This document shows positions 1 to 64,000 of a stretch of DNA of 64,000 nt, piece after piece. The notes under the pieces are model-generated. The model was not told the origin of the DNA. It saw only the letters and a list, made by a program, of their open reading frames with translations, and made no database searches. Origin of the DNA: Bradyrhizobium sp. CB82 (GTDB lineage: Bacteria > Pseudomonadota > Alphaproteobacteria > Rhizobiales > Xanthobacteraceae). The position numbers and the translations under genes were made by a program. Every line of letters starts with the position of its first letter. Positions within the stretch are counted from its first letter, which is position 1. The stretch spans positions 806,001 to 870,000 of the forward strand of contig NZ_CP121651.1 in NCBI RefSeq assembly GCF_029714405.1, read 5' to 3'.

Positions 1-407
1 TGCGAGAGCATTGTATTGACCTTCTTGACGATATGCGGCTCAAGACTGGCGTCGCCGGGAAAGTGCGTCACGCTCTGTTGCCGGACTTGGCCAGACCAAC
101 TACATTTTCCGAGATGGCAATTCGCCTAGGAATGTCTGACAGAACATTGCGTCGTCGATTGCAGCTGGAAGGCACGTCTTTCCGCGATCTGATTGACGAG
201 TTGCGAATGGAGGTTGCAATAAGGTACCTCCGCGACACAACGCTTTCGGTCGAAGATATTTCCACCTCACTCGGGTTCAGTGATCCAACACACTTTCGAC
301 AAGCATTTCGCCGCTGGACTGGCTCCTCGCCAGGAGTATTTCAAACGAACGCGCAACGCGCCTTCAGTCAGGTGATCGATGAGGCGGCAAACGGAGGTCG
401 TTCGTAG
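1..407 (+). CDS. AraC-family transcriptional regulator, C-terminal part (5' end outside window)
   Basis: The reading frame is open from base 3, ahead of the first ATG at 33, so the gene begins before the window. The visible 134 or so codons hold a full AraC-type double helix-turn-helix: a first helix pair around 'MAIRLGMSDRTLRRRLQ' and a second around 'DISTSLGFSDPTHFRQAFRRW', ending with the usual 'GSSPGVFQ' loop. The order resembles AraC proteins with an N-terminal arabinose-binding-like domain (OruR type), but that domain is not visible, so the effector cannot be named. The next gene on the same strand is an acyl-CoA type dehydrogenase 283 bases downstream, a possible target. Base composition is lower in GC than the middle of the window. 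Confidence 0.85.
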   Translation, partial: REHCIDLLDDMRLKTGVAGKVRHALLPDLARPTTFSEMAIRLGMSDRTLRRRLQLEGTSFRDLIDELRMEVAIRYLRDTTLSVEDISTSLGFSDPTHFRQAFRRWTGSSPGVFQTNAQRAFSQVIDEAANGGRS

Positions 408-689
408 AGCCCCCGGGATCCAGCATGGTTTGAATTTGCTGTAACCTGGTGCCTTAGCATCATCTCGATGATCCGGATTCCCTCAACGTTCTCGCTTTGG
501 ATTGCGCGACCAGTCTCGCACGGCGGCGTTCCGGAAGATTTGCGATCCTTTGGATTTCTTTCCAAGACTTCTGTTTCCGAGAGCACTCCAACGCGTTACT
601 CCTCAAGAGCCCGAGGTACAAACCGGCGTGTGCTGCTGGCTGACGAGGCGCGTGTTCTATCAGCTTGATGAAGCGAGGGGGAGCGTCTC

Positions 690-1538
690 GTGTCGATGCA
701 GACTGTTGCGATAGTAGGTACCGGATCTCTGAGCACGGAGCTGGGTAAGCTCGCCCTTACAGCAGGTCTGAGTGTGCTCTTGGTTGGCCCGAGTCGGTCC
801 GTTGTCACCAGGGATTCGGAACTGATCAGAGCAGCCCTTGGTGAGCTCGTTAGCAACAGCTCGATACCAGCTTCAAAATTGGATCTGCTTCTCTCTCATT
901 TAAGCGTTTCGGACTCATATGAGGCTCTCATAGCGGCGGACGTCGTGTTCGACGTCAGCACCACCGGTCCGGAGGCAAGCGCAGAGTTACTTAGGAGAAT
1001 CGATCCGTTCCTGGCTCCGGATGCAGTCGTCGCATCAACAACCTGCCTGGCTTGTATAACGCGCTTGGCATCCGTTATTTCTCGGCCGGACCGCTTTGTT
1101 GGGATGCACTTCCTTCAACCTATTGGGACGTGTCAGTTGGTTGAGATCGTTCGAGCCTTGCAAACCAGTGACGCGGCCTGTGCTATCGCGGAAACTCTGG
1201 CTTCCATGTTGGGCAAAACGCCCATCGCTGTCAGGAACACACCAGGTTTCATAGTTGCTCGTATCCTTGCACTGATGCTCAACGAAGCCTTCTTCATTCT
1301 TGGCGAAAGCGACGTCTGTGCGTCTGACATCGATGAAGCAGTCAGGCTGGCATTCAGCTGCCCATTTGGACCGTTTGAATTTGCTGACAGCGTTGGACTC
1401 GACGTGGTCCTATCAGCTGTCCGATCACTTCATGAAGATCTTGGTGATCCAAAATACCGTCCAGCGCCCAGCCTCAAGGAAATGGTCGCGGCCGGCTATA
1501 TTGGTCAACGGTCAGGAAGAGGAGTCTATAGGTACTAA
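690..1538 (+). CDS. 3-hydroxyacyl-CoA dehydrogenase (3-hydroxybutyryl-CoA type)
   Basis: The 282-residue length matches stand-alone 3-hydroxybutyryl-CoA dehydrogenases, which oxidise 3-hydroxyacyl-CoA with NAD(P)+. The N-terminal Rossmann motif reads 'VAIVGTGSLSTELG', so the third glycine of GxGxxG is replaced by Ser. The catalytic stretch 'RPDRFVGMHFLQP' supplies the expected His, followed by a Glu in 'QLVEIV'. The C-terminal helical domain ends in the typical 'AAGYIGQRSGRGVYRY'. A GTG start at 690 sits six bases after a GGGGGAG ribosome site; ATG at 696 is the alternative. It differs from the two lambda-crystallin-like dehydrogenases later in the window and belongs to another subfamily. The altered dinucleotide motif makes cofactor choice uncertain. 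Confidence 0.85.
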   Translation: MSMQTVAIVGTGSLSTELGKLALTAGLSVLLVGPSRSVVTRDSELIRAALGELVSNSSIPASKLDLLLSHLSVSDSYEALIAADVVFDVSTTGPEASAELLRRIDPFLAPDAVVASTTCLACITRLASVISRPDRFVGMHFLQPIGTCQLVEIVRALQTSDAACAIAETLASMLGKTPIAVRNTPGFIVARILALMLNEAFFILGESDVCASDIDEAVRLAFSCPFGPFEFADSVGLDVVLSAVRSLHEDLGDPKYRPAPSLKEMVAAGYIGQRSGRGVYRY

Positions 1539-1619
1539 CATAGTCACTTCCGAAACTGGCCGATGCATGCTCCGATTAGGGCGTGGGAGTCATTAACGCG
1601 CGCCGTGGCCTGATTGACC

Positions 1620-1949
1620 CAAGTTGGACGAAGGCGAGAAGCCATTAGAGACGGCCGGGACGCGCGATCCGGGCCGCACTCGAGGCCGAAGTATCTGTTG
1701 CTAAGCGTGGGGTGCGGATCCGAGCGGGAGTGCATGCGGGAGAAATCGAGCTGATTGATGGACACGTTATAGGAGTCGCGGTTCATGCGGCTGCACGGGT
1801 TTTGGGGCAGGCCGACGCTGATGAATCCTGATCTCAAGAGTAGTTAGTTAAGGATCTTGTTACAGGAGGCGATTTCCGATTGTCGCACAGGGCGTTCCGA
1901 CTTGAAGGGCTTCCCTGAAAAGTGGGACCTCTACTCCGTATCCATCTAG
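1620..1949 (+). pseudogene. Relic of an adenylate/guanylate cyclase catalytic domain
   Basis: Translated in pieces, this stretch gives the second half of a class III nucleotide cyclase domain of the kind common in rhizobia. 'GVRIRAGVHAGEIEL', 'IGVAVHAAARVL' and 'ADADE' come in one frame, 'ILISRVV' in the next, 'VKDLVTGGDFRLSHRAFRL' back in the first, then 'PEKWDLYSV' before TAG at 1947-1949. At least three frame changes and several stops separate these pieces, so no protein can be made. The metal-binding first half is absent. It is a dead fragment next to an IS element. Confidence 0.72.
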
Positions 1950-2220
1950 CCAGAAAAACGCGATGAAGGAGTGCCGACCCGCTTGGCTGCGGATCTCGAC
2001 GTTCGATGCACTTCGGCTTTTGCCACAGCCAGCAGCATGCGTCGATCTCCTATTGGCGCTTTGCGACAGTTTTCAAAAGCAAGCGGGCCCAAGCGTAACG
2101 CGGGGAACGGGTCATCCGCGGTGATCAAGCCAAGCGGATGCGGTCAATGCAGACGCTAAGTTCTGTGCGTCAAGTTCAGCAAAATTGATCATGGGGTCCG
2201 GCCAAGCCATCCCCTCGGAG

Positions 2221-2268
2221 CCGCCGTCGCTCGCTCGGCCCAAGCGCAGCGCTGGCGAGCGACGGCGG
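2221..2268. repeat. Long perfect hairpin inside the IS256 element
   Basis: A 14-base arm at 2221-2234 is exactly complementary to 2255-2268, with a 20-base loop. It lies about 45 bases beyond the transposase stop on the minus strand. There is no T-run, so it could be a transcript-stabilising or transcript-blocking structure of the IS rather than a classical terminator. Confidence 0.7.
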
Positions 2269-2311
2269 CGGAGAGGGGTGGCGTCCATCCCTTTGGTGGG
2301 CCTGAGCATCG

Positions 2312-3508
2312 TCAGGCCGCCCGGCGTAGCGTCTCCTTCTTGTGCTCCTTCAAGAGATCCATGTTCAGATAGCGATGGTCCTCGAGCCAGGCCTCGTGGC
2401 GCTCGACGGTCAGCGCCCGCACCAGCCTTAGGCAGCTCTCGGCGTTGGGGAAGATTCGCACCACGTAGGTGCGCCGCCGGATCTCCTCGTTGAGGCGCTC
2501 CAGCATGTTGGTCGACTTCATGTGCTTGCGGTGCACCAGCGGCAGACGGAAGTAGGTGAGCGTCTCCTCGATGTTGTCCTCCACCCAGCCGGTGAGCTTG
2601 GGGTATTTGCCGCCCCATTTGGCAAGCCACGCCGCGAGATCGCGCCGCACCTCGCCAAGATCGCGCCGGTCGTACATCCAGCGCAGCTCGAGCAGACAAT
2701 CGTCGTCGACCTTGCGCGGCACATAGTCGAGCGCGTTGCGCAGGAAGTGCACATAACAGCGCTGCCAGAACACGCCGGCGAGCACTTCGGCGATCGCCTT
2801 CTTCAAGCCGGGATGGTCGTCGGAGACGACAAACTCGACGCCATGCAGGCCGCGCGCCTTCAACGCTTCCAAAAACTCCTTCCAGCTCGACCGGCTCTCC
2901 CGGTTGGCAAGCTCGACCGCGAGCACCTGACGCCGGCCTTCCCAGTCGACGCCGATCGCGATCAGCACCGCCTGGCTCGCAATGATGCCGTCCTCGCGCA
3001 CCCGCTCATAGCGCGCATCCAGGATCAGATAGGGGAACGGTTCCTTGAGCTTGCGCTCGCAAAAGGCCTTCAGCGACGCATCCAGCCGTTTGTTAATGGC
3101 GCTGATCGCTGAGGCCGAGAAGGCATGCCCCACGAGTTCCTCGGTGACTTGCTTGACCTTCCGCGTCGAGACGCCTTGCACTTACATCTCGGCCAAGGCC
3201 GCAACCAGCGCCTTCTCCGAGCGCTGATAGCGTTCGAACAGCTCGGTCGAGAACCGCCCCTGACGGTCCTGCGGCACCTTCAGCTCGATCTTGCCGACCC
3301 GGGTGATCAGCGAGCGCGGATAGTAGCCGGAGCGATAGCCAAGCCGTCCCTCGCTGCGCTCTCCTTTCTCCGCACCCAGCGTCTCCGTCATCTCGGCTTC
3401 GAGAATTTCCTGCACCGCACCCTGGAGCAGCGGCTTCAGGAACTCCTTGTCCGACCTCAACAACTCTTTGACTGCAGAGACGTCCGTCCTAATCTTCGTC
3501 ACGGTCAT
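2312..3508 (-). pseudogene. IS256-family (mutator-type) transposase interrupted by a stop codon
   Basis: From ATG at 3508, preceded by GAGGAG, the frame runs 398 codons but meets TAA at 3184-3182 (codon 109), just where relatives have a Tyr in 'AEMYVQGVSTRKV'. A GTG directly after the stop could restart a 289-residue product. The rest is a normal mutator transposase: 'YLILDARYERVRE' with the first catalytic Asp, 'VSDDHPGLKKA' with the second Asp, the 'CYVHFLRN' C/H signature, and a C-terminal 'STNMLERLNEEIRRRT' that carries the Glu. A single base change explains the stop. Either this copy is inactive or it needs readthrough. Confidence 0.85.
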
Positions 3509-3604
3509 GGCGGGTCCAAGCTCCTCTACGAGCGGTGATCTTCGCAATCACCGGACTTACCATGACCGCTTCAGCCTCTCAGCTTTTGCAGAACCTTCCG
3601 CACA

Positions 3605-3856
3605 CTACCCAGACGCTATATCGATGGTGAACCTCGGCCATACCAGGACCAGTTCGAAAGGATTAGCGGTCGCGAACGATCGGATCAAACCGCCCACCGC
3701 GTGGCGGTGGTAACATTCGGTCCCGCAGTACCGATTGTGAGTGGACAGATCACGCAAATAACTCAGCTCCAGCGGTTGCGCGCATGCTGAGCAGGCCGAC
3801 GCTCTGCGGGGTCTCCTATGATTCACCAACACGAATTTGATAGCAGCAGTCGGCAT
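3605..3856 (-). CDS. Small zinc-ribbon-like rhizobial protein
   Basis: An 83-residue product with a paired-cysteine pattern, 'CSACAQPLELSYLRDL' followed by 'YCGTECYHR', consistent with a small treble-clef or zinc-ribbon fold. I recognise the pattern from short uncharacterised proteins of Bradyrhizobium and relatives that begin with a similar 'KFVLVN.R.PRR' stretch and keep 'YLRDL(S/A)T...YC'. The function is unknown. The C-terminal part after the second cysteine pair looks less typical, and the gene ends near the IS256 edge, so its tail may have been altered. It sits about 100 bases downstream of the cytochrome bd operon but has its own spacing. Confidence 0.6.
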   Translation of the reverse strand: MPTAAIKFVLVNHRRPRRASACSACAQPLELSYLRDLSTHNRYCGTECYHRHAVGGLIRSFATANPFELVLVWPRFTIDIASG

Positions 3857-3952
3857 TTTCTGGTTCTCGCTTTCGCCGGCCCCCTTTTTTCGAACAGCGG
3901 AGGATGGGTCACGCCACGGGGCCTTCCGGCAGTGCTTGAGCGGCTCGCCGGC

Positions 3953-4081
3953 CTAGCGGGGAGCAAGCCATAGTCTGAGAATGAGCGATAGGGCGGCGAC
4001 AGTCCCGACGCCGCCAAGCCAAAGCGCGCAAAACCACAGCAGACGATACCCGAGCAGGGGCAGTTTCCTGGTGTCATGCAT
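3953..4081 (-). CDS. DUF2474 / CydX-like small subunit of cytochrome bd oxidase
   Basis: A 42-residue protein, 'MHDTRKLPLLGYRLLWFCA' followed by one hydrophobic helix 'GGVGTVAALSLILRLWL'. This is the expected size and shape of the single-helix accessory subunit encoded after cydB in cyanide-insensitive-type operons (DUF2474), a counterpart of CydX that helps stabilise the heme site. Its ATG overlaps the cydB stop by one base (TGATG), so translation is probably coupled. A longer overlapping minus frame covers cydB out of frame and is not used. It is the last gene of the cyd operon. Confidence 0.8.
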   Translation of the reverse strand: MHDTRKLPLLGYRLLWFCALWLGGVGTVAALSLILRLWLAPR

Positions 4082-5091
4082 CAGTGATACCCGCTCCCTT
4101 GCGTGACCTTGCCGCGGAACACCCAATAAGCCCAGCCAGTATAGCCAAGAATGAGCGGCATCAACCCGGCGACGCCAACTAGCAGGAAGAGCTGACTGCT
4201 CGCCGGCGCGGCCGCCTCCCAGATCGTGATGCTCTGCGGCACGACGTAGGGATACATGCTGATCCCTAATCCGGCATAGGACAAGCCGAAAAGTCCCAGC
4301 GAAAGAAAGAATGGCCGCGAATCCTGCTTCAGCGCCAGGCTGCGGAGCAGCAGCCCGCTTAAGACGGCGACGGCCAGCGGCACCGTCGCAGTCGCCAGAA
4401 TGTTCGGCCAGGCGAACCAGCGTTGCGCGTATTGAATGTGGAGAAGCGGCGTCGCAACGCTTACCGCCACGATCGCGCTGAGCATGCCGAACAGCAGGTA
4501 CCAGCTCACGCCGTAAGCACGCTCGCGCAAGACTCCCTCCGTCTTCAGCACCAGCCATGTCGCTCCGAGCAGCGCATAGCCGATCACGAGCGAGATACCC
4601 GTCAGGAGGCTGAATCCGCTGAGCCAGTCCCACCAACCACCGGCATAGTGCCGCCCGTCGACCTGTACGCCCTGCAGGATTGCACCGAGCGCGATGCCCT
4701 GTGCAAGCGCGGCCAAGAGCGAGCCGCCAGCAAACGCGAAGTCCCACGGGTTGCGCGGCCCGGAAGATCGCCAGCGGAATTCGAAGGCGACTCCTCGGAA
4801 CACCAGGCCGAGCAGCATGGCGATGATCGGCGCATAGAGTGCGGGCATGAGCACCGCATAGGCCAGCGGGAATGCCGCCATCAAGCCGCCACCGCCGAGC
4901 ACTAGCCAGGTCTCGTTGCCATCCCACACCGGCGCCACGCTGCTCATGATCACGTCCCGGTCCGACTTGGCGCGGAAGAGCGGAAACAGGATGCCCAACC
5001 CGAGATCGAAGCCGTCCATCACCACATAGACGAAGATGGCGAACGCGATAATGAAGGCCCAGAGCGTCGCGAGGTCGAACGTAGCTGTCAT
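4081..5091 (-). CDS. cydB: Cytochrome bd-type quinol oxidase subunit II
   Basis: 336 residues with about eight to nine membrane helices. The N-terminal 'VVMDGFDLGLGILFP' and 'PVWDGNETWLVLGGGGL' are signatures of CydB/CioB. With subunit I it forms the membrane oxidase that takes electrons from ubiquinol and reduces O2 to water without pumping protons. The start ATG overlaps the cydA stop by four bases (ATGA), and the DUF2474 gene overlaps the 3' end, so the three genes form one translationally coupled operon. No lesion is visible. Confidence 0.95.
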   Translation of the reverse strand: MTATFDLATLWAFIIAFAIFVYVVMDGFDLGLGILFPLFRAKSDRDVIMSSVAPVWDGNETWLVLGGGGLMAAFPLAYAVLMPALYAPIIAMLLGLVFRGVAFEFRWRSSGPRNPWDFAFAGGSLLAALAQGIALGAILQGVQVDGRHYAGGWWDWLSGFSLLTGISLVIGYALLGATWLVLKTEGVLRERAYGVSWYLLFGMLSAIVAVSVATPLLHIQYAQRWFAWPNILATATVPLAVAVLSGLLLRSLALKQDSRPFFLSLGLFGLSYAGLGISMYPYVVPQSITIWEAAAPASSQLFLLVGVAGLMPLILGYTGWAYWVFRGKVTQGSGYH

Positions 5092-6497
5092 GGATGCGGT
5101 CCCTGTGTAGCAATGCTGGAGGCAGGGGTAATTCCCGCAGCACGCGAAGGTAGATCGGCGCGCGGCCCCTCCTCATCCGCTCGCGGCGGTAATGCCATCA
5201 GGCGCAGGATGTAGAACGCGCCCGCGACGAACACGGTGAAATACACCATGACGAAGGCAAGGAGCGATGAACCCACCGCGGGCGCCGCGAGCGGCGAGAC
5301 GGCGTCGATGGTCCGCAACAGCCCATAGACCGTGAAAGGCTGCCGCCCTGTCTCAGTGGTGATCCAGCCCGCCAGGACGGCGGCAAAGCCGGCCGGTCCC
5401 ATCAGCATGGCGAATACATGCAGGAGCCGGGAGCTAAACAGCGTGCCGCGCCAGCGTGTCCACAGGCTGAAGAGGCCGAGCCCGAAGATCAGACAGCCAA
5501 GTCCGACCATCACCCGGAACGACCAGAAGGTGATTGGCACCGGCGGCCAGTTTTCCCGCGGTATCGTGTCGAGGCCCGCCAATGGCGCATCCAGCGAATG
5601 CTTGAGGACCAGTGACGACAGTCTCGGGATCTCGACCGCATAGTCCACCCGTCCTGTAGTCTGGTTGGGCATGCCGAACAGCACGAGAGGTGCGCCATCG
5701 GGATGGCTCTGGTAGTGGCCCTCCATGGCCATCACCTTCACGGGCTGGTGCGCCAGCGTATTGAGACCGTGCTGGTCGCCAGCGAGGATCTGGATCGGCG
5801 CGACGAGCGCCGCCATCCACATCGCCATCGAGAACATCATCCGCGCCCCACCCTGGTCCTCGTTGCGCAGCAGGTGACATGCGCCGACAGCGCCGACCAC
5901 GAGGGCGGTGGTCAGGTAGGCGGCGAGCACCATGTGAACCAGGCGGTAAGGAAAGGAGGGGTTGAAGATCACCTTGAGCCAATCGGTCACGACGAACTGT
6001 CCGCTGGCGTTGACCGCGTAGCCCGCCGGCGTCTGCATCCAGGAATTGGCCGAGAGAATCCAGAATGTCGAGATGAGCGTGCCGATCGCGACCATCGAAG
6101 TGGCCAGAAAATGCAACCGCGGGCCGACGCGATTGAGGCCGAACAGCATGACGCCGAGAAATCCGGCTTCGAGAAAGAACGCAGTCAGGACTTCGTAGCC
6201 CATCAGCGGGCCGATCACCGCGCCGGTCTTGTCGGCGAAAGCCGCCCAGTTGGTGCCGAACTGGTAGGCCATGGCAATGCCCGACACCACGCCCATGCCG
6301 AAGGCGACCGCGAAAATCTTGAGCCAATAGTTGAACAGGTTGAGGAAGACGGCGCGGCCGGTCCACAGCCACAGCGTCTCCAGCACCGCGAGGTAGCTGG
6401 CAAGCCCGATCGAGAACGCGGGAAACACGATGTGGAACGACATCGTGAACGCAAACTGCGCTCTTGCCAACACGACAGGGTCAAGGTTCGCAAACAT
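5088..6497 (-). CDS. cydA: Cytochrome bd-type quinol oxidase subunit I (cyanide-insensitive CIO type)
   Basis: 469 residues counted from ATG 6497, which begins 'MFANLDPVVLARAQFAFTM'. An upstream in-frame extension reads through the ctaB relic and is rejected. The heme-ligand His appears in 'SFHIVFPAFSIG'. The C-terminal quinol-oxidase signature reads 'GRQPFTVYGLLRTIDAVSP', close to the GRQPW...LRT form of CioA. The protein is shorter than E. coli CydA (about 520 residues), as expected for CIO enzymes with a short Q loop; that suggests relative cyanide resistance but is not proof. The ribosome site ahead of the ATG is weak. A FixK/FNR-like box lies 240 bases upstream, fitting induction at low oxygen. 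Confidence 0.93.
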   Translation of the reverse strand: MFANLDPVVLARAQFAFTMSFHIVFPAFSIGLASYLAVLETLWLWTGRAVFLNLFNYWLKIFAVAFGMGVVSGIAMAYQFGTNWAAFADKTGAVIGPLMGYEVLTAFFLEAGFLGVMLFGLNRVGPRLHFLATSMVAIGTLISTFWILSANSWMQTPAGYAVNASGQFVVTDWLKVIFNPSFPYRLVHMVLAAYLTTALVVGAVGACHLLRNEDQGGARMMFSMAMWMAALVAPIQILAGDQHGLNTLAHQPVKVMAMEGHYQSHPDGAPLVLFGMPNQTTGRVDYAVEIPRLSSLVLKHSLDAPLAGLDTIPRENWPPVPITFWSFRVMVGLGCLIFGLGLFSLWTRWRGTLFSSRLLHVFAMLMGPAGFAAVLAGWITTETGRQPFTVYGLLRTIDAVSPLAAPAVGSSLLAFVMVYFTVFVAGAFYILRLMALPPRADEEGPRADLPSRAAGITPASSIATQGPHP

Positions 6498-6651
6498 CGG
6501 CGTGATCCATCGTATTGAGTGCACCAGCGGCAATTGCAAGAACTGCGACAGAGCCGACGCTCGGATTGAGATCTCCCAGCAATCCAACGAAGGCGCAGAA
6601 GACGACAAGCAGCATCACGCGCGATTTCGTGACCGTGAGGAAACCGGGCAA
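6498..6651 (-). pseudogene. ctaB (heme O synthase) fragment fused to the cydA start
   Basis: Read on the minus strand this gives 'TKSRVMLLVVFCAFVGLLG', then '[18 protein letters not shown]'. It lines up with residues '[17 protein letters not shown]' and '[19 protein letters not shown]' of the intact ctaB at 25504-26559. Only about 50 codons survive; the catalytic polar loops and most helices are gone. The fragment ends within a base or two of the cydA ATG and points the same way, as if an oxidase operon following ctaB had been exchanged. It is too diverged to be a recent copy of the central gene. Confidence 0.8.
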
Positions 6652-6736
6652 CCGGCAGTGGTTTGCTAGTGAGAAGGCGTTATGAGGCGACGACGCAAAG
6701 CCAGACTGGCCTTCGCCAAGCTGACTTGCAATGCCA

Positions 6737-6750
6737 TTGACGTTCATCAA
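6737..6750. promoter_or_regulatory. FixK/FNR-type binding site
   Basis: The palindrome TTGA-CGTTCA-TCAA matches the half-sites TTGA-N6-TCAA of Crp/Fnr-family regulators (FixK2 in Bradyrhizobium) and differs from the full TTGAT-N4-ATCAA form at one base. It lies 240 bases upstream of cydA and 352 bases upstream of ndh, between the two divergent genes, so it could serve either. No promoter elements were fixed. Confidence 0.55.
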
Positions 6751-7101
6751 GCTTCTCCAAGTTTGCTCGAACCGAAATGTCGCGTCGCCGCGCCTAACGT
6801 TGAACTCACACTGCATGTTCAGCGAGTGCAGTGCTTGTACGTGGGTGCTCGCTTGTGACCAGTTGTGCTTAGACGATCCGTGTGGCCTACGAGGCGCCGT
6901 CGCAAGTCCGCACGTCCACCTTAGGTATCGCCTCAACCTTCGACCTGATCCTTCCCGCATGCTATTCGAGTGCTTCTTGCTCATTGCTGCATGAAAAGCG
7001 GCACCGATGTTCTACGCACCGCACCACCGTTCAAGAACAGCCCAAGCTCCGCCTTTATCTTGAAGCTAGAGGGGGCTGGCTCTGGAGATCATCGGTGCAC
7101 C

Positions 7102-8415
7102 ATGACTACGATTCTGACCAAATCGTTCCCGAATGACAAACCACCCGTCGCGAAGCAGCTTCCGCAGAAAAAGCGTGTTCTGATCATTGGCGGTGGGTTC
7201 GCTGGCATCGCGGCAGCGCGGGCGCTCAACCGAGCCGATGTTGAAATCATCCTGATCGACCGGCGCAATCACCATATTTTCCAACCACTGCTCTACCAGG
7301 TCGCAACCGCGGTTCTTGCGCCCTCCGAAATTGCGACGCCGATCCGCCAGCTCGAGGCGAAGCAACGAAATCTCAGCGTGACGCTGGCTGACGTCACCGC
7401 TATCAATCCAGACGCCCGCACGGTCGATGCGATTTGCCCAGGATTGGGGCCGCGAAAGTTCGATTACGACTATCTGGTCGTCGCCACCGGCATGCGTCCG
7501 AGCTATTTTGGCCATGATGAGTTCGCACCGTTCGCGCCGGGTCTCAAGAGCCTCAATGACGCAGAAGCGATCCGAAGCAAGATTCTGAGCGCATTCGAAC
7601 TGGCGGAATCAACTGATGATGAGCAGGAGCGCACTCGCCAAATGACGTTCGTGCTGGTTGGAGCGGGCCCTACCGGCGTCGAGCTTGCTGCTTCGATCGC
7701 CCACCTGGTCTCAGTGACCCTGCGCAAGAACTTTCGCAATATCGATCCCACCAAGAGCAGGATCGTTTTGCTCGACGGCGGTAGCCGTGTGCTCCCGACC
7801 TTTGCGGAGTCATTGTCGAAGAAGGTGGCTAAGCGGCTTCGAGGGCTTGGTGTCGAAGTCTTGACCGGAGTGAAGGTCGAGAAAGTCGATGCGCAGGGCG
7901 TGATCGCTGGCGGCGAACGACTTTCAAGCGCAACTGTCCTTTGGGCTGCAGGTGTTGCAGCTTCCCCTGTGGTCAAGATGCTCGGCACAGGCACGGATCG
8001 GGCCGGCCGCGCGTTGGTGGGGCCTTACCTGGACGTCCCCGGAGTGCCCGACGTGTTCGTGGCAGGCGATGCAGCCTCGGTGACACAAGATGGCCGGCCC
8101 GTGCCCGGCGTAGCGCAGGCGGCCATCCAACAAGGACAATTTATCGGACGGCTCATTGCCAACCGAGTCCGAGCACGCAAAGACGGCCGGCCTTTTCGCT
8201 ATCACAACAAGGGCAATATGGCGGTGGTCGGCAAGAACTTCGCCATCCTCGAAGCCGGTCATCTGCGTAGCAGTGGCTTCCTGACCTGGCTAGTGTGGGC
8301 AGTCTTGCATGTCTTGACCCTGCCCCAGCTTCAGAACCGGTTTCGGGTCCAGACGCAATGGCTATGGTCGTATCTGACTGGACAGCGCAGCTCACGCCTG
8401 ATTTCCGAACCGTAG
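7102..8415 (+). CDS. ndh: Type II NADH dehydrogenase (NDH-2), copy A
   Basis: 437 residues from ATG 7102. The frame is open further upstream, but the paralogue at 39.5 kb aligns from here. Two dinucleotide folds are clear: 'RVLIIGGGFAGIAAARAL' for FAD and 'FVLVGAGPTGVELAASIA' for NADH. The C-terminal 'FLTWLVWAVLHVLTLPQLQNRF' is the membrane-binding tail seen in alphaproteobacterial NDH-2. The enzyme passes electrons from NADH to ubiquinone without pumping protons and would feed the adjacent quinol oxidase. It is transcribed divergently from cydAB across a shared 600-base region. It stands in the same relative place to the catabolic operon as copy B does on the right. Confidence 0.93.
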   Translation: MTTILTKSFPNDKPPVAKQLPQKKRVLIIGGGFAGIAAARALNRADVEIILIDRRNHHIFQPLLYQVATAVLAPSEIATPIRQLEAKQRNLSVTLADVTAINPDARTVDAICPGLGPRKFDYDYLVVATGMRPSYFGHDEFAPFAPGLKSLNDAEAIRSKILSAFELAESTDDEQERTRQMTFVLVGAGPTGVELAASIAHLVSVTLRKNFRNIDPTKSRIVLLDGGSRVLPTFAESLSKKVAKRLRGLGVEVLTGVKVEKVDAQGVIAGGERLSSATVLWAAGVAASPVVKMLGTGTDRAGRALVGPYLDVPGVPDVFVAGDAASVTQDGRPVPGVAQAAIQQGQFIGRLIANRVRARKDGRPFRYHNKGNMAVVGKNFAILEAGHLRSSGFLTWLVWAVLHVLTLPQLQNRFRVQTQWLWSYLTGQRSSRLISEP

Positions 8416-8553
8416 CGCTCTCCTCAGTAGCAATTGGTTCAGTTGCGACCCAGCCTTGCTCCTTGTCTCGCGTTCGTTGTCTTGGCCGCTCCTGCCAAGA
8501 CTCGTTGCTTAGAGGCGAGTGGCCGGCTGAGGCCGACAGCCGACCGGACGCAA

Positions 8554-9073
8554 CTAGCCGCCGGTCCTCGTCGATTCGTAGAGGAACCATGACCGTCGCT
8601 CTGCTTCGTCGATCCACACCTCGATGAGGCTCGCGGTCGCAACGTCATTCTACTCTTCACAGACCGCGTACGTTTCCCGCAAAATCGTCGCGATCCGTCT
8701 GTTGTCCTCCGCCAGTTCGGCCAACATGTCTTGCGGCGTCACGTACGGCGCGTCGTTGTCCAGAATACGCTGGATACGATGAATATGTCCGATGGAGCGC
8801 GGGGTCGTTCCGCCCACCTTTACGGGCACGTTCAGCAATTACATCCGTTGTCCCGAAAATCTGAGCGGCGTGCTCGTCGGGCATCAGATGATAGTCCCGA
8901 AAGTGAGGTCCCGACATATGCCAGTGCAAGTTTTTTGTCTTCAGACAGAGCGCGAAAATGTCCGCCAGCAGCCCGGTCAGCGCAGCGGAAATATCCATAC
9001 TCGCGTCGGCACTCAAGTCCGCCGGTGTGCGAAATGGCGCGGTCTCGCGGATTGCGGGCGAGGTGCGGTGCAT
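8554..9073 (-). pseudogene. Dps ferritin-like protein, broken by a frameshift and a stop
   Basis: From ATG 9073, with GGAG upstream, the frame gives the N-terminal half of Dps, including the ferroxidase His and Asp region 'KTKNLHWHMSGPHFRDYH'. At about 8815-8821 one extra G shifts the frame. The following 'HIHRIQRILDNDAPYVTP' continues the Dps sequence in the next frame until TAG at 8652-8650, and the same frame then resumes 'DVATASLIEVWIDEAERR' to a final TAG at 8554. A normal Dps (DNA protection and iron storage in starvation) of about 170 residues would result if both lesions were repaired. The catalase gene beyond the IS630 element suggests an old oxidative-stress cluster. Confidence 0.85.
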
Positions 9074-9386
9074 TTCTCTAGCTCCATTCGAGTTACCAAT
9101 TTCGGGAGGCTTGAGCCCTTCCCGGCTGGATGAACCGCGCTGCTCCGCTTCGCTTTGATATCGTTGCCGATGATCGTACGAATCGATCGCCAGGACTGTC
9201 GCGCGAACAGAAACGTTGCCTGACCTCGGCCTCCGGACTGATACCAGCATTCGTTGCTGGCCGGGCAGAAGCACCGCCGCCCGGCCGGACCATCGCTAGC
9301 GGACGCTCAAGGCTCCGCTTTTGCGTGCCAGCAAACATCGCGAGCAGACCCTAAATGGGCGGTGCGAGGTGTATGACCGAGGAGCT

Positions 9387-10502
9387 CTAGTGTCCTGAAC
9401 CAGAAGTTCGCAACATCGCGTCGTGTTTTGCTGGGGCATTGTAACGGCAGAAGCGCTCGATGGACGCAAGGATGTCATCGGCGGATTTGGTCCATCGGAA
9501 CGGTTTGGGATCGGCGTTGTGTCGTTCGATGAACGAGGCGATGTCGGCCCTGAGGGCGGCTACGCTGCGATAGACGCCGCGCCTGATCTTATCGGTGAGG
9601 AGCGCGAAGAAGCGCTCGACTTGGTTGAGCCATGACGAACTGGTCGGGGTCAGGTGCACCTGCCAGCGCGGCCTTTTGGCCAACCATCTCCGGATCATTG
9701 GGGTCTTGTGCGTGACGTAATTGTCCATGACGAGATGGACGTCGAGTTCGCGTGGTACGGCAGCCTCGATCTCGTCCAGGAACTTGCGGAACTCGGCGGT
9801 GCGGTGGCGACCGTAGCACTTGCCAATGACCCGTCCGGTCGCAATATCGAGGGCGGCGAACAGCGATGTGGTGCCATGCCTTTTATAGTCATGGCTCCTT
9901 CGGGCCGCTTGGCCGGGACGTATCGGCAGCATCGGCTGGCTGCGGTCCAGCGCCTGGATTTGGGACTTCTCATCCACACAAAGAACGATGGCGTGCTCCG
10001 GCGGCGAGACGTAGAGGCCCACGACATCGCGCACTTTGGCCACAAAGTTCGGATCGGTCGAGAGCTTGAAAGTCTCCATCCGGTGCGGCTGGAGCCCGAA
10101 GGCCCGCCAGATGCGTTGTACCGTCGACACCGATAGGCCGCTGGCCTTCGCCATGTCGCGGGAGCTCCAATGAGTGGCGTTCTCAGGGCAACTCTCCAAC
10201 GTCCTCACGATCACGGCTTCGATGCGGGCATCGTCAATCGTGCGAGGCGCGCCGGAGCGCGGCTCGTCGTGCAGCCCGGCCACGCGCTGCTCAATAAAAC
10301 GCCGCCGCCACTTGCCTACCGTCTGCCGATCCAGCCCCAGCTTGGCCGCCACTTCCGTGTTCTGCCCGCTTTCCGCACAGGTCAGCACGATCCGGGCTCT
10401 CAGAGCCAGCGCCTGTGCCGTCTTCCGCCGCATCGTCAGCGACGTCAGTTCGGCCCGCTCATCATCGCTCAATGTCAGGGGAGCAAGTTGCTGGAAAGCC
10501 AT
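9387..10502 (-). CDS. IS630-family transposase
   Basis: 371 residues from ATG 10502; fifteen further in-frame residues upstream are probably not used. The N-terminal half has a winged helix-turn-helix with '[21 protein letters not shown]'. The DDE triad is visible as '[17 protein letters not shown]', '[13 protein letters not shown]' and '[15 protein letters not shown]'. The frame is uninterrupted, in contrast to the IS256 transposase at 2.3-3.5 kb, so this element may still move. Its stop codon falls in the left inverted repeat. Confidence 0.93.
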
Positions 10503-10594
10503 TGGAGACTCCGTCGCCGTTTGCTTCCATCCTTGGCACAGCGACACGAATCTACTGCGAATCTATGATTGCGAACTTGTGACTCGGGACACTA
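9388..10594. mobile_element. IS630-family insertion sequence
   Basis: A single DDE transposase is bounded by 26-base imperfect inverted repeats, starting 'tagtgtcc' and ending 'aagttcgcaa' at the left (9388-9413), with the mirror copy at 10569-10594. About five positions differ. Both ends finish in TA, as expected for an element that targets and duplicates TA dinucleotides. The stop codon of the transposase is formed with the terminal TA. The element appears intact and lies between the broken dps and the catalase gene. Confidence 0.9.
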
Positions 10595-10655
10595 GCCGCG
10601 CGCCGTCAACAGCGTTGTTGGGGAACGAGGCCCACTTGGCTGCGATCATATTTCA

Positions 10656-12128
10656 TCACTCGGCGGCCCGCGCGGTCGGCAAATCGCTCGCCGCAAGTCC
10701 CATGCAAGTGGCAACGCCAATGCCGTAGTCGGGATCGGCGCGATAGAAATGCGCAGCCTGCCGCTTCACGATCTCCCTCGGCACACCTTCCATCGCCGCC
10801 TTTACATTGTCGAAGAGCCGCTCCCTCTCGTCGGTGCTCATCAGGCGGAACAAATCGCCAGCCTGGCGATAGTCGTCATTTCCGTCGCGATGGTTGTAGC
10901 GACCGGCGTCGCCCGCGAGCTTCAGCGGCGGCTCCTTGACGCTGGGATCCTGCGTCGGTCCGCCGAACGAATTTGGCTCGTAGTAGGCGTCCGGGTTCGG
11001 ATTGCCGGCAAATCGCATGGCGCCATCGGCATGATATGTATGTACCGGGCAGCGCGGCTTGTTGACCAGAAGCTGCTCGGCGTTGACGCCAACGCGATAA
11101 CGATGCGCATCCGCATAGCTGAAAATGCGCGCCTGCAGAACCTTGTCTGGCGAATGACCGATGCCGGGCACGACATTGGCCGGCGAGAGGGCCGCCTGTT
11201 CGACCTCGGCGAAATAGTTTTCGGGATTGCGGTTAAGCTCGAGAATGCCGACTTCGATCAACGGATAATCTTTGTGTGGCCAGATCTTAGTCAGGTCAAA
11301 CGGATTGTACCAGTGCTTGCCGACATCGCTCTCCGGCATCACCTGGATGTAGAATTTCCACTTCGGGAAATCGCGGCGCTCGATCGCCTCATAGAGGTCG
11401 CGCTGATGGGTCTCGCGGTCATGGGCGATTCTCTGGGCAGCTTCCGCATTGGTCCAGTTCTTGATGCCCTGCTGGGTCTTGAAGTGGAACTTGACCCAGT
11501 GACGTTCACCGGCCGCCTTGACGAAGGAATAGGTGTGCGAGCCGAAACCATCCATATGGCGGTAGCTTTGCGGTAAGCCGCGGTCCGACATCAGGATGGT
11601 GACCTGGTGCAGGCTTTCCGGCGACAGCGACCAGAAGTCCCACATCGCGGTGTTGGAGCGCAGATTGGTCTTGGGATGCCGCTTCTGGGTGTGAATGAAG
11701 TCGCGGAATTTTAGGGGATCGCGGACGAAGAACACGGGGGTGTTGTTGCCGACGATGTCCCAGTTGCCTTCCTCGGTGTAGCAACGTAGCGCAAAGCCGC
11801 GCACGTCGCGTTCGGCATCGGCAGCCCCGCGCTCGCCGGCGACGGTCGAGAAGCGCAGGAATGCCTCAGTCTTCTTGCCGATCGTCGAAAGCGCAGCAGC
11901 GCGGGTGTATTTGGTCACGTCATTCGTAACCGTCAGCGTTCCGTAGGCGCCGGAGCCCTTGGCGTGCACCGTGCGTTCCGGGATGCGCTCGCGATTCTGG
12001 TGCGCGAGAACTTCCAATAGGTGGAAGTCCTGCATCAGGACCGGGCCGAACGGCCCCGCGGTTAACGAGTTTTGGTTATCGGCGACCGGTGCGCCCGACG
12101 AGGTGGTGATAATCGGCGATTTATCCAT
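10656..12128 (-). CDS. katA: Monofunctional heme catalase (small-subunit type)
   Basis: 490 residues, the length of clade 3 small-subunit catalases that break down H2O2 to water and O2. The active-site His lies in '[15 protein letters not shown]', the distal Asn in '[16 protein letters not shown]', and the proximal heme Tyr in '[15 protein letters not shown]'. There is no signal peptide, so it is cytoplasmic. The 3' end is about 60 bases from the IS630 element. Upstream lies a 200-base spacer, then the relic end of the catabolic operon on the same strand. No OxyR site could be fixed by eye. Confidence 0.95.
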
Positions 12129-12329
12129 GAGCGTTCTCTTTCTCGGTGCTGTTTGGACTCAATCCCTGGTAACGGCACTTCTCCGTTTGATCGTTCTTCC
12201 AGAGAAACGCTTCGTTACCTCCATCCGCAGTCGTTTCGGGCATGGGCCTTCGTCGCTCGACAAGGTCACCTGCTGATAGGAGACTCGGTTGATCGCCGCG
12301 ACGTTGCGCCTGCACCAATCCATCGTTCG

Positions 12330-12690
12330 TTAGCGCGGTTTGGCGGTCCTCTTGAAGTCAGGCTTGCGCTCTTCTAGGAAAGCTCTGAGCGCCTCTCTTG
12401 CGTCTTCAGATCGAACCTTTGCACCGAACTGTTCGTTCTCGGCCTTCATCGTGGCCCTAATCTGCTCGAGAAATGGGCCGCTTCATGAGTCTCTGGCTTG
12501 CGGCAGCGCGTCCGCCGGCTTCGCTGCCAGCTTCCTGGCCGTCTCCGTCGCTCTATCCAGCACCTCATTGTCGGATACGACCTGGGTGACGAGACCGAAC
12601 TCCGATGGGACACGCAAGACGCTTCCAGCGTGTTCGGTAACGATCTCATCCATCGTCAGAGTTCCGGTCTCTGTCGTGAATTTCACTCCA
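12330..12690 (-). pseudogene. Enoyl-CoA hydratase relic (distal gene of operon copy A)
   Basis: Only the last third of a crotonase is left, in two frames. First comes 'EFGLVTQVVSDNEVLDRAT' with 'ARKLAAKPADAL', then after a frame change and lost bases 'MKAENEQFGAKVRSEDAREA' to 'FLEERKPDFKRTAKPR' and TAA at 12332-12330. These match 'ELGLAT...VPDQDLL' and 'MKAENEEFSAQVSSADAKEA' of the distal crotonase in operon copy B (38216-38997). The active-site half is missing, so the relic is dead. Copy B has an FMN reductase gene between this crotonase and the CoA-transferase; here that gene has been deleted. Confidence 0.8.
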
Positions 12691-12737
12691 AATCGAGGTT
12701 CGGAGGCGGCTCGCGCCGCCCCGACCGTGTCATCACG

Positions 12738-13964
12738 CTAGGCCGCATGTTCCCCTGCTTTCGGAATGGCGCCGCTCGCCCGCAAAGCATCAATTTCGGT
12801 CGCGCTGAACCCGAGTTGCTGAAGAACCTCCTCGTTGTGTTCTCCAATCTTTGGGGCCCGCTTCGCGGACACTTTGGCGACGCCATGCAACTGAATCGGA
12901 CTGCTGATCGTCGACGTCAGCTTGCCGCCGGCGCCGTCGAGCGGAACGATGATGTCATTCGCACGGAGCTGGGGATCGTTGATCACCTCTTGCGGCCCAC
13001 GCACCGCTCCGAACGTCACGTGAACGCCGTTAAACACCTTGTACCAATATGCCATCGGCTGCGAGCCGAACACTTCGTCGAAAATCGCCGTGAGCTCCGT
13101 CATGTTCGCCATCAGCTTCGCCGGGTCGGAGAACCGCGCATCCGCCAGGAGATCCGGTCGACCGATCGCCTTCGCCACGGCCTCCAGCTTATCAGGCGTG
13201 ACGATGAGAACGAACCAGGTATCATCCTTGGCGCGATAGACGTTCATCGCCGCATTCGCGGGATGCTTGCGATCGTGCAGGCCGAAGAATTTCGCCTCAC
13301 ACAGTGCGGCCTGGATCGAAACGCTTGCGGACCATACGCCTTCGGCAAGAAGCGAGGTCGTGACGTGCGCCCCATCGCCGGTGCGCTCGCGACGATAGAG
13401 GGCGGTGACGATCGCAGAATAGAGCCCAACCGCTGTGGCATTATCACCGCTCCCGGCCACCGGCCAGGTTGGCGGCGCGCCGGCATCGCGCGTCATCGAC
13501 AGCAATCCACTGCGTGCCCAGTACGACGTGATGTCAAAACCAGGGAGATTCGCATCCGGCCCCTTGTCGCCGAATCCCGTGATGTCCGCATAGATGAGCC
13601 GTGGATTCCACGGCACCACGTCCTCGTATTCCAGCTTCAGCTTTTTACGCGCAGGGTGCGGCGTGTTGACCACCATCACGTCCGCCCATTTGACCAACTT
13701 CTTGAGCACTTCAAGAGCGCTCGGCGACTTCAGATCAAGCGCCATACCCCGCTTGTTGCGATTGGCGAGATGCCAGGGGTAGGCATCGTCCGCGACCGGC
13801 TGCGGCGGCAAGTGGTTCGCGTGCCGCCACAGTTCGCCGCTCGGGGGCTCCACCTTGATGACGTCGGCGCCGAAGTCCGACAGGATGACCGCGGCGCTGG
13901 GGCCTGCGATGAAGCTCGCCAGATCCACCACTTTCAGTCCAGAAAAGATGTTGTCAGCGGACAT
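12738..13964 (-). CDS. Family III (CaiB/BaiF) CoA-transferase, copy A
   Basis: 408 residues from ATG 13964, preceded by GAGGAAGCAGAGA. The longer frame to 14099 runs into the broken hydrolase and is not used. The N-terminal 'GLKVVDLASFIAGPSAAVIL' and 'DVIKVEPPSGELWR' are typical of this family, and the catalytic Asp is expected in 'NLPGFDITSYWARSG'. The enzyme would move CoA from a donor thioester to a free acid, charging the operon's substrate. It has the same length as copy B at 36350-37576. Which acid is used cannot be read from sequence. Family III transferases next to glutaryl-CoA-dehydrogenase-like enzymes often act on glutarate, which is a reasonable but untested guess. Confidence 0.93.
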   Translation of the reverse strand: MSADNIFSGLKVVDLASFIAGPSAAVILSDFGADVIKVEPPSGELWRHANHLPPQPVADDAYPWHLANRNKRGMALDLKSPSALEVLKKLVKWADVMVVNTPHPARKKLKLEYEDVVPWNPRLIYADITGFGDKGPDANLPGFDITSYWARSGLLSMTRDAGAPPTWPVAGSGDNATAVGLYSAIVTALYRRERTGDGAHVTTSLLAEGVWSASVSIQAALCEAKFFGLHDRKHPANAAMNVYRAKDDTWFVLIVTPDKLEAVAKAIGRPDLLADARFSDPAKLMANMTELTAIFDEVFGSQPMAYWYKVFNGVHVTFGAVRGPQEVINDPQLRANDIIVPLDGAGGKLTSTISSPIQLHGVAKVSAKRAPKIGEHNEEVLQQLGFSATEIDALRASGAIPKAGEHAA

Positions 13965-13975
13965 TCTCTGCTTCC

Positions 13976-14362
13976 TCAGTGTTGTTGTGCGTGTTCGTTC
14001 GAGGGCCGGCTTGCGTGGGCGTCCAGGCGCTCTACCACGCTCGAGATCCAGCCGAGCAAGCGCGTCTGAATCTCGTGGCGGTTGATTTTCGTTGACCATC
14101 TCGTAGCGGGCCCCGGGAAATTCCCGAGATCCGAGGGAGAACGGGCTGTAAGCCCATGCCCGCGGTGGTCATTGCCATACACCGTCAAACCCACGGAAAT
14201 CAGCACGTCGATCGTGTCGATGTAGCGTCTCAGATGCTCGCCCATGCCATGCGCGATCTGGATCACGCCTCGCGTCGGTCCACGGCTATCCCAGCGCGCG
14301 CAAGAGACGCATAAGCCATCGTCGGCCGTCAGACGAAACTTGGCGCTGAGAATGGCAGCCAT
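13976..14362 (-). pseudogene. Alpha/beta hydrolase with a large internal deletion (copy A)
   Basis: The frame starts like the intact copy B hydrolase: 'QIAHGMGEHLRRYIDTIDVL' and 'VYGNDHRGHG'. After 'SPSDLGNFPG' it jumps to the C-terminal 'INRHEIQTRLLGWISSVVE'. About 190 residues, including the nucleophile elbow and the acid residue, are missing. Around the junction the next frame reads 'PGARYEMVNE', so a small indel accompanies the deletion. The remaining 128-residue product could not be a working hydrolase. It lies between the CoA-transferase and the enoyl-CoA hydratase, the same place as in copy B. Confidence 0.85.
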
Positions 14363-14389
14363 GCGGAGCTCTCCCGATCTGCGCGGACC

Positions 14390-15241
14390 TCACCGTCCGT
14401 GAAACTGCGGCGCGCGTTTCTCGAGAAAGGCGGAGATGCCTTCCTTCTTGTCTTCGGTGGCGCCGCAAATGCCGAAGAAGGACGCTTCCAGGGCAAGGCC
14501 TTCGCTTTGGCTGGTCTCCAGTCCCTTGTTCGCGGCGTCCAGCGAGAGCTTCACGGCAATCGGCGCGTTGGCCGCGATCTGTTTCAGGATGGCCTCGGCC
14601 CGGTCAATCAGACATGCCGCAGGAACGACCTCATTGACGAGGCCAATGCGATAGGCCTCCTGCGCGGAGATCGTCTCGCCCGTGAGGATCAGCTGCAACG
14701 CACGACCTTTACCCACCAGGCGCGGCAAGCGTTGCGTTCCGCCACCGCCGGGCAGCAGTCCCAGCTTCACTTCGGGCTGACCAAATCTGGCGTGCTCCGC
14801 CGCGATCCTCATCGTGCAAGCCATCGCCGTCTCGCAGCCACCGCCGAGCGCAAAGCCGTTGACCGCCGCAATCACCGGCTTGCCAAGGTTTTCGATGAGG
14901 TCCAGCACACCCTGCCCGAACCGGCTGGATTCCTCCGCCGCGTAGGCGTCGACATGTGCGAGCTCACTGATGTCGGCGCCGGCGATGAAAGCCTTGTCAC
15001 CAGCGCCGGTGAGAATCACGCCCAGCACGGACGCGTCGCCCTTTGCATCCTCGAATGCAGCCTTCAAATCGGTCCAGGTCGGCGTATTGAGCGCGTTGAG
15101 CACCTTTGGCCGACTGACCGTCACGTAGGCGATCGGACCCTTTTTTTCGTACCGAACGTTGGCAAGCGCCAGCGTCGCTCTGGGCAAGGCGCTGGGTGCC
15201 GTTGCAAGGGAAGGGGTAAGCGAAGCGGCTCCCGAAACCAT
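14390..15241 (-). CDS. Enoyl-CoA hydratase/isomerase (crotonase), copy A
   Basis: 283 residues from ATG 15241, which lies eight bases after AGGAG; an ATG two codons upstream is too close to that site. The oxyanion-hole segments are 'AFIAGADISEL' and 'GFALGGGCETAMAC', and both catalytic glutamates are present, in 'GGCE' and 'FGQPEVKLGLLPG'. It hydrates trans-2-enoyl-CoA to 3-hydroxyacyl-CoA, the step between the acyl-CoA dehydrogenase and the 3-hydroxyacyl-CoA dehydrogenase of the same operon. Compared with copy B (34575-35369) it carries an extra Ala/Ser/Thr/Pro-rich leader of some 20 residues before 'ALANV.YEKK'. No lesion is seen. Confidence 0.93.
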   Translation of the reverse strand: MVSGAASLTPSLATAPSALPRATLALANVRYEKKGPIAYVTVSRPKVLNALNTPTWTDLKAAFEDAKGDASVLGVILTGAGDKAFIAGADISELAHVDAYAAEESSRFGQGVLDLIENLGKPVIAAVNGFALGGGCETAMACTMRIAAEHARFGQPEVKLGLLPGGGGTQRLPRLVGKGRALQLILTGETISAQEAYRIGLVNEVVPAACLIDRAEAILKQIAANAPIAVKLSLDAANKGLETSQSEGLALEASFFGICGATEDKKEGISAFLEKRAPQFHGR

Positions 15242-15299
15242 GGTCATGTCTCCTGAATGGGGGGCGGCCGACGTCGATAGCGCCGGCTCCACCGAGATG

Positions 15300-16520
15300 T
15301 CACACGAAGGCGCCGTGACCGGTGATGGCCTTGCCGACGATCAGATTCTGCATCTGATACGTACCTTCGTAGGAGTAGAGTGCCTCCGCATCGGCAAAGA
15401 AGCGCCCAACGTTGTAGTCGGCAACAATGCCGTTACCGCCCAGGATCTCGCGGCCCCAAGCGACCGTCTCGCGTGACTTCGACGTGCAGAAAGCCTTCGC
15501 CAGCGCCGCATGATGGTCGCCGAGCTTGCCTTCATCGTCCATCTGCGCCAGGCGCAGCATCAGGCACTGACACGCCGTCACGTTGGCGAGCATCTTGGCG
15601 AGCAGATCCTGAATCAACTGGAACGAAGCGATCGGCTTCCCGAACTGCAGCCGCTCCTGGGCGTATTTAAGGGTTGCTTCGAATGCGCCCATCTGGATAC
15701 CGGTTGACTCCCAACCCACCATGTATCGCGTCATTCGGAGCACTCGAGCAGTGTCGCGGAACGAGTTGCCGCCTTGCAGGCGGTTCGCCTCAGGCACCCG
15801 CACGTCCTTCAGCGTAATCTGGCCGTTCTGGACCACTTTGAGCGCGATCTTGTGCTCGATCTTCTCTACGCTGAAGCCCGGTGTGGATTTGTTTTCGACG
15901 ATGAAGCCCTTGACCTGGTTGTCGGCGACATCGCGCGCCCAGATGATCGACAGATCACACCACGGCGCGTTACCGATCCACCGCTTCTGTCCATTGAGAA
16001 TCCAGGTGTCTCCTTCGCGCTTGGCAGTCGTGGTCAGTCCGCCGCTCGCCCCGGATCCCACCAAGGGCTCGGTGAGGCCGAAGCAGCCGATCTTTTCCCA
16101 GCGCGCCATCGGCGGCAGCCATTTCTGCTTCTGCTCTTCCGATCCATCGAGATAGATCGAGCCCATAGCCAGTCCGCTGTGCACTCCGAAGAACGTGCAA
16201 ATGGATGCGTCAACACGCGCCAGTTCCATCGCGACAAAGCCGAACAGCTTCTGACTCCCGCCCGCGCAGCCATACCCCTCGTAGCCAAGCCCACCGATGC
16301 CGAGATCATTGAACGACGGCAACAGTTCGAACGGAAACGCGTCATCGGCCCAATATTTGTTGATGATGGGCTGAACCTTGGTCTCCATGTAGGTCCGCAC
16401 CTTCCGGACGACCGCTTTCTCCTCGGAGGTGAGAAGATCGACCAGTTGGTAGAAGTCGCCATTCGGGACGGGTACTGGCTTTGGTGCTGCGGTCTTGCTT
16501 GCTGCGCTCGCTGTGGGCAT
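15300..16520 (-). CDS. Acyl-CoA dehydrogenase (GCDH/ACX4-like), copy A
   Basis: 406 residues from ATG 16520, with GAGGAGA upstream; the frame is open for 74 more codons that have no counterpart in copy B. FAD and acyl-CoA signatures are 'IGCFGLTEPLVGSGASGG' and 'GREILGGNGIVADYNVGR'; the catalytic Glu is in 'YSYEGTYQMQNLIVGKAITG'. The sequence falls in the glutaryl-CoA dehydrogenase / plant short-chain oxidase ACX4 branch, with 'LKVVQNGQITLKDV' and 'NSFRDTARVL' closest to the ACX4 form. It makes the 2,3-double bond in a short acyl-CoA. Whether it decarboxylates glutaryl-CoA cannot be decided by eye. Its length equals that of copy B at 33292-34512. Confidence 0.93.
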   Translation of the reverse strand: MPTASAASKTAAPKPVPVPNGDFYQLVDLLTSEEKAVVRKVRTYMETKVQPIINKYWADDAFPFELLPSFNDLGIGGLGYEGYGCAGGSQKLFGFVAMELARVDASICTFFGVHSGLAMGSIYLDGSEEQKQKWLPPMARWEKIGCFGLTEPLVGSGASGGLTTTAKREGDTWILNGQKRWIGNAPWCDLSIIWARDVADNQVKGFIVENKSTPGFSVEKIEHKIALKVVQNGQITLKDVRVPEANRLQGGNSFRDTARVLRMTRYMVGWESTGIQMGAFEATLKYAQERLQFGKPIASFQLIQDLLAKMLANVTACQCLMLRLAQMDDEGKLGDHHAALAKAFCTSKSRETVAWGREILGGNGIVADYNVGRFFADAEALYSYEGTYQMQNLIVGKAITGHGAFV

Positions 16521-16602
16521 TTGGGATCTCTCCTCGCTGCGGCTCGGAAGCCTGAAAGAGTTGACGGACGGGTTGGACGTATGAACGATCTCGCCAGGGG
16601 CC

Positions 16603-17577
16603 TCAGGCGACCGGCGCCCTCGATTTCGTTTGGTTCGAGGTAACCTGGTTGCGCAGCTCAAGCAGGCCGAGCAGGACTTCGTCGCGCTCTGCCGCAAGTT
16701 CGTCGATCGAGCGCGAGCCGACCTCGGCATGGACACCGTCAATCAGTTTCTTCTGAACCTCAGGCGTCAGCTGCGGAGAACCCAGCACCTTCCACCAGGC
16801 GGTCATGGGGCCGGTGAATTGCTGGAAGAAATGCTCGATGCCACCCTGGCCGCCGCCGAGATGATTGAGCAGCACCTGCCCCATGATGCCCCAGCGGAGA
16901 CCCGGGCCCCAGCATAATGCGGTGTCGACATCGGTGACGCTGACGACGCCCTCGGCGACGAGATGGTAGACCTCCCGCGCCAGCGCGGCCTGCAAACGGT
17001 TCGCAACGTGCCCAGGGACTTCTTTGTTCAGGCGGACAGTCCGCTTGCCGAGGCTCGTGTAGAACTCAGCGACGCGCTGGATCGTGCTCTCCGACGTCTT
17101 TACTCCGCCGACGATCTCGACCAGCGGGACCAGATGCGGCGGATTGAACGGGTGGCCGATCACGCAACGCTCCGGATGTTTTTCACACGCCGACTGGATC
17201 TCGCTCATGGTCAAGCCCGACGAGCTTGAGGCGATAATGACGCCGGGGTGCAGCAGCTCATCCAGTTGCCGATAAAGCGTCTTCTTGAAGTCGATCTTCT
17301 CGGGCCCATTTTCCTGGACTAGATCGGCATCCTTGACCGCGTCGGTGAGGACCGAAGTGAATGACATCCTGTTCTGAGAAGCACCGGATGCCAGGCCAAG
17401 CCGTTGCAGTGCGGGCCAGGCCGCTCCAACAAAGCGCTTCAATGCCGCTTCGGCGCCCGGCGCAACGTCTGTCGCTACCACGTCAAGGCCTTTGGCAAGG
17501 AAGAGCGCGGCCCAGCTTGCGCCGATGACGCCCGTGCCAATGATGGCAACTCGGCGAATGGGTTTGTCTTGCGACAT
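16603..17577 (-). CDS. 3-hydroxyacyl-CoA dehydrogenase family (lambda-crystallin type), copy A
   Basis: 324 residues from ATG 17577, one base after the stop of the beta-propeller gene and served by its terminal AAGGAGAAG. The Rossmann motif is 'VAIIGTGVIGASWAALFLAKG'; the active-site stretch is 'CVIGHPFNPPHLVPLVEIVGG' with His and Glu. This branch includes lambda-crystallin/L-gulonate dehydrogenase and L-carnitine dehydrogenase as well as true hydroxyacyl-CoA enzymes, so the substrate is open. The operon context (dehydrogenase, hydratase, CoA-transferase) favours a 3-hydroxyacyl-CoA or related 3-hydroxy acid. It pairs with copy B at 32113-33090. Confidence 0.9.
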   Translation of the reverse strand: MSQDKPIRRVAIIGTGVIGASWAALFLAKGLDVVATDVAPGAEAALKRFVGAAWPALQRLGLASGASQNRMSFTSVLTDAVKDADLVQENGPEKIDFKKTLYRQLDELLHPGVIIASSSSGLTMSEIQSACEKHPERCVIGHPFNPPHLVPLVEIVGGVKTSESTIQRVAEFYTSLGKRTVRLNKEVPGHVANRLQAALAREVYHLVAEGVVSVTDVDTALCWGPGLRWGIMGQVLLNHLGGGQGGIEHFFQQFTGPMTAWWKVLGSPQLTPEVQKKLIDGVHAEVGSRSIDELAAERDEVLLGLLELRNQVTSNQTKSRAPVA

Positions 17578-17578
17578 G

Positions 17579-18508
17579 TCACTTCTCCTTCGGGATCTCG
17601 GCGTAGGCAATGCCGGTGAGGTTACCCTGTGCGTAGAGGAAGTCTCGCTTCCCGGATCCATCGAGCCGTGCGGAGTAGACCGAGCCGGCGAAATCGGTCA
17701 CGAACATGCAGTTGTTTGGAACGTCGAGCGTGATACCGATCCCCTCCATGAGATGGGTCACCACGATCTCCGGCGCGATAGGCTTCCTGTCGATCGAGGC
17801 GCGGTTCACAGTGTTGCCGCGCGGAGGGTCGCCGCGGTCGGTCCAGTAGAGAACGCGGTTCTTGTGGTCGAGCTCGAGATCGATCGGCTCCGGCAGACCA
17901 TCGAAGAAGATCTCGATGTCAGACCTGCTCGCGGCAGTCTGGCCCGCGAGAATCTCGACATTGGCCCGGTAGATACAGCCAAGCCCGCCATTGTCCGGTC
18001 CCTTTTGTGACCAGTAGATCCGCCCCAATTTCGAGTCGATCGCGAGCCCAATGCACCATCGCGCCTGGTCCTGGCGATCGGCATCGCCGCGCCCCGCCTC
18101 GATGAGCGTCTCCAGCCGCGAGCCGTCGAGATTGCATCGCATGACGCGCATGCCCTCGCGGTCGCACCAATAGAGCCTGCCGCCTTTCTTATCGAGAATC
18201 ATCTGTTTCGGAGTGTGGGTCCGTCCCGGCGCGACGATTGTCTGGCGGTTGCTGCCGTCGAGATCGGCGCGCTCGATGGACCCGTCGTTCAGGTTCGGGA
18301 CACCCATGTTGGTCCAGTAGATGTGGCCAGCTTCAACATCGACGGCGATGCCGTCGGGGAGCCGGCAGTCCGTCACAATGGTTTTGTGGTCGGAGCCATC
18401 CGTATTCATGGAGTGAATGCGGCCGGCGTTCAGCTCGAGCACGAAGAGGCGCGGGACAACCGCCCTGCCAACAGCGCTTTCAGAAGATTTTATGACTGCC
18501 TCGGGCAT
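17579..18508 (-). CDS. YWTD-repeat beta-propeller protein, copy A
   Basis: 309 residues from ATG 18508; an AAAGGTG six bases upstream is conserved in copy B at the same spacing. The protein is made of LDL-receptor class B-like blades: 'GHIYWTNMGVPNLNDGSIER', 'GRLYWCDREGMRVMRC', 'GRIYWSQKGPDNGG' and 'RVLYWTDRGDPPRGNTVNRA'. These should close into a six-bladed propeller. There is no signal peptide or lipobox, so it is likely cytoplasmic, unusual for YWTD domains. It is first in the operon and almost touches the dehydrogenase gene, suggesting a lactonase-like or substrate-binding role in the same pathway. That role is inference; no catalytic residue could be fixed. Confidence 0.85.
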   Translation of the reverse strand: MPEAVIKSSESAVGRAVVPRLFVLELNAGRIHSMNTDGSDHKTIVTDCRLPDGIAVDVEAGHIYWTNMGVPNLNDGSIERADLDGSNRQTIVAPGRTHTPKQMILDKKGGRLYWCDREGMRVMRCNLDGSRLETLIEAGRGDADRQDQARWCIGLAIDSKLGRIYWSQKGPDNGGLGCIYRANVEILAGQTAASRSDIEIFFDGLPEPIDLELDHKNRVLYWTDRGDPPRGNTVNRASIDRKPIAPEIVVTHLMEGIGITLDVPNNCMFVTDFAGSVYSARLDGSGKRDFLYAQGNLTGIAYAEIPKEK

Positions 18509-19669
18509 ATCGCACACCTTTGTTGCGCTCTGACAAAAGTGGGGATCAGAACTCGACCGCGACTGTGCCGCGACAGCCGACCATTATCTTGGACAGGAGT
18601 GCGACCGCTGGAATGATTGCGCGTCTCCGAGCGCAAGCTCGTGGACAGGTTTGCGGATCTTGTTCAGGGCCGCCGCTTCCAATCGATCGACGACGATGAT
18701 CTGCCGGGCAGAAACCGTCGCACACTGATCCGCGAACACGGCGCCCACGGTGTCCTCAAGCGCGACTTCGAACCTGTGATCGCGGCCGCACCGAGGCGTT
18801 GCGCTAAAGGCATGGGCCATACCGGGCTACAAACGATCTTCTTGAGCCGCCCTGCCACAGGGGCCGCCTCTGAGAGCGGGGCTTAGCTAGATCCAGCCGC
18901 CCTCCCTGCTTCAAGTCAGAAGCTGACAAGAGGACCCGCTGATTAAGAGACCTCCAATTCGCATTGATATCTCAACGGAACTTTTCCAACTGGGTTAGAA
19001 TCCACCCCTCCAGATCAATGGCTTAGCGTGAAATCCAGCTGCGAGAGCGCGCAAAGGCTGGATGAATCAACGCGTCCGAGACGTCAGTCGTCTAGTCACG
19101 GCGAGTAATTGGCTTGCCGGCGACGGGCATGCTCTTCGCAGTCGCCCGGCTTCTTCGAAGGACAAACGCGCGACGCGCCAACGACGAAAAAAGGCCGATG
19201 GCAAACCGCCATCGGCCAGAAGTCGACCTGGTCGGAGCCGCGCCAGAACGGCCGCGAGGCTCGGAGCGTGTCGGGAGAGGACCGGCGCTCGTCAGGTCTT
19301 GTGCCACGTTGCGCCGATCAAGGGGAAAGGGCGGATCGCGACGCCGCCACCCTACGACTGGTCACCTCTTTCCGATTGAACAGATTTGCCGAGAACGGTC
19401 TGCAACTGCGCAATCGTGCGCCTCGATCTCGCTCGGGTCGACCGGAGCGCCATGTTGCCGCGTAGACGAGCTCGCGTTTCAGTAGTCGCCGACGCGACGC
19501 CATACCTACGTATGGTTCCGTGCCCCCTTCAGATGATCGCGCTTTACGAAGGGGCAATTGAGACCACGGGCCCGATCGCCCTAGTCAGTCTAGATGCATG
19601 GGAAAGCGCATCGGCTCATCCGATGCGACCGTGGCAAAGAGGGACATCGACGAACGGAAGGAGACAACA
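18509..19669. other. Stretch without a supported gene
   Basis: About 1.2 kb between the propeller gene and small rhizobial genes. Short frames on the minus strand at 18584-18858 contain pieces such as 'QIIVVDRLEAA' and 'AQRLGAAAITG' that faintly recall the nucleotide-binding part of a zinc alcohol dehydrogenase split over two frames. The match is too weak to call. A hairpin with an A/T run at 19187-19217 looks like a minus-strand terminator. Nothing else was recognised. Confidence 0.5.
19187..19217 (-). terminator. Rho-independent terminator (minus strand)
   Basis: A perfect 10-base stem, ggccgatggc / gccatcggcc with a 5-base loop, is preceded on the plus strand by six A, giving a T-run after the stem on the minus strand. 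No convincing gene ends just before it on that strand; it may have served a lost gene. Confidence 0.65.
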
Positions 19670-19884
19670 ATGCAGAGCCGTCTGGAATGCTCCAGGACTG
19701 TTGGTGCCACGCGATGTGCGGTCTGTGACGGCAAGTCTGGTCTCGTCCGGCACTATTCACACCGCTTTGTTCGCAAAAGTGCGTCGATCGTTTCAGAACG
19801 CGCCGGGAAAGCGACCGCAGCTGGCTGCCGTGGCTCCGGATCGCGCTGAACCCGCTGCCGGAGAACCGCGCGAGGGTATCATGA
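19670..19884 (+). pseudogene. Small cysteine-rich rhizobial protein, frameshifted
   Basis: ATG 19670 follows a strong AAGGAGACAAC site. The first frame reads 'LECSRTVGATRCAVCDGKSG' and 'LVRHYS'. It then loses the pattern, while the next frame continues 'PLCSQKCVDRFRTRRESDRS' and 'WLPWLRIALNPLPENRARVS', stopping at TGA 19882-19884. Together these make a protein of about 70 residues with two CxxC/CxxxC pairs, a type I recognise from Bradyrhizobium. One base, or seven, is missing near 19755-19765. The restored stop would overlap the ATG of the next gene by four bases, which supports the reconstruction. As it stands the second cysteine pair is not made. Confidence 0.65.
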
Positions 19885-20096
19885 CATTCGAGATTTCACG
19901 ACGAGGCAAGGCATATCTGGAAACAGCAAAGACCTTGTTCCGCAGCGCCCAGACCATGACCGATTGCGCGGTTGCGGCTCAGCTCAGGGCGCTGGCCGAG
20001 GATTATGAGCGGCGTGCCGAGAAAGCGTCGCATGCCGACGCGGCCAGAGCTTTGGCCCGCTCGACTGCCGCCGCTGAACGGCTGAATGCGTGGTAA
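19881..20096 (+). CDS. Short helical rhizobial protein of unknown function
   Basis: 71 residues from ATG 19881: 'MTFEISRRGKAYLETAKTLF' followed by 'QTMTDCAVAAQLRALAEDYE' and an Ala/Arg-rich end. It should fold as two or three amphipathic helices. Short proteins with this 'AAQLRALAEDY.RRAEKAS' pattern are frequent in Bradyrhizobium and have no assigned function. A longer upstream frame is open but merely covers the frameshifted neighbour. Overlap with the preceding cysteine-rich frame suggests a two-gene unit. It converges with the GMC oxidoreductase gene, whose stop is 34 bases away. Confidence 0.65.
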   Translation: MTFEISRRGKAYLETAKTLFRSAQTMTDCAVAAQLRALAEDYERRAEKASHADAARALARSTAAAERLNAW

Positions 20097-20130
20097 GGGG
20101 TCGAAAGCCGACCTTCGCTACAAAGCCCGG

Positions 20131-21735
20131 CTATGCCGCCTTGATCAAGTCCGCTGCCTTCTCGGCAATCATGATGGTCGGCGCATTGGTGTTGCCGCCG
20201 ACCAGCGTCGGCATGACCGAAGCATCGACGATCCGAAGTCCCTGCAACCCGCGCACGCGCAGCTTGGGGTCCACTACGGCCGTGTCATCGACACCCATCT
20301 TGCAGGTGCCCACAGGGTGATAGATCGTATCGGCCTTGTTGCGGATGTGATCCATCAGCGCCTCGTCAGAGGTGATCCCGGCGGCGAAGAGATCCCTGTG
20401 GCGATACTTCGCCAACGCCGGCGCCTGCACGATCCGCCGCACGAGCTTGACGCCCTTCAGCATGATCTCGGCATCGCGCGCGTCGGATAGAAAACGCGGA
20501 TCGATACGCGGCGGCGCCAGGGGATCGCTGCTGGTCAGGCCGACCTCGCCGCGCGAGTAGGGCCTCAGTTGGCAGACGCGGCAGGAGAAGCCATAGCCAA
20601 AATGCACCTTGCGCATATGGTCCTCCAGTTTGGCGATGATGAAATGCAACTGAAGATCGGGGCGATCGAGGCTGGGATCCGATTTCAGGAAGGCTCCGCC
20701 TTCCGAACCGGGCGACGCGAAGAGGCCCGTTCCGTTTCTGCGCCATTGAAGCATGCTGCGACCCAGCTTGACCACGCCGCCCGGGGTGAGACCGAACAGG
20801 TCGGTCTCTTTCGATGAATAGCATGTGATGCAATCGAGGTGATCCTGCAGATTCCTGCCGACCCCCTTGAGCTCGTGTACGACGCCGATTCCATGTCGCC
20901 TAAGTTCATCCGCCGGACCGATACCGGAGAGCAGCAGAAGCTGCGGCGAGCCGAAGGTTCCGCCGCAAAGGATCACCTCACGCGAGGCTTCGGCGACCTC
21001 TTCGCGCCCGCCGCGGCGGTAGCGCAGGCTGGTCGCACGCTTGCCGTCGAACACGATCCCGGTGACTTGCGCGTGCGTAATGACCGTGAGGTTCGGCCGG
21101 TTCATCACCGGATGCAGATAGGCGGCTGCCGTCGAGCAGCGTTCGCCGTTCCTGTCGCCGTCCCAGAACTGGGTCACCTGATAAAGACCGGCCCCCTCCT
21201 GTTCCGGTCCATTGAAGTCGTCATTGCGACGGATCTGGTTCTCCGCGCAGGCTTCTACAAAGGCCGACGCGATCGGCCGCGGGCTGCGCTGGTTGGCGAC
21301 GCGCAGCGGGCCGTCACCGCCATGAAAAGCATCGGCGCCGCGCTCGTTGCCTTCCGCACGCTTGAAGTAAGGCAGGACCTCCTTCCACGACCAGCCCTCG
21401 CATCCAAGTACTGCCCAGTCGTCATAGTCGGTGTGATGGCCGCGGATATAGATCATGCCGTTGATCGCACTCGATCCGCCCAGCGCCTTGCCGCGCGGCT
21501 GGTAGCCTCGGCGTCCGTTGAGCCCGGGCTGCGGCTCTGTCTCGAAGGCCCAGTTGTTGATCTTCGGCTTGCCCGACAGCATTGCCGCCACGCCGATCGG
21601 CGCCCTGACGACAACACCCCTGCCCTCGCCGCCGGCCTCGATTAGGCAAACGGTGAGCCTGTGATCTTCCGAAAGGCGAGCCGCGAGCGTCGCGCCGGCA
21701 GAGCCGCCGCCTGCGAGAACATAATCGTATGCCAC
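20131..21735 (-). CDS. GMC-family FAD-dependent oxidoreductase (alcohol/choline dehydrogenase type)
   Basis: 534 residues from a GTG at 21735, chosen because GGGAGAG lies just ahead and the FAD motif 'YDYVLAGGGSAGATLAARLS' begins four codons later; 23 more upstream codons are open but unlikely. GMC signatures follow: 'GKALGGSSAINGMIYIRGH' and 'ILCGGTFGSPQLLLLSGIG'. The C-terminal catalytic pair is in 'IYHPVGTCKMG' (His) and 'GGNTNAPTIMIAEKAADL' (Asn). The enzyme oxidises a primary alcohol, probably handing electrons to the quinone pool. It resembles alkanol (AlkJ) and choline dehydrogenases; the substrate is not readable. It is separate from the neighbouring regulator by about 120 bases. Confidence 0.92.
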   Translation of the reverse strand: MAYDYVLAGGGSAGATLAARLSEDHRLTVCLIEAGGEGRGVVVRAPIGVAAMLSGKPKINNWAFETEPQPGLNGRRGYQPRGKALGGSSAINGMIYIRGHHTDYDDWAVLGCEGWSWKEVLPYFKRAEGNERGADAFHGGDGPLRVANQRSPRPIASAFVEACAENQIRRNDDFNGPEQEGAGLYQVTQFWDGDRNGERCSTAAAYLHPVMNRPNLTVITHAQVTGIVFDGKRATSLRYRRGGREEVAEASREVILCGGTFGSPQLLLLSGIGPADELRRHGIGVVHELKGVGRNLQDHLDCITCYSSKETDLFGLTPGGVVKLGRSMLQWRRNGTGLFASPGSEGGAFLKSDPSLDRPDLQLHFIIAKLEDHMRKVHFGYGFSCRVCQLRPYSRGEVGLTSSDPLAPPRIDPRFLSDARDAEIMLKGVKLVRRIVQAPALAKYRHRDLFAAGITSDEALMDHIRNKADTIYHPVGTCKMGVDDTAVVDPKLRVRGLQGLRIVDASVMPTLVGGNTNAPTIMIAEKAADLIKAA

Positions 21736-21852
21736 CGAGTCTCTCCCTTGTCGGATTTTATCCACGGCGGGGTGGCGAACCAAAGCTGATGTCGCGATCC
21801 TCAATCGCGCTTGTCAGTTGACACCAAGTCCGACTCCGACGGCTCTGAATGT

Positions 21853-24708
21853 TTATCGAGCCAACTCGCCGAGCAGGCGCCGTGCCGCAAGAAGATCAAC
21901 AGTTTCAAAACCCTCTGTGAACCGATTATAAACCTCTTCCAACAGCTTTTTGGGCTCGCCAGGGTTGCCCTGATCGGCCTTCAGCCGGGCGAGACTCATC
22001 GCGGTCCGCAGTTCCCAGGCGAGCGCGCCTTGCTTGCGCGCCAGTGCCGCCGATTGCAGGAAGAGAGCGGCTGCCGCGTCGGCGGGATTGTCCAATAGCG
22101 CGAGCAGTCCTTTCACCCGCAGAACCTCGGCCGTGCACCAATGCTCCCTGTTGAGATCCCTGCCTGCGAGCTGCGCCATCAGCGATACGGCGTCAGAACG
22201 GCGACCCGCCGCGATTGCGGACTCGCTGAGATGCGCCAGGATGAGAGGAACGAACACTTCATATTGCATTTCGGCCAGCAGACGCAGCCCCTCGCTCGCC
22301 AGCGGCATCGCCGTGTCGAACTCATTCCGCCTGGTCTGGCACAGAGCCAGAAGGCAATTCCCAATCCCCACCTGCGGTTTTATCAAATGAGTCCTGGCGT
22401 GCTCGATCAGCTCGACGATGTCGTGCTCGACGGCGTCGATATCGGTATCGGACAAGTACCTGTGGAAGCTGGCCCATGTCATCGCCACGCTGAGCGGCAT
22501 TGCGAATTGAAGCGGCCTCGCCGCTTCGAGCACGCGCAAACCCAACAACTCGGCCTGCTCGGGAAATCCCTGCAGCCACAGCGTGCTTGCGAGATTGCCG
22601 AGCGTATCAACGCGACGGTCGTAGCCGATCGCATTGACCTGCGCGAGCCGCGCCTTTTCCGTGTCGATAGCGAGCGAGCGCTCGAGATGCGTTCGCGACT
22701 CTGCCAGCCTGCCGAGATGATGCAGAGAATGACCCAGCATCCACTCCGCCAGGGCGGTCGGACCTGGATCAGACAGCTTCCTCGCATCTTCGGCACAACG
22801 TTGCGCAAGTTCGAGCGCCTCATCGTAGCGGGTCCGGATATTCCCTCCCCAGGAGGCCAGATAGCGCAGTATCAATTTGCCCTGCGTTTCGCGAACGGTG
22901 TTTTCCAGCGTCCTGGTCCAGGCGACCATCGCTTCCACCGAAAAGCTCGTCGTGAACAACTGGGAGCTCGCGAGCGCCAGATGGATCACGATCTGCTGGT
23001 CTGTCGCCTTGCCATCCTCTCGGTCGGGCGCAACCGCGGCGGCTCGGATCGTCCAGTCACGGCATTCGGCAAACAAGGCTTTGCTCAACCAGATTGAACT
23101 CGCGTGGCTCGTCAGGTCGACGCCAATGCGTGGATCGCCGCTAGGTCCAAATGCCCAATGCAGTGCGGCGCGGATGTCATCGAGATGTGTCACCAGGGCG
23201 CGCCGATCATCCGTCGGCAAATCCGCCTCATTCGCCACTTTCAAAAATGAGCAATAGTATTCGGCGTGCGCGCGCCGGAATTGGTCGAGCTCTCCGGCAT
23301 CGGCCAATTTCAGCGCGGCATATGTGCGTGTCGTGTCCAGCAGACGATAGCGCGCGATCGATCCTGTCGTGTCGGCTGAGGCCAGCGATTTCATCAGCAG
23401 CCCGCCGACCGCGTCGAACACCTCTTCCGCCCCGACCCCTGGGCCTCCGGCGACCTGCTGCGCGGCTTCGAGCGTGAAGCCTGTGACGAATACGGCCAGG
23501 CGCCGCAGAACCGTGCGCTCGACCTCCGACAACAAATTGTAGCTCCAGTCGAGGGTCGCGCCCAGTGTCTGATGACGCGGCGGAGCGGTCCGGCGCCCGG
23601 GCCAGCGCAAGGCAAATTCACTGTCGAGCAGCCTTGCAATCTCTTGCAGGCCGTAGGCGCCGACGCGCCCCGCCGCCAGCTCGATGGCAAGTGCGTTGCC
23701 GCCCAGCTTGCGACAAATATTGCCGGCGATCCTCACGTCCTGATCCGCCAGGTTGATCTGCCCGCCGCTCGTCGTCGCGCGCTGCACGAACAGTTTCACG
23801 GCCGGGAAGCCGAGCAACTCGGCGGCCGTCAGACTTGAGCCATCGGGCGGAGTTTCGAGGGGAGAAAGGCGGTAGACGTTTTCGTCGCCGACGCGCAGGA
23901 CTTCCCGGCTGGTCACCAGCAGATGAAGCTGCGGCAGCGCCGCAAAAAGCCTCTCCGACAGCGCCGCCGCCTCCGAAACAAGATGTTCGGAGCCGTCAAG
24001 AATCAGCAGGACGGGCTTGCCATGCAAATGGCCAACCAATCCCGGTATCGGATCGCCGGACTGCACCGGCAGGCCGAAGGCCGACACGACGGCTGGCGCC
24101 AACAGCCGCGGATCGGCGACCGGGCTCAGCTCCACGAAGCAGACGGCGCCAAAAAATTCGGGCAGCAATCTGCGCGCAACGGATAGCACCACCGTTGTCT
24201 TGCCCAGCCCGCCTGGTCCGACAACGGTCACGAACCGCTCGCTCGTCAGCTTGTGACAGATTTCGCTGACGATCTCGTCGCGCCCTACCATCTGCCCGAG
24301 CGCCGGTGGCAGAGGGTAGTGAGCTTCAGGAAATTCATCGGCGGTCGGCAAACCAACCATCTCCCGCGACGTCGGCGCAACGAAGCAATAGCCGCGGCCC
24401 GGCACATTCGTGAGGTACCGCTCGCCACCCTCACCGGTATCGAGGGCCTTGCGCAACGCCGTGAGATGGACCCGAAGGGTGACCTCTTCGACAAAAATCC
24501 CGGGCCAAACCTTGGCGATCAGCTCTCTTTGGCCGACCACTTCACCCGCATTCTGAACCAGAGCGAGGAGGATATCGAACGCACGGCTGCCAAGCTTGAC
24601 CGTCTCGTCGGCCTTCTTGAGAACGCGTTCCGAGGGATACAACCGAAACGGCCCGAAGGAGACGACCTCCTGGGTACGAGGGCCGCTCGTAGGAATAGCC
24701 GTCTGCAA
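21853..24708 (-). CDS. Large transcriptional regulator: winged helix + NTPase + TPR-like region
   Basis: 951 residues. The N-terminal 110 form an OmpR/CadC-type winged helix ('FGPFRLYPSERVL', 'LGSRAFDILLALV', 'NVPGRGYCFVAPT'). Next comes a signalling ATPase of the STAND type with Walker A 'VVGPGGLGKTTVVLSVARRL' and 'PVLLILDGSEHL' as Walker B. The C-terminal half is helical and TPR-like, with no fixed repeats called. Such proteins act as ligand-controlled activators. The frame has no ATG at its start: the first codon is TTG at 24708, and no clear ribosome site was found, so the true start is uncertain. It lies divergent from a decayed relative at 25062, and next to the GMC oxidoreductase, a plausible target. 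Confidence 0.85.
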   Translation of the reverse strand: MQTAIPTSGPRTQEVVSFGPFRLYPSERVLKKADETVKLGSRAFDILLALVQNAGEVVGQRELIAKVWPGIFVEEVTLRVHLTALRKALDTGEGGERYLTNVPGRGYCFVAPTSREMVGLPTADEFPEAHYPLPPALGQMVGRDEIVSEICHKLTSERFVTVVGPGGLGKTTVVLSVARRLLPEFFGAVCFVELSPVADPRLLAPAVVSAFGLPVQSGDPIPGLVGHLHGKPVLLILDGSEHLVSEAAALSERLFAALPQLHLLVTSREVLRVGDENVYRLSPLETPPDGSSLTAAELLGFPAVKLFVQRATTSGGQINLADQDVRIAGNICRKLGGNALAIELAAGRVGAYGLQEIARLLDSEFALRWPGRRTAPPRHQTLGATLDWSYNLLSEVERTVLRRLAVFVTGFTLEAAQQVAGGPGVGAEEVFDAVGGLLMKSLASADTTGSIARYRLLDTTRTYAALKLADAGELDQFRRAHAEYYCSFLKVANEADLPTDDRRALVTHLDDIRAALHWAFGPSGDPRIGVDLTSHASSIWLSKALFAECRDWTIRAAAVAPDREDGKATDQQIVIHLALASSQLFTTSFSVEAMVAWTRTLENTVRETQGKLILRYLASWGGNIRTRYDEALELAQRCAEDARKLSDPGPTALAEWMLGHSLHHLGRLAESRTHLERSLAIDTEKARLAQVNAIGYDRRVDTLGNLASTLWLQGFPEQAELLGLRVLEAARPLQFAMPLSVAMTWASFHRYLSDTDIDAVEHDIVELIEHARTHLIKPQVGIGNCLLALCQTRRNEFDTAMPLASEGLRLLAEMQYEVFVPLILAHLSESAIAAGRRSDAVSLMAQLAGRDLNREHWCTAEVLRVKGLLALLDNPADAAAALFLQSAALARKQGALAWELRTAMSLARLKADQGNPGEPKKLLEEVYNRFTEGFETVDLLAARRLLGELAR

Positions 24709-25061
24709 GGCAAATACTTCTTATAGGGAGCAACGATCGGCGCGACGGTCTGGTCGACCCGACCGCTGCGGCGACCGGGTGCCTCAACTTTGATCTTAAC
24801 GGCCGGGTCTCGGGATTAAAATACCATTTTTCGCTCCGCATCTAAGCGGCCGGTCAAGCAGCATGTGCTCCGATTCGGGTGCTTTGAGAAATTGCAAAGC
24901 AAAAGCAACGGCTTCCGCAATCTTTCCTCGATTGACACGATCTACAGAGCAGAGGCCTGGAAGACTTACCCATTCCTGCCGCGACGAGCAAAATTCGCTA
25001 AATTGCGCAAAAGAGACGGCCACATCAACGCCCGGCTGCAATTCCTGGACGCGCAATCTCT

Positions 25062-25283
25062 TTCGGTCCGTTCTCGCTCCACGTGGAGCGACAGCTGCTT
25101 TTTGCGGGCGACAGGCAAGTACAGCTCGGAAGCCGCGCTTTCGATATTCATGCCTTTCTGGTCCAGCGCCCCGGCGAGGTGGCCCGCAAAGAGCAACTGA
25201 TCGCCCGAGCCTGGCCGCAAATCGTCCGAGCCGCCACGTTATTGCATCCCGCCTGCAGTTTCATACGAAACGGCCGCTCGTAA
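25062..25283 (+). pseudogene. Winged-helix regulator relic (N-terminal domain only)
   Basis: In one frame this gives 'FGPFSLHVERQLLFAGDRQV' and 'LGSRAFDIHAFLVQRPGEVA', then '[13 protein letters not shown]', clearly the winged-helix start of a protein like the regulator at 21853-24708. Homology stops after 'PQIV' and the frame ends at 25283; no recognition helix 3 or ATPase follows. No start codon with a ribosome site is visible. It is a truncated, divergently oriented paralogue, left just upstream of ctaB. Confidence 0.75.
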
Positions 25284-25503
25284 TCCGCGCATCGCAACGT
25301 CCTTCTGGAACGCAAAGCTGTCCCAGCGGCGGCAATCTCATCCAAGATCGCAGCCAGCATTCGCATCACATTGCCGCGGAGCTCTGAGCGAGAGCGTGTC
25401 GGCAGGTGCGAAACGATGCAGTCCTCGAACAACCCGCGTGAGAGCAGCGGTTCTCCACCGCTCGCGAACGCATTTGACTTCGAATGAACGCGGAGCAAAC
25501 CCA

Positions 25504-26559
25504 ATGAATGTCAAAATCGTCGCTGACCCGCTTCGCAGGCCGGCTGTTTCCGCGTCTTCTCATGTCGTGGGGCATCTCATCGAGCGCTGGCGCGTGTCGG
25601 ACTTCTTCGAGCTCGGCAAACCACGTGTGATGCTGCTCGCTGTCTTCACCGCAGTCGTAGGATTGACCTGCGCGCACGGCGATCTCGATCCCTTTCAAGC
25701 TCTTGTTGCGGTTCTCGCCATCGCTGCCGGCGCCGCCGCCTCCGGCGCGCTCAATATGTGGTATGACGCCGACATCGATGCGGTGATGGCGCGCACCGCG
25801 ATGCGGCCAATTCCCCGCGGCCGCATCTCGAAGATCGAGGCGCTCGTCTTTGGTGTCGCTCTTGCTGTCGTCGCAGTCGCTGCCCTCGCGCTGGCCGCGA
25901 ATCTCGCGGCTGCCACGCTGCTGGCCGGAACAATCCTCTTTTACGTTGTCGTGTACACGGCGTGGCTGAAGCGGTCTACACCACAGAACATCGTCATCGG
26001 CGGTGCCGCCGGCGCGCTGCCGCCCGTCATCGGCTGGGCTGTGGCAACAGGGGAGATCGGGCTCGAATCCCTTACGCTGTTTCTCATCATCTTCCTGTGG
26101 ACGCCGGCCCACTTCTGGGCGCTGGCGCTCAACCGGAACGAGGATTATGAGCGCGCCGGCGTGCCGATGTTGCCGGTTGTCGCGGGATGGCAGGCCACGA
26201 CGCGACAGATCCTGATCTACAGCGGCTTGATGGCCGTCGCCTCGGAGCTCCCCTTTGTGCTGGGATTTGCCGGCATCGCGTATGGCGCGATTGCCGCAAT
26301 CTGTGGGGCGATCTTCCTCCTGCTCGCCGTCCGACTGAACAGCAGCACCGGGCCGGATCGCCGCGCCGCTCACAGGCTGTTCGTATTTTCCATCTCCTAT
26401 CTGTTCGTGCTGTTTGCGGCGCTCCTGATCGACCAGGGCGGCGGTTCCTCCTCGTCCAGGCACGGCGGCCGCATCGTCGGATGGGTGCATGCCGAGCACC
26501 TGCAGGGCTCGGTTCGCAGCGCATCCCCTTCTCTCAACATCAGCGCAGGCGAGGTCTGA
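25504..26559 (+). CDS. ctaB: Protoheme IX farnesyltransferase (heme O synthase)
   Basis: 351 residues from ATG 25504, after GGAG. The substrate loop '[20 protein letters not shown]' with its Asp pattern and the second polar loop '[13 protein letters not shown]' identify the UbiA-type prenyltransferase that adds farnesyl to heme B, making heme O for the adjacent bo3-type oxidase. About nine helices are expected. The C-terminus is some 40 residues longer than usual and rich in Gly, Ser and His ('[11 protein letters not shown]'). It precedes cyoA by one base, whereas E. coli has cyoE last. A fragment of a second ctaB lies at 6498-6651. Confidence 0.93.
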
Positions 26560-26560
26560 C

Positions 26561-27439
26561 ATGCGATACGGTTTACTGGCCGCGGTCCTGATGGGTGCCG
26601 CGACACTGGGCGGCTGCGACGGCGTGCTCGATCCCAAAGGGCCTATTGCCATCGCCGAGCGGCAAATCCTGTTCAACTCGCTCGGCATCATGCTGGCGAT
26701 CGTGATCCCGACGATCGTCGCCACGCTGGGCGTTGCCTACTGGTTTCGTGCATCGAACACGCGTGCGCGCTATCGGCCGGATTTCACCTACTCCGGCCGT
26801 CTCGAGATGCTGGTCTGGTCGATTCCGGCGATGACGGTGTTTCTGGTCGGCGGTGTCGCCTGGGTCGGCTCGCACGATGTCAGCCCGCGCAAGCCCATCG
26901 TGTCCACAGTGAAGCCATTGCGAGTCCAGGTCGCTTCGCTCGACTGGAAGTGGCTGTTCATCTATCCCGACCAGGGCATCGCCAGTGTCAACTATCTGGC
27001 GATCCCCGTGGGCACGCCGGTCAGTTTCGAACTGACGTCTTCCGGCGTGATGAACAGCTTCTTCGTACCGCAGCTTGGCAGCCAGATCTACACCATGGCC
27101 GGAATGGTGACGCGCCTTCACCTGCAGGCCGACCAGCCGGGCAGCTACCGCGGAATGTCCGCGCAATTCAGCGGCGACGGCTTTTCGGACATGTACTTCA
27201 ATGTCGACGCCGTGGCAGCCGAAAAGTTCTCGGAATGGGTGGACGCAACGCGCAGCGTCGGGCCCGAATTGAATGCCACGACATATGCGGAGCTGGTCAA
27301 GCCAAGTGCTGCGACGACGCCGTTCACCTATCGCACGGTCGTTCCCGGCCTGTTCGACACGATCCAGGTTTCCCAAACGCAACAGTCTGACGATGCGTTG
27401 TGCCGCACCTATTCCACCTCAATGAGGGCAGAAAAATGA
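26561..27439 (+). CDS. cyoA: Cytochrome bo3-type quinol oxidase subunit II
   Basis: 292 residues. The N-terminus '[19 protein letters not shown]' is a lipoprotein signal with the lipobox Cys at residue 19. Two membrane helices follow, and then a periplasmic cupredoxin fold. The CuA-binding Cys pair of cytochrome c oxidases is absent ('[20 protein letters not shown]'), which marks a quinol oxidase. It starts one base after the ctaB stop, and its own stop overlaps the cyoB ATG (ATGA), so the five genes ctaB-cyoABCD form one coupled operon. Confidence 0.93.
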
Positions 27440-29421
27440 GTCTACTTGGCAAGCTCGACTGGAGCGCAATTCCCCTGGACCAGCCCATCATCATGGGCGC
27501 TTCGGGCGGCATGGTCCTGGTCATCGTATCCATCCTTTCGTGGGTCACCCTCAAGGGTTATGTGCCCTATCTCTGGCGGGAATGGATCACTTCGGTCGAC
27601 CACAAGCGCATCGGCGTCATGTACATCATCCTGGCGCTGATCATGCTGTTGCGCGGATTTGCCGACGCCCTCATGATGCGGGCGCAGCAGGCTCTTGCCG
27701 CAGGCGGCGCGCAAGGATATTTGCCGCCGGAGCATTTCGACCAGATCTTCTCGGCGCATGGCACGATCATGATCTTCTTCATGGCGATGCCATTCGTGAT
27801 CGGCATGATGAATTTCGCAGTGCCGCTTCAGCTCGGCGTCCGCGACATGGCCTTTCCCACCCTGAACTCGGTCGCCCTCGGGTTGACCGCGTCGGGCATC
27901 CTGCTGACCAACATCTCGCTCGCGGTCGGCGAGTTCGCGAAAACCGGTTGGGTCGCCTATCCGCCGCTCAGTGAGCTGCAATTCTCGCCCGGCGTCGGCG
28001 TCGACTACTATCTCTGGGCGCTCCAGATCTCGGGTGTGGGCACGTTGATGACGGGAATAAACTTCGTCGCCACGATCCTGAAGACGCGGGCGCCCGGGAT
28101 GAGCCTGATGCGCATGCCCGTGTTCTGCTGGACGGCGCTCGCTTCGAATCTGCTCATCGTCGCGGCGTTCCCAGTCTTGACGGCAACGTTCGCGATGCTG
28201 CTGCTCGATCGCTACCTCGGATTCCATTTCTTCACGACCGATGCCGGCGGCAATGCGATGATGTACGTCAACCTATTCTGGGTCTGGGGCCATCCGGAGG
28301 TCTACATCCTGGTGTTGCCGGCGTTCGGCATCTTTTCCGAGGTGGTGTCGACCTTCTCCGGGAAACCCTTGTTCGGCTACCGCTCCATGGTCGCCGCGAC
28401 GATGGCGATCTGTGTGCTGTCATTCATCGTCTGGCTGCACCACTTCTTCACCATGGGCGCAGGCGCCAACGTCAACGGCTTCTTCGGTGTGATGACGATG
28501 ATCATCGCGGTGCCGACCGGCGTGAAGGTCTTCAACTGGCTGTTCACGATGTATGGCGGCCGCGTCCGCTTCACCGTCCCGATCCTGTGGTCGATCGGCT
28601 TCATGGTGACGTTCGTAATCGGCGGCATGACTGGCGTCCTGATGGCCGTGCCTCCGGCAGACTTCCAGCTGCATAACAGCCTGTTCCTGATCGCCCACTT
28701 CCACAACGTCATCATCGGAGGCGTCGTGTTCGGCCTGATGGCGGGCTACAATTACTGGTTCCCCAAGGCATTCGGCTTCAAGCTCGACGAACGATGGGGC
28801 GCGGCTTCGTTCTGGTGCTGGCTGATCGGCTTCTATCTCGCGTTCATGCCGCTCTACTGGCTGGGCCTGTTGGGCATGACCCGCCGTATGCAGCATTACG
28901 ACGTCGTCAGCTGGCAGCCCTGGCTGATCGCTGCGGCAGTGGGCGCGGCCGTTATTCTAGCGGGCGTCGTTTGCCAAGTGGTGCAGCTCGTCGTCTCGAT
29001 CCGCAATCGCGAACAGCTGCAGGCGAGCGCGGACCCGTGGGACGGCCGCACCCTGGAATGGGCAACGGCCTCGCCGCCGCCGGCCTGGAATTTCGCGGTG
29101 CTGCCAAAGGTCACGAGCCTCGACGCGTTCTGGAACATGAAGCAGCGCGAACGCTCGCATGAGCCCCAGCCGGCGAAGCAGAGCGGGTTCGAGCCGATCG
29201 AGATGCCAAAAAGCAGCCCCGCCGGCTTCGTCATCGCATTCTTCGCCGTCATCAGCGGCTTTGCCCTGATCTGGCACATCTGGTGGATGGCCGGGGTTGG
29301 AGCGATCGGAATCTTCCTGACCATGCTCGCCTTCGCGTTCCGCGATGAAGACGAGACGGAAGTCCCTCCCGATCAGATCGCGCATTTCGAACAGGCGAAT
29401 TCGATGGAGATTGCGGCATGA
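27436..29421 (+). CDS. cyoB: Cytochrome bo3-type quinol oxidase subunit I
   Basis: 661 residues from ATG 27436; upstream in-frame codons lie inside cyoA. Heme-copper oxidase signatures are clear: '[17 protein letters not shown]' with the cross-linked His-Tyr, 'WLHHFFTMG' with two CuB histidines, and '[17 protein letters not shown]' with the heme ligands. The enzyme oxidises ubiquinol, reduces O2 and pumps protons. The protein keeps the extra N- and C-terminal helices typical of CyoB rather than CtaD. It is the longest gene of the operon, coupled to cyoA and cyoC by ATGA overlaps. Confidence 0.95.
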
Positions 29422-30053
29422 ACATCGCTGTTGCAGTTGATGGAGACGTCCGGCACGAGGCACGGCTGAGCGCAAGCGAAGCTGGTCCGGCCACCAAGCG
29501 GATCGTGGTCGGCTACGGCTTCTGGATCTTCCTGCTGAGCGACATCGTGATGTTTGCGGCGCTGTTTGCTGGATACGCGGTGCTCGTACACGCGACCGCA
29601 GGCGGTCCGACCGGCGCGCAGCTGTTCAATCAGCGTGCCGTCGTGATCGAAACCGCCTGTCTTTTAGCCTCGAGCTACACCTGCGGACGGATGTCGCTCG
29701 CCATCGAATCGCAGCGCTTTGGCCTCACCTATCTGGCGGCCCTCGTCACCTTCGTGCTCGGGGCCGCGTTCCTGGCACTGGAATTACGGGAGTTCGCCGG
29801 CATGATTGCGATCGGCGCCGGACCGCAACGCAGCGCCTTCCTCTCCGCCTTCTTCGCCGTGGTTGGCTGTCACGGACTGCATGTTACCGCCGGCCTGGTC
29901 TGGCTGGCGGTGATGATGGCCCAGGTTGCCATCAAGGGCTTTCGTCCGAACGTCGAACGTCGCCTGCTCTGCTTCTCGCTGTTCTGGCACGCCCTCGATA
30001 TCGTCTGGGTCTGGCTGTTCACGGTCGTCTATCTGATGGGAGTCGTTTCATGA
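29418..30053 (+). CDS. cyoC: Cytochrome bo3-type quinol oxidase subunit III
   Basis: 211 residues with five membrane helices, the CyoC arrangement (COX3 proper has seven). Characteristic parts are '[20 protein letters not shown]' near the N-terminus and '[18 protein letters not shown]' with '[20 protein letters not shown]' at the end. It stabilises subunit I and helps proton uptake. Four-base overlaps couple it to cyoB (29418) and cyoD (30050). Confidence 0.94.
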
Positions 30054-30445
30054 CCGACACGCAGTATGATCGCGCACCTGGTGATGCGTCGGCACTACCG
30101 GATGTGGAACGCGGCACGTCCTCCGGCGCACTCGTCTACAACATTGGATTGGCGCTGGCGGTGATCCTCACGGCCATGTCGTTCTGGGTTGCCAATACCT
30201 CGCTGCTCTGGCCGCCCGGCGTCGCGCTCGGACTGATCGTGCTGGCGATCGCGCAGATGGGGATTCATCTGGTATTTTTCCTGCACGTCACCACCGGCCC
30301 CGACAACACCAACAACGTGATGGCCCTCGCCTTCGGCGTGCTGATTGTGCTGCTCGTCGTTGTCGGATCGCTTCTGATCATGGCGGACCTGAACGACAAC
30401 ATGATGATGGGGCCGGAGATCATGGACCTTCATATGCAGCGCTGA
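30050..30445 (+). CDS. cyoD: Cytochrome bo3-type quinol oxidase subunit IV
   Basis: 131 residues with three helices. The central 'LAIAQMGIHLVFFLHVTTG' and 'ALAFGVLIVLLVVVGSLLIM' match the prokaryotic COX4/CyoD family. It is the last gene of the ctaB-cyoABCD operon, overlaps cyoC by four bases, and is followed by a hairpin about 20 bases after the stop. It has no catalytic residues; the family role is assembly of the oxidase. Confidence 0.92.
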   Translation: MTDTQYDRAPGDASALPDVERGTSSGALVYNIGLALAVILTAMSFWVANTSLLWPPGVALGLIVLAIAQMGIHLVFFLHVTTGPDNTNNVMALAFGVLIVLLVVVGSLLIMADLNDNMMMGPEIMDLHMQR

Positions 30446-30465
30446 GACGCCATTGCGAGCTATAT

Positions 30466-30500
30466 CGGGACGACGCCTGAAGCGCACGGACGTCGTCCCG
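30466..30500 (+). terminator. Hairpin after cyoD, probable operon end
   Basis: A 10-base stem, cgggacgacg / cgtcgtcccg with a 15-base loop, starts 21 bases past the cyoD stop. No T-run follows, so termination strength is unclear, but the position fits the end of ctaB-cyoABCD. Confidence 0.5.
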
Positions 30501-30605
30501 GATCTCTCATTCCAACAAACCTGTTCCAATACCAGCAAAGACGTTCGCGCGACAAATTCGTCGAGGCCATAGCATCGCAGCATCCCTCAATGATGGAGCT
30601 GCCCC

Positions 30606-30914
30606 ATGATGATCCGGCTTGCCATTGTACTGGCTTCAGCAGCACTCAATGCCTCCCCCCTCCCTGCCGCCGCTTCGCAATGCGCGGCGCCGTCCACAAT
30701 CGCCACCATCCGGACGCACTGGTCGGCCGTCCGCAGTCAATTCAGCAATGCCACCGATCGTGAAACCGCATGCCGCGCCTACGCAGCTTCCTTCTATGAG
30801 TCGGTAACGACCCGTCAGGCGGCCGCTGGATGCCCGGGCGGTGCGAGCGTCAGCGCACTCGACCTGGAGATCAACACCTTCAACGAGCTGCTGGCAACAA
30901 AGTGCGGCGGCTAA
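30606..30914 (+). CDS. Small exported protein with four cysteines
   Basis: 102 residues with a signal peptide 'MMIRLAIVLASAALNASPLP' cut probably after 'AAA'. The mature part has Cys in 'SQCAAPS', 'ETACRAYA', 'AGCPGG' and 'TKCGG', enough for two disulfides, and should be mostly helical. GGAG lies seven bases before the start codon. I recognise similar short periplasmic proteins in Bradyrhizobium without a known role. It stands alone between the oxidase operon and catabolic operon copy B. Confidence 0.7.
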   Translation: MMIRLAIVLASAALNASPLPAAASQCAAPSTIATIRTHWSAVRSQFSNATDRETACRAYAASFYESVTTRQAAAGCPGGASVSALDLEINTFNELLATKCGG

Positions 30915-31181
30915 GCAGCCGCCGTGGCGCATTCATTTTCGAAAGGTTGGGCCAATGATTCTCTTTCCGCTTCTGTCGTCCTGGATCTGGCTGCAGGTCT
31001 TCACTTCCGCACACTTTTCGCAGCGAAAACCCGCGTTCATTTCCGGTGCGCGGCGAAAAGCAAAGCAAGACCATCCCGGCGACGGCAATCCCATTCAATA
31101 AGGCGACCAGCCGCTGCGTCACAGTCAAGACCGGAACGAGATCGACCTCGCTTCGGATGAAGAAAGCACAAAGGTGAACCC

Positions 31182-32111
31182 ATGCCAAAAACGGCCTTGA
31201 GCGTCGTCAAAAGCGCCAACGCGCAAGCAACGACCCCTCGCCTCTTCGTTCTCGAGCTGAACGCCGGGAATATTCACGTGATGAACACCGACGGTTCCGA
31301 CCGCAAGACGATCGTGACGGGATGTCATCTGCCCGACGGCATCGTCGTCGATGTTGAGAAAGGCCATATCTATTGGACCAATATGGGCATTCCCAACCTC
31401 AACGACGGGTCCATCGAGCGCGCCGATCTCGATGGCAAGAACCGCAAGGTCATTGTCCCGGTCGGCGAGACCCACACCCCGAAGCAGATCGTTCTCGATA
31501 AAAAGTCCGGCAAGCTCTACTGGTGCGACCGCGAGGGCATGCGCGTCATGCGTTGCAACCTCGATGGATCGCGACTAGAGACGCTGATCGAAGCGGGACG
31601 CGGCGATGCCGACGCACGCGATCCGACCAAATGGTGCGTCGGGCTCTCGATCGATCCCAAGCACCGGAAGATCTATTGGTCGCAAAAGGGCCCCGACAAT
31701 GCGGGCCGCGGCGCCATCTTCCGCGCCAATCTCGAAATCCCCGCCGGCCAGACGGCGACCAATCGCTCCGACATCGAGGTTTTCTTCGACCGGCTCCCGG
31801 AGCCGATCGACCTCGAGCTCGATCACGAGAACCGCGTCATGTACTGGACCGACCGTGGCGATCCGCCGCGCGGCAACACCGTGAACCGCGCGTCCATCGA
31901 CGACAAGCCGGCTGAGCCCGAGATCGTGGTGACCCATCTGATGGAAGGCATCGGTATCGCGCTCGACGTGCCCGGCGACCGCATGTTCGTCACCGACTTC
32001 GCCGGCTCGGTCTACTCCGCGCGCCTCGACGGATCCGGCGAGCGCAACTTCCTGTACGCCCAGGGCAACCTCACCGGCATCGCCTATGCCGAAATCCCCA
32101 AGGAGAAGTGA
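31182..32111 (+). CDS. YWTD-repeat beta-propeller protein, copy B
   Basis: 309 residues, starting after AAAGGTG. Blade signatures 'GHIYWTNMGIPNLNDGSIER', 'GKLYWCDREGMRVMRC', 'RKIYWSQKGPDNAG' and 'RVMYWTDRGDPPRGNTVNRA' repeat about every 45 residues as in LDL-receptor propellers. No signal peptide is present, so the protein should be cytoplasmic. The stop is separated from the next ATG by a single base, and the gene's own end supplies the ribosome site, so synthesis with the dehydrogenase is coupled. It may shape or open a lactone or bind the substrate, but this is a guess. Copy A is at 17579-18508 with identical length. Confidence 0.87.
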   Translation: MPKTALSVVKSANAQATTPRLFVLELNAGNIHVMNTDGSDRKTIVTGCHLPDGIVVDVEKGHIYWTNMGIPNLNDGSIERADLDGKNRKVIVPVGETHTPKQIVLDKKSGKLYWCDREGMRVMRCNLDGSRLETLIEAGRGDADARDPTKWCVGLSIDPKHRKIYWSQKGPDNAGRGAIFRANLEIPAGQTATNRSDIEVFFDRLPEPIDLELDHENRVMYWTDRGDPPRGNTVNRASIDDKPAEPEIVVTHLMEGIGIALDVPGDRMFVTDFAGSVYSARLDGSGERNFLYAQGNLTGIAYAEIPKEK

Positions 32112-32112
32112 C

Positions 32113-33090
32113 ATGTCGCAAACCAAACCCATTCGCCGGGTCGCCATCATCGGAACCGGAGTCATCGGCGCGAGCTGGACCGCGCTTTTCCTCGCGAAAG
32201 GACTTGAGGTTGTGGCAACAGACGTTGCGCCGGACGCGGAAGCGGCTTTGAAGCGCTTTGTCGCAGCGGCCTGGCCGGCGCTGCAACGGCTAGGCCTCGC
32301 GTCCGGCGCGTCCCAGAACAAGCTGACCTTCACGGCCGCGCTAGCCGCCGCCGTGAAGGACGCCGACCTGGTCCAGGAGAACGGACCAGAGAAGATCGAC
32401 TTCAAGCGGACGCTCTATCGGCAACTCGACGATCTGCTGCCCGCCGACGTCATCATTGCCTCGAGCTCCTCGGGCCTGACCATGAGCGAAATCCAGGCGG
32501 CTTGCGAAAAACACCCCGAACGCTGCGTGATCGGCCATCCCTTCAATCCGCCGCATCTGGTTCCGCTGGTTGAAATCGTCGGCGGCGCGAAGACGTCGGA
32601 AAGCACGATTCAGCGCGCCGCCGCCTTCTACACGGACCTCGGCAAGAAGACCGTGCGTCTCAACAAGGAGGTCCCCGGGCATGTCGCGAACCGCTTGCAG
32701 GCCGCGCTCGCCCGCGAGGTCTACCATCTCGTCGCCGACGGCGTCGTCAGCGCCGCCGATGTCGACACCGCGTTGAGCTGGGGACCGGGCCTGCGCTGGG
32801 GCATCATGGGCCAGTTGATGCTCAATCATCTCGGCGGCGGCCAGGGTGGCATCGAGCATTTCTTCCAGCAGTTTACCGGTCCCATGACGGCCTGGTGGAA
32901 AGTGCTGGGCTCGCCGCAGCTGACGCCCGAGGTGCAAAAGAAGCTGATCGACGGCGTCCACGCCGAAGTCGGCTCGCGCTCGATCAGCGAACTGGAAGCG
33001 GAACGTGACGAGATCCTGCTGGGCCTCATCGAGCTCCGCAAGAGAGTCGAACAAGCGAGCGCCCCGCGACTGAGGGAGCGCGCTGTCTAA
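32113..33090 (+). CDS. 3-hydroxyacyl-CoA dehydrogenase family (lambda-crystallin type), copy B
   Basis: 325 residues from ATG 32113; nine upstream in-frame codons lie in the propeller gene. Rossmann motif 'VAIIGTGVIGASWTALFLAKG', active site 'CVIGHPFNPPHLVPLVEIVGG', and a helical C-terminal domain 'RWGIMGQLMLNHLGGGQGG'. It is the NAD-dependent oxidation step of the operon; the branch includes carnitine and L-gulonate dehydrogenases, so the exact substrate is open. A clear terminator hairpin lies 20 bases downstream, before the acyl-CoA dehydrogenase gene, so these two genes may be expressed at a different level from the rest. Confidence 0.91.
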   Translation: MSQTKPIRRVAIIGTGVIGASWTALFLAKGLEVVATDVAPDAEAALKRFVAAAWPALQRLGLASGASQNKLTFTAALAAAVKDADLVQENGPEKIDFKRTLYRQLDDLLPADVIIASSSSGLTMSEIQAACEKHPERCVIGHPFNPPHLVPLVEIVGGAKTSESTIQRAAAFYTDLGKKTVRLNKEVPGHVANRLQAALAREVYHLVADGVVSAADVDTALSWGPGLRWGIMGQLMLNHLGGGQGGIEHFFQQFTGPMTAWWKVLGSPQLTPEVQKKLIDGVHAEVGSRSISELEAERDEILLGLIELRKRVEQASAPRLRERAV

Positions 33091-33109
33091 GACCTGACCG
33101 TTGCAGATC

Positions 33110-33146
33110 AAAGCCCCGAAAGGCGAGCGCCCTTCGGGGCTTTTCC
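33110..33146 (+). terminator. Rho-independent terminator between the dehydrogenase genes
   Basis: aaagccccgaa pairs with ttcggggcttt around a short GC-rich top and is followed by T residues. It lies in the 200-base spacer between the 3-hydroxyacyl-CoA dehydrogenase and acyl-CoA dehydrogenase genes, so it splits or attenuates operon copy B. Confidence 0.8.
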
Positions 33147-33291
33147 TTGCGCTTCGGCAACACGCGAAAGCGAGAGCAGACAACAGCGCAAGAACGTCCC
33201 CGGGACCGCAAGCTGCTTCAAGAACGCCGACCGCTTTCGCAGCAAATTGTCCGTCGAGATCATCATCCGCTTCACCCAAGGAGACCTCGAC

Positions 33292-34512
33292 ATGACCACA
33301 GCAACCGCAGCCCGCATGACGGAGGCGCCCAAGGCGCTGCCGGTACCGAACGGTGACTTTTATCAGCTCGTCGAGCTCCTGACCGCCGAGGAGCTGGCGC
33401 AGGTGAAGAAGGTACGGGTCTTCATGGAATCGAAGGTCAAGCCGATCGTCAACAAGTACTGGTCCGACGATGCGTTTCCGTTCGAGTTGCTGCCTTCGTT
33501 CAAGGAGCTCGGAATCGGCGGGCTCGGCTTCGAGGGCTATGGCTGCGCCGGGGGCAGCCAGAAGCTGTTCGGCTATGTCGCGATGGAGCTGGCGCGCGTC
33601 GACGCGTCCATCTGCACCTTCTTCGGCGTGCATAGCGGCCTTGCCATGGGCTCGATCTATCTCGACGGCTCGGAGGAGCAGAAGCAGAAGTGGCTTCCGG
33701 CGATGGCGCGCTGGGAGAAGATCGGATGCTTCGGCCTGACCGAGCCGCTGGTCGGCTCCGGCACGGGTGGCGGCCTCACCACGACCGCGAAGCGCGAGGG
33801 CGACACCTGGATTCTCAACGGCCAGAAGCGCTGGATCGGCAACTCGCCCTGGTGCGACATCTCGATCATCTGGGCGCGCGACGTCGCCGACAACCAGGTG
33901 AAAGGATTCATCGTCGAGAACAAATCGACCCCCGGCTTCAGCGTCGAGAAGATGGAGCACAAGATCGCGCTGAAGGTGGTGCAGAACGGACAGATCACGC
34001 TGAAGGACGTTCACGTTCCCGAAGCCAATCGGCTGCAAGGCGGCAACTCGTTTCGCGATACTGCCCGCGTGCTGCGCATGACGCGCTACATGGTGGGCTG
34101 GGCTTCGACCGGCATCCAGATGGGCGCGTTCGAGACGACGCTGAAATACGCGCAGGAGCGCCTGCAGTTCGGCAAGCCGATCGCCTCGTTCCAGCTGATC
34201 CAGGACCTGCTCGCCAAGATGCTCGGCAATGTCACGGCGTGCCAATGCCTGATGCTGCGCCTGGCGCAGCTCGATGACGAAGGCAAGCTCGGCGATCACC
34301 AGGCTGCGCTGGCCAAGGCGTTCTGCACGGCAAAATCGCGCGAGACCGTCGCCTGGGGCCGCGAGGTGTTCGGCGGCAACGGCATCATCGCCGACTACAA
34401 CATCGGCCGCTTCTTTGCTGACGCCGAGGCGCTCTATTCCTACGAGGGCACCTATCAGATGCAGAACCTGATCGTCGGCAAGGCGATCACCGGCATCAGC
34501 GCGTTTGTCTGA
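33292..34512 (+). CDS. Acyl-CoA dehydrogenase (GCDH/ACX4-like), copy B
   Basis: 406 residues from ATG 33292, after AAGGAGACC; fifteen more in-frame codons upstream are not needed. 'IGCFGLTEPLVGSGTGGG', 'GREVFGGNGIIADYNIGR' and the catalytic Glu in 'YSYEGTYQMQNLIVGKAITG' mark the acyl-CoA dehydrogenase fold. The family branch is that of glutaryl-CoA dehydrogenase and plant ACX4. If it is a true glutaryl-CoA dehydrogenase, the operon would convert glutarate through crotonyl-CoA to acetoacetyl-CoA; if ACX4-like, it handles a short straight chain. The relevant carboxylate-binding Arg could not be judged without alignment. Intact. Confidence 0.94.
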   Translation: MTTATAARMTEAPKALPVPNGDFYQLVELLTAEELAQVKKVRVFMESKVKPIVNKYWSDDAFPFELLPSFKELGIGGLGFEGYGCAGGSQKLFGYVAMELARVDASICTFFGVHSGLAMGSIYLDGSEEQKQKWLPAMARWEKIGCFGLTEPLVGSGTGGGLTTTAKREGDTWILNGQKRWIGNSPWCDISIIWARDVADNQVKGFIVENKSTPGFSVEKMEHKIALKVVQNGQITLKDVHVPEANRLQGGNSFRDTARVLRMTRYMVGWASTGIQMGAFETTLKYAQERLQFGKPIASFQLIQDLLAKMLGNVTACQCLMLRLAQLDDEGKLGDHQAALAKAFCTAKSRETVAWGREVFGGNGIIADYNIGRFFADAEALYSYEGTYQMQNLIVGKAITGISAFV

Positions 34513-34574
34513 TCGCAACGCCAGGCGGGCGGACCTCCGCCCGTCGCCTACTCATCGCAATACAGGAGAGAACA

Positions 34575-35369
34575 ATGGCCGACGTCTCGGCGCTTGCAAA
34601 CGTGCTCTACGAGAAGAAGAACGGCATCGCCTATGTCACCCTCAACCGTCCGAAGGTGCTCAACGCGTTGAATACGCCGACCTGGACGGACCTGAAGGCT
34701 GCCTTCGAGGATGTCAAGGCCGATGCCTCCGTGCATGGCGCCATCCTCACCGGCGCCGGCGACAAGGCCTTCATTGCCGGCGCCGACATCAGCGAGCTCG
34801 CGCATGTCGACGCCTATGACGCCGAGGAATCAAGTCGCTTCGGCCAGGGCGTCCTCGATCTGATCGAAACGCTGGGCAAGCCGGTGATCGCGGCGATCAA
34901 CGGCTTTGCGCTCGGCGGCGGCTGCGAAACTGCGATGGCCTGCACCATCCGGATCGCCGCCGAGCACGCCAAGTTCGGCCAGCCCGAGGTGAAGCTCGGC
35001 CTGTTGCCGGGCGGTGGCGGAACGCAGCGCCTGCCGCGCCTGGTCGGCAAGGGCCGCGCGCTGCAACTGATCCTGACAGGCGAGACCATCTCCGCGCAGG
35101 AAGCGCACCGGATCGGCCTCGTCAACGAAGTTGTGCCGGCGGCCAATCTGATCCCGCGCGCCGAGGCGATTCTGAAACAGATCTCCGCCAACGCGCCGAT
35201 CGCGGTGAAGCTCTCGCTGGAAGCGGCCAACAAGGGAATGGACACAAGCCAGGCCGAGGGCTTTGCGCTCGAAGCGTCCTACTTCGGCATCTGCGCGGCA
35301 ACCGAGGACAAGAAAGAAGGCACCTCCGCCTTCCTCGAGAAACGCGCACCCCAGTTTCGCGGACGCTGA
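34575..35369 (+). CDS. Enoyl-CoA hydratase (crotonase), copy B
   Basis: 264 residues from ATG 34575, preceded by AGGAGAG. Oxyanion-hole and catalytic segments 'AFIAGADISEL', 'GFALGGGCETAMAC' and 'FGQPEVKLGLLPGGGGTQRL' are complete with both glutamates. It adds water to the 2-enoyl-CoA made by the preceding dehydrogenase. It lacks the Ala/Pro leader found in copy A, so copy A may start later than annotated or have gained an extension. The hydrolase gene begins 34 bases downstream. Confidence 0.95.
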   Translation: MADVSALANVLYEKKNGIAYVTLNRPKVLNALNTPTWTDLKAAFEDVKADASVHGAILTGAGDKAFIAGADISELAHVDAYDAEESSRFGQGVLDLIETLGKPVIAAINGFALGGGCETAMACTIRIAAEHAKFGQPEVKLGLLPGGGGTQRLPRLVGKGRALQLILTGETISAQEAHRIGLVNEVVPAANLIPRAEAILKQISANAPIAVKLSLEAANKGMDTSQAEGFALEASYFGICAATEDKKEGTSAFLEKRAPQFRGR

Positions 35370-35403
35370 AATCCAAAAGCGCAAACGAGACCGGGCAGTG
35401 GCC

Positions 35404-36339
35404 ATGGCAACGCCTCTTCCTACCCCGGCTCCAATGGAGCGATTCCGGCTGACCAGCTCGGACGGACTGTGCATCGCCTGCACGCGCTGGGAGAGTCGCG
35501 GCCCGGCCCGTGCTGCGGTTCAGATCGCCCACGGGATGGGCGAGCATATTGGGCGTTATGCCGACACCATCGATATCCTCGTTGCATCCGGTCTCGTTGT
35601 CTACGCGAACGATCATCGCGGCCACGGCCGCTCGGCCCACATGCGGTTGGGAGAGTTTGGCACGGGCGGCTTCGAGCTGCTCGTGCAGGACATGGCCCGC
35701 CTGACCGAGCGCGCCAGAGAAGAAAATCCCGACCTCCCGCTGCTGCTTCTGGGGCACAACATGGGATCGTTCGCGGCGCAGAGATACGTCATCGATCACA
35801 GCCACGAGATTGACGGCCTGATTCTCTCGGGATCGGGGGCGCTCGATCGGCTGGCACGCAGCGCGCTGCTGCCGCCCGCAGGCAACAACCTGTTCAACGC
35901 CGCATTCGAACCAGCGCGCACGCCCTTTGACTGGCTGAGCCGCGACCGGGCAACCGTCGATGCGTTCCTGGCGGATCCCCTCTGCTTTGCAGACCTCAGC
36001 GCCGCCTCTCTTGCATCCCTGCTCGGCGCTGCACCGCAATTGCACGATCCGGCCGCGCTCCGCAGGGTGCGCCGCGATTTGCCGATTTATCTGATCTGCG
36101 GCGACGAAGATCCCATCGGGCAGCACCTGCGCGGAATCCACACGTTGATAAGCCGCTATGCCGATGCCGGGCTGCGCGACATCGCTATCGACGCCTATCC
36201 AGGCGGTCGACACGAGATGCTGAACGAGATCAACCGGTACGAGGTCCACAAACGCCTGCTCGGCTGGGTATCCAAGACGCTGGAAAAGCTCAACGACGAT
36301 CATCGTCGCGTTTTACTCGTACCCGAACTTCAACACTGA
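35404..36339 (+). CDS. Alpha/beta hydrolase (monoacylglycerol-lipase-like) with Asn at the nucleophile position
   Basis: 311 residues from ATG 35404. 'QIAHGMGEHIGRYADTIDIL' and 'VYANDHRGHGRSAH' place it in the serine aminopeptidase / monoacylglycerol lipase family (Hydrolase_4). The elbow motif reads GHNMGS at residues 117-122, so the expected Ser nucleophile is Asn119 (codon AAC). The acid Asp in 'CGDEDPIG' and the His in 'GGRHEMLNE' are kept. A single base change from AGC would explain it. The protein may bind but not cleave an ester or thioester, or may have an altered chemistry. Copy A has lost the whole region. Confidence 0.88.
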   Translation: MATPLPTPAPMERFRLTSSDGLCIACTRWESRGPARAAVQIAHGMGEHIGRYADTIDILVASGLVVYANDHRGHGRSAHMRLGEFGTGGFELLVQDMARLTERAREENPDLPLLLLGHNMGSFAAQRYVIDHSHEIDGLILSGSGALDRLARSALLPPAGNNLFNAAFEPARTPFDWLSRDRATVDAFLADPLCFADLSAASLASLLGAAPQLHDPAALRRVRRDLPIYLICGDEDPIGQHLRGIHTLISRYADAGLRDIAIDAYPGGRHEMLNEINRYEVHKRLLGWVSKTLEKLNDDHRRVLLVPELQH

Positions 36340-36349
36340 GGAGACAGCA

Positions 36350-37576
36350 ATGCCGACCGACAACATCTTTTCCGGACTGAAGGTGGTGGATCTCGCAAGC
36401 TTCATTGCAGGTCCGAGCGCCGCCGTGATCCTGTCCGACTTCGGCGCCGACGTCATCAAGGTGGAGCCGCCGAGCGGCGAGCTCTGGCGGCATGCCAACC
36501 ACCTTCCGCCGCAACCGGTCGCGGAGGACGCCTATCCCTGGCATCTGGCCAATCGCAACAAGCGCGGTATCGCGCTCGACCTGAAGTCCCCGGGTGCGCA
36601 TCAGGTGCTGGAAAAGCTGGTCAAATGGGCCGACGTGCTCATCGTCAATACGCCCCACCCGGCTCGTGCGCGGCTCAAGCTCGAATATCAGGATGTCGTG
36701 CAGTGGAATCCACGCCTCATCTATGCCGACATTTCAGGCTTCGGCGACAAGGGTCCGGATGCGGATCTTCCCGGCTTCGACATCACCTCATACTGGGCGC
36801 GCAGCGGCCTGCTGTCGATGACGCGCGATGCCGGCGCGCCGCCGACCTGGCCGGTGGCCGGCAGCGGCGACAACGCCACCGCCGTCGGGCTCTATTCCGC
36901 GATTGTGACCGCCCTCTACCGCCGCGAGCGTACCGGCGAGGGAGCCCACGTCACGACCTCGCTGCTCGCCGAAGGCGTATGGTCGGCGAGCGTGTCGATC
37001 CAGGCGGCGCTGTGCGATGCCAAGTTCTTCGGGCTGCACGACCGCGCCCATCCGGCCAATGCCGCGATGAACGTGTACCGCGCCCAGGATGGCACCTGGT
37101 TCGTGCTGATCGTCACGCCCGACAAGCTCGCTGCCGTCATGAAGGCCCTCGGCCGCACGGATCTGCTGACCGACCCGCGGTTCGCCGATCCCAAGAAGTT
37201 GATGGCGAATATGCCGGCGCTCACGGCCATTCTGGACGAAATCTTCTGCTCGAAGCCGATGGCGCACTGGTACGAGGTCTTCAATGGCGTGCACGTCACG
37301 TTCGGCGCGGTACGCGGACCGCAGGAGGTGGTGAACGATCCGCAGCTTCGTGCCAATGATATCGTCGTGCCGCTCGAAGGCGCCGGCGGCAAGCTGACCT
37401 CGACGATCAGCAGCCCGATCCAGGTTCACGGCGTCACCAAGGTGCCGGCGAAGCGCGCTCCCGATATCGGAGAGCATAACGAGCAGGTGCTGCACCAGCT
37501 TGGATTCACCGCGACGGAAATCGACGCCCTGCGCGCGGGCGGCGCTATCCCGAAGCCGAAGCAGCAGGTGACGTAG
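36350..37576 (+). CDS. Family III (CaiB/BaiF) CoA-transferase, copy B
   Basis: 408 residues from ATG 36350, after GAGGAGACAGC. 'GLKVVDLASFIAGPSAAVIL', 'DVIKVEPPSGELWR' and 'DLPGFDITSYWARSG', where the catalytic Asp is expected, define the family. It transfers CoA between carboxylic acids and would activate the acid degraded by the operon, saving ATP. It follows the hydrolase by ten bases. Family III transferases pair with glutaryl-CoA dehydrogenase-like enzymes in several bacteria, giving the glutarate hypothesis; carnitine- or aromatic-type acids are alternatives. Confidence 0.94.
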   Translation: MPTDNIFSGLKVVDLASFIAGPSAAVILSDFGADVIKVEPPSGELWRHANHLPPQPVAEDAYPWHLANRNKRGIALDLKSPGAHQVLEKLVKWADVLIVNTPHPARARLKLEYQDVVQWNPRLIYADISGFGDKGPDADLPGFDITSYWARSGLLSMTRDAGAPPTWPVAGSGDNATAVGLYSAIVTALYRRERTGEGAHVTTSLLAEGVWSASVSIQAALCDAKFFGLHDRAHPANAAMNVYRAQDGTWFVLIVTPDKLAAVMKALGRTDLLTDPRFADPKKLMANMPALTAILDEIFCSKPMAHWYEVFNGVHVTFGAVRGPQEVVNDPQLRANDIVVPLEGAGGKLTSTISSPIQVHGVTKVPAKRAPDIGEHNEQVLHQLGFTATEIDALRAGGAIPKPKQQVT

Positions 37577-37611
37577 TCACGGCTTCATCACGCTCATCCT
37601 GGAGGACGACT

Positions 37612-38169
37612 ATGGCAAGGCCGGCAAGCGTATCCGTGTTGGTTGGAAGCCTACGGAGCAATTCGCTCAACGGAATGATGGCGAAGGTGCTGATGTCGCT
37701 TTCGCCGTCTTCGATGAAACTCGACATTGTGGAGATCGGGCAATTGCCGCTCTACAATCAGGATTTCGACGCAAATCCGCCGTCGCAATGGACCGCGTTT
37801 CGCCAGCGCATCAAGTCAGCCGACGCGGTCCTGTTCGTCAGCCCCGAATACAACCGCTCGGTGCCGGCTGCGCTGAAGAATGCGCTGGATGTCGGGTCCA
37901 GGCCGTATGGCAGCAGCGTCTGGGACCGCAAGCCCGGCGCGATTGTCAGTTGTTCTCCGAGCGCAATCGGGGCCTTCGGCGCCAATCACCATCTGAGGCA
38001 GTCGCTCGTGTTCCTGAACGTGCCGATCCTGCAACAGCCCGAAGCCTATATCGGCCATGCGGACAAGCTGTTCGACGAACGCGGCGAGCTCGTCAACGAC
38101 GGCACCCGGAAATTCCTAGGGCAGTTCATGGAAGCATTTGCAAGCTGGGTCGAGCGCACCCGCCCCTGA
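37612..38169 (+). CDS. NADPH-dependent FMN reductase / quinone reductase-like flavodoxin-fold protein
   Basis: 185 residues. The phosphate-binding loop 'VLVGSLRSNSLNG' and the flavin-side motif 'FVSPEYNRSVPAALKNALD' are those of the FMN reductase family (ChrR, YieF, azoreductase-like). It reduces free flavin or quinones with NAD(P)H. It lies 35 bases after the CoA-transferase in operon copy B and has no counterpart in copy A, where the gene is deleted. A role in re-oxidation or protection during catabolism is possible but not shown. Confidence 0.92.
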   Translation: MARPASVSVLVGSLRSNSLNGMMAKVLMSLSPSSMKLDIVEIGQLPLYNQDFDANPPSQWTAFRQRIKSADAVLFVSPEYNRSVPAALKNALDVGSRPYGSSVWDRKPGAIVSCSPSAIGAFGANHHLRQSLVFLNVPILQQPEAYIGHADKLFDERGELVNDGTRKFLGQFMEAFASWVERTRP

Positions 38170-38215
38170 GTTCGCATCGTCATCCGCCGACTATCAGCTC
38201 TGAACAGGAGACCAC

Positions 38216-38997
38216 ATGAGCGACATCCTCCATGAGCGCGACGCAAGCGTCCTGCGCATCCAATTGGACCATCCGAAAAAGCTGAACGCGATGACCTCGG
38301 GCATGTACGTGGCCCTCGCTGACATTCTGAAGGAGGCAGCCAGGGACGAGGTCACCCGGGTCGTGCTCTGACATGGCGCCGGAGACGCCTTCTGCGCGGG
38401 CAACGACATCGAGGACTTCCTGAAGAATCCGCCAGGCCCGGGAGAGTCTCCGCAATCGCAGCTCATGCACGCGCTGATCGACTTCGACAAACCGATCGTC
38501 GCGGCGGTCCACGGCGCCGCCATCGGCGGCGGCACCACCATGCTGCTGCATTGTGACTTCATCTATGCCGGCGAAAGCGCGAAATTCCAGATGCCTTTTA
38601 TCAATCTCGCCCTGGTGCCGGAGTTCGGCTCGAGCTCGATCGTTCCGGCCAGGGTCGGACATCTCCGCGCCGCCGAGCTGGTGATGCTGGGGTCGCGCTA
38701 CGATGCCAGGCGTGCCCTGGAGTTGGGTCTCGCCACCGATTCGTCCCGGATCAGGATCTCCTGTCCGTGGCGACGGCGACGGCACATAAGCTGGCCGCCA
38801 AGCCCGCCGGCGCCCTGCAAGCCAGCAAGCGCCTGATCAGGCAGCCGTTCCGTCAGCAGATCCTGGCGGCAATGAAGGCCGAGAACGAGGAGTTCAGCGC
38901 GCAGGTCAGCTCGGCCGACGCCAAGGAAGCGCTGACGGCATTCATGGAGAAGCGTGCGCCGGACTTCACGAAGACCAAATCTGCCATCACCGCTTGA
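38216..38997 (+). pseudogene. Distal enoyl-CoA hydratase of copy B, with a stop and a frameshift
   Basis: ATG 38216 follows AGGAGACC. The frame begins 'ILHERDASVLRIQLDHPKKL' but meets TGA at 38369-38371 (codon 52). It goes on as 'HGAGDAFCAGNDIEDFL' and 'HGAAIGGGTTMLLHCDFIY', with the oxyanion-hole segments intact, then shifts frame after 'LELGLAT' near 38737. The last part, 'VPDQDLLSVATATAHKLAAK' to 'MEKRAPDF', is one base out. Adding one C restores a 260-residue crotonase apart from the stop. As sequenced the gene cannot make a full product. Copy A has only its 3' end. Confidence 0.87.
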
Positions 38998-39015
38998 CCA
39001 CGCAAGTGCTGGTTT

Positions 39016-39055
39016 GATGCGGGCTCGCCTCCCCCGGCGGGCCCGCATTTTGTTT
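39016..39055 (+). terminator. Rho-independent terminator ending operon copy B
   Basis: atgcgggc pairs with gcccgcat, with a further GC-rich inner stem, followed by tttgttt. It lies 20 bases past the distal crotonase stop and before the convergent gene at 39075. Confidence 0.8.
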
Positions 39056-39074
39056 GGTCTGGAATGGCCGGGAT

Positions 39075-39524
39075 TCAAAACTCTCTGGCGCGCAACTCGT
39101 CGAATTCCTTGCGACAGGCATTGCTGAATTCGTGCAGTAGGTCGATCGAACCGTTGATCGCCATGTCGCGCAGCTCAACGAAGCTCTTGTCCGGCTCCAG
39201 ATAGGTGTTGAGAATCTTTCGGGCGATCCCCTCTGCACAATGCACGACCGGCTGCGAGGACGAGACGCGCATCCGGCCCAGCTTCGCATAGAGGCCGACA
39301 AGACCGGAAATGTCGGCTTCATCGTGCTGGAGGGCGTCGATGTAGCATTTCGAGGCTTCCTCGATGAAATCCCGGTAAAGGACCTGCCGTCGGTTCCTCT
39401 CGTAGTGCAGCCACTGGGCGCGAACCTGATTCTTCTGGTTCAGCCAGTTGGCGATCACGCTCGTCAAGCCGCCGATCGTGGTGCCAGCCAGCGCAGCCAA
39501 GGCGGAGGTGATCGAAGCTTCCAT
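39075..39524 (-). CDS. Small membrane-anchored protein of unknown function
   Basis: 149 residues. The N-terminus 'SALAALAGTTIGGLTSVIAN' is a single membrane helix with Gly zipper spacing, followed by 'WLNQKNQVRAQWLHYERNRR' and a helical cytoplasmic part. I recognise this arrangement from uncharacterised proteins of Bradyrhizobium and other rhizobia. No enzyme motif is visible. It lies 21 bases upstream, counting against coordinates, of the ndh stop on the same strand, so it may be cotranscribed downstream of ndh copy B. Confidence 0.7.
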   Translation of the reverse strand: MEASITSALAALAGTTIGGLTSVIANWLNQKNQVRAQWLHYERNRRQVLYRDFIEEASKCYIDALQHDEADISGLVGLYAKLGRMRVSSSQPVVHCAEGIARKILNTYLEPDKSFVELRDMAINGSIDLLHEFSNACRKEFDELRAREF

Positions 39525-39545
39525 GAGCGCCCCTCTCGCCGATGG

Positions 39546-40907
39546 CTAGCGCGACGCTGGCGGACGCGGCGCTTCCGAGATCAGGCGCGAGCTGCGCTGC
39601 CCGGTCAGGTATGACCAGAACCACTGGGTCTGAACCCGGAACCGGTTCTGGAGCTGCGGCAGCGACAGCACGTGCAGCGCTGCCCAGACCAGCCAGGTCA
39701 GGAAGCCGCCGGTGCGCAGCCAGCCGGCCTCAAGGATGGCGAAGTTCTTGCCGACCACCGCCATGTTGCCCTTGCTCCGATAGCGGAAGGGACGGCCTTC
39801 CTTGCGTCCCCTGACCCGGCGGGCAATCAACCGCCCTACAAAGCGTCCCTGCTGGATCGCAGCTTGCGCCACGCCGGGCACGGGATGACCGTCCTGGGTC
39901 ATCGCGGCGGCATCGCCCACCACAAAGACGTCAGGTGACTCGGGGAGGTCCAGGAAGGGACCGACCAGGGCGCGTCCAGCCCTGTCCATGGTGGTGCCGA
40001 GCATCTTCACAACCGGTGAAGCGGCAACGCCGGCGGTCCAGAGCACCGTGGCGCTCGCAATCCGTTCGCCGGCAGCAATCACGCCCTGGTCGTCGACTTT
40101 CTCGACCTTCACCCCGTTCATGACTTCGACGCCGAGCTTCTTCAGCCGCTTGGCGACCTTTCTGGAAAGCGATTCGGCAAAGGTCGGAAGGACCCGCGTC
40201 CCGCCATCCAGCAACAGGATCCGGCTCTTGGCGGGATCGATGTTGCGAAAATTCCTGCGCAGCGTCACCGAAACCAGCTGGGCGATCGAGGCGGCCAGCT
40301 CGACGCCGGTCGGGCCGGCACCCACGAGCACGAACGTCATCTGGCGCGCGCGTTCCTCGTCGTCGCTGGTCGATTCGGCCAGTTCGAAGGCGCCCAGGAT
40401 CTTGGTTCGGATGGTCTCGGCATCGTTGAGGTTCTTCAGCCCCGGTGCGAACCGGGCAAACTCATCATGTCCGAAATAGCTCGGGCGCATGCCGGCGGCC
40501 ACAACGAGAAAGTCGTACTCGATCTTGCGGCTGCCCGCGCCTGGACATGTCGCCTCGATCGTGCGTGCCACAGGATTGATGCCATTGACTTCGGCCAGCA
40601 ACACGCTGAGATTTTTCTGCTTCGCCTCGAGCTGACGGAAAGGCGCGGCAATCTCGGCCGGCGCCAAAACCGCGGTTGCGACCTGGTACAGCAGCGGCTG
40701 GAAGATATGATGATTGCGCCGGTCGACCAGCAGGATTTCGACGTCGGAACGCTTCAGCGCGCGCGCAGACGCGATGCCGGCAAATCCCCCGCCGACGATG
40801 ACGACGCGCTTCTTGCCGGGAGCCGTATTGGCTGCTGCCGGTTTTTCCGGCGGAAAGGATCTGGTCAGAACTGTGGTCAATGATGCACCCGATCGCGTTG
40901 TACGCAC
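39546..40907 (-). CDS. ndh: Type II NADH dehydrogenase (NDH-2), copy B
   Basis: 453 residues if ATG 40907 is used; a TTG nine codons inside aligns with the start of copy A. 'RVVIVGGGFAGIASARAL' and 'FVLVGAGPTGVELAASIA' are the FAD and NADH motifs. The C-terminal 'FLTWLVWAALHVLSLPQLQN' anchors the enzyme to the membrane. It oxidises NADH with ubiquinone and should supply the bo3-type oxidase of the same block. It sits beyond operon copy B in reverse orientation, a mirror image of copy A at 7102-8415. No lesion is visible. Confidence 0.93.
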   Translation of the reverse strand: MRTTRSGASLTTVLTRSFPPEKPAAANTAPGKKRVVIVGGGFAGIASARALKRSDVEILLVDRRNHHIFQPLLYQVATAVLAPAEIAAPFRQLEAKQKNLSVLLAEVNGINPVARTIEATCPGAGSRKIEYDFLVVAAGMRPSYFGHDEFARFAPGLKNLNDAETIRTKILGAFELAESTSDDEERARQMTFVLVGAGPTGVELAASIAQLVSVTLRRNFRNIDPAKSRILLLDGGTRVLPTFAESLSRKVAKRLKKLGVEVMNGVKVEKVDDQGVIAAGERIASATVLWTAGVAASPVVKMLGTTMDRAGRALVGPFLDLPESPDVFVVGDAAAMTQDGHPVPGVAQAAIQQGRFVGRLIARRVRGRKEGRPFRYRSKGNMAVVGKNFAILEAGWLRTGGFLTWLVWAALHVLSLPQLQNRFRVQTQWFWSYLTGQRSSRLISEAPRPPASR

Positions 40908-41031
40908 TCCCAGCGTTCTTTCTTATCGGATCGTTCAGAGTGCCTATTGAACGGCGCTGCGATCTCTGGAATGTCCTTGTCGCTTTATTCGGCTATCGAA
41001 GCGACGCGCTCGACCAGCAGTCGAGACCCGC

Positions 41032-41361
41032 TCAGATGAAATTCTCCTTCACCATTTCCCAGACATCGTTGCCGCGGCCGTGCAGCACGGCGCGCACTGA
41101 ATAGAGCGCCATGCCGACGGCTGGTTCAACCTGCATGAAAGGCGGCATCACAAGCTGCATCGGGTTGACGTGCACATGCAGGAGCGCCGGCCCTGGCTGG
41201 GACAGCCAGCCCTTGACGGCGTCCTCGAGCTGATCCGCCCTGGACACGGTTTGGCCCCACAGGCCCATCGCCCGTGCGACGTCGGCAAAGTTCGGATTCT
41301 TCAGCCGTGTGTAGGTGTCGAGCATGCCCTCGGCCTTCTGCTCGATCTCGACAAAGCCCGC
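41032..41361 (-). pseudogene. C-terminal relic of pyruvate dehydrogenase (quinone) / PoxB-type TPP enzyme
   Basis: The frame reads 'GFVEIEQKAEGMLDTYTRLK', 'NPNFADVARAMGLWGQTVSR' and 'PALLHVHVNPMQLVMPPFMQ', the end of a thiamine-diphosphate enzyme of the PoxB/acetolactate synthase superfamily, with the PoxB-like tail 'GMALYSVRAVLHGRGND'. The upstream three quarters are absent; before 41361 the sequence is unrelated and leads into an AraC gene. Only about 110 residues remain, without the TPP-binding core. PoxB feeds electrons to ubiquinone, so the relic fits the respiratory theme of the region. Confidence 0.82.
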
Positions 41362-41411
41362 TCGGAATCGCACCCGGGTGCAGCCTTGGTGGCCGACCGA
41401 TGTCGACCTCG

Positions 41412-41954
41412 CTACTGGACCTCGTACTCGCGGCGCCAACTGGCTGGACTTTGTCCGAAGGCCTGCCTGAACAGTCTGCATAGATGCGCCTGATCCGAAA
41501 ATCCGACGCGCAGCGCAATTTCGCTCAGCGAAGCCGAGCTCGTGATCATCAGGCTGCAGGCCTTCTCCAACCGTCGCTTGACCACATAGGCATGTGGCGG
41601 TTCCCCGAAGGTCAGCTTGAACGAGCGCGAGAAGTGCGCGGGGCTTCGCCTGGCGATAGCACTGAGGTCTTGCGTATGAATGGGTCGATGCAGATTCTTG
41701 TCGATGAAGATTCGCACCCGCATGATCTGCCAGCCGGCCAGCCCCGCGGATCTGGACCGCTTGACCCCCGAGTGACGCTCGATCTCGGACTGCAGGATGG
41801 TCGAAGCGGCGGCCAGTGACGCCTTCGCAACCTCGCGATCGTGCTCAAATTCGCGCTTGGCGACGTCGAGGAGCTCGGCGAGGCTTCCGGCCAGATAGCC
41901 GAACTCGGGACCAGCCGGCCAAGAACGGGGTGCGGTGCTTTGAAACTCTTCCAT
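41412..41954 (-). CDS. Short AraC-family regulator
   Basis: 180 residues from ATG 41954, eight bases after GAGG; thirteen further codons upstream are open. The C-terminal half is a complete AraC DNA-binding domain: 'DLSAIARRSPAHFSRSFKLT' and 'EIALRVGFSDQAHLCRLFRQ' with 'FGQSPASWRREY'. The N-terminal 80 residues are helical and have no cupin sensor domain, so it may be controlled by amount rather than ligand. Its start region faces a 1-kb gap with few features. It ends 51 bases before the poxB relic. Confidence 0.88.
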   Translation of the reverse strand: MEEFQSTAPRSWPAGPEFGYLAGSLAELLDVAKREFEHDREVAKASLAAASTILQSEIERHSGVKRSRSAGLAGWQIMRVRIFIDKNLHRPIHTQDLSAIARRSPAHFSRSFKLTFGEPPHAYVVKRRLEKACSLMITSSASLSEIALRVGFSDQAHLCRLFRQAFGQSPASWRREYEVQ

Positions 41955-43013
41955 GGCAATCCCTCGACAAGCATCCCGGCCCGAGAGAACCATGGTGCAA
42001 ACGATCCCGTTTGGCTTGTTAAGTAGTGTTCTGCTTCATTAATTTGCAGCGCAACACGGAAATATCGTCTGCAATTGCAAATACATAAGCCATGGACGAT
42101 GGCATCGACGAGCGAGCCGACGCACCTTCAAGTGCTACCAATAGGTTACAAGGCTGACGAGCATGCAGACCTAGAGGGCCGCCTCCGCAAGAGGCGGATG
42201 GGCGAACATCGACCCGCAATCCAAGGCGGGCAACGGCAAACCGAACCACGATCAGGATGACCAGGGCGAAGAACAGATACCTCACGAAGGATCAACCAGG
42301 AAGACGCCGACAATCACGATTGACATCGCGGTGCCGATGAATGCCGCAGCAATCCGGTTGACGGCTTTTGCCAATGCCCTGCCGCGCGTGGGCTGCGCGA
42401 GAATGGTAACGGTTACCGCGGGTGACGATGCGCCGCCGAGCCGCAGCCAGAACGCCACAATAGAGCGCGACTACTGCTGCCAGCCAGATGCGTGGCGACT
42501 ATCCCATATGCGAAACGGTATGGAACGCGGTCGCGCTTCCTTTGACGTACCCCAGAGGGCCTCCTTGGGACGGGGGATCCGAGGAGGCCCTCTCAACGGA
42601 GCGGAGGACCGCACGCTCCGACGCACCGGCGATGGTCGTTTCGGCAGCTTGATTGAAGTGCGCTGCAATAGATTTCATCGCCTTGGGTCGGCTTGTCTGT
42701 TCTTTCGGTTAGGAGAATAGCGTTCGTGAATTCTCCAGTCGGTCGGCGGCCGTCCCAAGGTCAAGTCGGCCGATTCCGAACGCGCGGCGCCAGCGCTATT
42801 GCGCTGGAGGCTTTGCCACGCCGGAGTTCAATGACTTGCAAAGCCATGCGATAATTTGAAGATTCCTGCTGTTCGATGTCGCGGCTCGCCCGAACGCGAC
42901 GAGTTGCCGCACGAACGTGCTATTGGAAGCGTGCAAGGACAAGCGGTCCCAGCCATCCTCAGGTACCTTGGAGGCCGCCGTGGGCAGACCCTCAGAACGC
43001 CACTGCTCGACCG
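41955..43013. other. Gap with a hairpin and a possible transporter relic
   Basis: On the minus strand around 42286-42480, 'AVTVTILAQPTRGRALAKAV' and 'NRIAAAFIGTAMSIVIV' followed by a stop recall the end of a LysE-type exporter, with stops and no start; this is weak. A perfect 11-base inverted repeat lies at 42554-42593. No gene longer than about 80 codons could be supported. The histidine kinase follows. Confidence 0.45.
42554..42593. repeat. Perfect 11-base inverted repeat
   Basis: agagggcctcc at 42554-42564 is mirrored as ggaggccctct at 42583-42593 with an 18-base loop. There is no T-run. It lies 420 bases before the histidine kinase and could be a regulatory hairpin, a bidirectional terminator or part of a small RNA. 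Confidence 0.6.
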
Positions 43014-44474
43014 ATGTCGGAACAACTACTTCGAATCATAAACAGGCCAACCGGCCTCCCAGTCGCCCTCATGCTTCTTGGCGTGGCGGTCGTTTTCGCA
43101 TTCGACACCTTCGCGCCGCTCGAGATCGCGATCGCGGTGCTGTACGCCGTCGTAGTCATTGCTTCAGCGGATTTCCTCGGTCGGCGCGGCATCCTGCTTG
43201 TCTCCGCCGTCTGCATCCTGCTGACTGTTCTGAGCTATGCGATCGTTCACGGGGAGTCCTTGGGAAGTGGACCAGCGCTGCGCGCGTTGATCGGCCTCTG
43301 CGCGATCGGCGTATCAACAGTAGCCGCGCTGAGAAACCGGGAAGCCGCGGAAAACCTGATCGCCCAGGCAGCCCTTCTCGATTTGACCCATGATGCCATC
43401 TTCGTGCGGGATCGAAACGATATCATTACCTATTGGAACGCCGGCGCCGAGGAGCTCTACGGCTGGCCCTCAAAAGAGGCGCTCGGGCAGAACGTCGACA
43501 CTTTGCTGAAGACAAAGCACCCACCGTCGACCGGACAGCTCGAGCAGCCAAATGACCCCGGCCGCTGGCAAGGTGAACTCATTCACACCCGACGCGATGG
43601 CAATGAAATATGGGTTGCCAGCCGTTGGGCAGTACAACGCGACGAACTGGGACGCCCGGTCGCCACCATGGAGACCAACAGCGACATCACGGAGCAGAAG
43701 CGCGCGGAAGACGCGCTGTATAATGCACGTAGTCAATTGGAGCACGTCACCCGTGTCAGCACACTCGGCGAATTGACCGCGTCGATTGCACACGAGGTCA
43801 ACCAGCCGCTCGGTGCAATCGTGACAAATGGTGAAGCTGGCTTGCGGTGGCTCTTGCGCAGCGAGCCAAATCTTGAAGAAGTTCGCGGAGCGGTCGAGAG
43901 GATGATCGGCAACGGGCGGCGTGCGAGCGAGGTCATTGCCCGCCTTCGCGCCCTGGCGAGCAAGAGCAATCCGTCCCACACGGCTCTCACCTTGAACGAT
44001 ATCGTTACTGACGTCATCCCGCTCGTCGAGCGCGAGATGCACAACAATGATGTGGCGCTCAGGCTTGATCTTCAGGCGCCCGCGCCGTTCGTGCTTGGCG
44101 ACCGTGTGCAGCTTGCACAGGTCGTCATCAATCTCGTTGTCAACGCCATACACGCTATGTCGCAGACCGAAGGCCGGACGCGGCGTCTGTCCATCACGTC
44201 CAGAACGTCGTTTGAGCAGTCAAGCTTGCGAATGGCCATCCTGGAGATCGAGGATACGGGAACCGGAATTGATCCAAAGATAGCCGACCATCTCTTTAGC
44301 CCCTTCCATACGACAAAGGCTGACGGAATGGGGATGGGGCTCTCGATCAGCCGGACCATCGTGGAGAGCCACGGAGGCTCTATCTCGGCGACATCCGACA
44401 AGCAATCGGGAGCCTTGTTCGAGATCCGTCTTCCTGTGCTGCAGCAAGGCGAAGCATCGGCGGCCACCGGCTAG
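43014..44474 (+). CDS. PAS-domain sensor histidine kinase with membrane helices
   Basis: 486 residues from ATG 43014. Three to four N-terminal helices ('LPVALMLLGVAVVFAFDTFA', 'AVLYAVVVIASADFLG') precede a PAS domain ('AIFVRDRNDIITYWNAGAEE', 'GWPSKEALGQNVD') and a PAC segment. The phospho-acceptor is His260 in 'ASIAHEVNQPLGAIV'; ATPase boxes are 'VVINLVVNAIHAMSQ', 'EIEDTGTGID' and 'GMGMGLSISRTIVESHGG'. It is of the FixL-like HisKA class. It probably phosphorylates one or both receivers at 45.2-46.3 kb. A short AraC gene overlaps its stop convergently by four bases. Confidence 0.93.
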   Translation: MSEQLLRIINRPTGLPVALMLLGVAVVFAFDTFAPLEIAIAVLYAVVVIASADFLGRRGILLVSAVCILLTVLSYAIVHGESLGSGPALRALIGLCAIGVSTVAALRNREAAENLIAQAALLDLTHDAIFVRDRNDIITYWNAGAEELYGWPSKEALGQNVDTLLKTKHPPSTGQLEQPNDPGRWQGELIHTRRDGNEIWVASRWAVQRDELGRPVATMETNSDITEQKRAEDALYNARSQLEHVTRVSTLGELTASIAHEVNQPLGAIVTNGEAGLRWLLRSEPNLEEVRGAVERMIGNGRRASEVIARLRALASKSNPSHTALTLNDIVTDVIPLVEREMHNNDVALRLDLQAPAPFVLGDRVQLAQVVINLVVNAIHAMSQTEGRTRRLSITSRTSFEQSSLRMAILEIEDTGTGIDPKIADHLFSPFHTTKADGMGMGLSISRTIVESHGGSISATSDKQSGALFEIRLPVLQQGEASAATG

Positions 44475-44935
44475 GGACTCGACCACCGATAATCACGTGG
44501 CGACATTCCGACATGCTGACGAAAGCGCCGAGCAAAGTGGCTTTGATCTGCAAAGCCCGCGGCAAGCGCGATTTGCGATAGCGGCATCTCGGTCCCGGAA
44601 AGCAGCTGCTTGGTCCTCTCCACGCGCTGGCGGATCAGGTAGTCGTGGGGCGTGATGGCCATGGACTGCTTGAAGGCCCGCACGAAGTAGCAGACTGAAA
44701 GCTTCGCCAATCCGGCCAGAAACTCCACGGTAATCCGCTGGTCGATGTGGTCCTCGATATAATCACGAATCCGCCGCAGCACCCTGGGAGGCAATCCGCC
44801 ACGAGCAAATCCCGTCGACACCATCGTGCCGGACGGCAGTTGTGGCACCGGCAAGTCAGATTCCGCCTGGAGAATGACCGGCAGAAAAGAATGCCCGAAA
44901 CCTTCGCTTTCCGGCTCGTCCGTCACCCTCAACAT
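44471..44935 (-). CDS. Short AraC-family regulator
   Basis: 154 residues from ATG 44935, directly after AGGAGGAGCGG. The frame is open for 44 more codons, but that ribosome site decides the start. The DNA-binding domain covers most of the protein: 'FLAGLAKLSVCYFVRAFKQS' and 'QIALAAGFADQSHFARRFRQ' ending 'GMSPRDYRW'. The remaining N-terminus is short, without a sensor domain. Its promoter region is shared with the divergent FixJ-like regulator and contains a pair of inverted 15-base sites, which it or its neighbour may bind. Its 3' end overlaps the kinase gene tail to tail. Confidence 0.9.
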   Translation of the reverse strand: MLRVTDEPESEGFGHSFLPVILQAESDLPVPQLPSGTMVSTGFARGGLPPRVLRRIRDYIEDHIDQRITVEFLAGLAKLSVCYFVRAFKQSMAITPHDYLIRQRVERTKQLLSGTEMPLSQIALAAGFADQSHFARRFRQHVGMSPRDYRWSSP

Positions 44936-45062
44936 CCGCTCCTCCTGAATCGTCTTGTGCCGCCTACCTGACGCCGACTTACGATGCGAAGTCCTCGCCT
45001 TGGTCGACGTCAAGGATGGCGCCTGACCCAAACAACGCCAATCGTGCATGCGCGTGATCGCA

Positions 45063-45147
45063 ATCACACCAAGGTATGGGCGAAGGGCGCCTGACCCGGA
45101 GCGGTCCTCGGAGAAAAGAGACGCACTCGACCATACGTTGGTGTGAT
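45063..45147. promoter_or_regulatory. Pair of inverted 15-base sites between divergent regulator genes
   Basis: atcacaccaaggtat at 45063-45077 is matched in reverse complement by atacgttggtgtgat at 45133-45147, with 14 of 15 bases equal and 55 bases between. The sites sit between the AraC start (44935) and the response regulator start (45207), as expected for an operator bound by a dimer or for a looping pair. Confidence 0.6.
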
Positions 45148-45206
45148 GATCTCGACGGCCTTGCCGTGCTATGAAGGCTTATTCTCGCTATTGGCCCGGA
45201 ACAGGC

Positions 45207-45836
45207 ATGCCCACCCCGTCAGACGAGCTTCCTATCGTGCACATCGTCGATGACGACGCCGAGATGCGCAAAGGGGTCGAAAGCTTGCTCCGCTCTGTCG
45301 GCCTGGAGGCACGAACCTACGGTTCAACCCAAGAATTCCTGAAGTCGGACGGTCTGGACTCTCCGGGGTGCATCGTTCTGGACATCCGCCTGCCCGGAAC
45401 CAATGGACTGGATTTTCAGGAAGGATTGGCCGATCTTGGCATACACTTGCCCGTTATCCTCATGACCGGACACGGCGACATTCCGATGTCGGTCCGAGCC
45501 ATGAAGGCCGGCGCAGTCGATTTCCTGCCAAAACCATTCCGCGACCAGGACATGATCGACGCGGTGACGGCTGCGATCAACCGCGACCGGACCCGGCGGG
45601 CCAGCGAGGGCCAAGCCATCGCCGTTGCCGATCGCTATGCCACCCTGTCTCCACGGGAGCGCGAGGTGATGGCGCTCGTGACAGCGGGCAAGATGAACAA
45701 GCAGATCGCGGGCGAACTCAGTTTGAGCGAGGTGACGGTCAAAATCCATCGCGGTGCGGCGATGCGTAAGATGGCGGCCCGCTCGCTGGCGGATCTGGTT
45801 CGCATGGCGGATACGTTGAAGAACAGGACACGTTGA
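45207..45836 (+). CDS. FixJ/NarL-type response regulator
   Basis: 209 residues from ATG 45207 (an ATG twelve codons earlier has no ribosome site). The receiver has the acidic pair in 'VHIVDDDAEM', the phospho-acceptor Asp59 in 'IVLDIRLPGTNG' and the conserved Lys in 'DFLPKPF'. The C-terminal LuxR-type helix-turn-helix is 'LSPREREVMALVTAGKMNKQ' followed by 'LSLSEVTVKIHRGAAMRKM'. It is very like FixJ/TodT regulators and is the probable partner of the kinase at 43014. The second receiver gene overlaps its end in a longer reading but starts 59 bases later. Confidence 0.93.
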   Translation: MPTPSDELPIVHIVDDDAEMRKGVESLLRSVGLEARTYGSTQEFLKSDGLDSPGCIVLDIRLPGTNGLDFQEGLADLGIHLPVILMTGHGDIPMSVRAMKAGAVDFLPKPFRDQDMIDAVTAAINRDRTRRASEGQAIAVADRYATLSPREREVMALVTAGKMNKQIAGELSLSEVTVKIHRGAAMRKMAARSLADLVRMADTLKNRTR

Positions 45837-45895
45837 GAACGCTTACCGATGTTTATGCGCTACGCCCGGCGGCCACTTCGCGAGGAGACCAGCGA

Positions 45896-46264
45896 ATGGC
45901 CGATCAGCTGATCTCGATCATCGACGACGACGCCCCCATGCGCGAGGCGCTGGTTAGCCTCGTTCGCTCGCTGGGCTACGAAGTACGCGACTTTGCATCG
46001 GCCGAGGATTTTCTCGCCTCGAGCGATATCGAAGCATATGCCTGCGCCATTACAGATATCCAGATGCCAGGAATGAACGGCTTTGAACTGAAGCGCGAGC
46101 TCGCTAGCCGCCATAGCTCGTTGCCGGTGATTATGGTTACCGCCCGCGCCGAACCTGGCATCGAGGAGAAAGCGATGTCTAGCGGGGCGTGTTGCTTTCT
46201 TCGCAAGCCGCTTGCGGCGGAGACGTTGGTGAACTGCCTGCAACGCGTTCTAGGAAGCTTCTGA
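45896..46264 (+). CDS. Stand-alone receiver-domain protein
   Basis: 122 residues from ATG 45896, after GAGGAGACC. 'ISIIDDDAPMREALVSLVRS' with the acidic pair, Asp54 in 'CAITDIQMPGMNG' and Lys in 'CFLRKPLAAE' are those of a functional receiver. There is no output domain. Such proteins often act as phosphate sinks or second partners of a kinase; the position next to a FixJ-like regulator suggests a branched phosphorelay. An earlier in-frame ATG at 45833 overlaps the previous gene by four bases and is less likely. Confidence 0.9.
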   Translation: MADQLISIIDDDAPMREALVSLVRSLGYEVRDFASAEDFLASSDIEAYACAITDIQMPGMNGFELKRELASRHSSLPVIMVTARAEPGIEEKAMSSGACCFLRKPLAAETLVNCLQRVLGSF

Positions 46265-46308
46265 CATAAACGCTACGGCTCGAAGCAGAAAACACAGTGC
46301 CCGCCACC

Positions 46309-46630
46309 TCAGGTCGAGGTCGCGGGCACGGCAATGTGATATCCTGCTGGCAGCAGAGGCTCAGTCACTCTCGGCACAGCGTAGGGGCGCGAATGGGAGC
46401 GTCCATAGGAGCCGCTCCCATCGCTCAAGAGCGGATCACGATAGCAATCGCCACCGCGACGACATGGCCTGACACCGGGCCAGGGTGTCAAAGCCGCAGG
46501 ACTCCATGAATAACGTAGCGTCCCTGCGGCAGTATTCATAGGTGTGCGCCGAAGCCGGCGTTGCGATCGCGGCGTAAGCAACTGCGCGTACCAGAGTGGA
46601 TACGACGATCGATCTGAATGACAATGCCAT
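46309..46630 (-). pseudogene. DUF3551-like small exported protein, frameshifted
   Basis: ATG 46630 follows AAGGAGAGGG. The first frame gives a signal peptide, 'MALSFRSIVVSTLVRAVAYA', and 'EYCRRDATLFMESCGFDTLA' with 'RCQA'. The conserved end of this family, 'GGDCYRDPLL', appears in the next frame and runs to 'VPATST' at 46309. One base change near 46455-46470 therefore cuts the protein in two. These proteins are common and uncharacterised in Bradyrhizobium. Without correction the product lacks the last conserved cysteine. Confidence 0.65.
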
Positions 46631-46830
46631 GCTTGTCCCTCTCCTTGTTGGATCCGAGCCACCTACCGGTTTCAAGATGAAGTGAGGGGTGTCGCGATGC
46701 CATCGTTCGAAGATGTGGCCGCGATCAGATCAAGGCATGACCGATCGCAAACGATTGAAGCAGTTTTGAACAAGCCTCCAACGTTTCAATCCCATATACC
46801 CCCCGACAAAGCCGATCAGACTTCGGAGAT

Positions 46831-47196
46831 ATGACGATGAGACATTCCTTGCTCTGCATGACCGCCGCAATCTCCCTTGTTGCCCTGACCTCCGTTGCGC
46901 AGGCTCGCTCGGCCTACGACGGCTCCTGGGACCTCCTCTTCGTGACGCAGAGAGGCGCGTGCGACCCAACCTATAACTTCTCCGTCAACATCACCGACGG
47001 AATCATCACCCATCCAAACCTGGTCAAGTTCAGAGGCTACGTGGCAGGGTCGGGCGCCGCTCGCGCTTCGGTGACGGTCCACGAAAAGCATGCATCCGGC
47101 TCAGGCCGGCTCTCGAGCTATACCGGCCGCGGGACATGGAGCGGCTATTCGGGTAGTTCGCGCTGTTCAGGGTACTGGACCGCTCAGCGAAACTAA
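46831..47196 (+). CDS. Small exported protein, rhizobial type
   Basis: 121 residues with a signal peptide ('LLCMTAAISLVALTSVAQA') and a mature part with 'YDGSWDLLFVTQRGACDPTY', 'FSVNITDGIITHPNLVKFRG' and a Gly/Ser-rich C-terminus 'GRGTWSGYSGSSRCSGYW'. The pattern of one Cys near the start and one near the end fits a disulfide-closed small beta sandwich. Similar proteins are frequent in Bradyrhizobium, at times labelled heme-utilisation-like without evidence. GGAG precedes the start; a second ATG two codons later is also possible. Confidence 0.75.
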   Translation: MTMRHSLLCMTAAISLVALTSVAQARSAYDGSWDLLFVTQRGACDPTYNFSVNITDGIITHPNLVKFRGYVAGSGAARASVTVHEKHASGSGRLSSYTGRGTWSGYSGSSRCSGYWTAQRN

Positions 47197-47605
47197 AGCT
47201 CTCGCATGGTTTTTGTCGGAATGGCAGCTAATCCGCTGCCCACTTGACGGCCACCGGCAGGTCGCCGTCAAGATCTCGCCGGAGGGCTCCCATTTCTTGC
47301 CGTCGAGGCGCATGAATAGCACCTGCCTGACCGGCATGCGCTGGAGCAGCTGTTCCCGCACTGCGCGTTGCGCCGGGTGCTGGACCGCGCGGCGAGATTG
47401 ATCACCGGTCCTGCCAAATCAAATGGCAGGAGAAGTTGCCCAGCCAGGACCGCAATTCCAGCCTAATTGCAGCAAGGGCTTGCAAGCAGCGGGAGCGATC
47501 TTGGTGTTCTGATCGTCGATAGACGGCTGGTCTGTCGCCGGACGAGGCTTTACAAGCGCGACATGGAAAGCGGCTATCCCGGTCAAGAGCCAAGGGGATC
47601 AGGGT
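47197..47605. other. Stretch without a supported gene
   Basis: About 400 bases. Short frames exist on both strands (for example 'LEQLFPHCALRRVLDRAARL' on plus near 47340) but none has a start, a ribosome site and a recognisable family together. It serves as the upstream region of the exporter operon. Confidence 0.5.
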
Positions 47606-48667
47606 ATGGACATGCCGACCTCCGACGAGAACATTCAAGCGACGTCCGACGCTCCTAGCGAAGGACGCAACATGAGCCCGCGCAGTGCGACGCGAGCGCC
47701 TGCCATCATTGTCGGCATCGTTGCGGCCGTCGTTGCGGCACTATCTATCTTCTATCTGCTACGGCCGGAACCGCTGCTGGTGCAGGGCGAAGCCGATGCA
47801 ACGCGACTGGACATCGCGGCGCGTGTCGATGGCAGGGTCAAGGAGATACCCGTCCAACGCGGCCAGAACGTTCCTGCGAGCGCAGTCCTGGTGCGGATCG
47901 ACAATCCCGAGACAGTGGCCAAACACGAGCAGATGCGAGCGGCAAAGGCTGTTGCGGATGCCCAACTCGCCAACGTCCTGGTCGGAACGCGCGTCGAGAC
48001 CATCGCCGCGCGCAAGGCGGAAATGGAGCGCGCGCAGGCAGCGCTGGTGCTGGCTCAGAAGACCTTCGACCGCACGCATACCCTGACCGAGCAAGGCAAT
48101 GCGCCGCAAGCCCGCCTCGACCAAGTGACCGATGCGCTGCATGAAAGCGAGCGCGCAGTCGACCAAGCGAAGTCGGCCTACGAGCAGGCGGTCAACGGCT
48201 ACACGAAAGAAGAACGGGCGATCGCGAAGGCCAATGTCGAGAAGGCCGATGCCGATATCCAAGGCGTCCAGTCCGTCATCGATCAACTTGTTGTCTACGC
48301 TCCGGTCGCTTCCCAGGTCTACCAGCGCAATATCGAGCCTGGTGAGTATGTATCCCCGGGCGTGCCGCTCGTGACATTAATCGATCTCGCCGACGTCTGG
48401 ATTCATTTCGACCTTCGCGAGGATCTCGTCAAAGGCCTCAAGGTCGGTGACCACTTCGACGTGCGGGTGCCCGCCCTCAACGATCGACGCGTCACGGTCG
48501 AGGTCAAGCTCATCGCAACCAAGGGCGAATATGCAAGCTGGCGCGCCACGCGTGCGTCCGGCGATTTCGATTTGCGGACGTTTTCGATCCGCGCCTACCC
48601 GGTCCAGCCGGTACCCGAGCTCAGGCCTGGAATGAGCGCCTATCTTGACTGGCGGTCGCGGCAATGA
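47606..48667 (+). CDS. HlyD-family membrane fusion protein (first of two)
   Basis: 353 residues. After a short cytoplasmic start comes one membrane helix 'PAIIVGIVAAVVAALSIFYL', a lipoyl half 'VDGRVKEIPVQRGQNVPASA', a long coiled-coil hairpin (residues about 105-215, 'ARKAEMERAQAALVLAQKTF'), the second lipoyl half 'APVASQVYQRNIEPGEYV' and a beta barrel with 'IHFDLREDLVKGLKVGD'. It is of the YbhG/YhiI type that pairs with ABC-2 permeases to export drugs or lipids. The stop overlaps the permease ATG by four bases. Confidence 0.92.
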   Translation: MDMPTSDENIQATSDAPSEGRNMSPRSATRAPAIIVGIVAAVVAALSIFYLLRPEPLLVQGEADATRLDIAARVDGRVKEIPVQRGQNVPASAVLVRIDNPETVAKHEQMRAAKAVADAQLANVLVGTRVETIAARKAEMERAQAALVLAQKTFDRTHTLTEQGNAPQARLDQVTDALHESERAVDQAKSAYEQAVNGYTKEERAIAKANVEKADADIQGVQSVIDQLVVYAPVASQVYQRNIEPGEYVSPGVPLVTLIDLADVWIHFDLREDLVKGLKVGDHFDVRVPALNDRRVTVEVKLIATKGEYASWRATRASGDFDLRTFSIRAYPVQPVPELRPGMSAYLDWRSRQ

Positions 48668-50994
48668 CATCGGCGCCAAAGCCCGGATTCCTGCTGGTCG
48701 CGCGCCGCGAGTGCCGCTGGCTGTTTCACGATCGCGTCGCGCTGCTCCTGATCTTCGGCGTGCCCCTCTTTGCGTTCGTGGTTCTCACGACCGTCTTCAG
48801 TCACCCGGTCATTCGCGGGCTCGGGGTGACAGTCGTCGACGAGGACAAGTCGGACGCCTCGCGTGCCCTCGCGGAATATGTCGCGGCGTCTCCGAGCCTG
48901 AAGATCGTCGACCGCTCCGGCACACTCTCCACGGCCGTGCAGGACATACGCTCCGGCAGATCGATTTCGGCCGTCTATATCCCGCCGAATTTCGAGCGCG
49001 ACCTGCAGGCCGCGCGCCGCCCGCAGGTCGTCGGTTTCTACAACCAGCAGTTCCTGACCCCGTCCGGCATCGCGTCTTCGGGCCTGAGCGATTCGCTCTC
49101 CGCCGCGGCGGCCGTGGCCGCGCCCGCCAGCCGCGCTGCGCCTGCACCGGCGTCCTTGGGAACGCTCAAGGCGGAGACCATGGCGCTGGTCAATCCGCAG
49201 AAGAACTATGCGCAGTTTCTGCTGCGCGCCCTGCTGCCGACCATCATTCATGTCGTGATCACGCTTGCCGCCGGCTATTCGGTCGGCTCCGAATTCCGCC
49301 GCCGCGACGCGCGAGCCTGGCTCGAGAGCGCCGGCGGAGATCCGCTCGTCGCGCTGGCCGGTAAGCTCGCGCCGCTGTTCTGCATCTTCTTTCTGATCAT
49401 GCTGGCCGAGCCGCTATTCCTCGAGGGTGTGCTTGAAATCCCCTTCAAGGGCGACCTGCCGTTGATGATCGCCGCGGCCTCGCTGCTGATCATTGCCTAT
49501 CTGTCGCTTGGCGCCCTGCTCCAGCTTCTGGTCGGTGACCTCGCGACCGGTCTGGGACTTGCAGGTCTCATCGCCTCTCCTGCATTCGGCTACGCCGGCG
49601 TCGGCTTTCCCACCATCGGCATGAATGCCTTTGCGCAGACCTGGAGCGCGATCCTGCCGCTGCGCTGGTACATGGCTGTCCTGCTGGGACAAGCGGCGCG
49701 GGGATTGCCGATCGCGGATTCCGCCGTTCCCTTCGCGGCGCTTGCGGGCCTGGCGTCGCTCTTTGCCGGCCTCGCGCTGCTGCGCATGGCGAGCCTCACG
49801 CGCAGGGGCTGGTTTGCGACAAAGCGGCCTGCCGAGCCATCGGATGCCAGCCACACATCGCGCGGCATCGGCGGCGCCTTCACGGCGGAGTGGCGGCGGG
49901 TGCTGGGAACGCGGAGCGCCTTCAGCCTCCTGTTTCTCGCTCCCCTGGTCTACGGCATCTATTATCCGCAACCCTATCTGAACCAGATTCTTCGCAAGCT
50001 TCCCATCGCAGTCGTCGACAATGACCTGAGCGACCTCAGCCGGCAGATCGTCGAGACGCTGGATGCGAGCGGCGCATTGAGCGTGACGGTTCGCGCCCGA
50101 ACGCTTGCCGAAGCCCGAAGCGCAATCGATCGCGGGCAGGCCTTTGCGGCCATAGAGATTCCGCCCAACACCGAGCGCGATGTGCTCAAGGGCATCACCG
50201 CCCACATCCCGGTCTACGCCGATGCAACCTATCTGTTCATCTTCAGATCGAGCGCCAGCGGCGTCGCCACCGCGATCGGAACGTTGACGTCCGAGCTGGT
50301 TTCGCGCGGGGCGCGTTCGGACGGAAGCCTCGTGAAGGCCAAGCTGGCGACGTCGAGCCCGGCAGACGTTCTGCTCCAGCCGATCTTCAACCCGGTGGGC
50401 GGTTATGCGAGCTACGTCGTTCCGGCGGCATTCATTCTGATCCTGCAGCAAACCCTGCTGATCGGCGCGGCGATGTTGACCGGCACTGCGCTGGCTGCGG
50501 GAGGCGGAGCGTTTGCCGGCGTTCTTGGCCGCGGCATCGCTCATCTGACCATCTACCTTCCCGCGCTCGCGCTCTATGTCATCGTGCTGCCGCGCATCTA
50601 CGGCTTTTCGGCGCTCGGTCATCTTCCGCAAATTCTCGCGCTCGCGAGCGTCTTTCTGCTGGCGACGAGCTTCATGGGACAGGCCGTTGGGGCCTGGTTC
50701 ACGCGGCCGGAAAACGCAACCATTCTCCTGCTGGCGACGAGCCTGCCGCAGTTCTTCATGGCCGGCTTTGCGTGGCCGCGCGAAGCGATCCCGGACGTCG
50801 CCCTTGCGTTCGGCCGGCTATTCCCGGCCGATTCCGCGATCGACGGCCTCGTGCGCATCAACCAGCTAGGGGCCGGCATCTGGGAGGTCGCGCATGACTG
50901 GCTGGCATTGTGGTGCCTGGCGCTCGGCTATTTTGCGCTCGCGGTGATCTCGGCATTTGCCGTCAGGAGGAGACAGGGACATGCCCAACCTTAG
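48664..50994 (+). CDS. Double ABC-2-type transport permease
   Basis: 776 residues built from two ABC-2 permease units in tandem. Each starts with an N-terminal helix, a large periplasmic domain ('VTVVDEDKSDASRALAEYVA' in the first, 'IAVVDNDLSDLSRQIVETLD' in the second) and five further helices ending with a 'FPTIGMNAFAQTWSAILPLR' or 'FAWPREAIPDVALAFGRLFP' segment. The two units are clearly homologous, joined near residue 390. No ATP-binding domain is present in this protein or in either neighbour. It lies between two HlyD-family genes with overlapping ends, so all three make one export complex. The ATPase must come from elsewhere, or the system works in another way. Confidence 0.9.
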   Translation: MTSAPKPGFLLVARRECRWLFHDRVALLLIFGVPLFAFVVLTTVFSHPVIRGLGVTVVDEDKSDASRALAEYVAASPSLKIVDRSGTLSTAVQDIRSGRSISAVYIPPNFERDLQAARRPQVVGFYNQQFLTPSGIASSGLSDSLSAAAAVAAPASRAAPAPASLGTLKAETMALVNPQKNYAQFLLRALLPTIIHVVITLAAGYSVGSEFRRRDARAWLESAGGDPLVALAGKLAPLFCIFFLIMLAEPLFLEGVLEIPFKGDLPLMIAAASLLIIAYLSLGALLQLLVGDLATGLGLAGLIASPAFGYAGVGFPTIGMNAFAQTWSAILPLRWYMAVLLGQAARGLPIADSAVPFAALAGLASLFAGLALLRMASLTRRGWFATKRPAEPSDASHTSRGIGGAFTAEWRRVLGTRSAFSLLFLAPLVYGIYYPQPYLNQILRKLPIAVVDNDLSDLSRQIVETLDASGALSVTVRARTLAEARSAIDRGQAFAAIEIPPNTERDVLKGITAHIPVYADATYLFIFRSSASGVATAIGTLTSELVSRGARSDGSLVKAKLATSSPADVLLQPIFNPVGGYASYVVPAAFILILQQTLLIGAAMLTGTALAAGGGAFAGVLGRGIAHLTIYLPALALYVIVLPRIYGFSALGHLPQILALASVFLLATSFMGQAVGAWFTRPENATILLLATSLPQFFMAGFAWPREAIPDVALAFGRLFPADSAIDGLVRINQLGAGIWEVAHDWLALWCLALGYFALAVISAFAVRRRQGHAQP

Positions 50995-51955
50995 ACCTGC
51001 CGCCTTCGTCGCCATTCCGATCGCGCTGGTCGCGGCAGGCGCGTTACTCTACGTCACGCGCCATTCGACACCGCCCGCAGCCATCGTCGGCGTCGTGCGT
51101 GCGACCCAGGTCAGGGTCGAGCCGGAGGTCAACGGCCAGCTCGTCTCGATCGCGGTCGAGAAGGGTGCCTCCGTGAAGGCCGGCGACGTCGTGGCACGGC
51201 TTTCAGCGGTGGAGTTGACGGCGCAGGCGGACCAGGCACGGGCTGCGCTCGGCTCCGCCGTCGCAAGCCGCAACAACGTCTATGCCGGCGTGCGCCGCGA
51301 ACAGGTCGAATCCCTGAAGGCCGCCATCGCCAAGGCAGGCGCCCGCCTCGACTATGTGCAGGCCCAGCTCACGCGGACCAGCACGCTCGCACGGCAAAGC
51401 TTCGAATCGCAGCAGTCGCTCGACCAGGCAGAAAACGACGTGGCGGCCGCACGTGCCGACGTTGCCGAGGCCCAAGCCAATTACGATGCGGCGGTGGCGG
51501 GTCCGACCCGAGAGGAGCGCGCCGTTGCGGATGCGCAGGTGCAGGCCGCGACCGCTGCCGTCGCCGTGCTCGAGCGCCGGCTCGACAAGATGGTGCTGCG
51601 TGCCCCGGCCGACGGCACGGTCAGCGTCATCGCCGCCGAGGTGGGCGAGAATGTTCGCGCCGGACAGCCGATCCTGATGGTCGAGGCCGCGGGCCGACAA
51701 TGGCTCTCATTCAACGTGCGCGAAGATCACCTCGTTCGTCTTGCCATGGGAGACACGGTCGGCGTGAAGCAGAACGGCACCGATGGCGCGACCAAAGCCG
51801 TCCTCACAGAGCTGCGGCCGCTGGGCGTCTTCGCCACCTGGCAGGCCGAGCGTGTCATCGGCGACCACGACCGTAACACGCTTCGCTTGCGTCTCGACCC
51901 GGAGAAAGAGGCATCGGGCCTCGAACCAGGCATGACTGTGTGGATTGCGCGTTAG
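50981..51955 (+). CDS. HlyD-family membrane fusion protein (second)
   Basis: 324 residues from ATG 50981, right after AGGAGGAGA inside the permease gene. One membrane helix 'FVAIPIALVAAGALLYV', lipoyl halves 'EPEVNGQLVSIAVEKGASVK' and 'APADGTVSVIAAEVGENV', a coiled coil 'VAAARADVAEAQANYDAAVA' and a beta-barrel end 'SFNVREDHLVRLAMGDTVG'. It overlaps the permease by 14 bases. It is similar in plan to the first HlyD protein but not a close copy; two different fusion proteins in one operon suggest a mixed ring or two-stage exit. The outer-membrane channel gene is not in the window. Confidence 0.92.
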   Translation: MPNLRPAAFVAIPIALVAAGALLYVTRHSTPPAAIVGVVRATQVRVEPEVNGQLVSIAVEKGASVKAGDVVARLSAVELTAQADQARAALGSAVASRNNVYAGVRREQVESLKAAIAKAGARLDYVQAQLTRTSTLARQSFESQQSLDQAENDVAAARADVAEAQANYDAAVAGPTREERAVADAQVQAATAAVAVLERRLDKMVLRAPADGTVSVIAAEVGENVRAGQPILMVEAAGRQWLSFNVREDHLVRLAMGDTVGVKQNGTDGATKAVLTELRPLGVFATWQAERVIGDHDRNTLRLRLDPEKEASGLEPGMTVWIAR

Positions 51956-52566
51956 CTGCAGAGCGTTATTGATCCTCGCCGTACCGGCCCAATACGTGGA
52001 TGTGATACTTTCAACGCAGATCGGATCCTTGAATTGAATTTGGCAATGTGACCGTTGCTACCAGCGGCCTCATGTTAGGAGCCAATAGTTGCCGGATATG
52101 AATGCGGCAGAAATTGAGAAACTAACCTGCCATCGCCGTCATCACCGGGCACGCCATTGGATGAGCCGCCAGCAGCGGGAAGTACGCGCAAGACGCTAAG
52201 CTTTGAGGTATTTGATGATCTGTCGTAGCAATATTCAATAGCCGACAGATTGATACAAGACGCGCTGACCTGCGAAATGCGAACGCTCACTGTGCAGCTG
52301 GACACGCCGCTGAACGAGCCGCGTCATCTAAGTAATCTGTCGGCCCCAGGGCTTCCCGCAAATCATGAGATGCCGCTGCAGCGGGCATGCAAAAACGCCG
52401 AATAGGTCCAATCTGGTCACTATTTGTAAGAAACGTTAGGTTTCGCGAATTTTGCCTGCCTCAAACTCGAATTGTACCTATGCCTACCTCAAACCAGCGT
52501 GTGCGGCGGGAAGCATTACACCGCGAACCCCGTAGCGCACGACGAAACCCTCGAACGGATGGAGTG
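51956..52566. other. Stretch without a supported gene
   Basis: About 600 bases between the exporter and an AraC regulator. Composition is AT-richer than the flanks and frames are short; a minus-strand frame at 52075-52305 shows no family. The last part is an in-frame extension ahead of the AraC start, without coding character. It is probably promoter sequence. Confidence 0.5.
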
Positions 52567-53472
52567 ATGACAGAAGCTTATGGACAACGACTTGGCGAGC
52601 GATTCCGAGTCGAAACCGCACCGGCAATGGTTACCCGGGCATGTCGCAAAGGTGAGATGGCCGTCACTGAACTTCGATGTGATAACCCGCCGTCGGAAAT
52701 GAGCGCTTCGATTCGGCAGGAGGATGCTTTTCTCCTCACTTTGCACCTCCGCGATGTTCCTGGTCGTGTATATTGTGAGGGTGGCCGACGAGCGCCGGTG
52801 TGCGACGTGCGGGCTGGCGAGACTTGTCTCCAGGACCTGAAGCGAGATCCCACCGTCCTCCTCGACAAGCCCTATCACTCTCTGGTTTTTTATCTGCCGC
52901 GTGCGGTGCTGGATGCGATCGCTGACGAGGCCAACTCGCCGCGAATTCGTGATCTGAGCTATAAACCCGGAGCGGGCGTCAACGACGCTACAATATCGAG
53001 CCTCGGGAGGCTGCTGCTGCCTGCCCTCGGCCAACCCGACCAAGCTAACCGGTTGTTTCTCGACCACGTCCTGCTGGCGTTCGGGGTGCATGTCGCTCAA
53101 ACCTATGGAGGCATGCGGCCAGTGTCGCGGCTTCGGCAGAGTGGGCTCGCACCATGGCGGGAGCGACGCGCGAAGGAAATTCTGCGCGCCAACCTCGAGG
53201 GCGGAGTGTCGGTGAAGGATCTGGCGCGGGAATGCGGGTTATCAACTGCCCATTTTGCGCGCGCGTTTCGCGTTTCCGTAGGAGTGACGCCGCACAACTG
53301 GCTAGTTGAGCAGCGCATCGAGCTATCCAAAAAAAAGCTGCGCGATGACCGGTTGCCGCTCGCCGATGTGGCAGCGGAGTGCGGCTTCAGCGATCAAAGT
53401 CATTTCTCGCGACACTTCAGCCGCATTGTTGGCGCAAGTCCAGGCGCATGGCGTCAGGCGGCCAAGGAATAG
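52567..53472 (+). CDS. AraC-family transcriptional regulator
   Basis: 301 residues from ATG 52567; sixty upstream in-frame codons have no family match and are left out, though the ribosome site GGAG is only two bases away, so the start is not certain. The N-terminal 190 residues hold an uncharacterised ligand region ('EDAFLLTLHLRDVPGRVYCE'). The C-terminal domain is complete: 'DLARECGLSTAHFARAFRVS' and 'DVAAECGFSDQSHFSRHFSR' with 'VGASPGAWRQ'. This subclass is common in rhizobia beside exporters, so the HlyD-permease operon upstream is a plausible target. Confidence 0.9.
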   Translation: MTEAYGQRLGERFRVETAPAMVTRACRKGEMAVTELRCDNPPSEMSASIRQEDAFLLTLHLRDVPGRVYCEGGRRAPVCDVRAGETCLQDLKRDPTVLLDKPYHSLVFYLPRAVLDAIADEANSPRIRDLSYKPGAGVNDATISSLGRLLLPALGQPDQANRLFLDHVLLAFGVHVAQTYGGMRPVSRLRQSGLAPWRERRAKEILRANLEGGVSVKDLARECGLSTAHFARAFRVSVGVTPHNWLVEQRIELSKKKLRDDRLPLADVAAECGFSDQSHFSRHFSRIVGASPGAWRQAAKE

Positions 53473-53963
53473 CGCGGACAACGTAAGCTATACCCAGCCG
53501 CCCACCAAGAACCGTGCTATTCCAATTTCTGCAACGATGTCATCGAAGATGTAATGGCGTCGTCGGTCAGGAAACAGTGTCGCCCGGATTCCAAATAGGG
53601 AGGCCATGACCGCCGAATGAGCTGCTCGCAGGGGGCCTGAAGCCCCGGCGAGCAGCAGCCACTTCCGGCTGATCGAGGCATTCCCGCGCTTGACGGCGCC
53701 TGCAGCCTCTGCGCATTGCCTCTTACAACCGCGCTCTCGCGCGCATAGCAACGTCGCCCCTGACCCGACGCGCGCGCTCAAGCGGAGCGGGCCGCCGTAG
53801 CGGCTGCAGGCAGTAATGCCCAATTCCTACCACCGGATTAACCATACTGTCGCGGCAAGGCTGGTATCTCGTCGCACGCATAAGCATATTTGGAAGCGGC
53901 TGCCGCCCGGTGGTGGAACACCGAACGACAGCCTGACCACAAACCGATTGTAAGGAATCGATC
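53473..53963. other. Stretch without a supported gene
   Basis: About 490 bases. A minus-strand frame at 53488-53823 is open but of shadow-like composition and lacks a ribosome site. No repeats or hairpins stand out. It holds the upstream region of the small ORF at 53964. Confidence 0.5.
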
Positions 53964-54128
53964 ATGGCTAACCTTGACTATAGCGCCGATTCGGCGCCTC
54001 TGCCCCATCCCTCTCTGGTGTTTCAGGCTCGGTCCAATTTGACCGACGTCGGCAGCGCACCCACCGCCAACCCGGTGGCCCTGGCGACCGACACGACCTG
54101 CCCCATCACCCAGCTGTTCATCGGCTAG
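53964..54128 (+). CDS. 54-residue ORF of unknown function
   Basis: ATG 53964 follows AAGGA by seven to eight bases. The product starts 'MANLDYSADSAPLPHPSLVF', has a Ser/Thr/Ala-rich middle and ends 'LATDTTCPITQLFIG'. It has no membrane helix or signal peptide, is acidic to neutral, and carries one Cys near the end. The layout (polar leader, small C-terminal part with Cys/Thr) would fit a modified-peptide precursor, but no modifying enzyme is encoded nearby. It may be a small structural protein or a chance frame. It precedes the four-gene cassette by 250 bases. Confidence 0.4.
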   Translation: MANLDYSADSAPLPHPSLVFQARSNLTDVGSAPTANPVALATDTTCPITQLFIG

Positions 54129-54379
54129 ACCAGATCGCGCGGCCCGACGTCGTGTGACGCAGTTGCGCCACATGGACCGATCGATCGGTTTCGTCACGTA
54201 CCTGCGGCTCGCAGATGCCGAGCGTCTGCTCTCGCCGCAGCTCGAAGACGCAAATCGAAAAGCCGATGATGCCGAACACCTTTCATTGCGATGATCCGCA
54301 GTGAAGGCGCGACGGCTCAAAGGTCCGGTCTAGTTTAACGACGTTGGCTTCGTGATCTCTCAACCCAGAGAGATACACA

Positions 54380-55324
54380 ATGTCCTATTTCTTCAACAAC
54401 ACCTCCGCGCAGCCCGCCTGCACCAGCAACATCCACCGTCCGATGGGCGGCATCGCCGGCCTTCGGGAGGTCCACGACGACGTCGGTCGCCTCACCGTCT
54501 CGGCCTTCCCGTTCGCGATGGTGAAAGACATCTCGCTCACTCTCGCCGCTATGCCGGCCTGCTACATCCTTGCGGATCATGCGACGGCCTATATCGGCGA
54601 GACCGGCAACGCCGGTCGCAGGCTCGGCGAGCATTCCGGCGATCCGTCGAAGGCGTTCGCCCGCGAGGTCTACGTCATCTCGGGTTACCAACGCGCCTGG
54701 TTCGACAAGACGGCGGCCGTCTACCTGCAGTTCCGTCTCACGCAAATCGCCGAGCAGGCCGGTTTGGTCGACATCATGAAGGGGACGAACCCGCAAGTGC
54801 TGGAGCTTCCCAACCACAAGCGCGCCTCGCTCGACCACTTCGTCGAGCACGGCGAGCGCCTCCTGTTCGACGCCGGATGTCGTGTGCTGCGCAGCAACTT
54901 CGCGAGCCAGCGCCGCAAGGCGGAAGCAGTCGATACCGATATGGCGATCGGGCCGGAAGACACCGGACCGATGCAGATCGACGTGACGGGCTTGCCCCCG
55001 CTCGGTAGTGAACTCGAGCTCGCCTATGGCGACCTCTGGGCTCGGGGCTACCCGGTCCGCGACGGTTTTGTAGTGACGGCCGGTTCGGAGGTGCGCAGCC
55101 TCGTGAACCCGAGCGTCAACCCGATCTTGCGCACCCGCCGGGCCGAACTCGCCGCGGCCGACGCGCTGGCCATTATCCCTGGCATTGAGGATCGGGCGCG
55201 CCTCCGCGTGGCCGTCTGCTTTCCGTCGGCTGCCATCGCGGCGAAGGTCGTGACCGGCGCGCATGTGAGCAGCGGCAAGTGGGTCAATCGCCGCTATCCC
55301 GAGCCGATCTTGATCGCGGGCTGA
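54380..55324 (+). CDS. GIY-YIG-like protein with DUF4357 C-terminus
   Basis: 314 residues. Residues 59-125 form a GIY-YIG-like fold: 'PACYIL' stands for the GIY strand, 'TAYIGETGNAGRRL' gives YIG at 71-73 and the Arg helix, and 'GEH' the His. In relatives a catalytic Glu follows in 'YLE.RL'; here it is Gln117 ('YLQFRL'). The C-terminus ('GFVVTAGSEVRSLVNPSVNP', 'FPSAAIAAKVVTGAHVSSGK') matches the DUF4357 plan, often fused to GIY-YIG nucleases in mobile islands. The protein may therefore bind rather than cut DNA. It is first of four tightly packed genes (10-base gap to the next) beside conjugation genes. Confidence 0.8.
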   Translation: MSYFFNNTSAQPACTSNIHRPMGGIAGLREVHDDVGRLTVSAFPFAMVKDISLTLAAMPACYILADHATAYIGETGNAGRRLGEHSGDPSKAFAREVYVISGYQRAWFDKTAAVYLQFRLTQIAEQAGLVDIMKGTNPQVLELPNHKRASLDHFVEHGERLLFDAGCRVLRSNFASQRRKAEAVDTDMAIGPEDTGPMQIDVTGLPPLGSELELAYGDLWARGYPVRDGFVVTAGSEVRSLVNPSVNPILRTRRAELAAADALAIIPGIEDRARLRVAVCFPSAAIAAKVVTGAHVSSGKWVNRRYPEPILIAG

Positions 55325-55334
55325 GGGATCAATC

Positions 55335-55907
55335 ATGTCGAACAAAATGGAAATGCCGGCGCGCAAGCGCCGGCATCGGGGCCTCGCTGACCCGATCGGC
55401 AATGCTCCCGATCTTGCCCGGCAGATCTCCGGGCCGGCCACTTCCGGGCGGCCTTTCGCCGCTCAGGACTTCTCCCCACTCGCGTGGTGGCGGACCTTGC
55501 CATCCTATCTCCTCCGCGATGCTGAGCATCTGCTGCTGATCGACACGCTTGACACCATCTGCGTGATGGACCGGCACGACGATTTTGCTGCGGCGCTGCG
55601 CGGTGACGCCGCAACAGCGGTCGGGGTGGCGTTCTCGCTGCTGCCCATCCACGAGGTGACGCTGACGGTCGACATCGCCATGACGGCGCTGCTGCGCTGC
55701 GCCCTCGCCGGCGACGCGACAGCCACTCTGGTCCTCGCGAGTATCCTTCACCGCGTTAAACTCAACCATTCCCTCGCAACCGAGTTGTCGGCCTCCTGGC
55801 AAACGCGTCTTGGCCGCGAGATTCGCCCGGGCGGGCTCCGGCGCCCCGGATTCTGCAACGGCTTGATGGTGGATGTTGTCAACGGCCAAGCGGAGGACCG
55901 AGCATGA
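55335..55907 (+). CDS. 190-residue protein of unknown function
   Basis: I do not recognise this protein. It starts with a basic segment ('MEMPARKRRHRGLADPIG'), then a mainly helical Ala/Leu-rich body ('AWWRTLPSYLLRDAEHLLLI', 'DIAMTALLRCALAGDATATL') and a short basic end. There is no signal peptide, and the hydrophobic helices look amphipathic rather than membrane-spanning. It begins 10 bases after the GIY-YIG-like gene, and its stop overlaps the ATPase ATG by four bases (ATGA), so it is made together with the ATPase, perhaps as an adaptor. Codon use matches the neighbours. Confidence 0.75.
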   Translation: MSNKMEMPARKRRHRGLADPIGNAPDLARQISGPATSGRPFAAQDFSPLAWWRTLPSYLLRDAEHLLLIDTLDTICVMDRHDDFAAALRGDAATAVGVAFSLLPIHEVTLTVDIAMTALLRCALAGDATATLVLASILHRVKLNHSLATELSASWQTRLGREIRPGGLRRPGFCNGLMVDVVNGQAEDRA

Positions 55908-57502
55908 GCGCCACGAGCGATAATGGCGATGACCTCGATCTGCCGGCGGCGGAGGACGCGGCCTCGACCGGAGCCGCGGCTGATTCGTCCGATTTGGATG
56001 AGCGTCTGCAGGCACTGCCCCGCCTTCTGCGCTACGCGATGCTCGTCAAGGAAGGCGCTTTCCATATCGAGGAGCGTCTGGTTGCCGAGATTAGCGAGCT
56101 CTGCCCTAGCCTTCCGCAGACCGCGCATTGGGCGACAGCGCTGAGAGCGGATGCCGGGCTTGCCCTTACAGCGCTGAGTACGGATGCCGGACTTGCCCTT
56201 GCGGCCGAGCTCGACAAGCGAGCCGTCAGTCTGGACCAGCCGGTCCTGCGCAGCCTCTCGGACTGCGTGCGCTTGCTGTGCCTTCCACTGCCGTGCTCAG
56301 CAGAGACCTTCGACGACTATCGCAGGGTCGGGAAGGCGTTGGTCGAAGCTTTCCGAAAGGCTTGTCGCGACGTTGACGAAGAGCTGCGTTGCGATCTCGA
56401 AGGAGTGACCTACGGCTGGGCGGCTCTGCCGGCCTGCCGCGACCTACTCTCAAAGCATGTCGGGGCCGTCGCGAACGCGACCACGCTCGGGCCCATCATG
56501 GCGGAGCACCGGATCGCCGCTGCTAAGGCGACCCTGCGCCGCCAATTGAAGGAAGAGGAGGAGCGCCGAAAGCAGCAGACTGCCGAGATCTCTGTCGCAA
56601 ATCAGCAGCAGGAGCCTTCCCCAAACTCCACACCAGATCATGGCCTCGTGGTCGCGCGTCTGTCCCCGGAGGAGATGAAGAACGTCAAGCTCAAGGATAT
56701 TTTGGGACCGCTGAAGAGTGTCATCAACGCTCCTTTGCCGCTCGTTGAGGTGCCGCCTCTGCAGGAGGCGCGCAATGCTCTGCTGTTCGAGTTCCCATAC
56801 GCAATCGACGTCATCGATTTCGCGCTGGCCGATCTCGTCGGCCGCACCACAATTCGTCTCCGTCCCCTCCTGATTGTTGGCGAGCCCGGCGGCGGCAAGA
56901 GCCGATTTGCCCGCCGAATCGGTGAGGTGCTGGGTCTCCACGTTTGGCGGACCGACGCCAGTCGTTCCGACGGTGCGGTGTTCGGGGGAACCGACCGGCG
57001 CTGGTACTCGGCCGAGCCTTGCCATCCTTTTCTCGCCATCGCGCAGGGCAAAACGGCAAACGTATTGGTCCTCCTGGATGAATTGGAGAAAGCTGCAACG
57101 AGGTCCGACCACGGCCGACTATGGGACTGCCTGCTCGGCTTTCTCGAGCCGGAGACGAATTCCAGATATCCCGATCCCGCATTGCAGACCAATCTCGACC
57201 TATCGCAGGTGAGCTACATCGCCACGGCCAACGCTCTCGATCCGCTGCCGAGCCCTATCCGGGACCGTTTCCGCATCGTGACCTTTCCGAAACCGGCGGC
57301 GAATCATTTGGACGCTCTACTGCCGGCGGTGATCGCCGACCTCGCCAAAGAGCGCGGCCTCGACCAGAGCTGGGTGCCGCCGCTCGATGGCGTTGAGCGC
57401 GAAGCCGCCGCGAAGCACTGGCCCGGCGGCTCGGTGCGGCGCCTGCGCCGCATTGTCGAGGCTGTCCTGCGCGAGCGCGACATTCGCGCATCGAGGAACT
57501 GA
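55904..57502 (+). CDS. Lon-like AAA+ ATPase
   Basis: 532 residues. The first 230 are helical with no family I can name and include an 11-residue tandem repeat and a charged coiled coil ('RRQLKEEEERRKQQ'). The AAA+ core follows: Walker A GEPGGGKS at 326-333, Walker B 'VLVLLDELEKA' at 387-397, a sensor-1 region 'VSYIATANALDPLPSPIRDR' and a lid ending 'PGGSVRRLRRIVEAVL'. The core is closest to the ATPase part of Lon-type proteases, but no protease domain follows. It should unfold or remodel a substrate, likely its operon partners. It is coupled to the preceding gene and ends two bases before the DUF2130 gene. Confidence 0.85.
   Translation: MSATSDNGDDLDLPAAEDAASTGAAADSSDLDERLQALPRLLRYAMLVKEGAFHIEERLVAEISELCPSLPQTAHWATALRADAGLALTALSTDAGLALAAELDKRAVSLDQPVLRSLSDCVRLLCLPLPCSAETFDDYRRVGKALVEAFRKACRDVDEELRCDLEGVTYGWAALPACRDLLSKHVGAVANATTLGPIMAEHRIAAAKATLRRQLKEEEERRKQQTAEISVANQQQEPSPNSTPDHGLVVARLSPEEMKNVKLKDILGPLKSVINAPLPLVEVPPLQEARNALLFEFPYAIDVIDFALADLVGRTTIRLRPLLIVGEPGGGKSRFARRIGEVLGLHVWRTDASRSDGAVFGGTDRRWYSAEPCHPFLAIAQGKTANVLVLLDELEKAATRSDHGRLWDCLLGFLEPETNSRYPDPALQTNLDLSQVSYIATANALDPLPSPIRDRFRIVTFPKPAANHLDALLPAVIADLAKERGLDQSWVPPLDGVEREAAAKHWPGGSVRRLRRIVEAVLRERDIRASRN
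56135..56200 (+). repeat. 33-base tandem repeat within the ATPase gene
   Basis: Units at 56135-56167 and 56168-56200 differ at three bases and encode '(T)ALRADAGLAL' and '(T)ALSTDAGLAL'. The repeat keeps the frame and lies in the N-terminal helical region. It is probably a recent in-frame duplication. Confidence 0.85.
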
Positions 57503-57504
57503 TC

Positions 57505-58917
57505 ATGGCGGAACAGAACAACGGAAACGCGCGGCCGCCATTGCCGCGGCCGCCGCAATTGCGCGGGATAACCCGCGCGCAGGGCTTAAACAGCTCTCCC
57601 TCGCCCGGTACTATCGCGGTCAATCCTCCGAGGACCGATACCGTGACCGATCCCCAGATCGTCTGCCCGAACTGCCGTACCGAAATCAAGCTGACAGAAT
57701 CGCTCGCGGCGCCCCTGATTGCCGAAACGCGCCGCAAGTTCGACCAACAGCTTGCGGCCAAGGAAGCAGACTTTGGCCAGCGCGAAGCGCTGCTCAAGCA
57801 GGCCAGCGAGGAAGTCGCGAAAGCTCGCGAGACCGTTGACGAGCAGGTTGCGGCTAAGCTGAAGGCAGAGCGGGCCAACATCACCGAGGCGGAAGCAAAG
57901 CGAGCGCGTCTGGCGGTCGCCGACGAGCTCAGCACCCGCGACCGGCAGTTGACCGATTTGCAGCAGATGCTTGCAGCCAACAACGAGAAGTTGGCCGCGG
58001 CCCAGAAGATCCAGGCGGACATGCTCCGCAAGGAGCGCGAGCTCGACGACGCCAAGCGCGAAGTCGAGCTCACGATCGAAACGAAGGTGCAGCAGGCACT
58101 TGCGGCTGTACGCGAAAAGGCGAAGCTGGATGCCGAGGACGGCTTCAAGGCGAAAGTCGCGGAGAAAGAAGCCCAGATCGCCGGCATGAACCGGCAGATC
58201 GAGGAACTCCGCCGCCGGGCCGAACAGGGCTCGCAGCAGCTGCAAGGCGAAGCCCTGGAGCTCGAACTGGAATCCCTGCTCCGCAATCAGTTTCCGCGCG
58301 ACCTCATCGAGCCGGTGCCGAAGGGCGATTTCGGCGGCGACGTCCTGCATCGCGTGTTCGGTCCTGGTGGGCAGACCTGCGGCACGATCCTCTGGGAATC
58401 GAAGCGGACCAAACGTTGGAGTGACGACTGGCTGACCAAGCTCAGGAGCGACCAGCGCGCGGCCAAAGCGGAGGTCGCCCTCATTGTCTCCAGCGCGCTG
58501 CCGAAGGAAATAGAAACCTTCGGACTGGTCGACAATGTTTGGGTTGCGGAGCCCCGGTTCGCCGTTCCTCTCGCCATCGTGCTCCGGCACGGGCTGATCG
58601 ACCTCGCCGGCAGCCGTCAGGCTCAGGAAGGCCAGCAGACCAAAATGGAGATGATGTACGGCTATCTGACCGGTCCGCGCTTCCGCCATCGCATCGATGC
58701 GATCGTGGAGAAGTTCACCGACATGCAGGCCGACCTCGACCGCGAGCGCAAGACGATGATGCGGCTTTGGGCGAAGCGCGAAGAACAGCTCCGCGGCGTG
58801 CTCGACTCCACCGCCGGCCTCTACGGCGACCTCCAGGGCATAGCCGGTCGGGCAATGCAAGAGATCGAGAGTCTTGATGTGCTGATGATTGAGGTGAAGG
58901 GCGAAGCGGCAGAGTAG
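57505..58917 (+). CDS. DUF2130 protein: zinc-ribbon-like start, coiled coil, PD-(D/E)XK-like core
   Basis: 470 residues from ATG 57505. A GTG at 57643 with GAGG upstream is a good second start, just before the conserved 'DPQIVCPNCRTEIKLTES'. A long coiled coil spans about residues 75-245 ('QQLAAKEADFGQREALLKQA'). The C-terminal core reads 'PKGDFGGDVLHRVF' and 'CGTILWESKRTKRW', giving Asp279 and Glu298-x-Lys300, a PD-(D/E)XK nuclease-like arrangement as in RmuC-like proteins. DUF2130 itself has no settled function. It ends the cassette; nothing follows on this strand. The nuclease idea rests on the motif only. Confidence 0.82.
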   Translation: MAEQNNGNARPPLPRPPQLRGITRAQGLNSSPSPGTIAVNPPRTDTVTDPQIVCPNCRTEIKLTESLAAPLIAETRRKFDQQLAAKEADFGQREALLKQASEEVAKARETVDEQVAAKLKAERANITEAEAKRARLAVADELSTRDRQLTDLQQMLAANNEKLAAAQKIQADMLRKERELDDAKREVELTIETKVQQALAAVREKAKLDAEDGFKAKVAEKEAQIAGMNRQIEELRRRAEQGSQQLQGEALELELESLLRNQFPRDLIEPVPKGDFGGDVLHRVFGPGGQTCGTILWESKRTKRWSDDWLTKLRSDQRAAKAEVALIVSSALPKEIETFGLVDNVWVAEPRFAVPLAIVLRHGLIDLAGSRQAQEGQQTKMEMMYGYLTGPRFRHRIDAIVEKFTDMQADLDRERKTMMRLWAKREEQLRGVLDSTAGLYGDLQGIAGRAMQEIESLDVLMIEVKGEAAE

Positions 58918-59122
58918 ATCAGGCCAAACACGCTTCGGCTCGAGCCTTCGTGTCGTCGACGCCATTCGGCTGCAAGGTTCGGAAAGTGGCGACCTACATC
59001 AATGGCTGCACGAGCAATCACCGATACGATCGGTCTTCTTATCATACCACGAGAGTGAAACGCCAGATCCAGAACTCCGGTACGAAGTGATGTTTGCGCG
59101 GCTTATTGATCATGGCTCTTTA

Positions 59123-59980
59123 TCACGGCAGGAGGTGGCACGGGCTGTCCTGAGGCGTCATGATCATTACCGCACGATGCGCGCGGGTTGTAGCAACGTG
59201 AAGGTTGAAGCGGGCGGAGCGTTCGCCATCGGCGCCGGCGCGCTGGAGGTAGCGCTGGAATTGGCCTTCGAAGACGATGACCTCGTCGAATTCCTTTCCC
59301 TTGGCTTTGTGGATCGTCATGACGGTGACGCCCCGTTGCGGCCGGGTGGTTGCCGCGAACTGATCTTCGACGACGGCGGCGGCGAGCAAGGTACGAGCGT
59401 GGCTATAGGCACCATGGGTGCGCCAAGCCTCGGCCAGCCTGGATTCGATTTGGGCGCCGCGCCGCAACAGGCGCATGTGACGCGCTTCCCTGGCCACGAC
59501 CTGGAACTCCTTACGGTCGCTTGCATTGAGTCGGGCCCGGATGGCCCGCCAGTCCGTCATAGGATCTCCCGACAGGGCCAAGGTTGCGACGGTGTCCATA
59601 AGGTTTCGGATGCCGGGTCCGATACCGCGTGCTTCAAGGCCCTCTACTCCACGGCCTCGAACAGCGGTGGCTAGGTCGCGATATCGGGCGGCCTTTCGGC
59701 GCGCCCCTACCGATGCCTCTTCGGTTCTGCCGAGCTCGAACGCGGCAAGCCCGTCCAGGATCGCGGCGGCAAGATGCTGATCGCTCGAGCGCGGCTCCAT
59801 AAGCAATGCAATCAGGTCCGCAGCAAGCATCGGTCCCTCGGCGGCAACGAGAATGTCGACCGGATAGGCCGGGAGGCCGTGAACGGCCTGGGCCATGTAG
59901 TCGAAGACGTTAATGGCCAGCGTGTTTGCGGGAACGAGCACGACGGATACGATCAGGGAACGCGCTATCCTGGACCGCCG
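59123..59980 (-). pseudogene. UvrD-like helicase, C-terminal fragment
   Basis: The frame gives the 2B/2A end of a superfamily 1 helicase: 'RGVTVMTIHKAKGKEFDEVI' (motif V), 'RFNLHVATTRAHRAVMIMTP' (motif VI) and a preceding helical region 'YVRLLRRG'-like at 'HMRLLRRGAQIESRLAEAWR'. Motifs I to III with the Walker boxes are absent; upstream of about 59980 the sequence belongs to the conjugation module. The remaining 285 residues cannot hydrolyse ATP. It lies convergent to the DUF2130 gene, separated by 200 bases. An intact helicase may once have been part of the neighbouring cassette. Confidence 0.75.
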
Positions 59981-60113
59981 CGGAGGATGTCTTGTCGATC
60001 GGCGCTGACTTGGTCGCGGACTCGTCGCCCCCCTTGTCTCTATTGGAACCGCGACCCGTGCGACGTTGCCGCTCGAGACTGAAATCCTCGCTATCGTCAC
60101 GTGTGTCGTTCAT
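59910..60113 (-). pseudogene. Truncated gene after traG, perhaps relaxase N-terminus
   Basis: An ATG at 60113 overlaps the end of traG and gives 'MNDTRDDSEDFSLERQRRTG' with a basic, Gly/Arg-rich continuation to 59910. In rhizobial elements with this virB-traG arrangement the gene after traG is a VirD2-like relaxase that begins with such an acidic-then-basic stretch. The frame runs out where helicase sequence begins, so only the start would remain. The family call is weak. Confidence 0.35.
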
Positions 60114-62043
60114 GCTGCGGCTCGTTCTTCTTGCGGCCGGACCGTCGTGCCGGCGGAATGGCTTGGGCATCGATATAATTCAGGGTCCAGGCCTTCATGT
60201 CATCTTCGGAGAGGCCTTCGAGGTCGACATCCACATCCCCGAAATCGAATGAAGCGTTGGCAGGAATCGTCGAGGGGTCGGCGACCTCCTCGTCGGTCAT
60301 CGGCCGTGACCGAAACACCGCGCGGAGTTCAGCGACCTCGGAACGGAGTTCCTTGATTTCGGCGTCAAGCAGCGCATTCGAGCGGCCCTTCGGCATCTTG
60401 GGGATGGGGGCTGGCAGCAATCGCGGCAGGAACGCCTTGTCCTCGTAGTAGACGATCTTGTCGACAATGATGGGTGGAATGCCGGTCCCAAGTATGAAGG
60501 CCTTGGATTTCGGAAGCAGCTTCAGCTCTTGCGGCAGCATCAGGGCGCGACGATGCTCGGAGATCGTCTCGCTGGTGGATCGCATGGCGAGCCCTTTTGG
60601 TCCGCTGCGGCTGTGCGCTTTCACGGTATCGTAGCCGATACGCTCCGAGAGCTCATTCGCCACGTCCTGCTCCTTCGGGGCAAACACGACCTCGACGGCA
60701 TGGTTGGTCATGAAGTTGCGGGCCGCGTCGATCCCGTAGATCGCGCGCAATTGTGCCGGGCTTTGGACCACGGTGAGAAGGCGGATGCCGTATCCGGCGA
60801 TGAAGGCGACCGATTTTGCCAGCACATTGACATTGCCTAGCGCTGGAAATTCATCGAGCAGCAACAGTAGCTTCCGATTGAGTTTAGGGTTTTGCTCCGG
60901 CAATTGGCGAGTATTCAGATCAACCACCTGCTGAAACAGCAGATTGAGAAGCGGCGCCATGCGGTCGAGATTGTCGGGCGTCACCCCGAGATAGATCGAC
61001 ATCGGCCGCTGCCTCAGCTGTCGCAGGTCGAAATCATTGGCCGAGGTTGCGGCATCGATGCGGGGATTGAGCCAGAGGCCGAGGCGGGCCGTCACAGTCT
61101 TGCGGACCGAGTTCAGCGTGTTTTCGGAGGCGGCCAGGAAATCATTCAGTGCGGTGATGCAGTGCCGCGACAGTGGCGACGGGCTGGAGCTGCGAACGGC
61201 GATGACTTTGTCAAAGTGGGTTTTGAGATCCTGGGTCGCCGACAGCTGGCGCAGGATCTCGCCGATCGTCAACGGCAAGCCCGGCGTCTCCGCGACATAG
61301 CCGCCAATCGCCACAAAGGATGAACGAGCCGCCTCGAACCAGAACGGATCACCCCGGCTTTCGGCCGGAAATAGCATCACCGCGATGCGCTGCAGATCGT
61401 CATAAAGGTCGGCGGAATCACTGCGCACATAGCCCAGGGGATTGTAGCGTGCGGTGCGACCGTTCTCGTCAAGGGGATCGAACAGATGGACCTCCTGGCC
61501 ATGGGCTGCGCGAAAGCCGGCGGAGCGATCCCAGTTCTCTTTCTTGACGTCGAGCGCGACGACCGAATCCGGCCAATTGAGTAGGTTTGGGATGACATAG
61601 CCGACGCCCTTCCCGGCGCGCGTTGGGGCATAGAGGAGGACGTGTTCCGATCCGCCGAAGCAGAGCATTGCACCGTCTTTGCGGCCGAGCAGCAGACCCT
61701 CCTTGGATCGCAGGCCGGCAGCCTTGATCTCGCGCTCGGACGCGAAACGGGCTTTGCCGTGAAGCGGAAGCGGCCGGTGCCGGAGGATGGCGCCCAGTAG
61801 GCCAAAGACCACAATCAGCCCGGCCAGGGTCGACAGCGTCAGCCAGCGGTCGAAACGTGGGTCAGCGCCATAACGCGGCCAGCCTGTGGCGATCTCCAGC
61901 CAGTGAAAGCCGCCATCGTGGTGCCTGAGCCCGAGCAGCAGAACGTTCGAGGCGACCAGCAGGAAGACTGCTCCGGCCCCGAGCGCAAGCGCTGTGCCCT
62001 TCGCCACCTTAACGGGCGTGGTCGCGTTTGCGAACGGGGTCAT
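60097..62043 (-). CDS. traG: Type IV secretion coupling protein (TraG/VirD4)
   Basis: 648 residues from ATG 62043. Two N-terminal helices ('ALALGAGAVFLLVASNVLLL', 'LAGLIVVFGLLGAIL') are followed by the RecA-like core: Walker A in 'VLLYAPTRAGKGVGYVIPNL', Walker B in 'LLLLLDEFPALGNVNVLAKS' and 'RLLTVVQSPAQLRAIYG'. The C-terminus is acidic. The protein links the relaxase-bound DNA to the secretion channel and powers transfer. It overlaps virB11 by 35 bases. The next gene is cut, so transfer by this module alone is unlikely. Confidence 0.94.
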   Translation of the reverse strand: MTPFANATTPVKVAKGTALALGAGAVFLLVASNVLLLGLRHHDGGFHWLEIATGWPRYGADPRFDRWLTLSTLAGLIVVFGLLGAILRHRPLPLHGKARFASEREIKAAGLRSKEGLLLGRKDGAMLCFGGSEHVLLYAPTRAGKGVGYVIPNLLNWPDSVVALDVKKENWDRSAGFRAAHGQEVHLFDPLDENGRTARYNPLGYVRSDSADLYDDLQRIAVMLFPAESRGDPFWFEAARSSFVAIGGYVAETPGLPLTIGEILRQLSATQDLKTHFDKVIAVRSSSPSPLSRHCITALNDFLAASENTLNSVRKTVTARLGLWLNPRIDAATSANDFDLRQLRQRPMSIYLGVTPDNLDRMAPLLNLLFQQVVDLNTRQLPEQNPKLNRKLLLLLDEFPALGNVNVLAKSVAFIAGYGIRLLTVVQSPAQLRAIYGIDAARNFMTNHAVEVVFAPKEQDVANELSERIGYDTVKAHSRSGPKGLAMRSTSETISEHRRALMLPQELKLLPKSKAFILGTGIPPIIVDKIVYYEDKAFLPRLLPAPIPKMPKGRSNALLDAEIKELRSEVAELRAVFRSRPMTDEEVADPSTIPANASFDFGDVDVDLEGLSEDDMKAWTLNYIDAQAIPPARRSGRKKNEPQHERHT

Positions 62044-63040
62044 AGTAGATTTCCGAAATGCGATAGCGGCCGTTACGCTTCTCCATCTGGACGACGACGT
62101 CGACCAGATGCAACAACAGCGAACGGATATCGTCCCGATGAAGGTCACGTCCCTCGGCACTTTCCTTGACCAACAGCGTCATCTGTTCGAAGGCAAGACG
62201 GGCGCTGTCGGCGTGAACCGTCGTGATCGATCCAGGGTGCCCCGAGTTCACATTCCTGAGGTAAAAGAAGGCGGTGCCGTCGCGCAGCTCCTGCAGCAGG
62301 ATCCGGTCGGGCCGCATGCGCAAGGACGATTCGAGCAGTTCACGGGGGCCGATTTTGGCCACACCCTGCCCATCCTTGGCGTAGAGCAGCCGGACGCAAT
62401 TCTGGTGCGGGATGACGAGCTCGGCCGTGTCTTCAATGGTGATGAGCCGTTCATGCGCTGGGATCGCTGCAATCAGCGCCTTGGACAGAGTGGTCTTGCC
62501 CGAGCCGGTTGCCCCTGAGATCAGGATATTGCGGCGGGTGTGCACCGCAAGCTCGAGGAACTCGCGCCACTGCCCGGCGTCTTTCAGAGCGAGCAATCGA
62601 TGCTCATCGGCGGTCAGCTCGTCACTCGCGGAGCGGACCTCGTCGAATAGCCTTGTCCGCTCCAAAGCGTCCAGATTCATGGTCAGTGTCGAGGGCTTGC
62701 GAATGGTCAAGCTGATCGTGCCGGCCGGGACCGCTGGCGGCACCACGATCTGACAGCGCTCCTCGCCGATCAGGCTGGTTGAGACCACCGGGTATTCCGG
62801 CCCTATGTCCTGTCGGGTGTGACTTGCGGCTGCGGTTGCAAGATGAGAGAGGTAAGCGTGCGTAAGGGCTGCCGATTCATGCCGGGCCCAACCGTCAGGC
62901 CCTTCCACGAAGATCTCGCCGGGACGGTTGACGACGATTTCGGTCAGGGCGTCGTCCGCGAGGTAAGGAGCCAGCGGCTCGAGATAGCGCGCCAGCACCA
63001 GACGCCCGCCATCATGTCCGATGGATGCGACCTGGCTCAT
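62009..63040 (-). CDS. virB11: Type IV secretion ATPase VirB11
   Basis: 343 residues from ATG 63040, which overlaps the virB10 stop by four bases (ATGA); a long upstream in-frame extension is antisense-like and ignored. Walker A is 'ILISGATGSGKTTLSKALI', the Asp box 'ERLITIEDTAEL', Walker B region 'RPDRILLQELRDGTAFFYL' and the His box 'VNSGHPGSITTVHAD'. It forms the hexameric traffic ATPase at the base of the channel. Gene order virB10-virB11-traG is that of integrative conjugative elements with a VirB-type pore. Confidence 0.94.
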   Translation of the reverse strand: MSQVASIGHDGGRLVLARYLEPLAPYLADDALTEIVVNRPGEIFVEGPDGWARHESAALTHAYLSHLATAAASHTRQDIGPEYPVVSTSLIGEERCQIVVPPAVPAGTISLTIRKPSTLTMNLDALERTRLFDEVRSASDELTADEHRLLALKDAGQWREFLELAVHTRRNILISGATGSGKTTLSKALIAAIPAHERLITIEDTAELVIPHQNCVRLLYAKDGQGVAKIGPRELLESSLRMRPDRILLQELRDGTAFFYLRNVNSGHPGSITTVHADSARLAFEQMTLLVKESAEGRDLHRDDIRSLLLHLVDVVVQMEKRNGRYRISEIYYDPVRKRDHAR

Positions 63041-64000
63041 TTTGTCACCGTAGCCGGCCCGACGATGCCTCCTGGGAGGGTGCGGTCGAGAATCTGCGTG
63101 CGGCTTTCGATCCGTTTGAGTTGGTAGACCGACGAAAAATCGAGATCGCGCGCGACAAAGATGTTGACCAGCTCGCCCTGGTTCTTGCTCAGCGTTGGCG
63201 GAATGTTGATGGACTGCTCGACGGCGATGCCGGCGGCCGTGTTGGTCGCGCCAGCCGTGTTGTTGATCTGGATCGAGCCGTCTTGCAGTTGCTGGCGCCC
63301 AATGGAGGAGGCATCGCCGACGATCGACAGCAATAGCGCCGAACCAAAGCGCTCCCAGAAATGTGTGTCGATATCGCCGTCGAACCCGGCGCGGCCGAGC
63401 GCATCCGTGGCAGGCGACGCCAGCGCCACGACGACACCTGTTGGTGTCTTGGCGCGGGTCCACAGGACGAACATGCGTTTTGAGCCGCGCCGAACATTGC
63501 CGCGATATTCGCCGACCACTTGCGTGCCCTTTTCCATGAGCACCACATTGCCTGAATCCGACATCACGTCGCGTATTACGACGCAGGAGACAAAACCGGC
63601 GACATCCGACGACATCGCGGTCTCCAGCACGCAGGGGATCGACGTGCCCTGGGTGACCAGAAGATTGCGATTGGGAAGCCGCGCGGCGCGCACGCCCTCG
63701 ATCGGCGTCGGTTTCAGCTTGTCGGCAAGCTCGTTGCGCGGCTCTGCCCGCCCAAAATCATAGGGATCGACAGGGGCGCTTCCGGTCTGGGCATCACGGG
63801 CCGGACGCCCCGATGTGACCGGCCGATTATAGGCCAGCACCGGCGCGCGCCGCCCGCTTTCGAGCATCTGGTCCGGCGCGGGCGCGGGTGCCGCTGGTGC
63901 GGCCGAGATTGGCGCGACCGGAATGGAGGCCGTCGTGATCGGCGCTGCAGGTGGCTCCTGGGCGGGCTCGAACGCGGCGGCCTGGCGGATCATGAGTTTG
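63037..64000 (-). CDS. virB10: Type IV secretion protein VirB10 (5' end outside window)
   Basis: At least 321 codons are visible and the frame stays open to the window edge. The visible part has a Pro/Ala-rich periplasmic linker ('PAAPITTASIPVAPISAAPA') and the conserved VirB10 beta-barrel domain: 'LLVTQGTSIPCVLETAMSSD', 'VVLMEKGTQVVGEYRGNVRR' and the antenna region near 'SALLLSIVGDASSIGRQQL'. The cytoplasmic N-terminus and membrane helix lie beyond the window, so the Met at 63993 is not taken as the start. VirB10 spans both membranes and senses energy from the ATPases. Confidence 0.93.
   Translation of the reverse strand, partial: KLMIRQAAAFEPAQEPPAAPITTASIPVAPISAAPAAPAPAPDQMLESGRRAPVLAYNRPVTSGRPARDAQTGSAPVDPYDFGRAEPRNELADKLKPTPIEGVRAARLPNRNLLVTQGTSIPCVLETAMSSDVAGFVSCVVIRDVMSDSGNVVLMEKGTQVVGEYRGNVRRGSKRMFVLWTRAKTPTGVVVALASPATDALGRAGFDGDIDTHFWERFGSALLLSIVGDASSIGRQQLQDGSIQINNTAGATNTAAGIAVEQSINIPPTLSKNQGELVNIFVARDLDFSSVYQLKRIESRTQILDRTLPGGIVGPATVTK

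Follow-up and report, generated by a model that had tools for sequence, protein, structure and literature searches.

A recurring modular gene cassette in Bradyrhizobium and its relatives, a candidate system acting on invading DNA

Gene layout of the locus

The window (the whole stretch of DNA that was analysed, 64,000 nucleotides from Bradyrhizobium sp. CB82) belongs to a genome of 10.1 Mb, where it lies on the second contig, which is 900 kb long. Four closely packed genes, A to D, and a small open reading frame ahead of them are the subject of this analysis:

53964..54128, forward strand: S, a small ORF of 54 residues, 5' of A, with a start of the type MA(K/N)..Y.ADS
54380..55324, forward strand: A, a GIY-YIG/DUF4357-type protein of 314 residues with Gln117 at the presumed catalytic Glu column; swappable upstream module
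55335..55907, forward strand: B, 190 residues, with no family match; core gene of the cassette
55904..57502, forward strand: C, a Lon-like AAA+ ATPase of 532 residues without a protease domain match; core gene
57505..58917, forward strand: D, a DUF2130 protein of 470 residues; swappable downstream module

In the ORF list, A and B are separated by 10 bases, B and C overlap by 4, and C and D are separated by 2, the same four coordinates and spacing that the first-pass annotation had given. S has 25 family matches across the fetched loci, with redundant loci counted. Between positions 53700 and 59300 no match to a sigma-70-like promoter was found, and there were 5 terminator-like sites where 3.8 were expected.

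A codon-usage gene caller placed the start of D later, at 57643, which would abolish the 2-base gap behind C. This later start was rejected. A start codon stands 1-3 bases past the stop of C, with the frame open, in 16 of the 19 loci that carry D (ATG in 15, GTG in one), and the extension that the early start adds is mostly of the type LPRP..LxGIT....RTD; early start and extension are absent from the other three loci (L061, L071 and L127). The early start also falls within a 16-base sequence that is 81-88% similar to the start sites of B and of S, a likeness that can be chance in repeats this short. Because of the start codons behind C, the extension and the start-site similarity, 57505 is the better call, and D most likely begins there, with a real 2-base gap.

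Protein families and motifs

D matches DUF2130 (PF09903) with an E-value of 2.4e-78. Its layout is an N-terminal extension of about 46 residues, a CPxC motif, a probable coiled coil, and a PD-(D/E)XK-like GGD...WExK motif, whose GGD and WExK residues are invariant in 13 of 13 sequences (D279, E298 and K300 in the window). The residue pattern of PD-(D/E)XK enzymes, an acidic residue followed by (D/E)xK, is thus present, and D may have their fold; a sequence search of solved structures returned only short coiled-coil matches, at E 0.017 or worse. The earlier description of D as a DUF2130 protein with a nuclease-like motif holds.

DUF2130 relatives occur on 65 plasmid records, 50 of them from Bradyrhizobium. 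Those on rhizobial plasmids outside the cassette are 56-63% identical to D among the best rows. Four such copies were inspected and none has the other cassette genes beside it; in two of the four, ParA is close by, together with a relaxase or a RelE/ParE toxin gene. The cassette version of D differs from these in its extra N-terminal extension and in its start directly behind C, whereas the four plasmid copies begin 0-12 residues ahead of the part matched to the 57643 start. The extension, placed where it is, suggests docking to C.

C matches the AAA family (PF00004) at E 7.5e-10, and the closest solved structures to its AAA+ module are those of Lon. The Lon protease model (TIGR00763) matches C at residues 321-524 only (profile positions 355-559 of 795), so that the AAA+ module stands without a match to the C-terminal S16 protease; unlike in Lon, about the first 155 residues of C have no Lon match. 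By these matches C is what the first-pass annotation took it for, a Lon-like AAA+ ATPase without its protease. B was called unrecognised and it stays so: it has no family in Pfam, NCBIfam, PADLOC or PHROGs, a search of solved structures by sequence gave matches at E 0.46 or worse, and a profile comparison with C found no kinship.

In Pfam, A matches GIY-YIG (PF01541) at E 0.024, below the cutoff, and among 14 members of its family, 9 match GIY-YIG and 5 match DUF4357, again weakly (best E 0.00059 and 0.00027). The motif residues are nevertheless well kept. In an alignment of 144 rows (related and partly redundant, since they comprise 23 copies from the loci and 120 of 289 relatives from the database besides the window), the GIY-YIG motifs and the Arg and His that follow are conserved: Y62 in 143 rows, Y71 in 140, G73 in 143, R81 in 140 and H85 in 138. 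The column 46 residues past the YIG tyrosine holds Gln in 138 rows, including Gln117 of the window, Glu in 5 and Arg in 1. By comparison with UvrC and I-TevI, we presume this column to be the position of the catalytic, metal-binding Glu; the assignment comes from the spacing and from the relatives that have Glu there. Because of the Gln at this column, A is probably not an active nuclease, and it probably binds DNA without cutting. The nuclease-like description first given to A thus stands for its motif and probably not for its activity. A GIY-YIG domain with its motif but without its catalytic Glu is a testable oddity in its own right.

Among the matches listed, the closest relative of A is 97% identical and comes from B. 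japonicum. A sequence search found no solved structure for A. The models of the PADLOC candidate PDC-S14 match A at E 7.3e-26 over residues 66-297, but PDC-S14 is a library candidate and its models match none of B, C and D.

Recurrence of the cassette

Full-length C, defined as 600 bits or more, was found at 48 places in 40 of the 265 genomes of the genus, in a search that scored the 5 best candidates per genome. At E<=1e-40 C is found in 61 genomes, and those beyond the 40 hold C-half relatives or pieces. Of these 48 full-length C places, 35 have B on the same strand no more than 5 kb away, 27 have A at up to 6 kb, and 19 have D (scoring at least 714 bits) at up to 3 kb. B is present in 65 of the 265 genomes and in 34 of the 40 that have C (Fisher p 6e-19 over the 265). 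The first-pass annotation had read the four genes as acting together, and this neighbourhood co-occurrence bears out that they belong together: the cassette is real and it recurs.

The association is looser when counted from the other genes. Full C is near 37 of 100 B matches, and near 29 of the 43 B matches of at least 80 bits, so B has other settings as well. Of the 54 places with A, spread over 40 genomes, 28 have C within 6 kb, and of the 37 places in the genus with D at 714 bits or more, 19 adjoin C.

In wider samples, B was present in 36 of 296 genomes of the family, spread over 9 of the 47 genera sampled, and among 385 genomes of the class in 2, one of which is the genome of the window itself. 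Relatives of C were found at 33 loci of a collection of genome contigs, from Bradyrhizobium, Rhodopseudomonas, Tardiphaga, a Mesorhizobium bin and a Hyphomicrobiales bin. The plasmid collection gave two matches covering 80% of C, both on B. japonicum plasmids, and the phage collection gave none of that coverage.

Exchange of modules around the core

The make-up of the cassette was read at 47 non-redundant C loci, a set that is biased because 26 of them entered through B. Upstream of the core stands A at 21 loci, a protein P at 7, an HNH protein (H) with a protein N at 7, and none of these directly upstream at 12, two of which lie at contig edges while two others (L123 and L124) carry A and B a few genes further up. 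The core consists of B (32 loci), a metallophosphoesterase X (18 loci, 4 truncated) and a DUF6634 protein Y (12 loci), followed by C. Downstream stands D at 19 loci, a DEDDh exonuclease E at 5 (one of them as a run-on frame) and neither at 23. The window version has neither the phosphoesterase nor the DUF6634 protein. The term "four-gene cassette" was therefore too narrow: the block is real, and the modular cassette to which it belongs exists in several versions.

P has 260-290 residues and a Y(D/E).KRGNG motif, is PD-(D/E)XK-like by motif only, and has no match in Pfam, PHROGs or PADLOC. N is a phage-type protein of 190 residues that is paired with the HNH protein. Motif residues are kept in X (27 rows), E (7), H (10) and D (20), and P (8) keeps a D...Y(D/E)xK stretch. 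X resembles the PADLOC candidate PDC-S10 (E 1.7e-10), and E resembles PDC-S48 and CRISPR-associated DEDDh proteins. At L095, an 888-residue frame looked like a fusion of C and E, but the end of C reads out of frame and the match stops at model position 500, so it is probably a frameshift and was rejected as a real fusion.

When the upstream module is placed as a label on the C tree (46 rows), with "none" treated as a state, it changes 17 times, where 3 is the least possible and the mean of shuffled labels is 22.1; the tree program flagged places where long branches join. When well-supported branches alone are counted, the minimum is 9 changes for A, 6 for P and 5 for the HNH-N pair. These label changes indicate that modules were exchanged repeatedly, and since none of 200 shuffles was as low as 17, the label is still partly inherited. 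Mantel correlations were r 0.78 for A-B (n=19), 0.61 for A-C (22), 0.34 for B-C (34), 0.50 for C-D (n=17) and 0.86 for Y-C (12). B-D was not significant (r 0.25, n=17, p 0.08), and P and N against B or C were near zero (n=7 each). This co-divergence would join A with B, and C with D less strongly.

C-half relatives point to other associations. On Microvirga and Sphaerotilus plasmids they have behind them a metallophosphoesterase with matches to X of 192 and 195 bits, and three fetched from the Bradyrhizobium group (L024-L026) stand before DUF6634. Because of these, the ATPase may have partners older than the nucleases.

Genomic setting

The cassette copy in the window adjoins a type IV secretion system. 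VirD4, VirB11 and VirB10 lie beside it, and VirB9, VirB8, VirB6 and VirB4 lie beyond the window, so that what had been called a broken conjugation module is complete. The helicase fragment noted beside D is the C-terminal fragment of a UvrD protein. One plasmid copy of the cassette has methylases behind D on the opposite strand, and on plasmid pS11L-1 the downstream region has, again on the opposite strand, genes for a SIR2 protein and a PIN nuclease.

For the other loci, 110 of the 184 proteins flanking 34 cassette loci were compared with 110 of 266 proteins from 20 random chromosomal regions of the carrier genomes; both sets were scanned with PADLOC and the flanks alone with Pfam. The 25 commonest Pfam families of the flank proteins are mostly metabolic, with some transposases, and so the secretion-system neighbourhood is not a general feature. 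At E<=1e-10 the flank proteins matched 69 PADLOC families (25 of the 69 among the matches listed) and the control proteins 15; these are counts of overlapping families and not of proteins, which makes them a rough measure. Control proteins match PADLOC too (mad3 models in 5), and because the control is random chromosome, the excess in the flanks could reflect genomic islands in general.

Ten chosen flank proteins were checked singly. Five belong to known defence systems and five have no PADLOC match. The five come from three loci: L061, with a short pAgo and SIR2-APAZ 44 bases from D; L062, with an IetAS pair (IetA and IetS) at 480 bases; and L071, with a short pAgo at 199 bases. Known defence systems are thus the nearest neighbours at three other loci, which would speak for a defence setting of the cassette; the counts behind this association are small and redundant.

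Two other regularities were tried and rejected. Integration linked to tRNA genes does not stand out (tRNA genes in 4 of 34 cassette loci against 2 of 20 control regions), and a constant hot spot at an enoyl-CoA hydratase came from a 13-locus cluster that is a loose superfamily; at E<=1e-60 the L060 copy matches only itself and its duplicate L110.

Comparison with known systems

The combination of A to D is unnamed by any PADLOC, Pfam, NCBIfam or PHROG match. The PADLOC model of IetA matches C marginally (E 0.014), but there is no IetS among A-D, and the true IetAS pair is the one that adjoins the cassette at L062. BREX, in which the Lon-like BrxL works with PglZ, BrxC and PglX, gave no PADLOC match in A-D at E<=1. 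No cognate methyltransferase of a type I-III restriction-modification system was found among the recurrent families of the cassette. The literature searches made, which mostly covered work outside subscription journals, found no description of the system, and a description elsewhere is possible. Within that scope, the statement that no named system has this composition still stands.

What the cassette may do

On balance, and with moderate confidence, we read the locus as a modular defence cassette, in one of the versions that Bradyrhizobium and its relatives carry, whose target would be invading DNA from phages or plasmids. From gene order, recurrence, module exchange, the start of D behind C and motif conservation, we infer the following way of working. 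The upstream module, here A, would recognise or hold a DNA structure or end; since A is probably without catalysis, its place as the first step is a guess. B would couple the upstream module to C. C, an AAA+ motor without the Lon protease, would use ATP to remodel the bound nucleoprotein or to move on DNA, and would hand the DNA to the nuclease encoded behind it. In the window that nuclease would be D, docked to C through its N-terminal extension, and D would degrade the DNA. In the other versions the B-C core would stay, with a different enzyme in the upstream place and a different nuclease in the downstream one. Counting against the defence reading, 12 of the 47 C loci lack all three modules directly upstream and 23 lack D or E; known defence neighbours were found at only three cassette loci, with no PADLOC match for 5 of the 10 proteins checked singly; and co-divergence is lacking for P and N against B or C and not significant for B-D.

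The strongest rival, which we consider unlikely, is that the cassette serves mobile elements (prophages, plasmids or integrative elements) in DNA repair, recombination or the support of replication, processing their own DNA ends or helping them become established. What puts it first among the rivals is that phages carry relatives of N, X and E: relatives of N lie by a DNA polymerase I or a FelixO1-like DNA ligase in 2 of 3 phage records inspected, and the metallophosphoesterase and the exonuclease match phage families in PHROGs. The plasmid-borne DUF2130 relatives, the error-prone polymerase or integrase near plasmid relatives of C, the secretion system beside the window copy and a C relative on one IMG/VR viral contig agree with it. 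The repeated exchange of upstream enzymes around a core fits defence better, as do short pAgo or IetAS systems as nearest neighbours. Nor is an integrase or type IV secretion family prominent among the recurrent neighbours, although single loci have an integrase.

Modification-dependent restriction of a type IV-like kind, with the upstream module reading modified bases and C and D as motor and nuclease in the manner of McrB and McrC, seems to us distinctly improbable. In its favour, McrBC and CoCoNuT systems would share with the cassette the logic of an AAA+ motor that works with a separate nuclease of PD-(D/E)XK type and with accessory modules or readers that can be exchanged, the cassette has no recurrent methyltransferase, and PMC4619093 describes DUF4357 as accessory to GmrSD type IV enzymes. 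Unlike those systems, A-D have no match to the McrB GTPase, McrC, DUF262 or an EVE-like domain, and a search for these terms in the main text of the CoCoNuT paper (PMC11090510) gave no DUF2130 or GIY-YIG and gave DUF4357 once, as an McrB alias. Least probable of all, and in our view a slim prospect, is a regulatory or abortive system in which the metallophosphoesterase, the DUF6634 protein and the ATPase would answer to stress and the host would be harmed by the nucleases. The pairing of an AAA+ protein with an X-type metallophosphoesterase in Microvirga and Sphaerotilus, there without the nucleases, agrees with this, and short pAgo and SIR2 systems are themselves abortive; against it, the window version has neither the phosphoesterase nor DUF6634.

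Returning to defence against invading DNA, a further and more tentative proposal, possible but short of probable, is that the cassette represents an undescribed class of defence built on exchange. A small adaptor, B, and a protease-less Lon-type motor, C, would work with upstream enzymes of three kinds and downstream nucleases of two kinds, unrelated to one another within each place, and the commonest version would have as its DNA reader a non-cutting GIY-YIG protein with Gln fixed in place of its catalytic Glu. Should the cassette turn out to protect against phages or plasmids, nitrogen-fixing root-nodule bacteria would have a new modular system, and its natural swaps would make it possible to assign the parts of reader, motor and nuclease by combining modules. 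In that case DUF2130, DUF6634 and phrog_4652 would gain a function, and a Lon-type motor without its protease would be seen to drive nucleases.

Features within and beside the cassette

Three features lie in or next to the four-gene cassette, listed here by their positions in the window.

53964-54128 (+): S, a conserved ORF of 54 residues, about 250 bases upstream of the GIY-YIG/DUF4357-type gene A
56135-56200: a 33-base tandem duplication within C, the gene of the Lon-like AAA+ ATPase
59123-63993 (minus), continuing into the adjoining stretch G000:C2:870001-885000 (L021): matches to VirD4, VirB11, VirB10, VirB9, VirB8, VirB6 and VirB4

Two other loci, L065 and L084, carry an S-like leader fused to a truncated GIY-YIG half, and S is possibly a leader peptide or a remnant. 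The duplication in C gives the window's protein 11 extra residues, which are absent from all 13 of the other C proteins aligned. Beyond the DUF2130 gene D, the genes of this T4SS continue past the window edge, and the system looks complete.

Elsewhere in the window, the gene calls show two blocks in opposite orientation (12738-18508 and 31182-37576) whose protein starts match; by the look of these calls, both would be catabolic.

Related gene sets at other loci

A kindred set, consisting of an A-like protein, a DEDDh exonuclease and an AAA protein, was seen at L079, L081, L091 and L151. B, the 190-residue protein of the cassette, is encoded close to this set in L079, L081 and L091, and an integrase is close to it in L151. 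The AAA protein of the L091 set is FtsH-like, with a peptidase M41. A relative of C with 55% identity lies close to the end of a 46 kb IMG/VR viral contig (L142), in either provirus or host flank.

The genome of the window also has a second locus (L144, G000:C1:563581) with genes for an HNH protein, the 190-residue protein N, a B-like protein and a metallophosphoesterase. Relatives of N (phrog_4652, a family of unknown function) are present in 129 records of phages, the majority of them Escherichia phages going by name. Three of these relatives were examined (L173, L174 and L175): one adjoins a FelixO1-like DNA ligase, and another adjoins DNA polymerase I.
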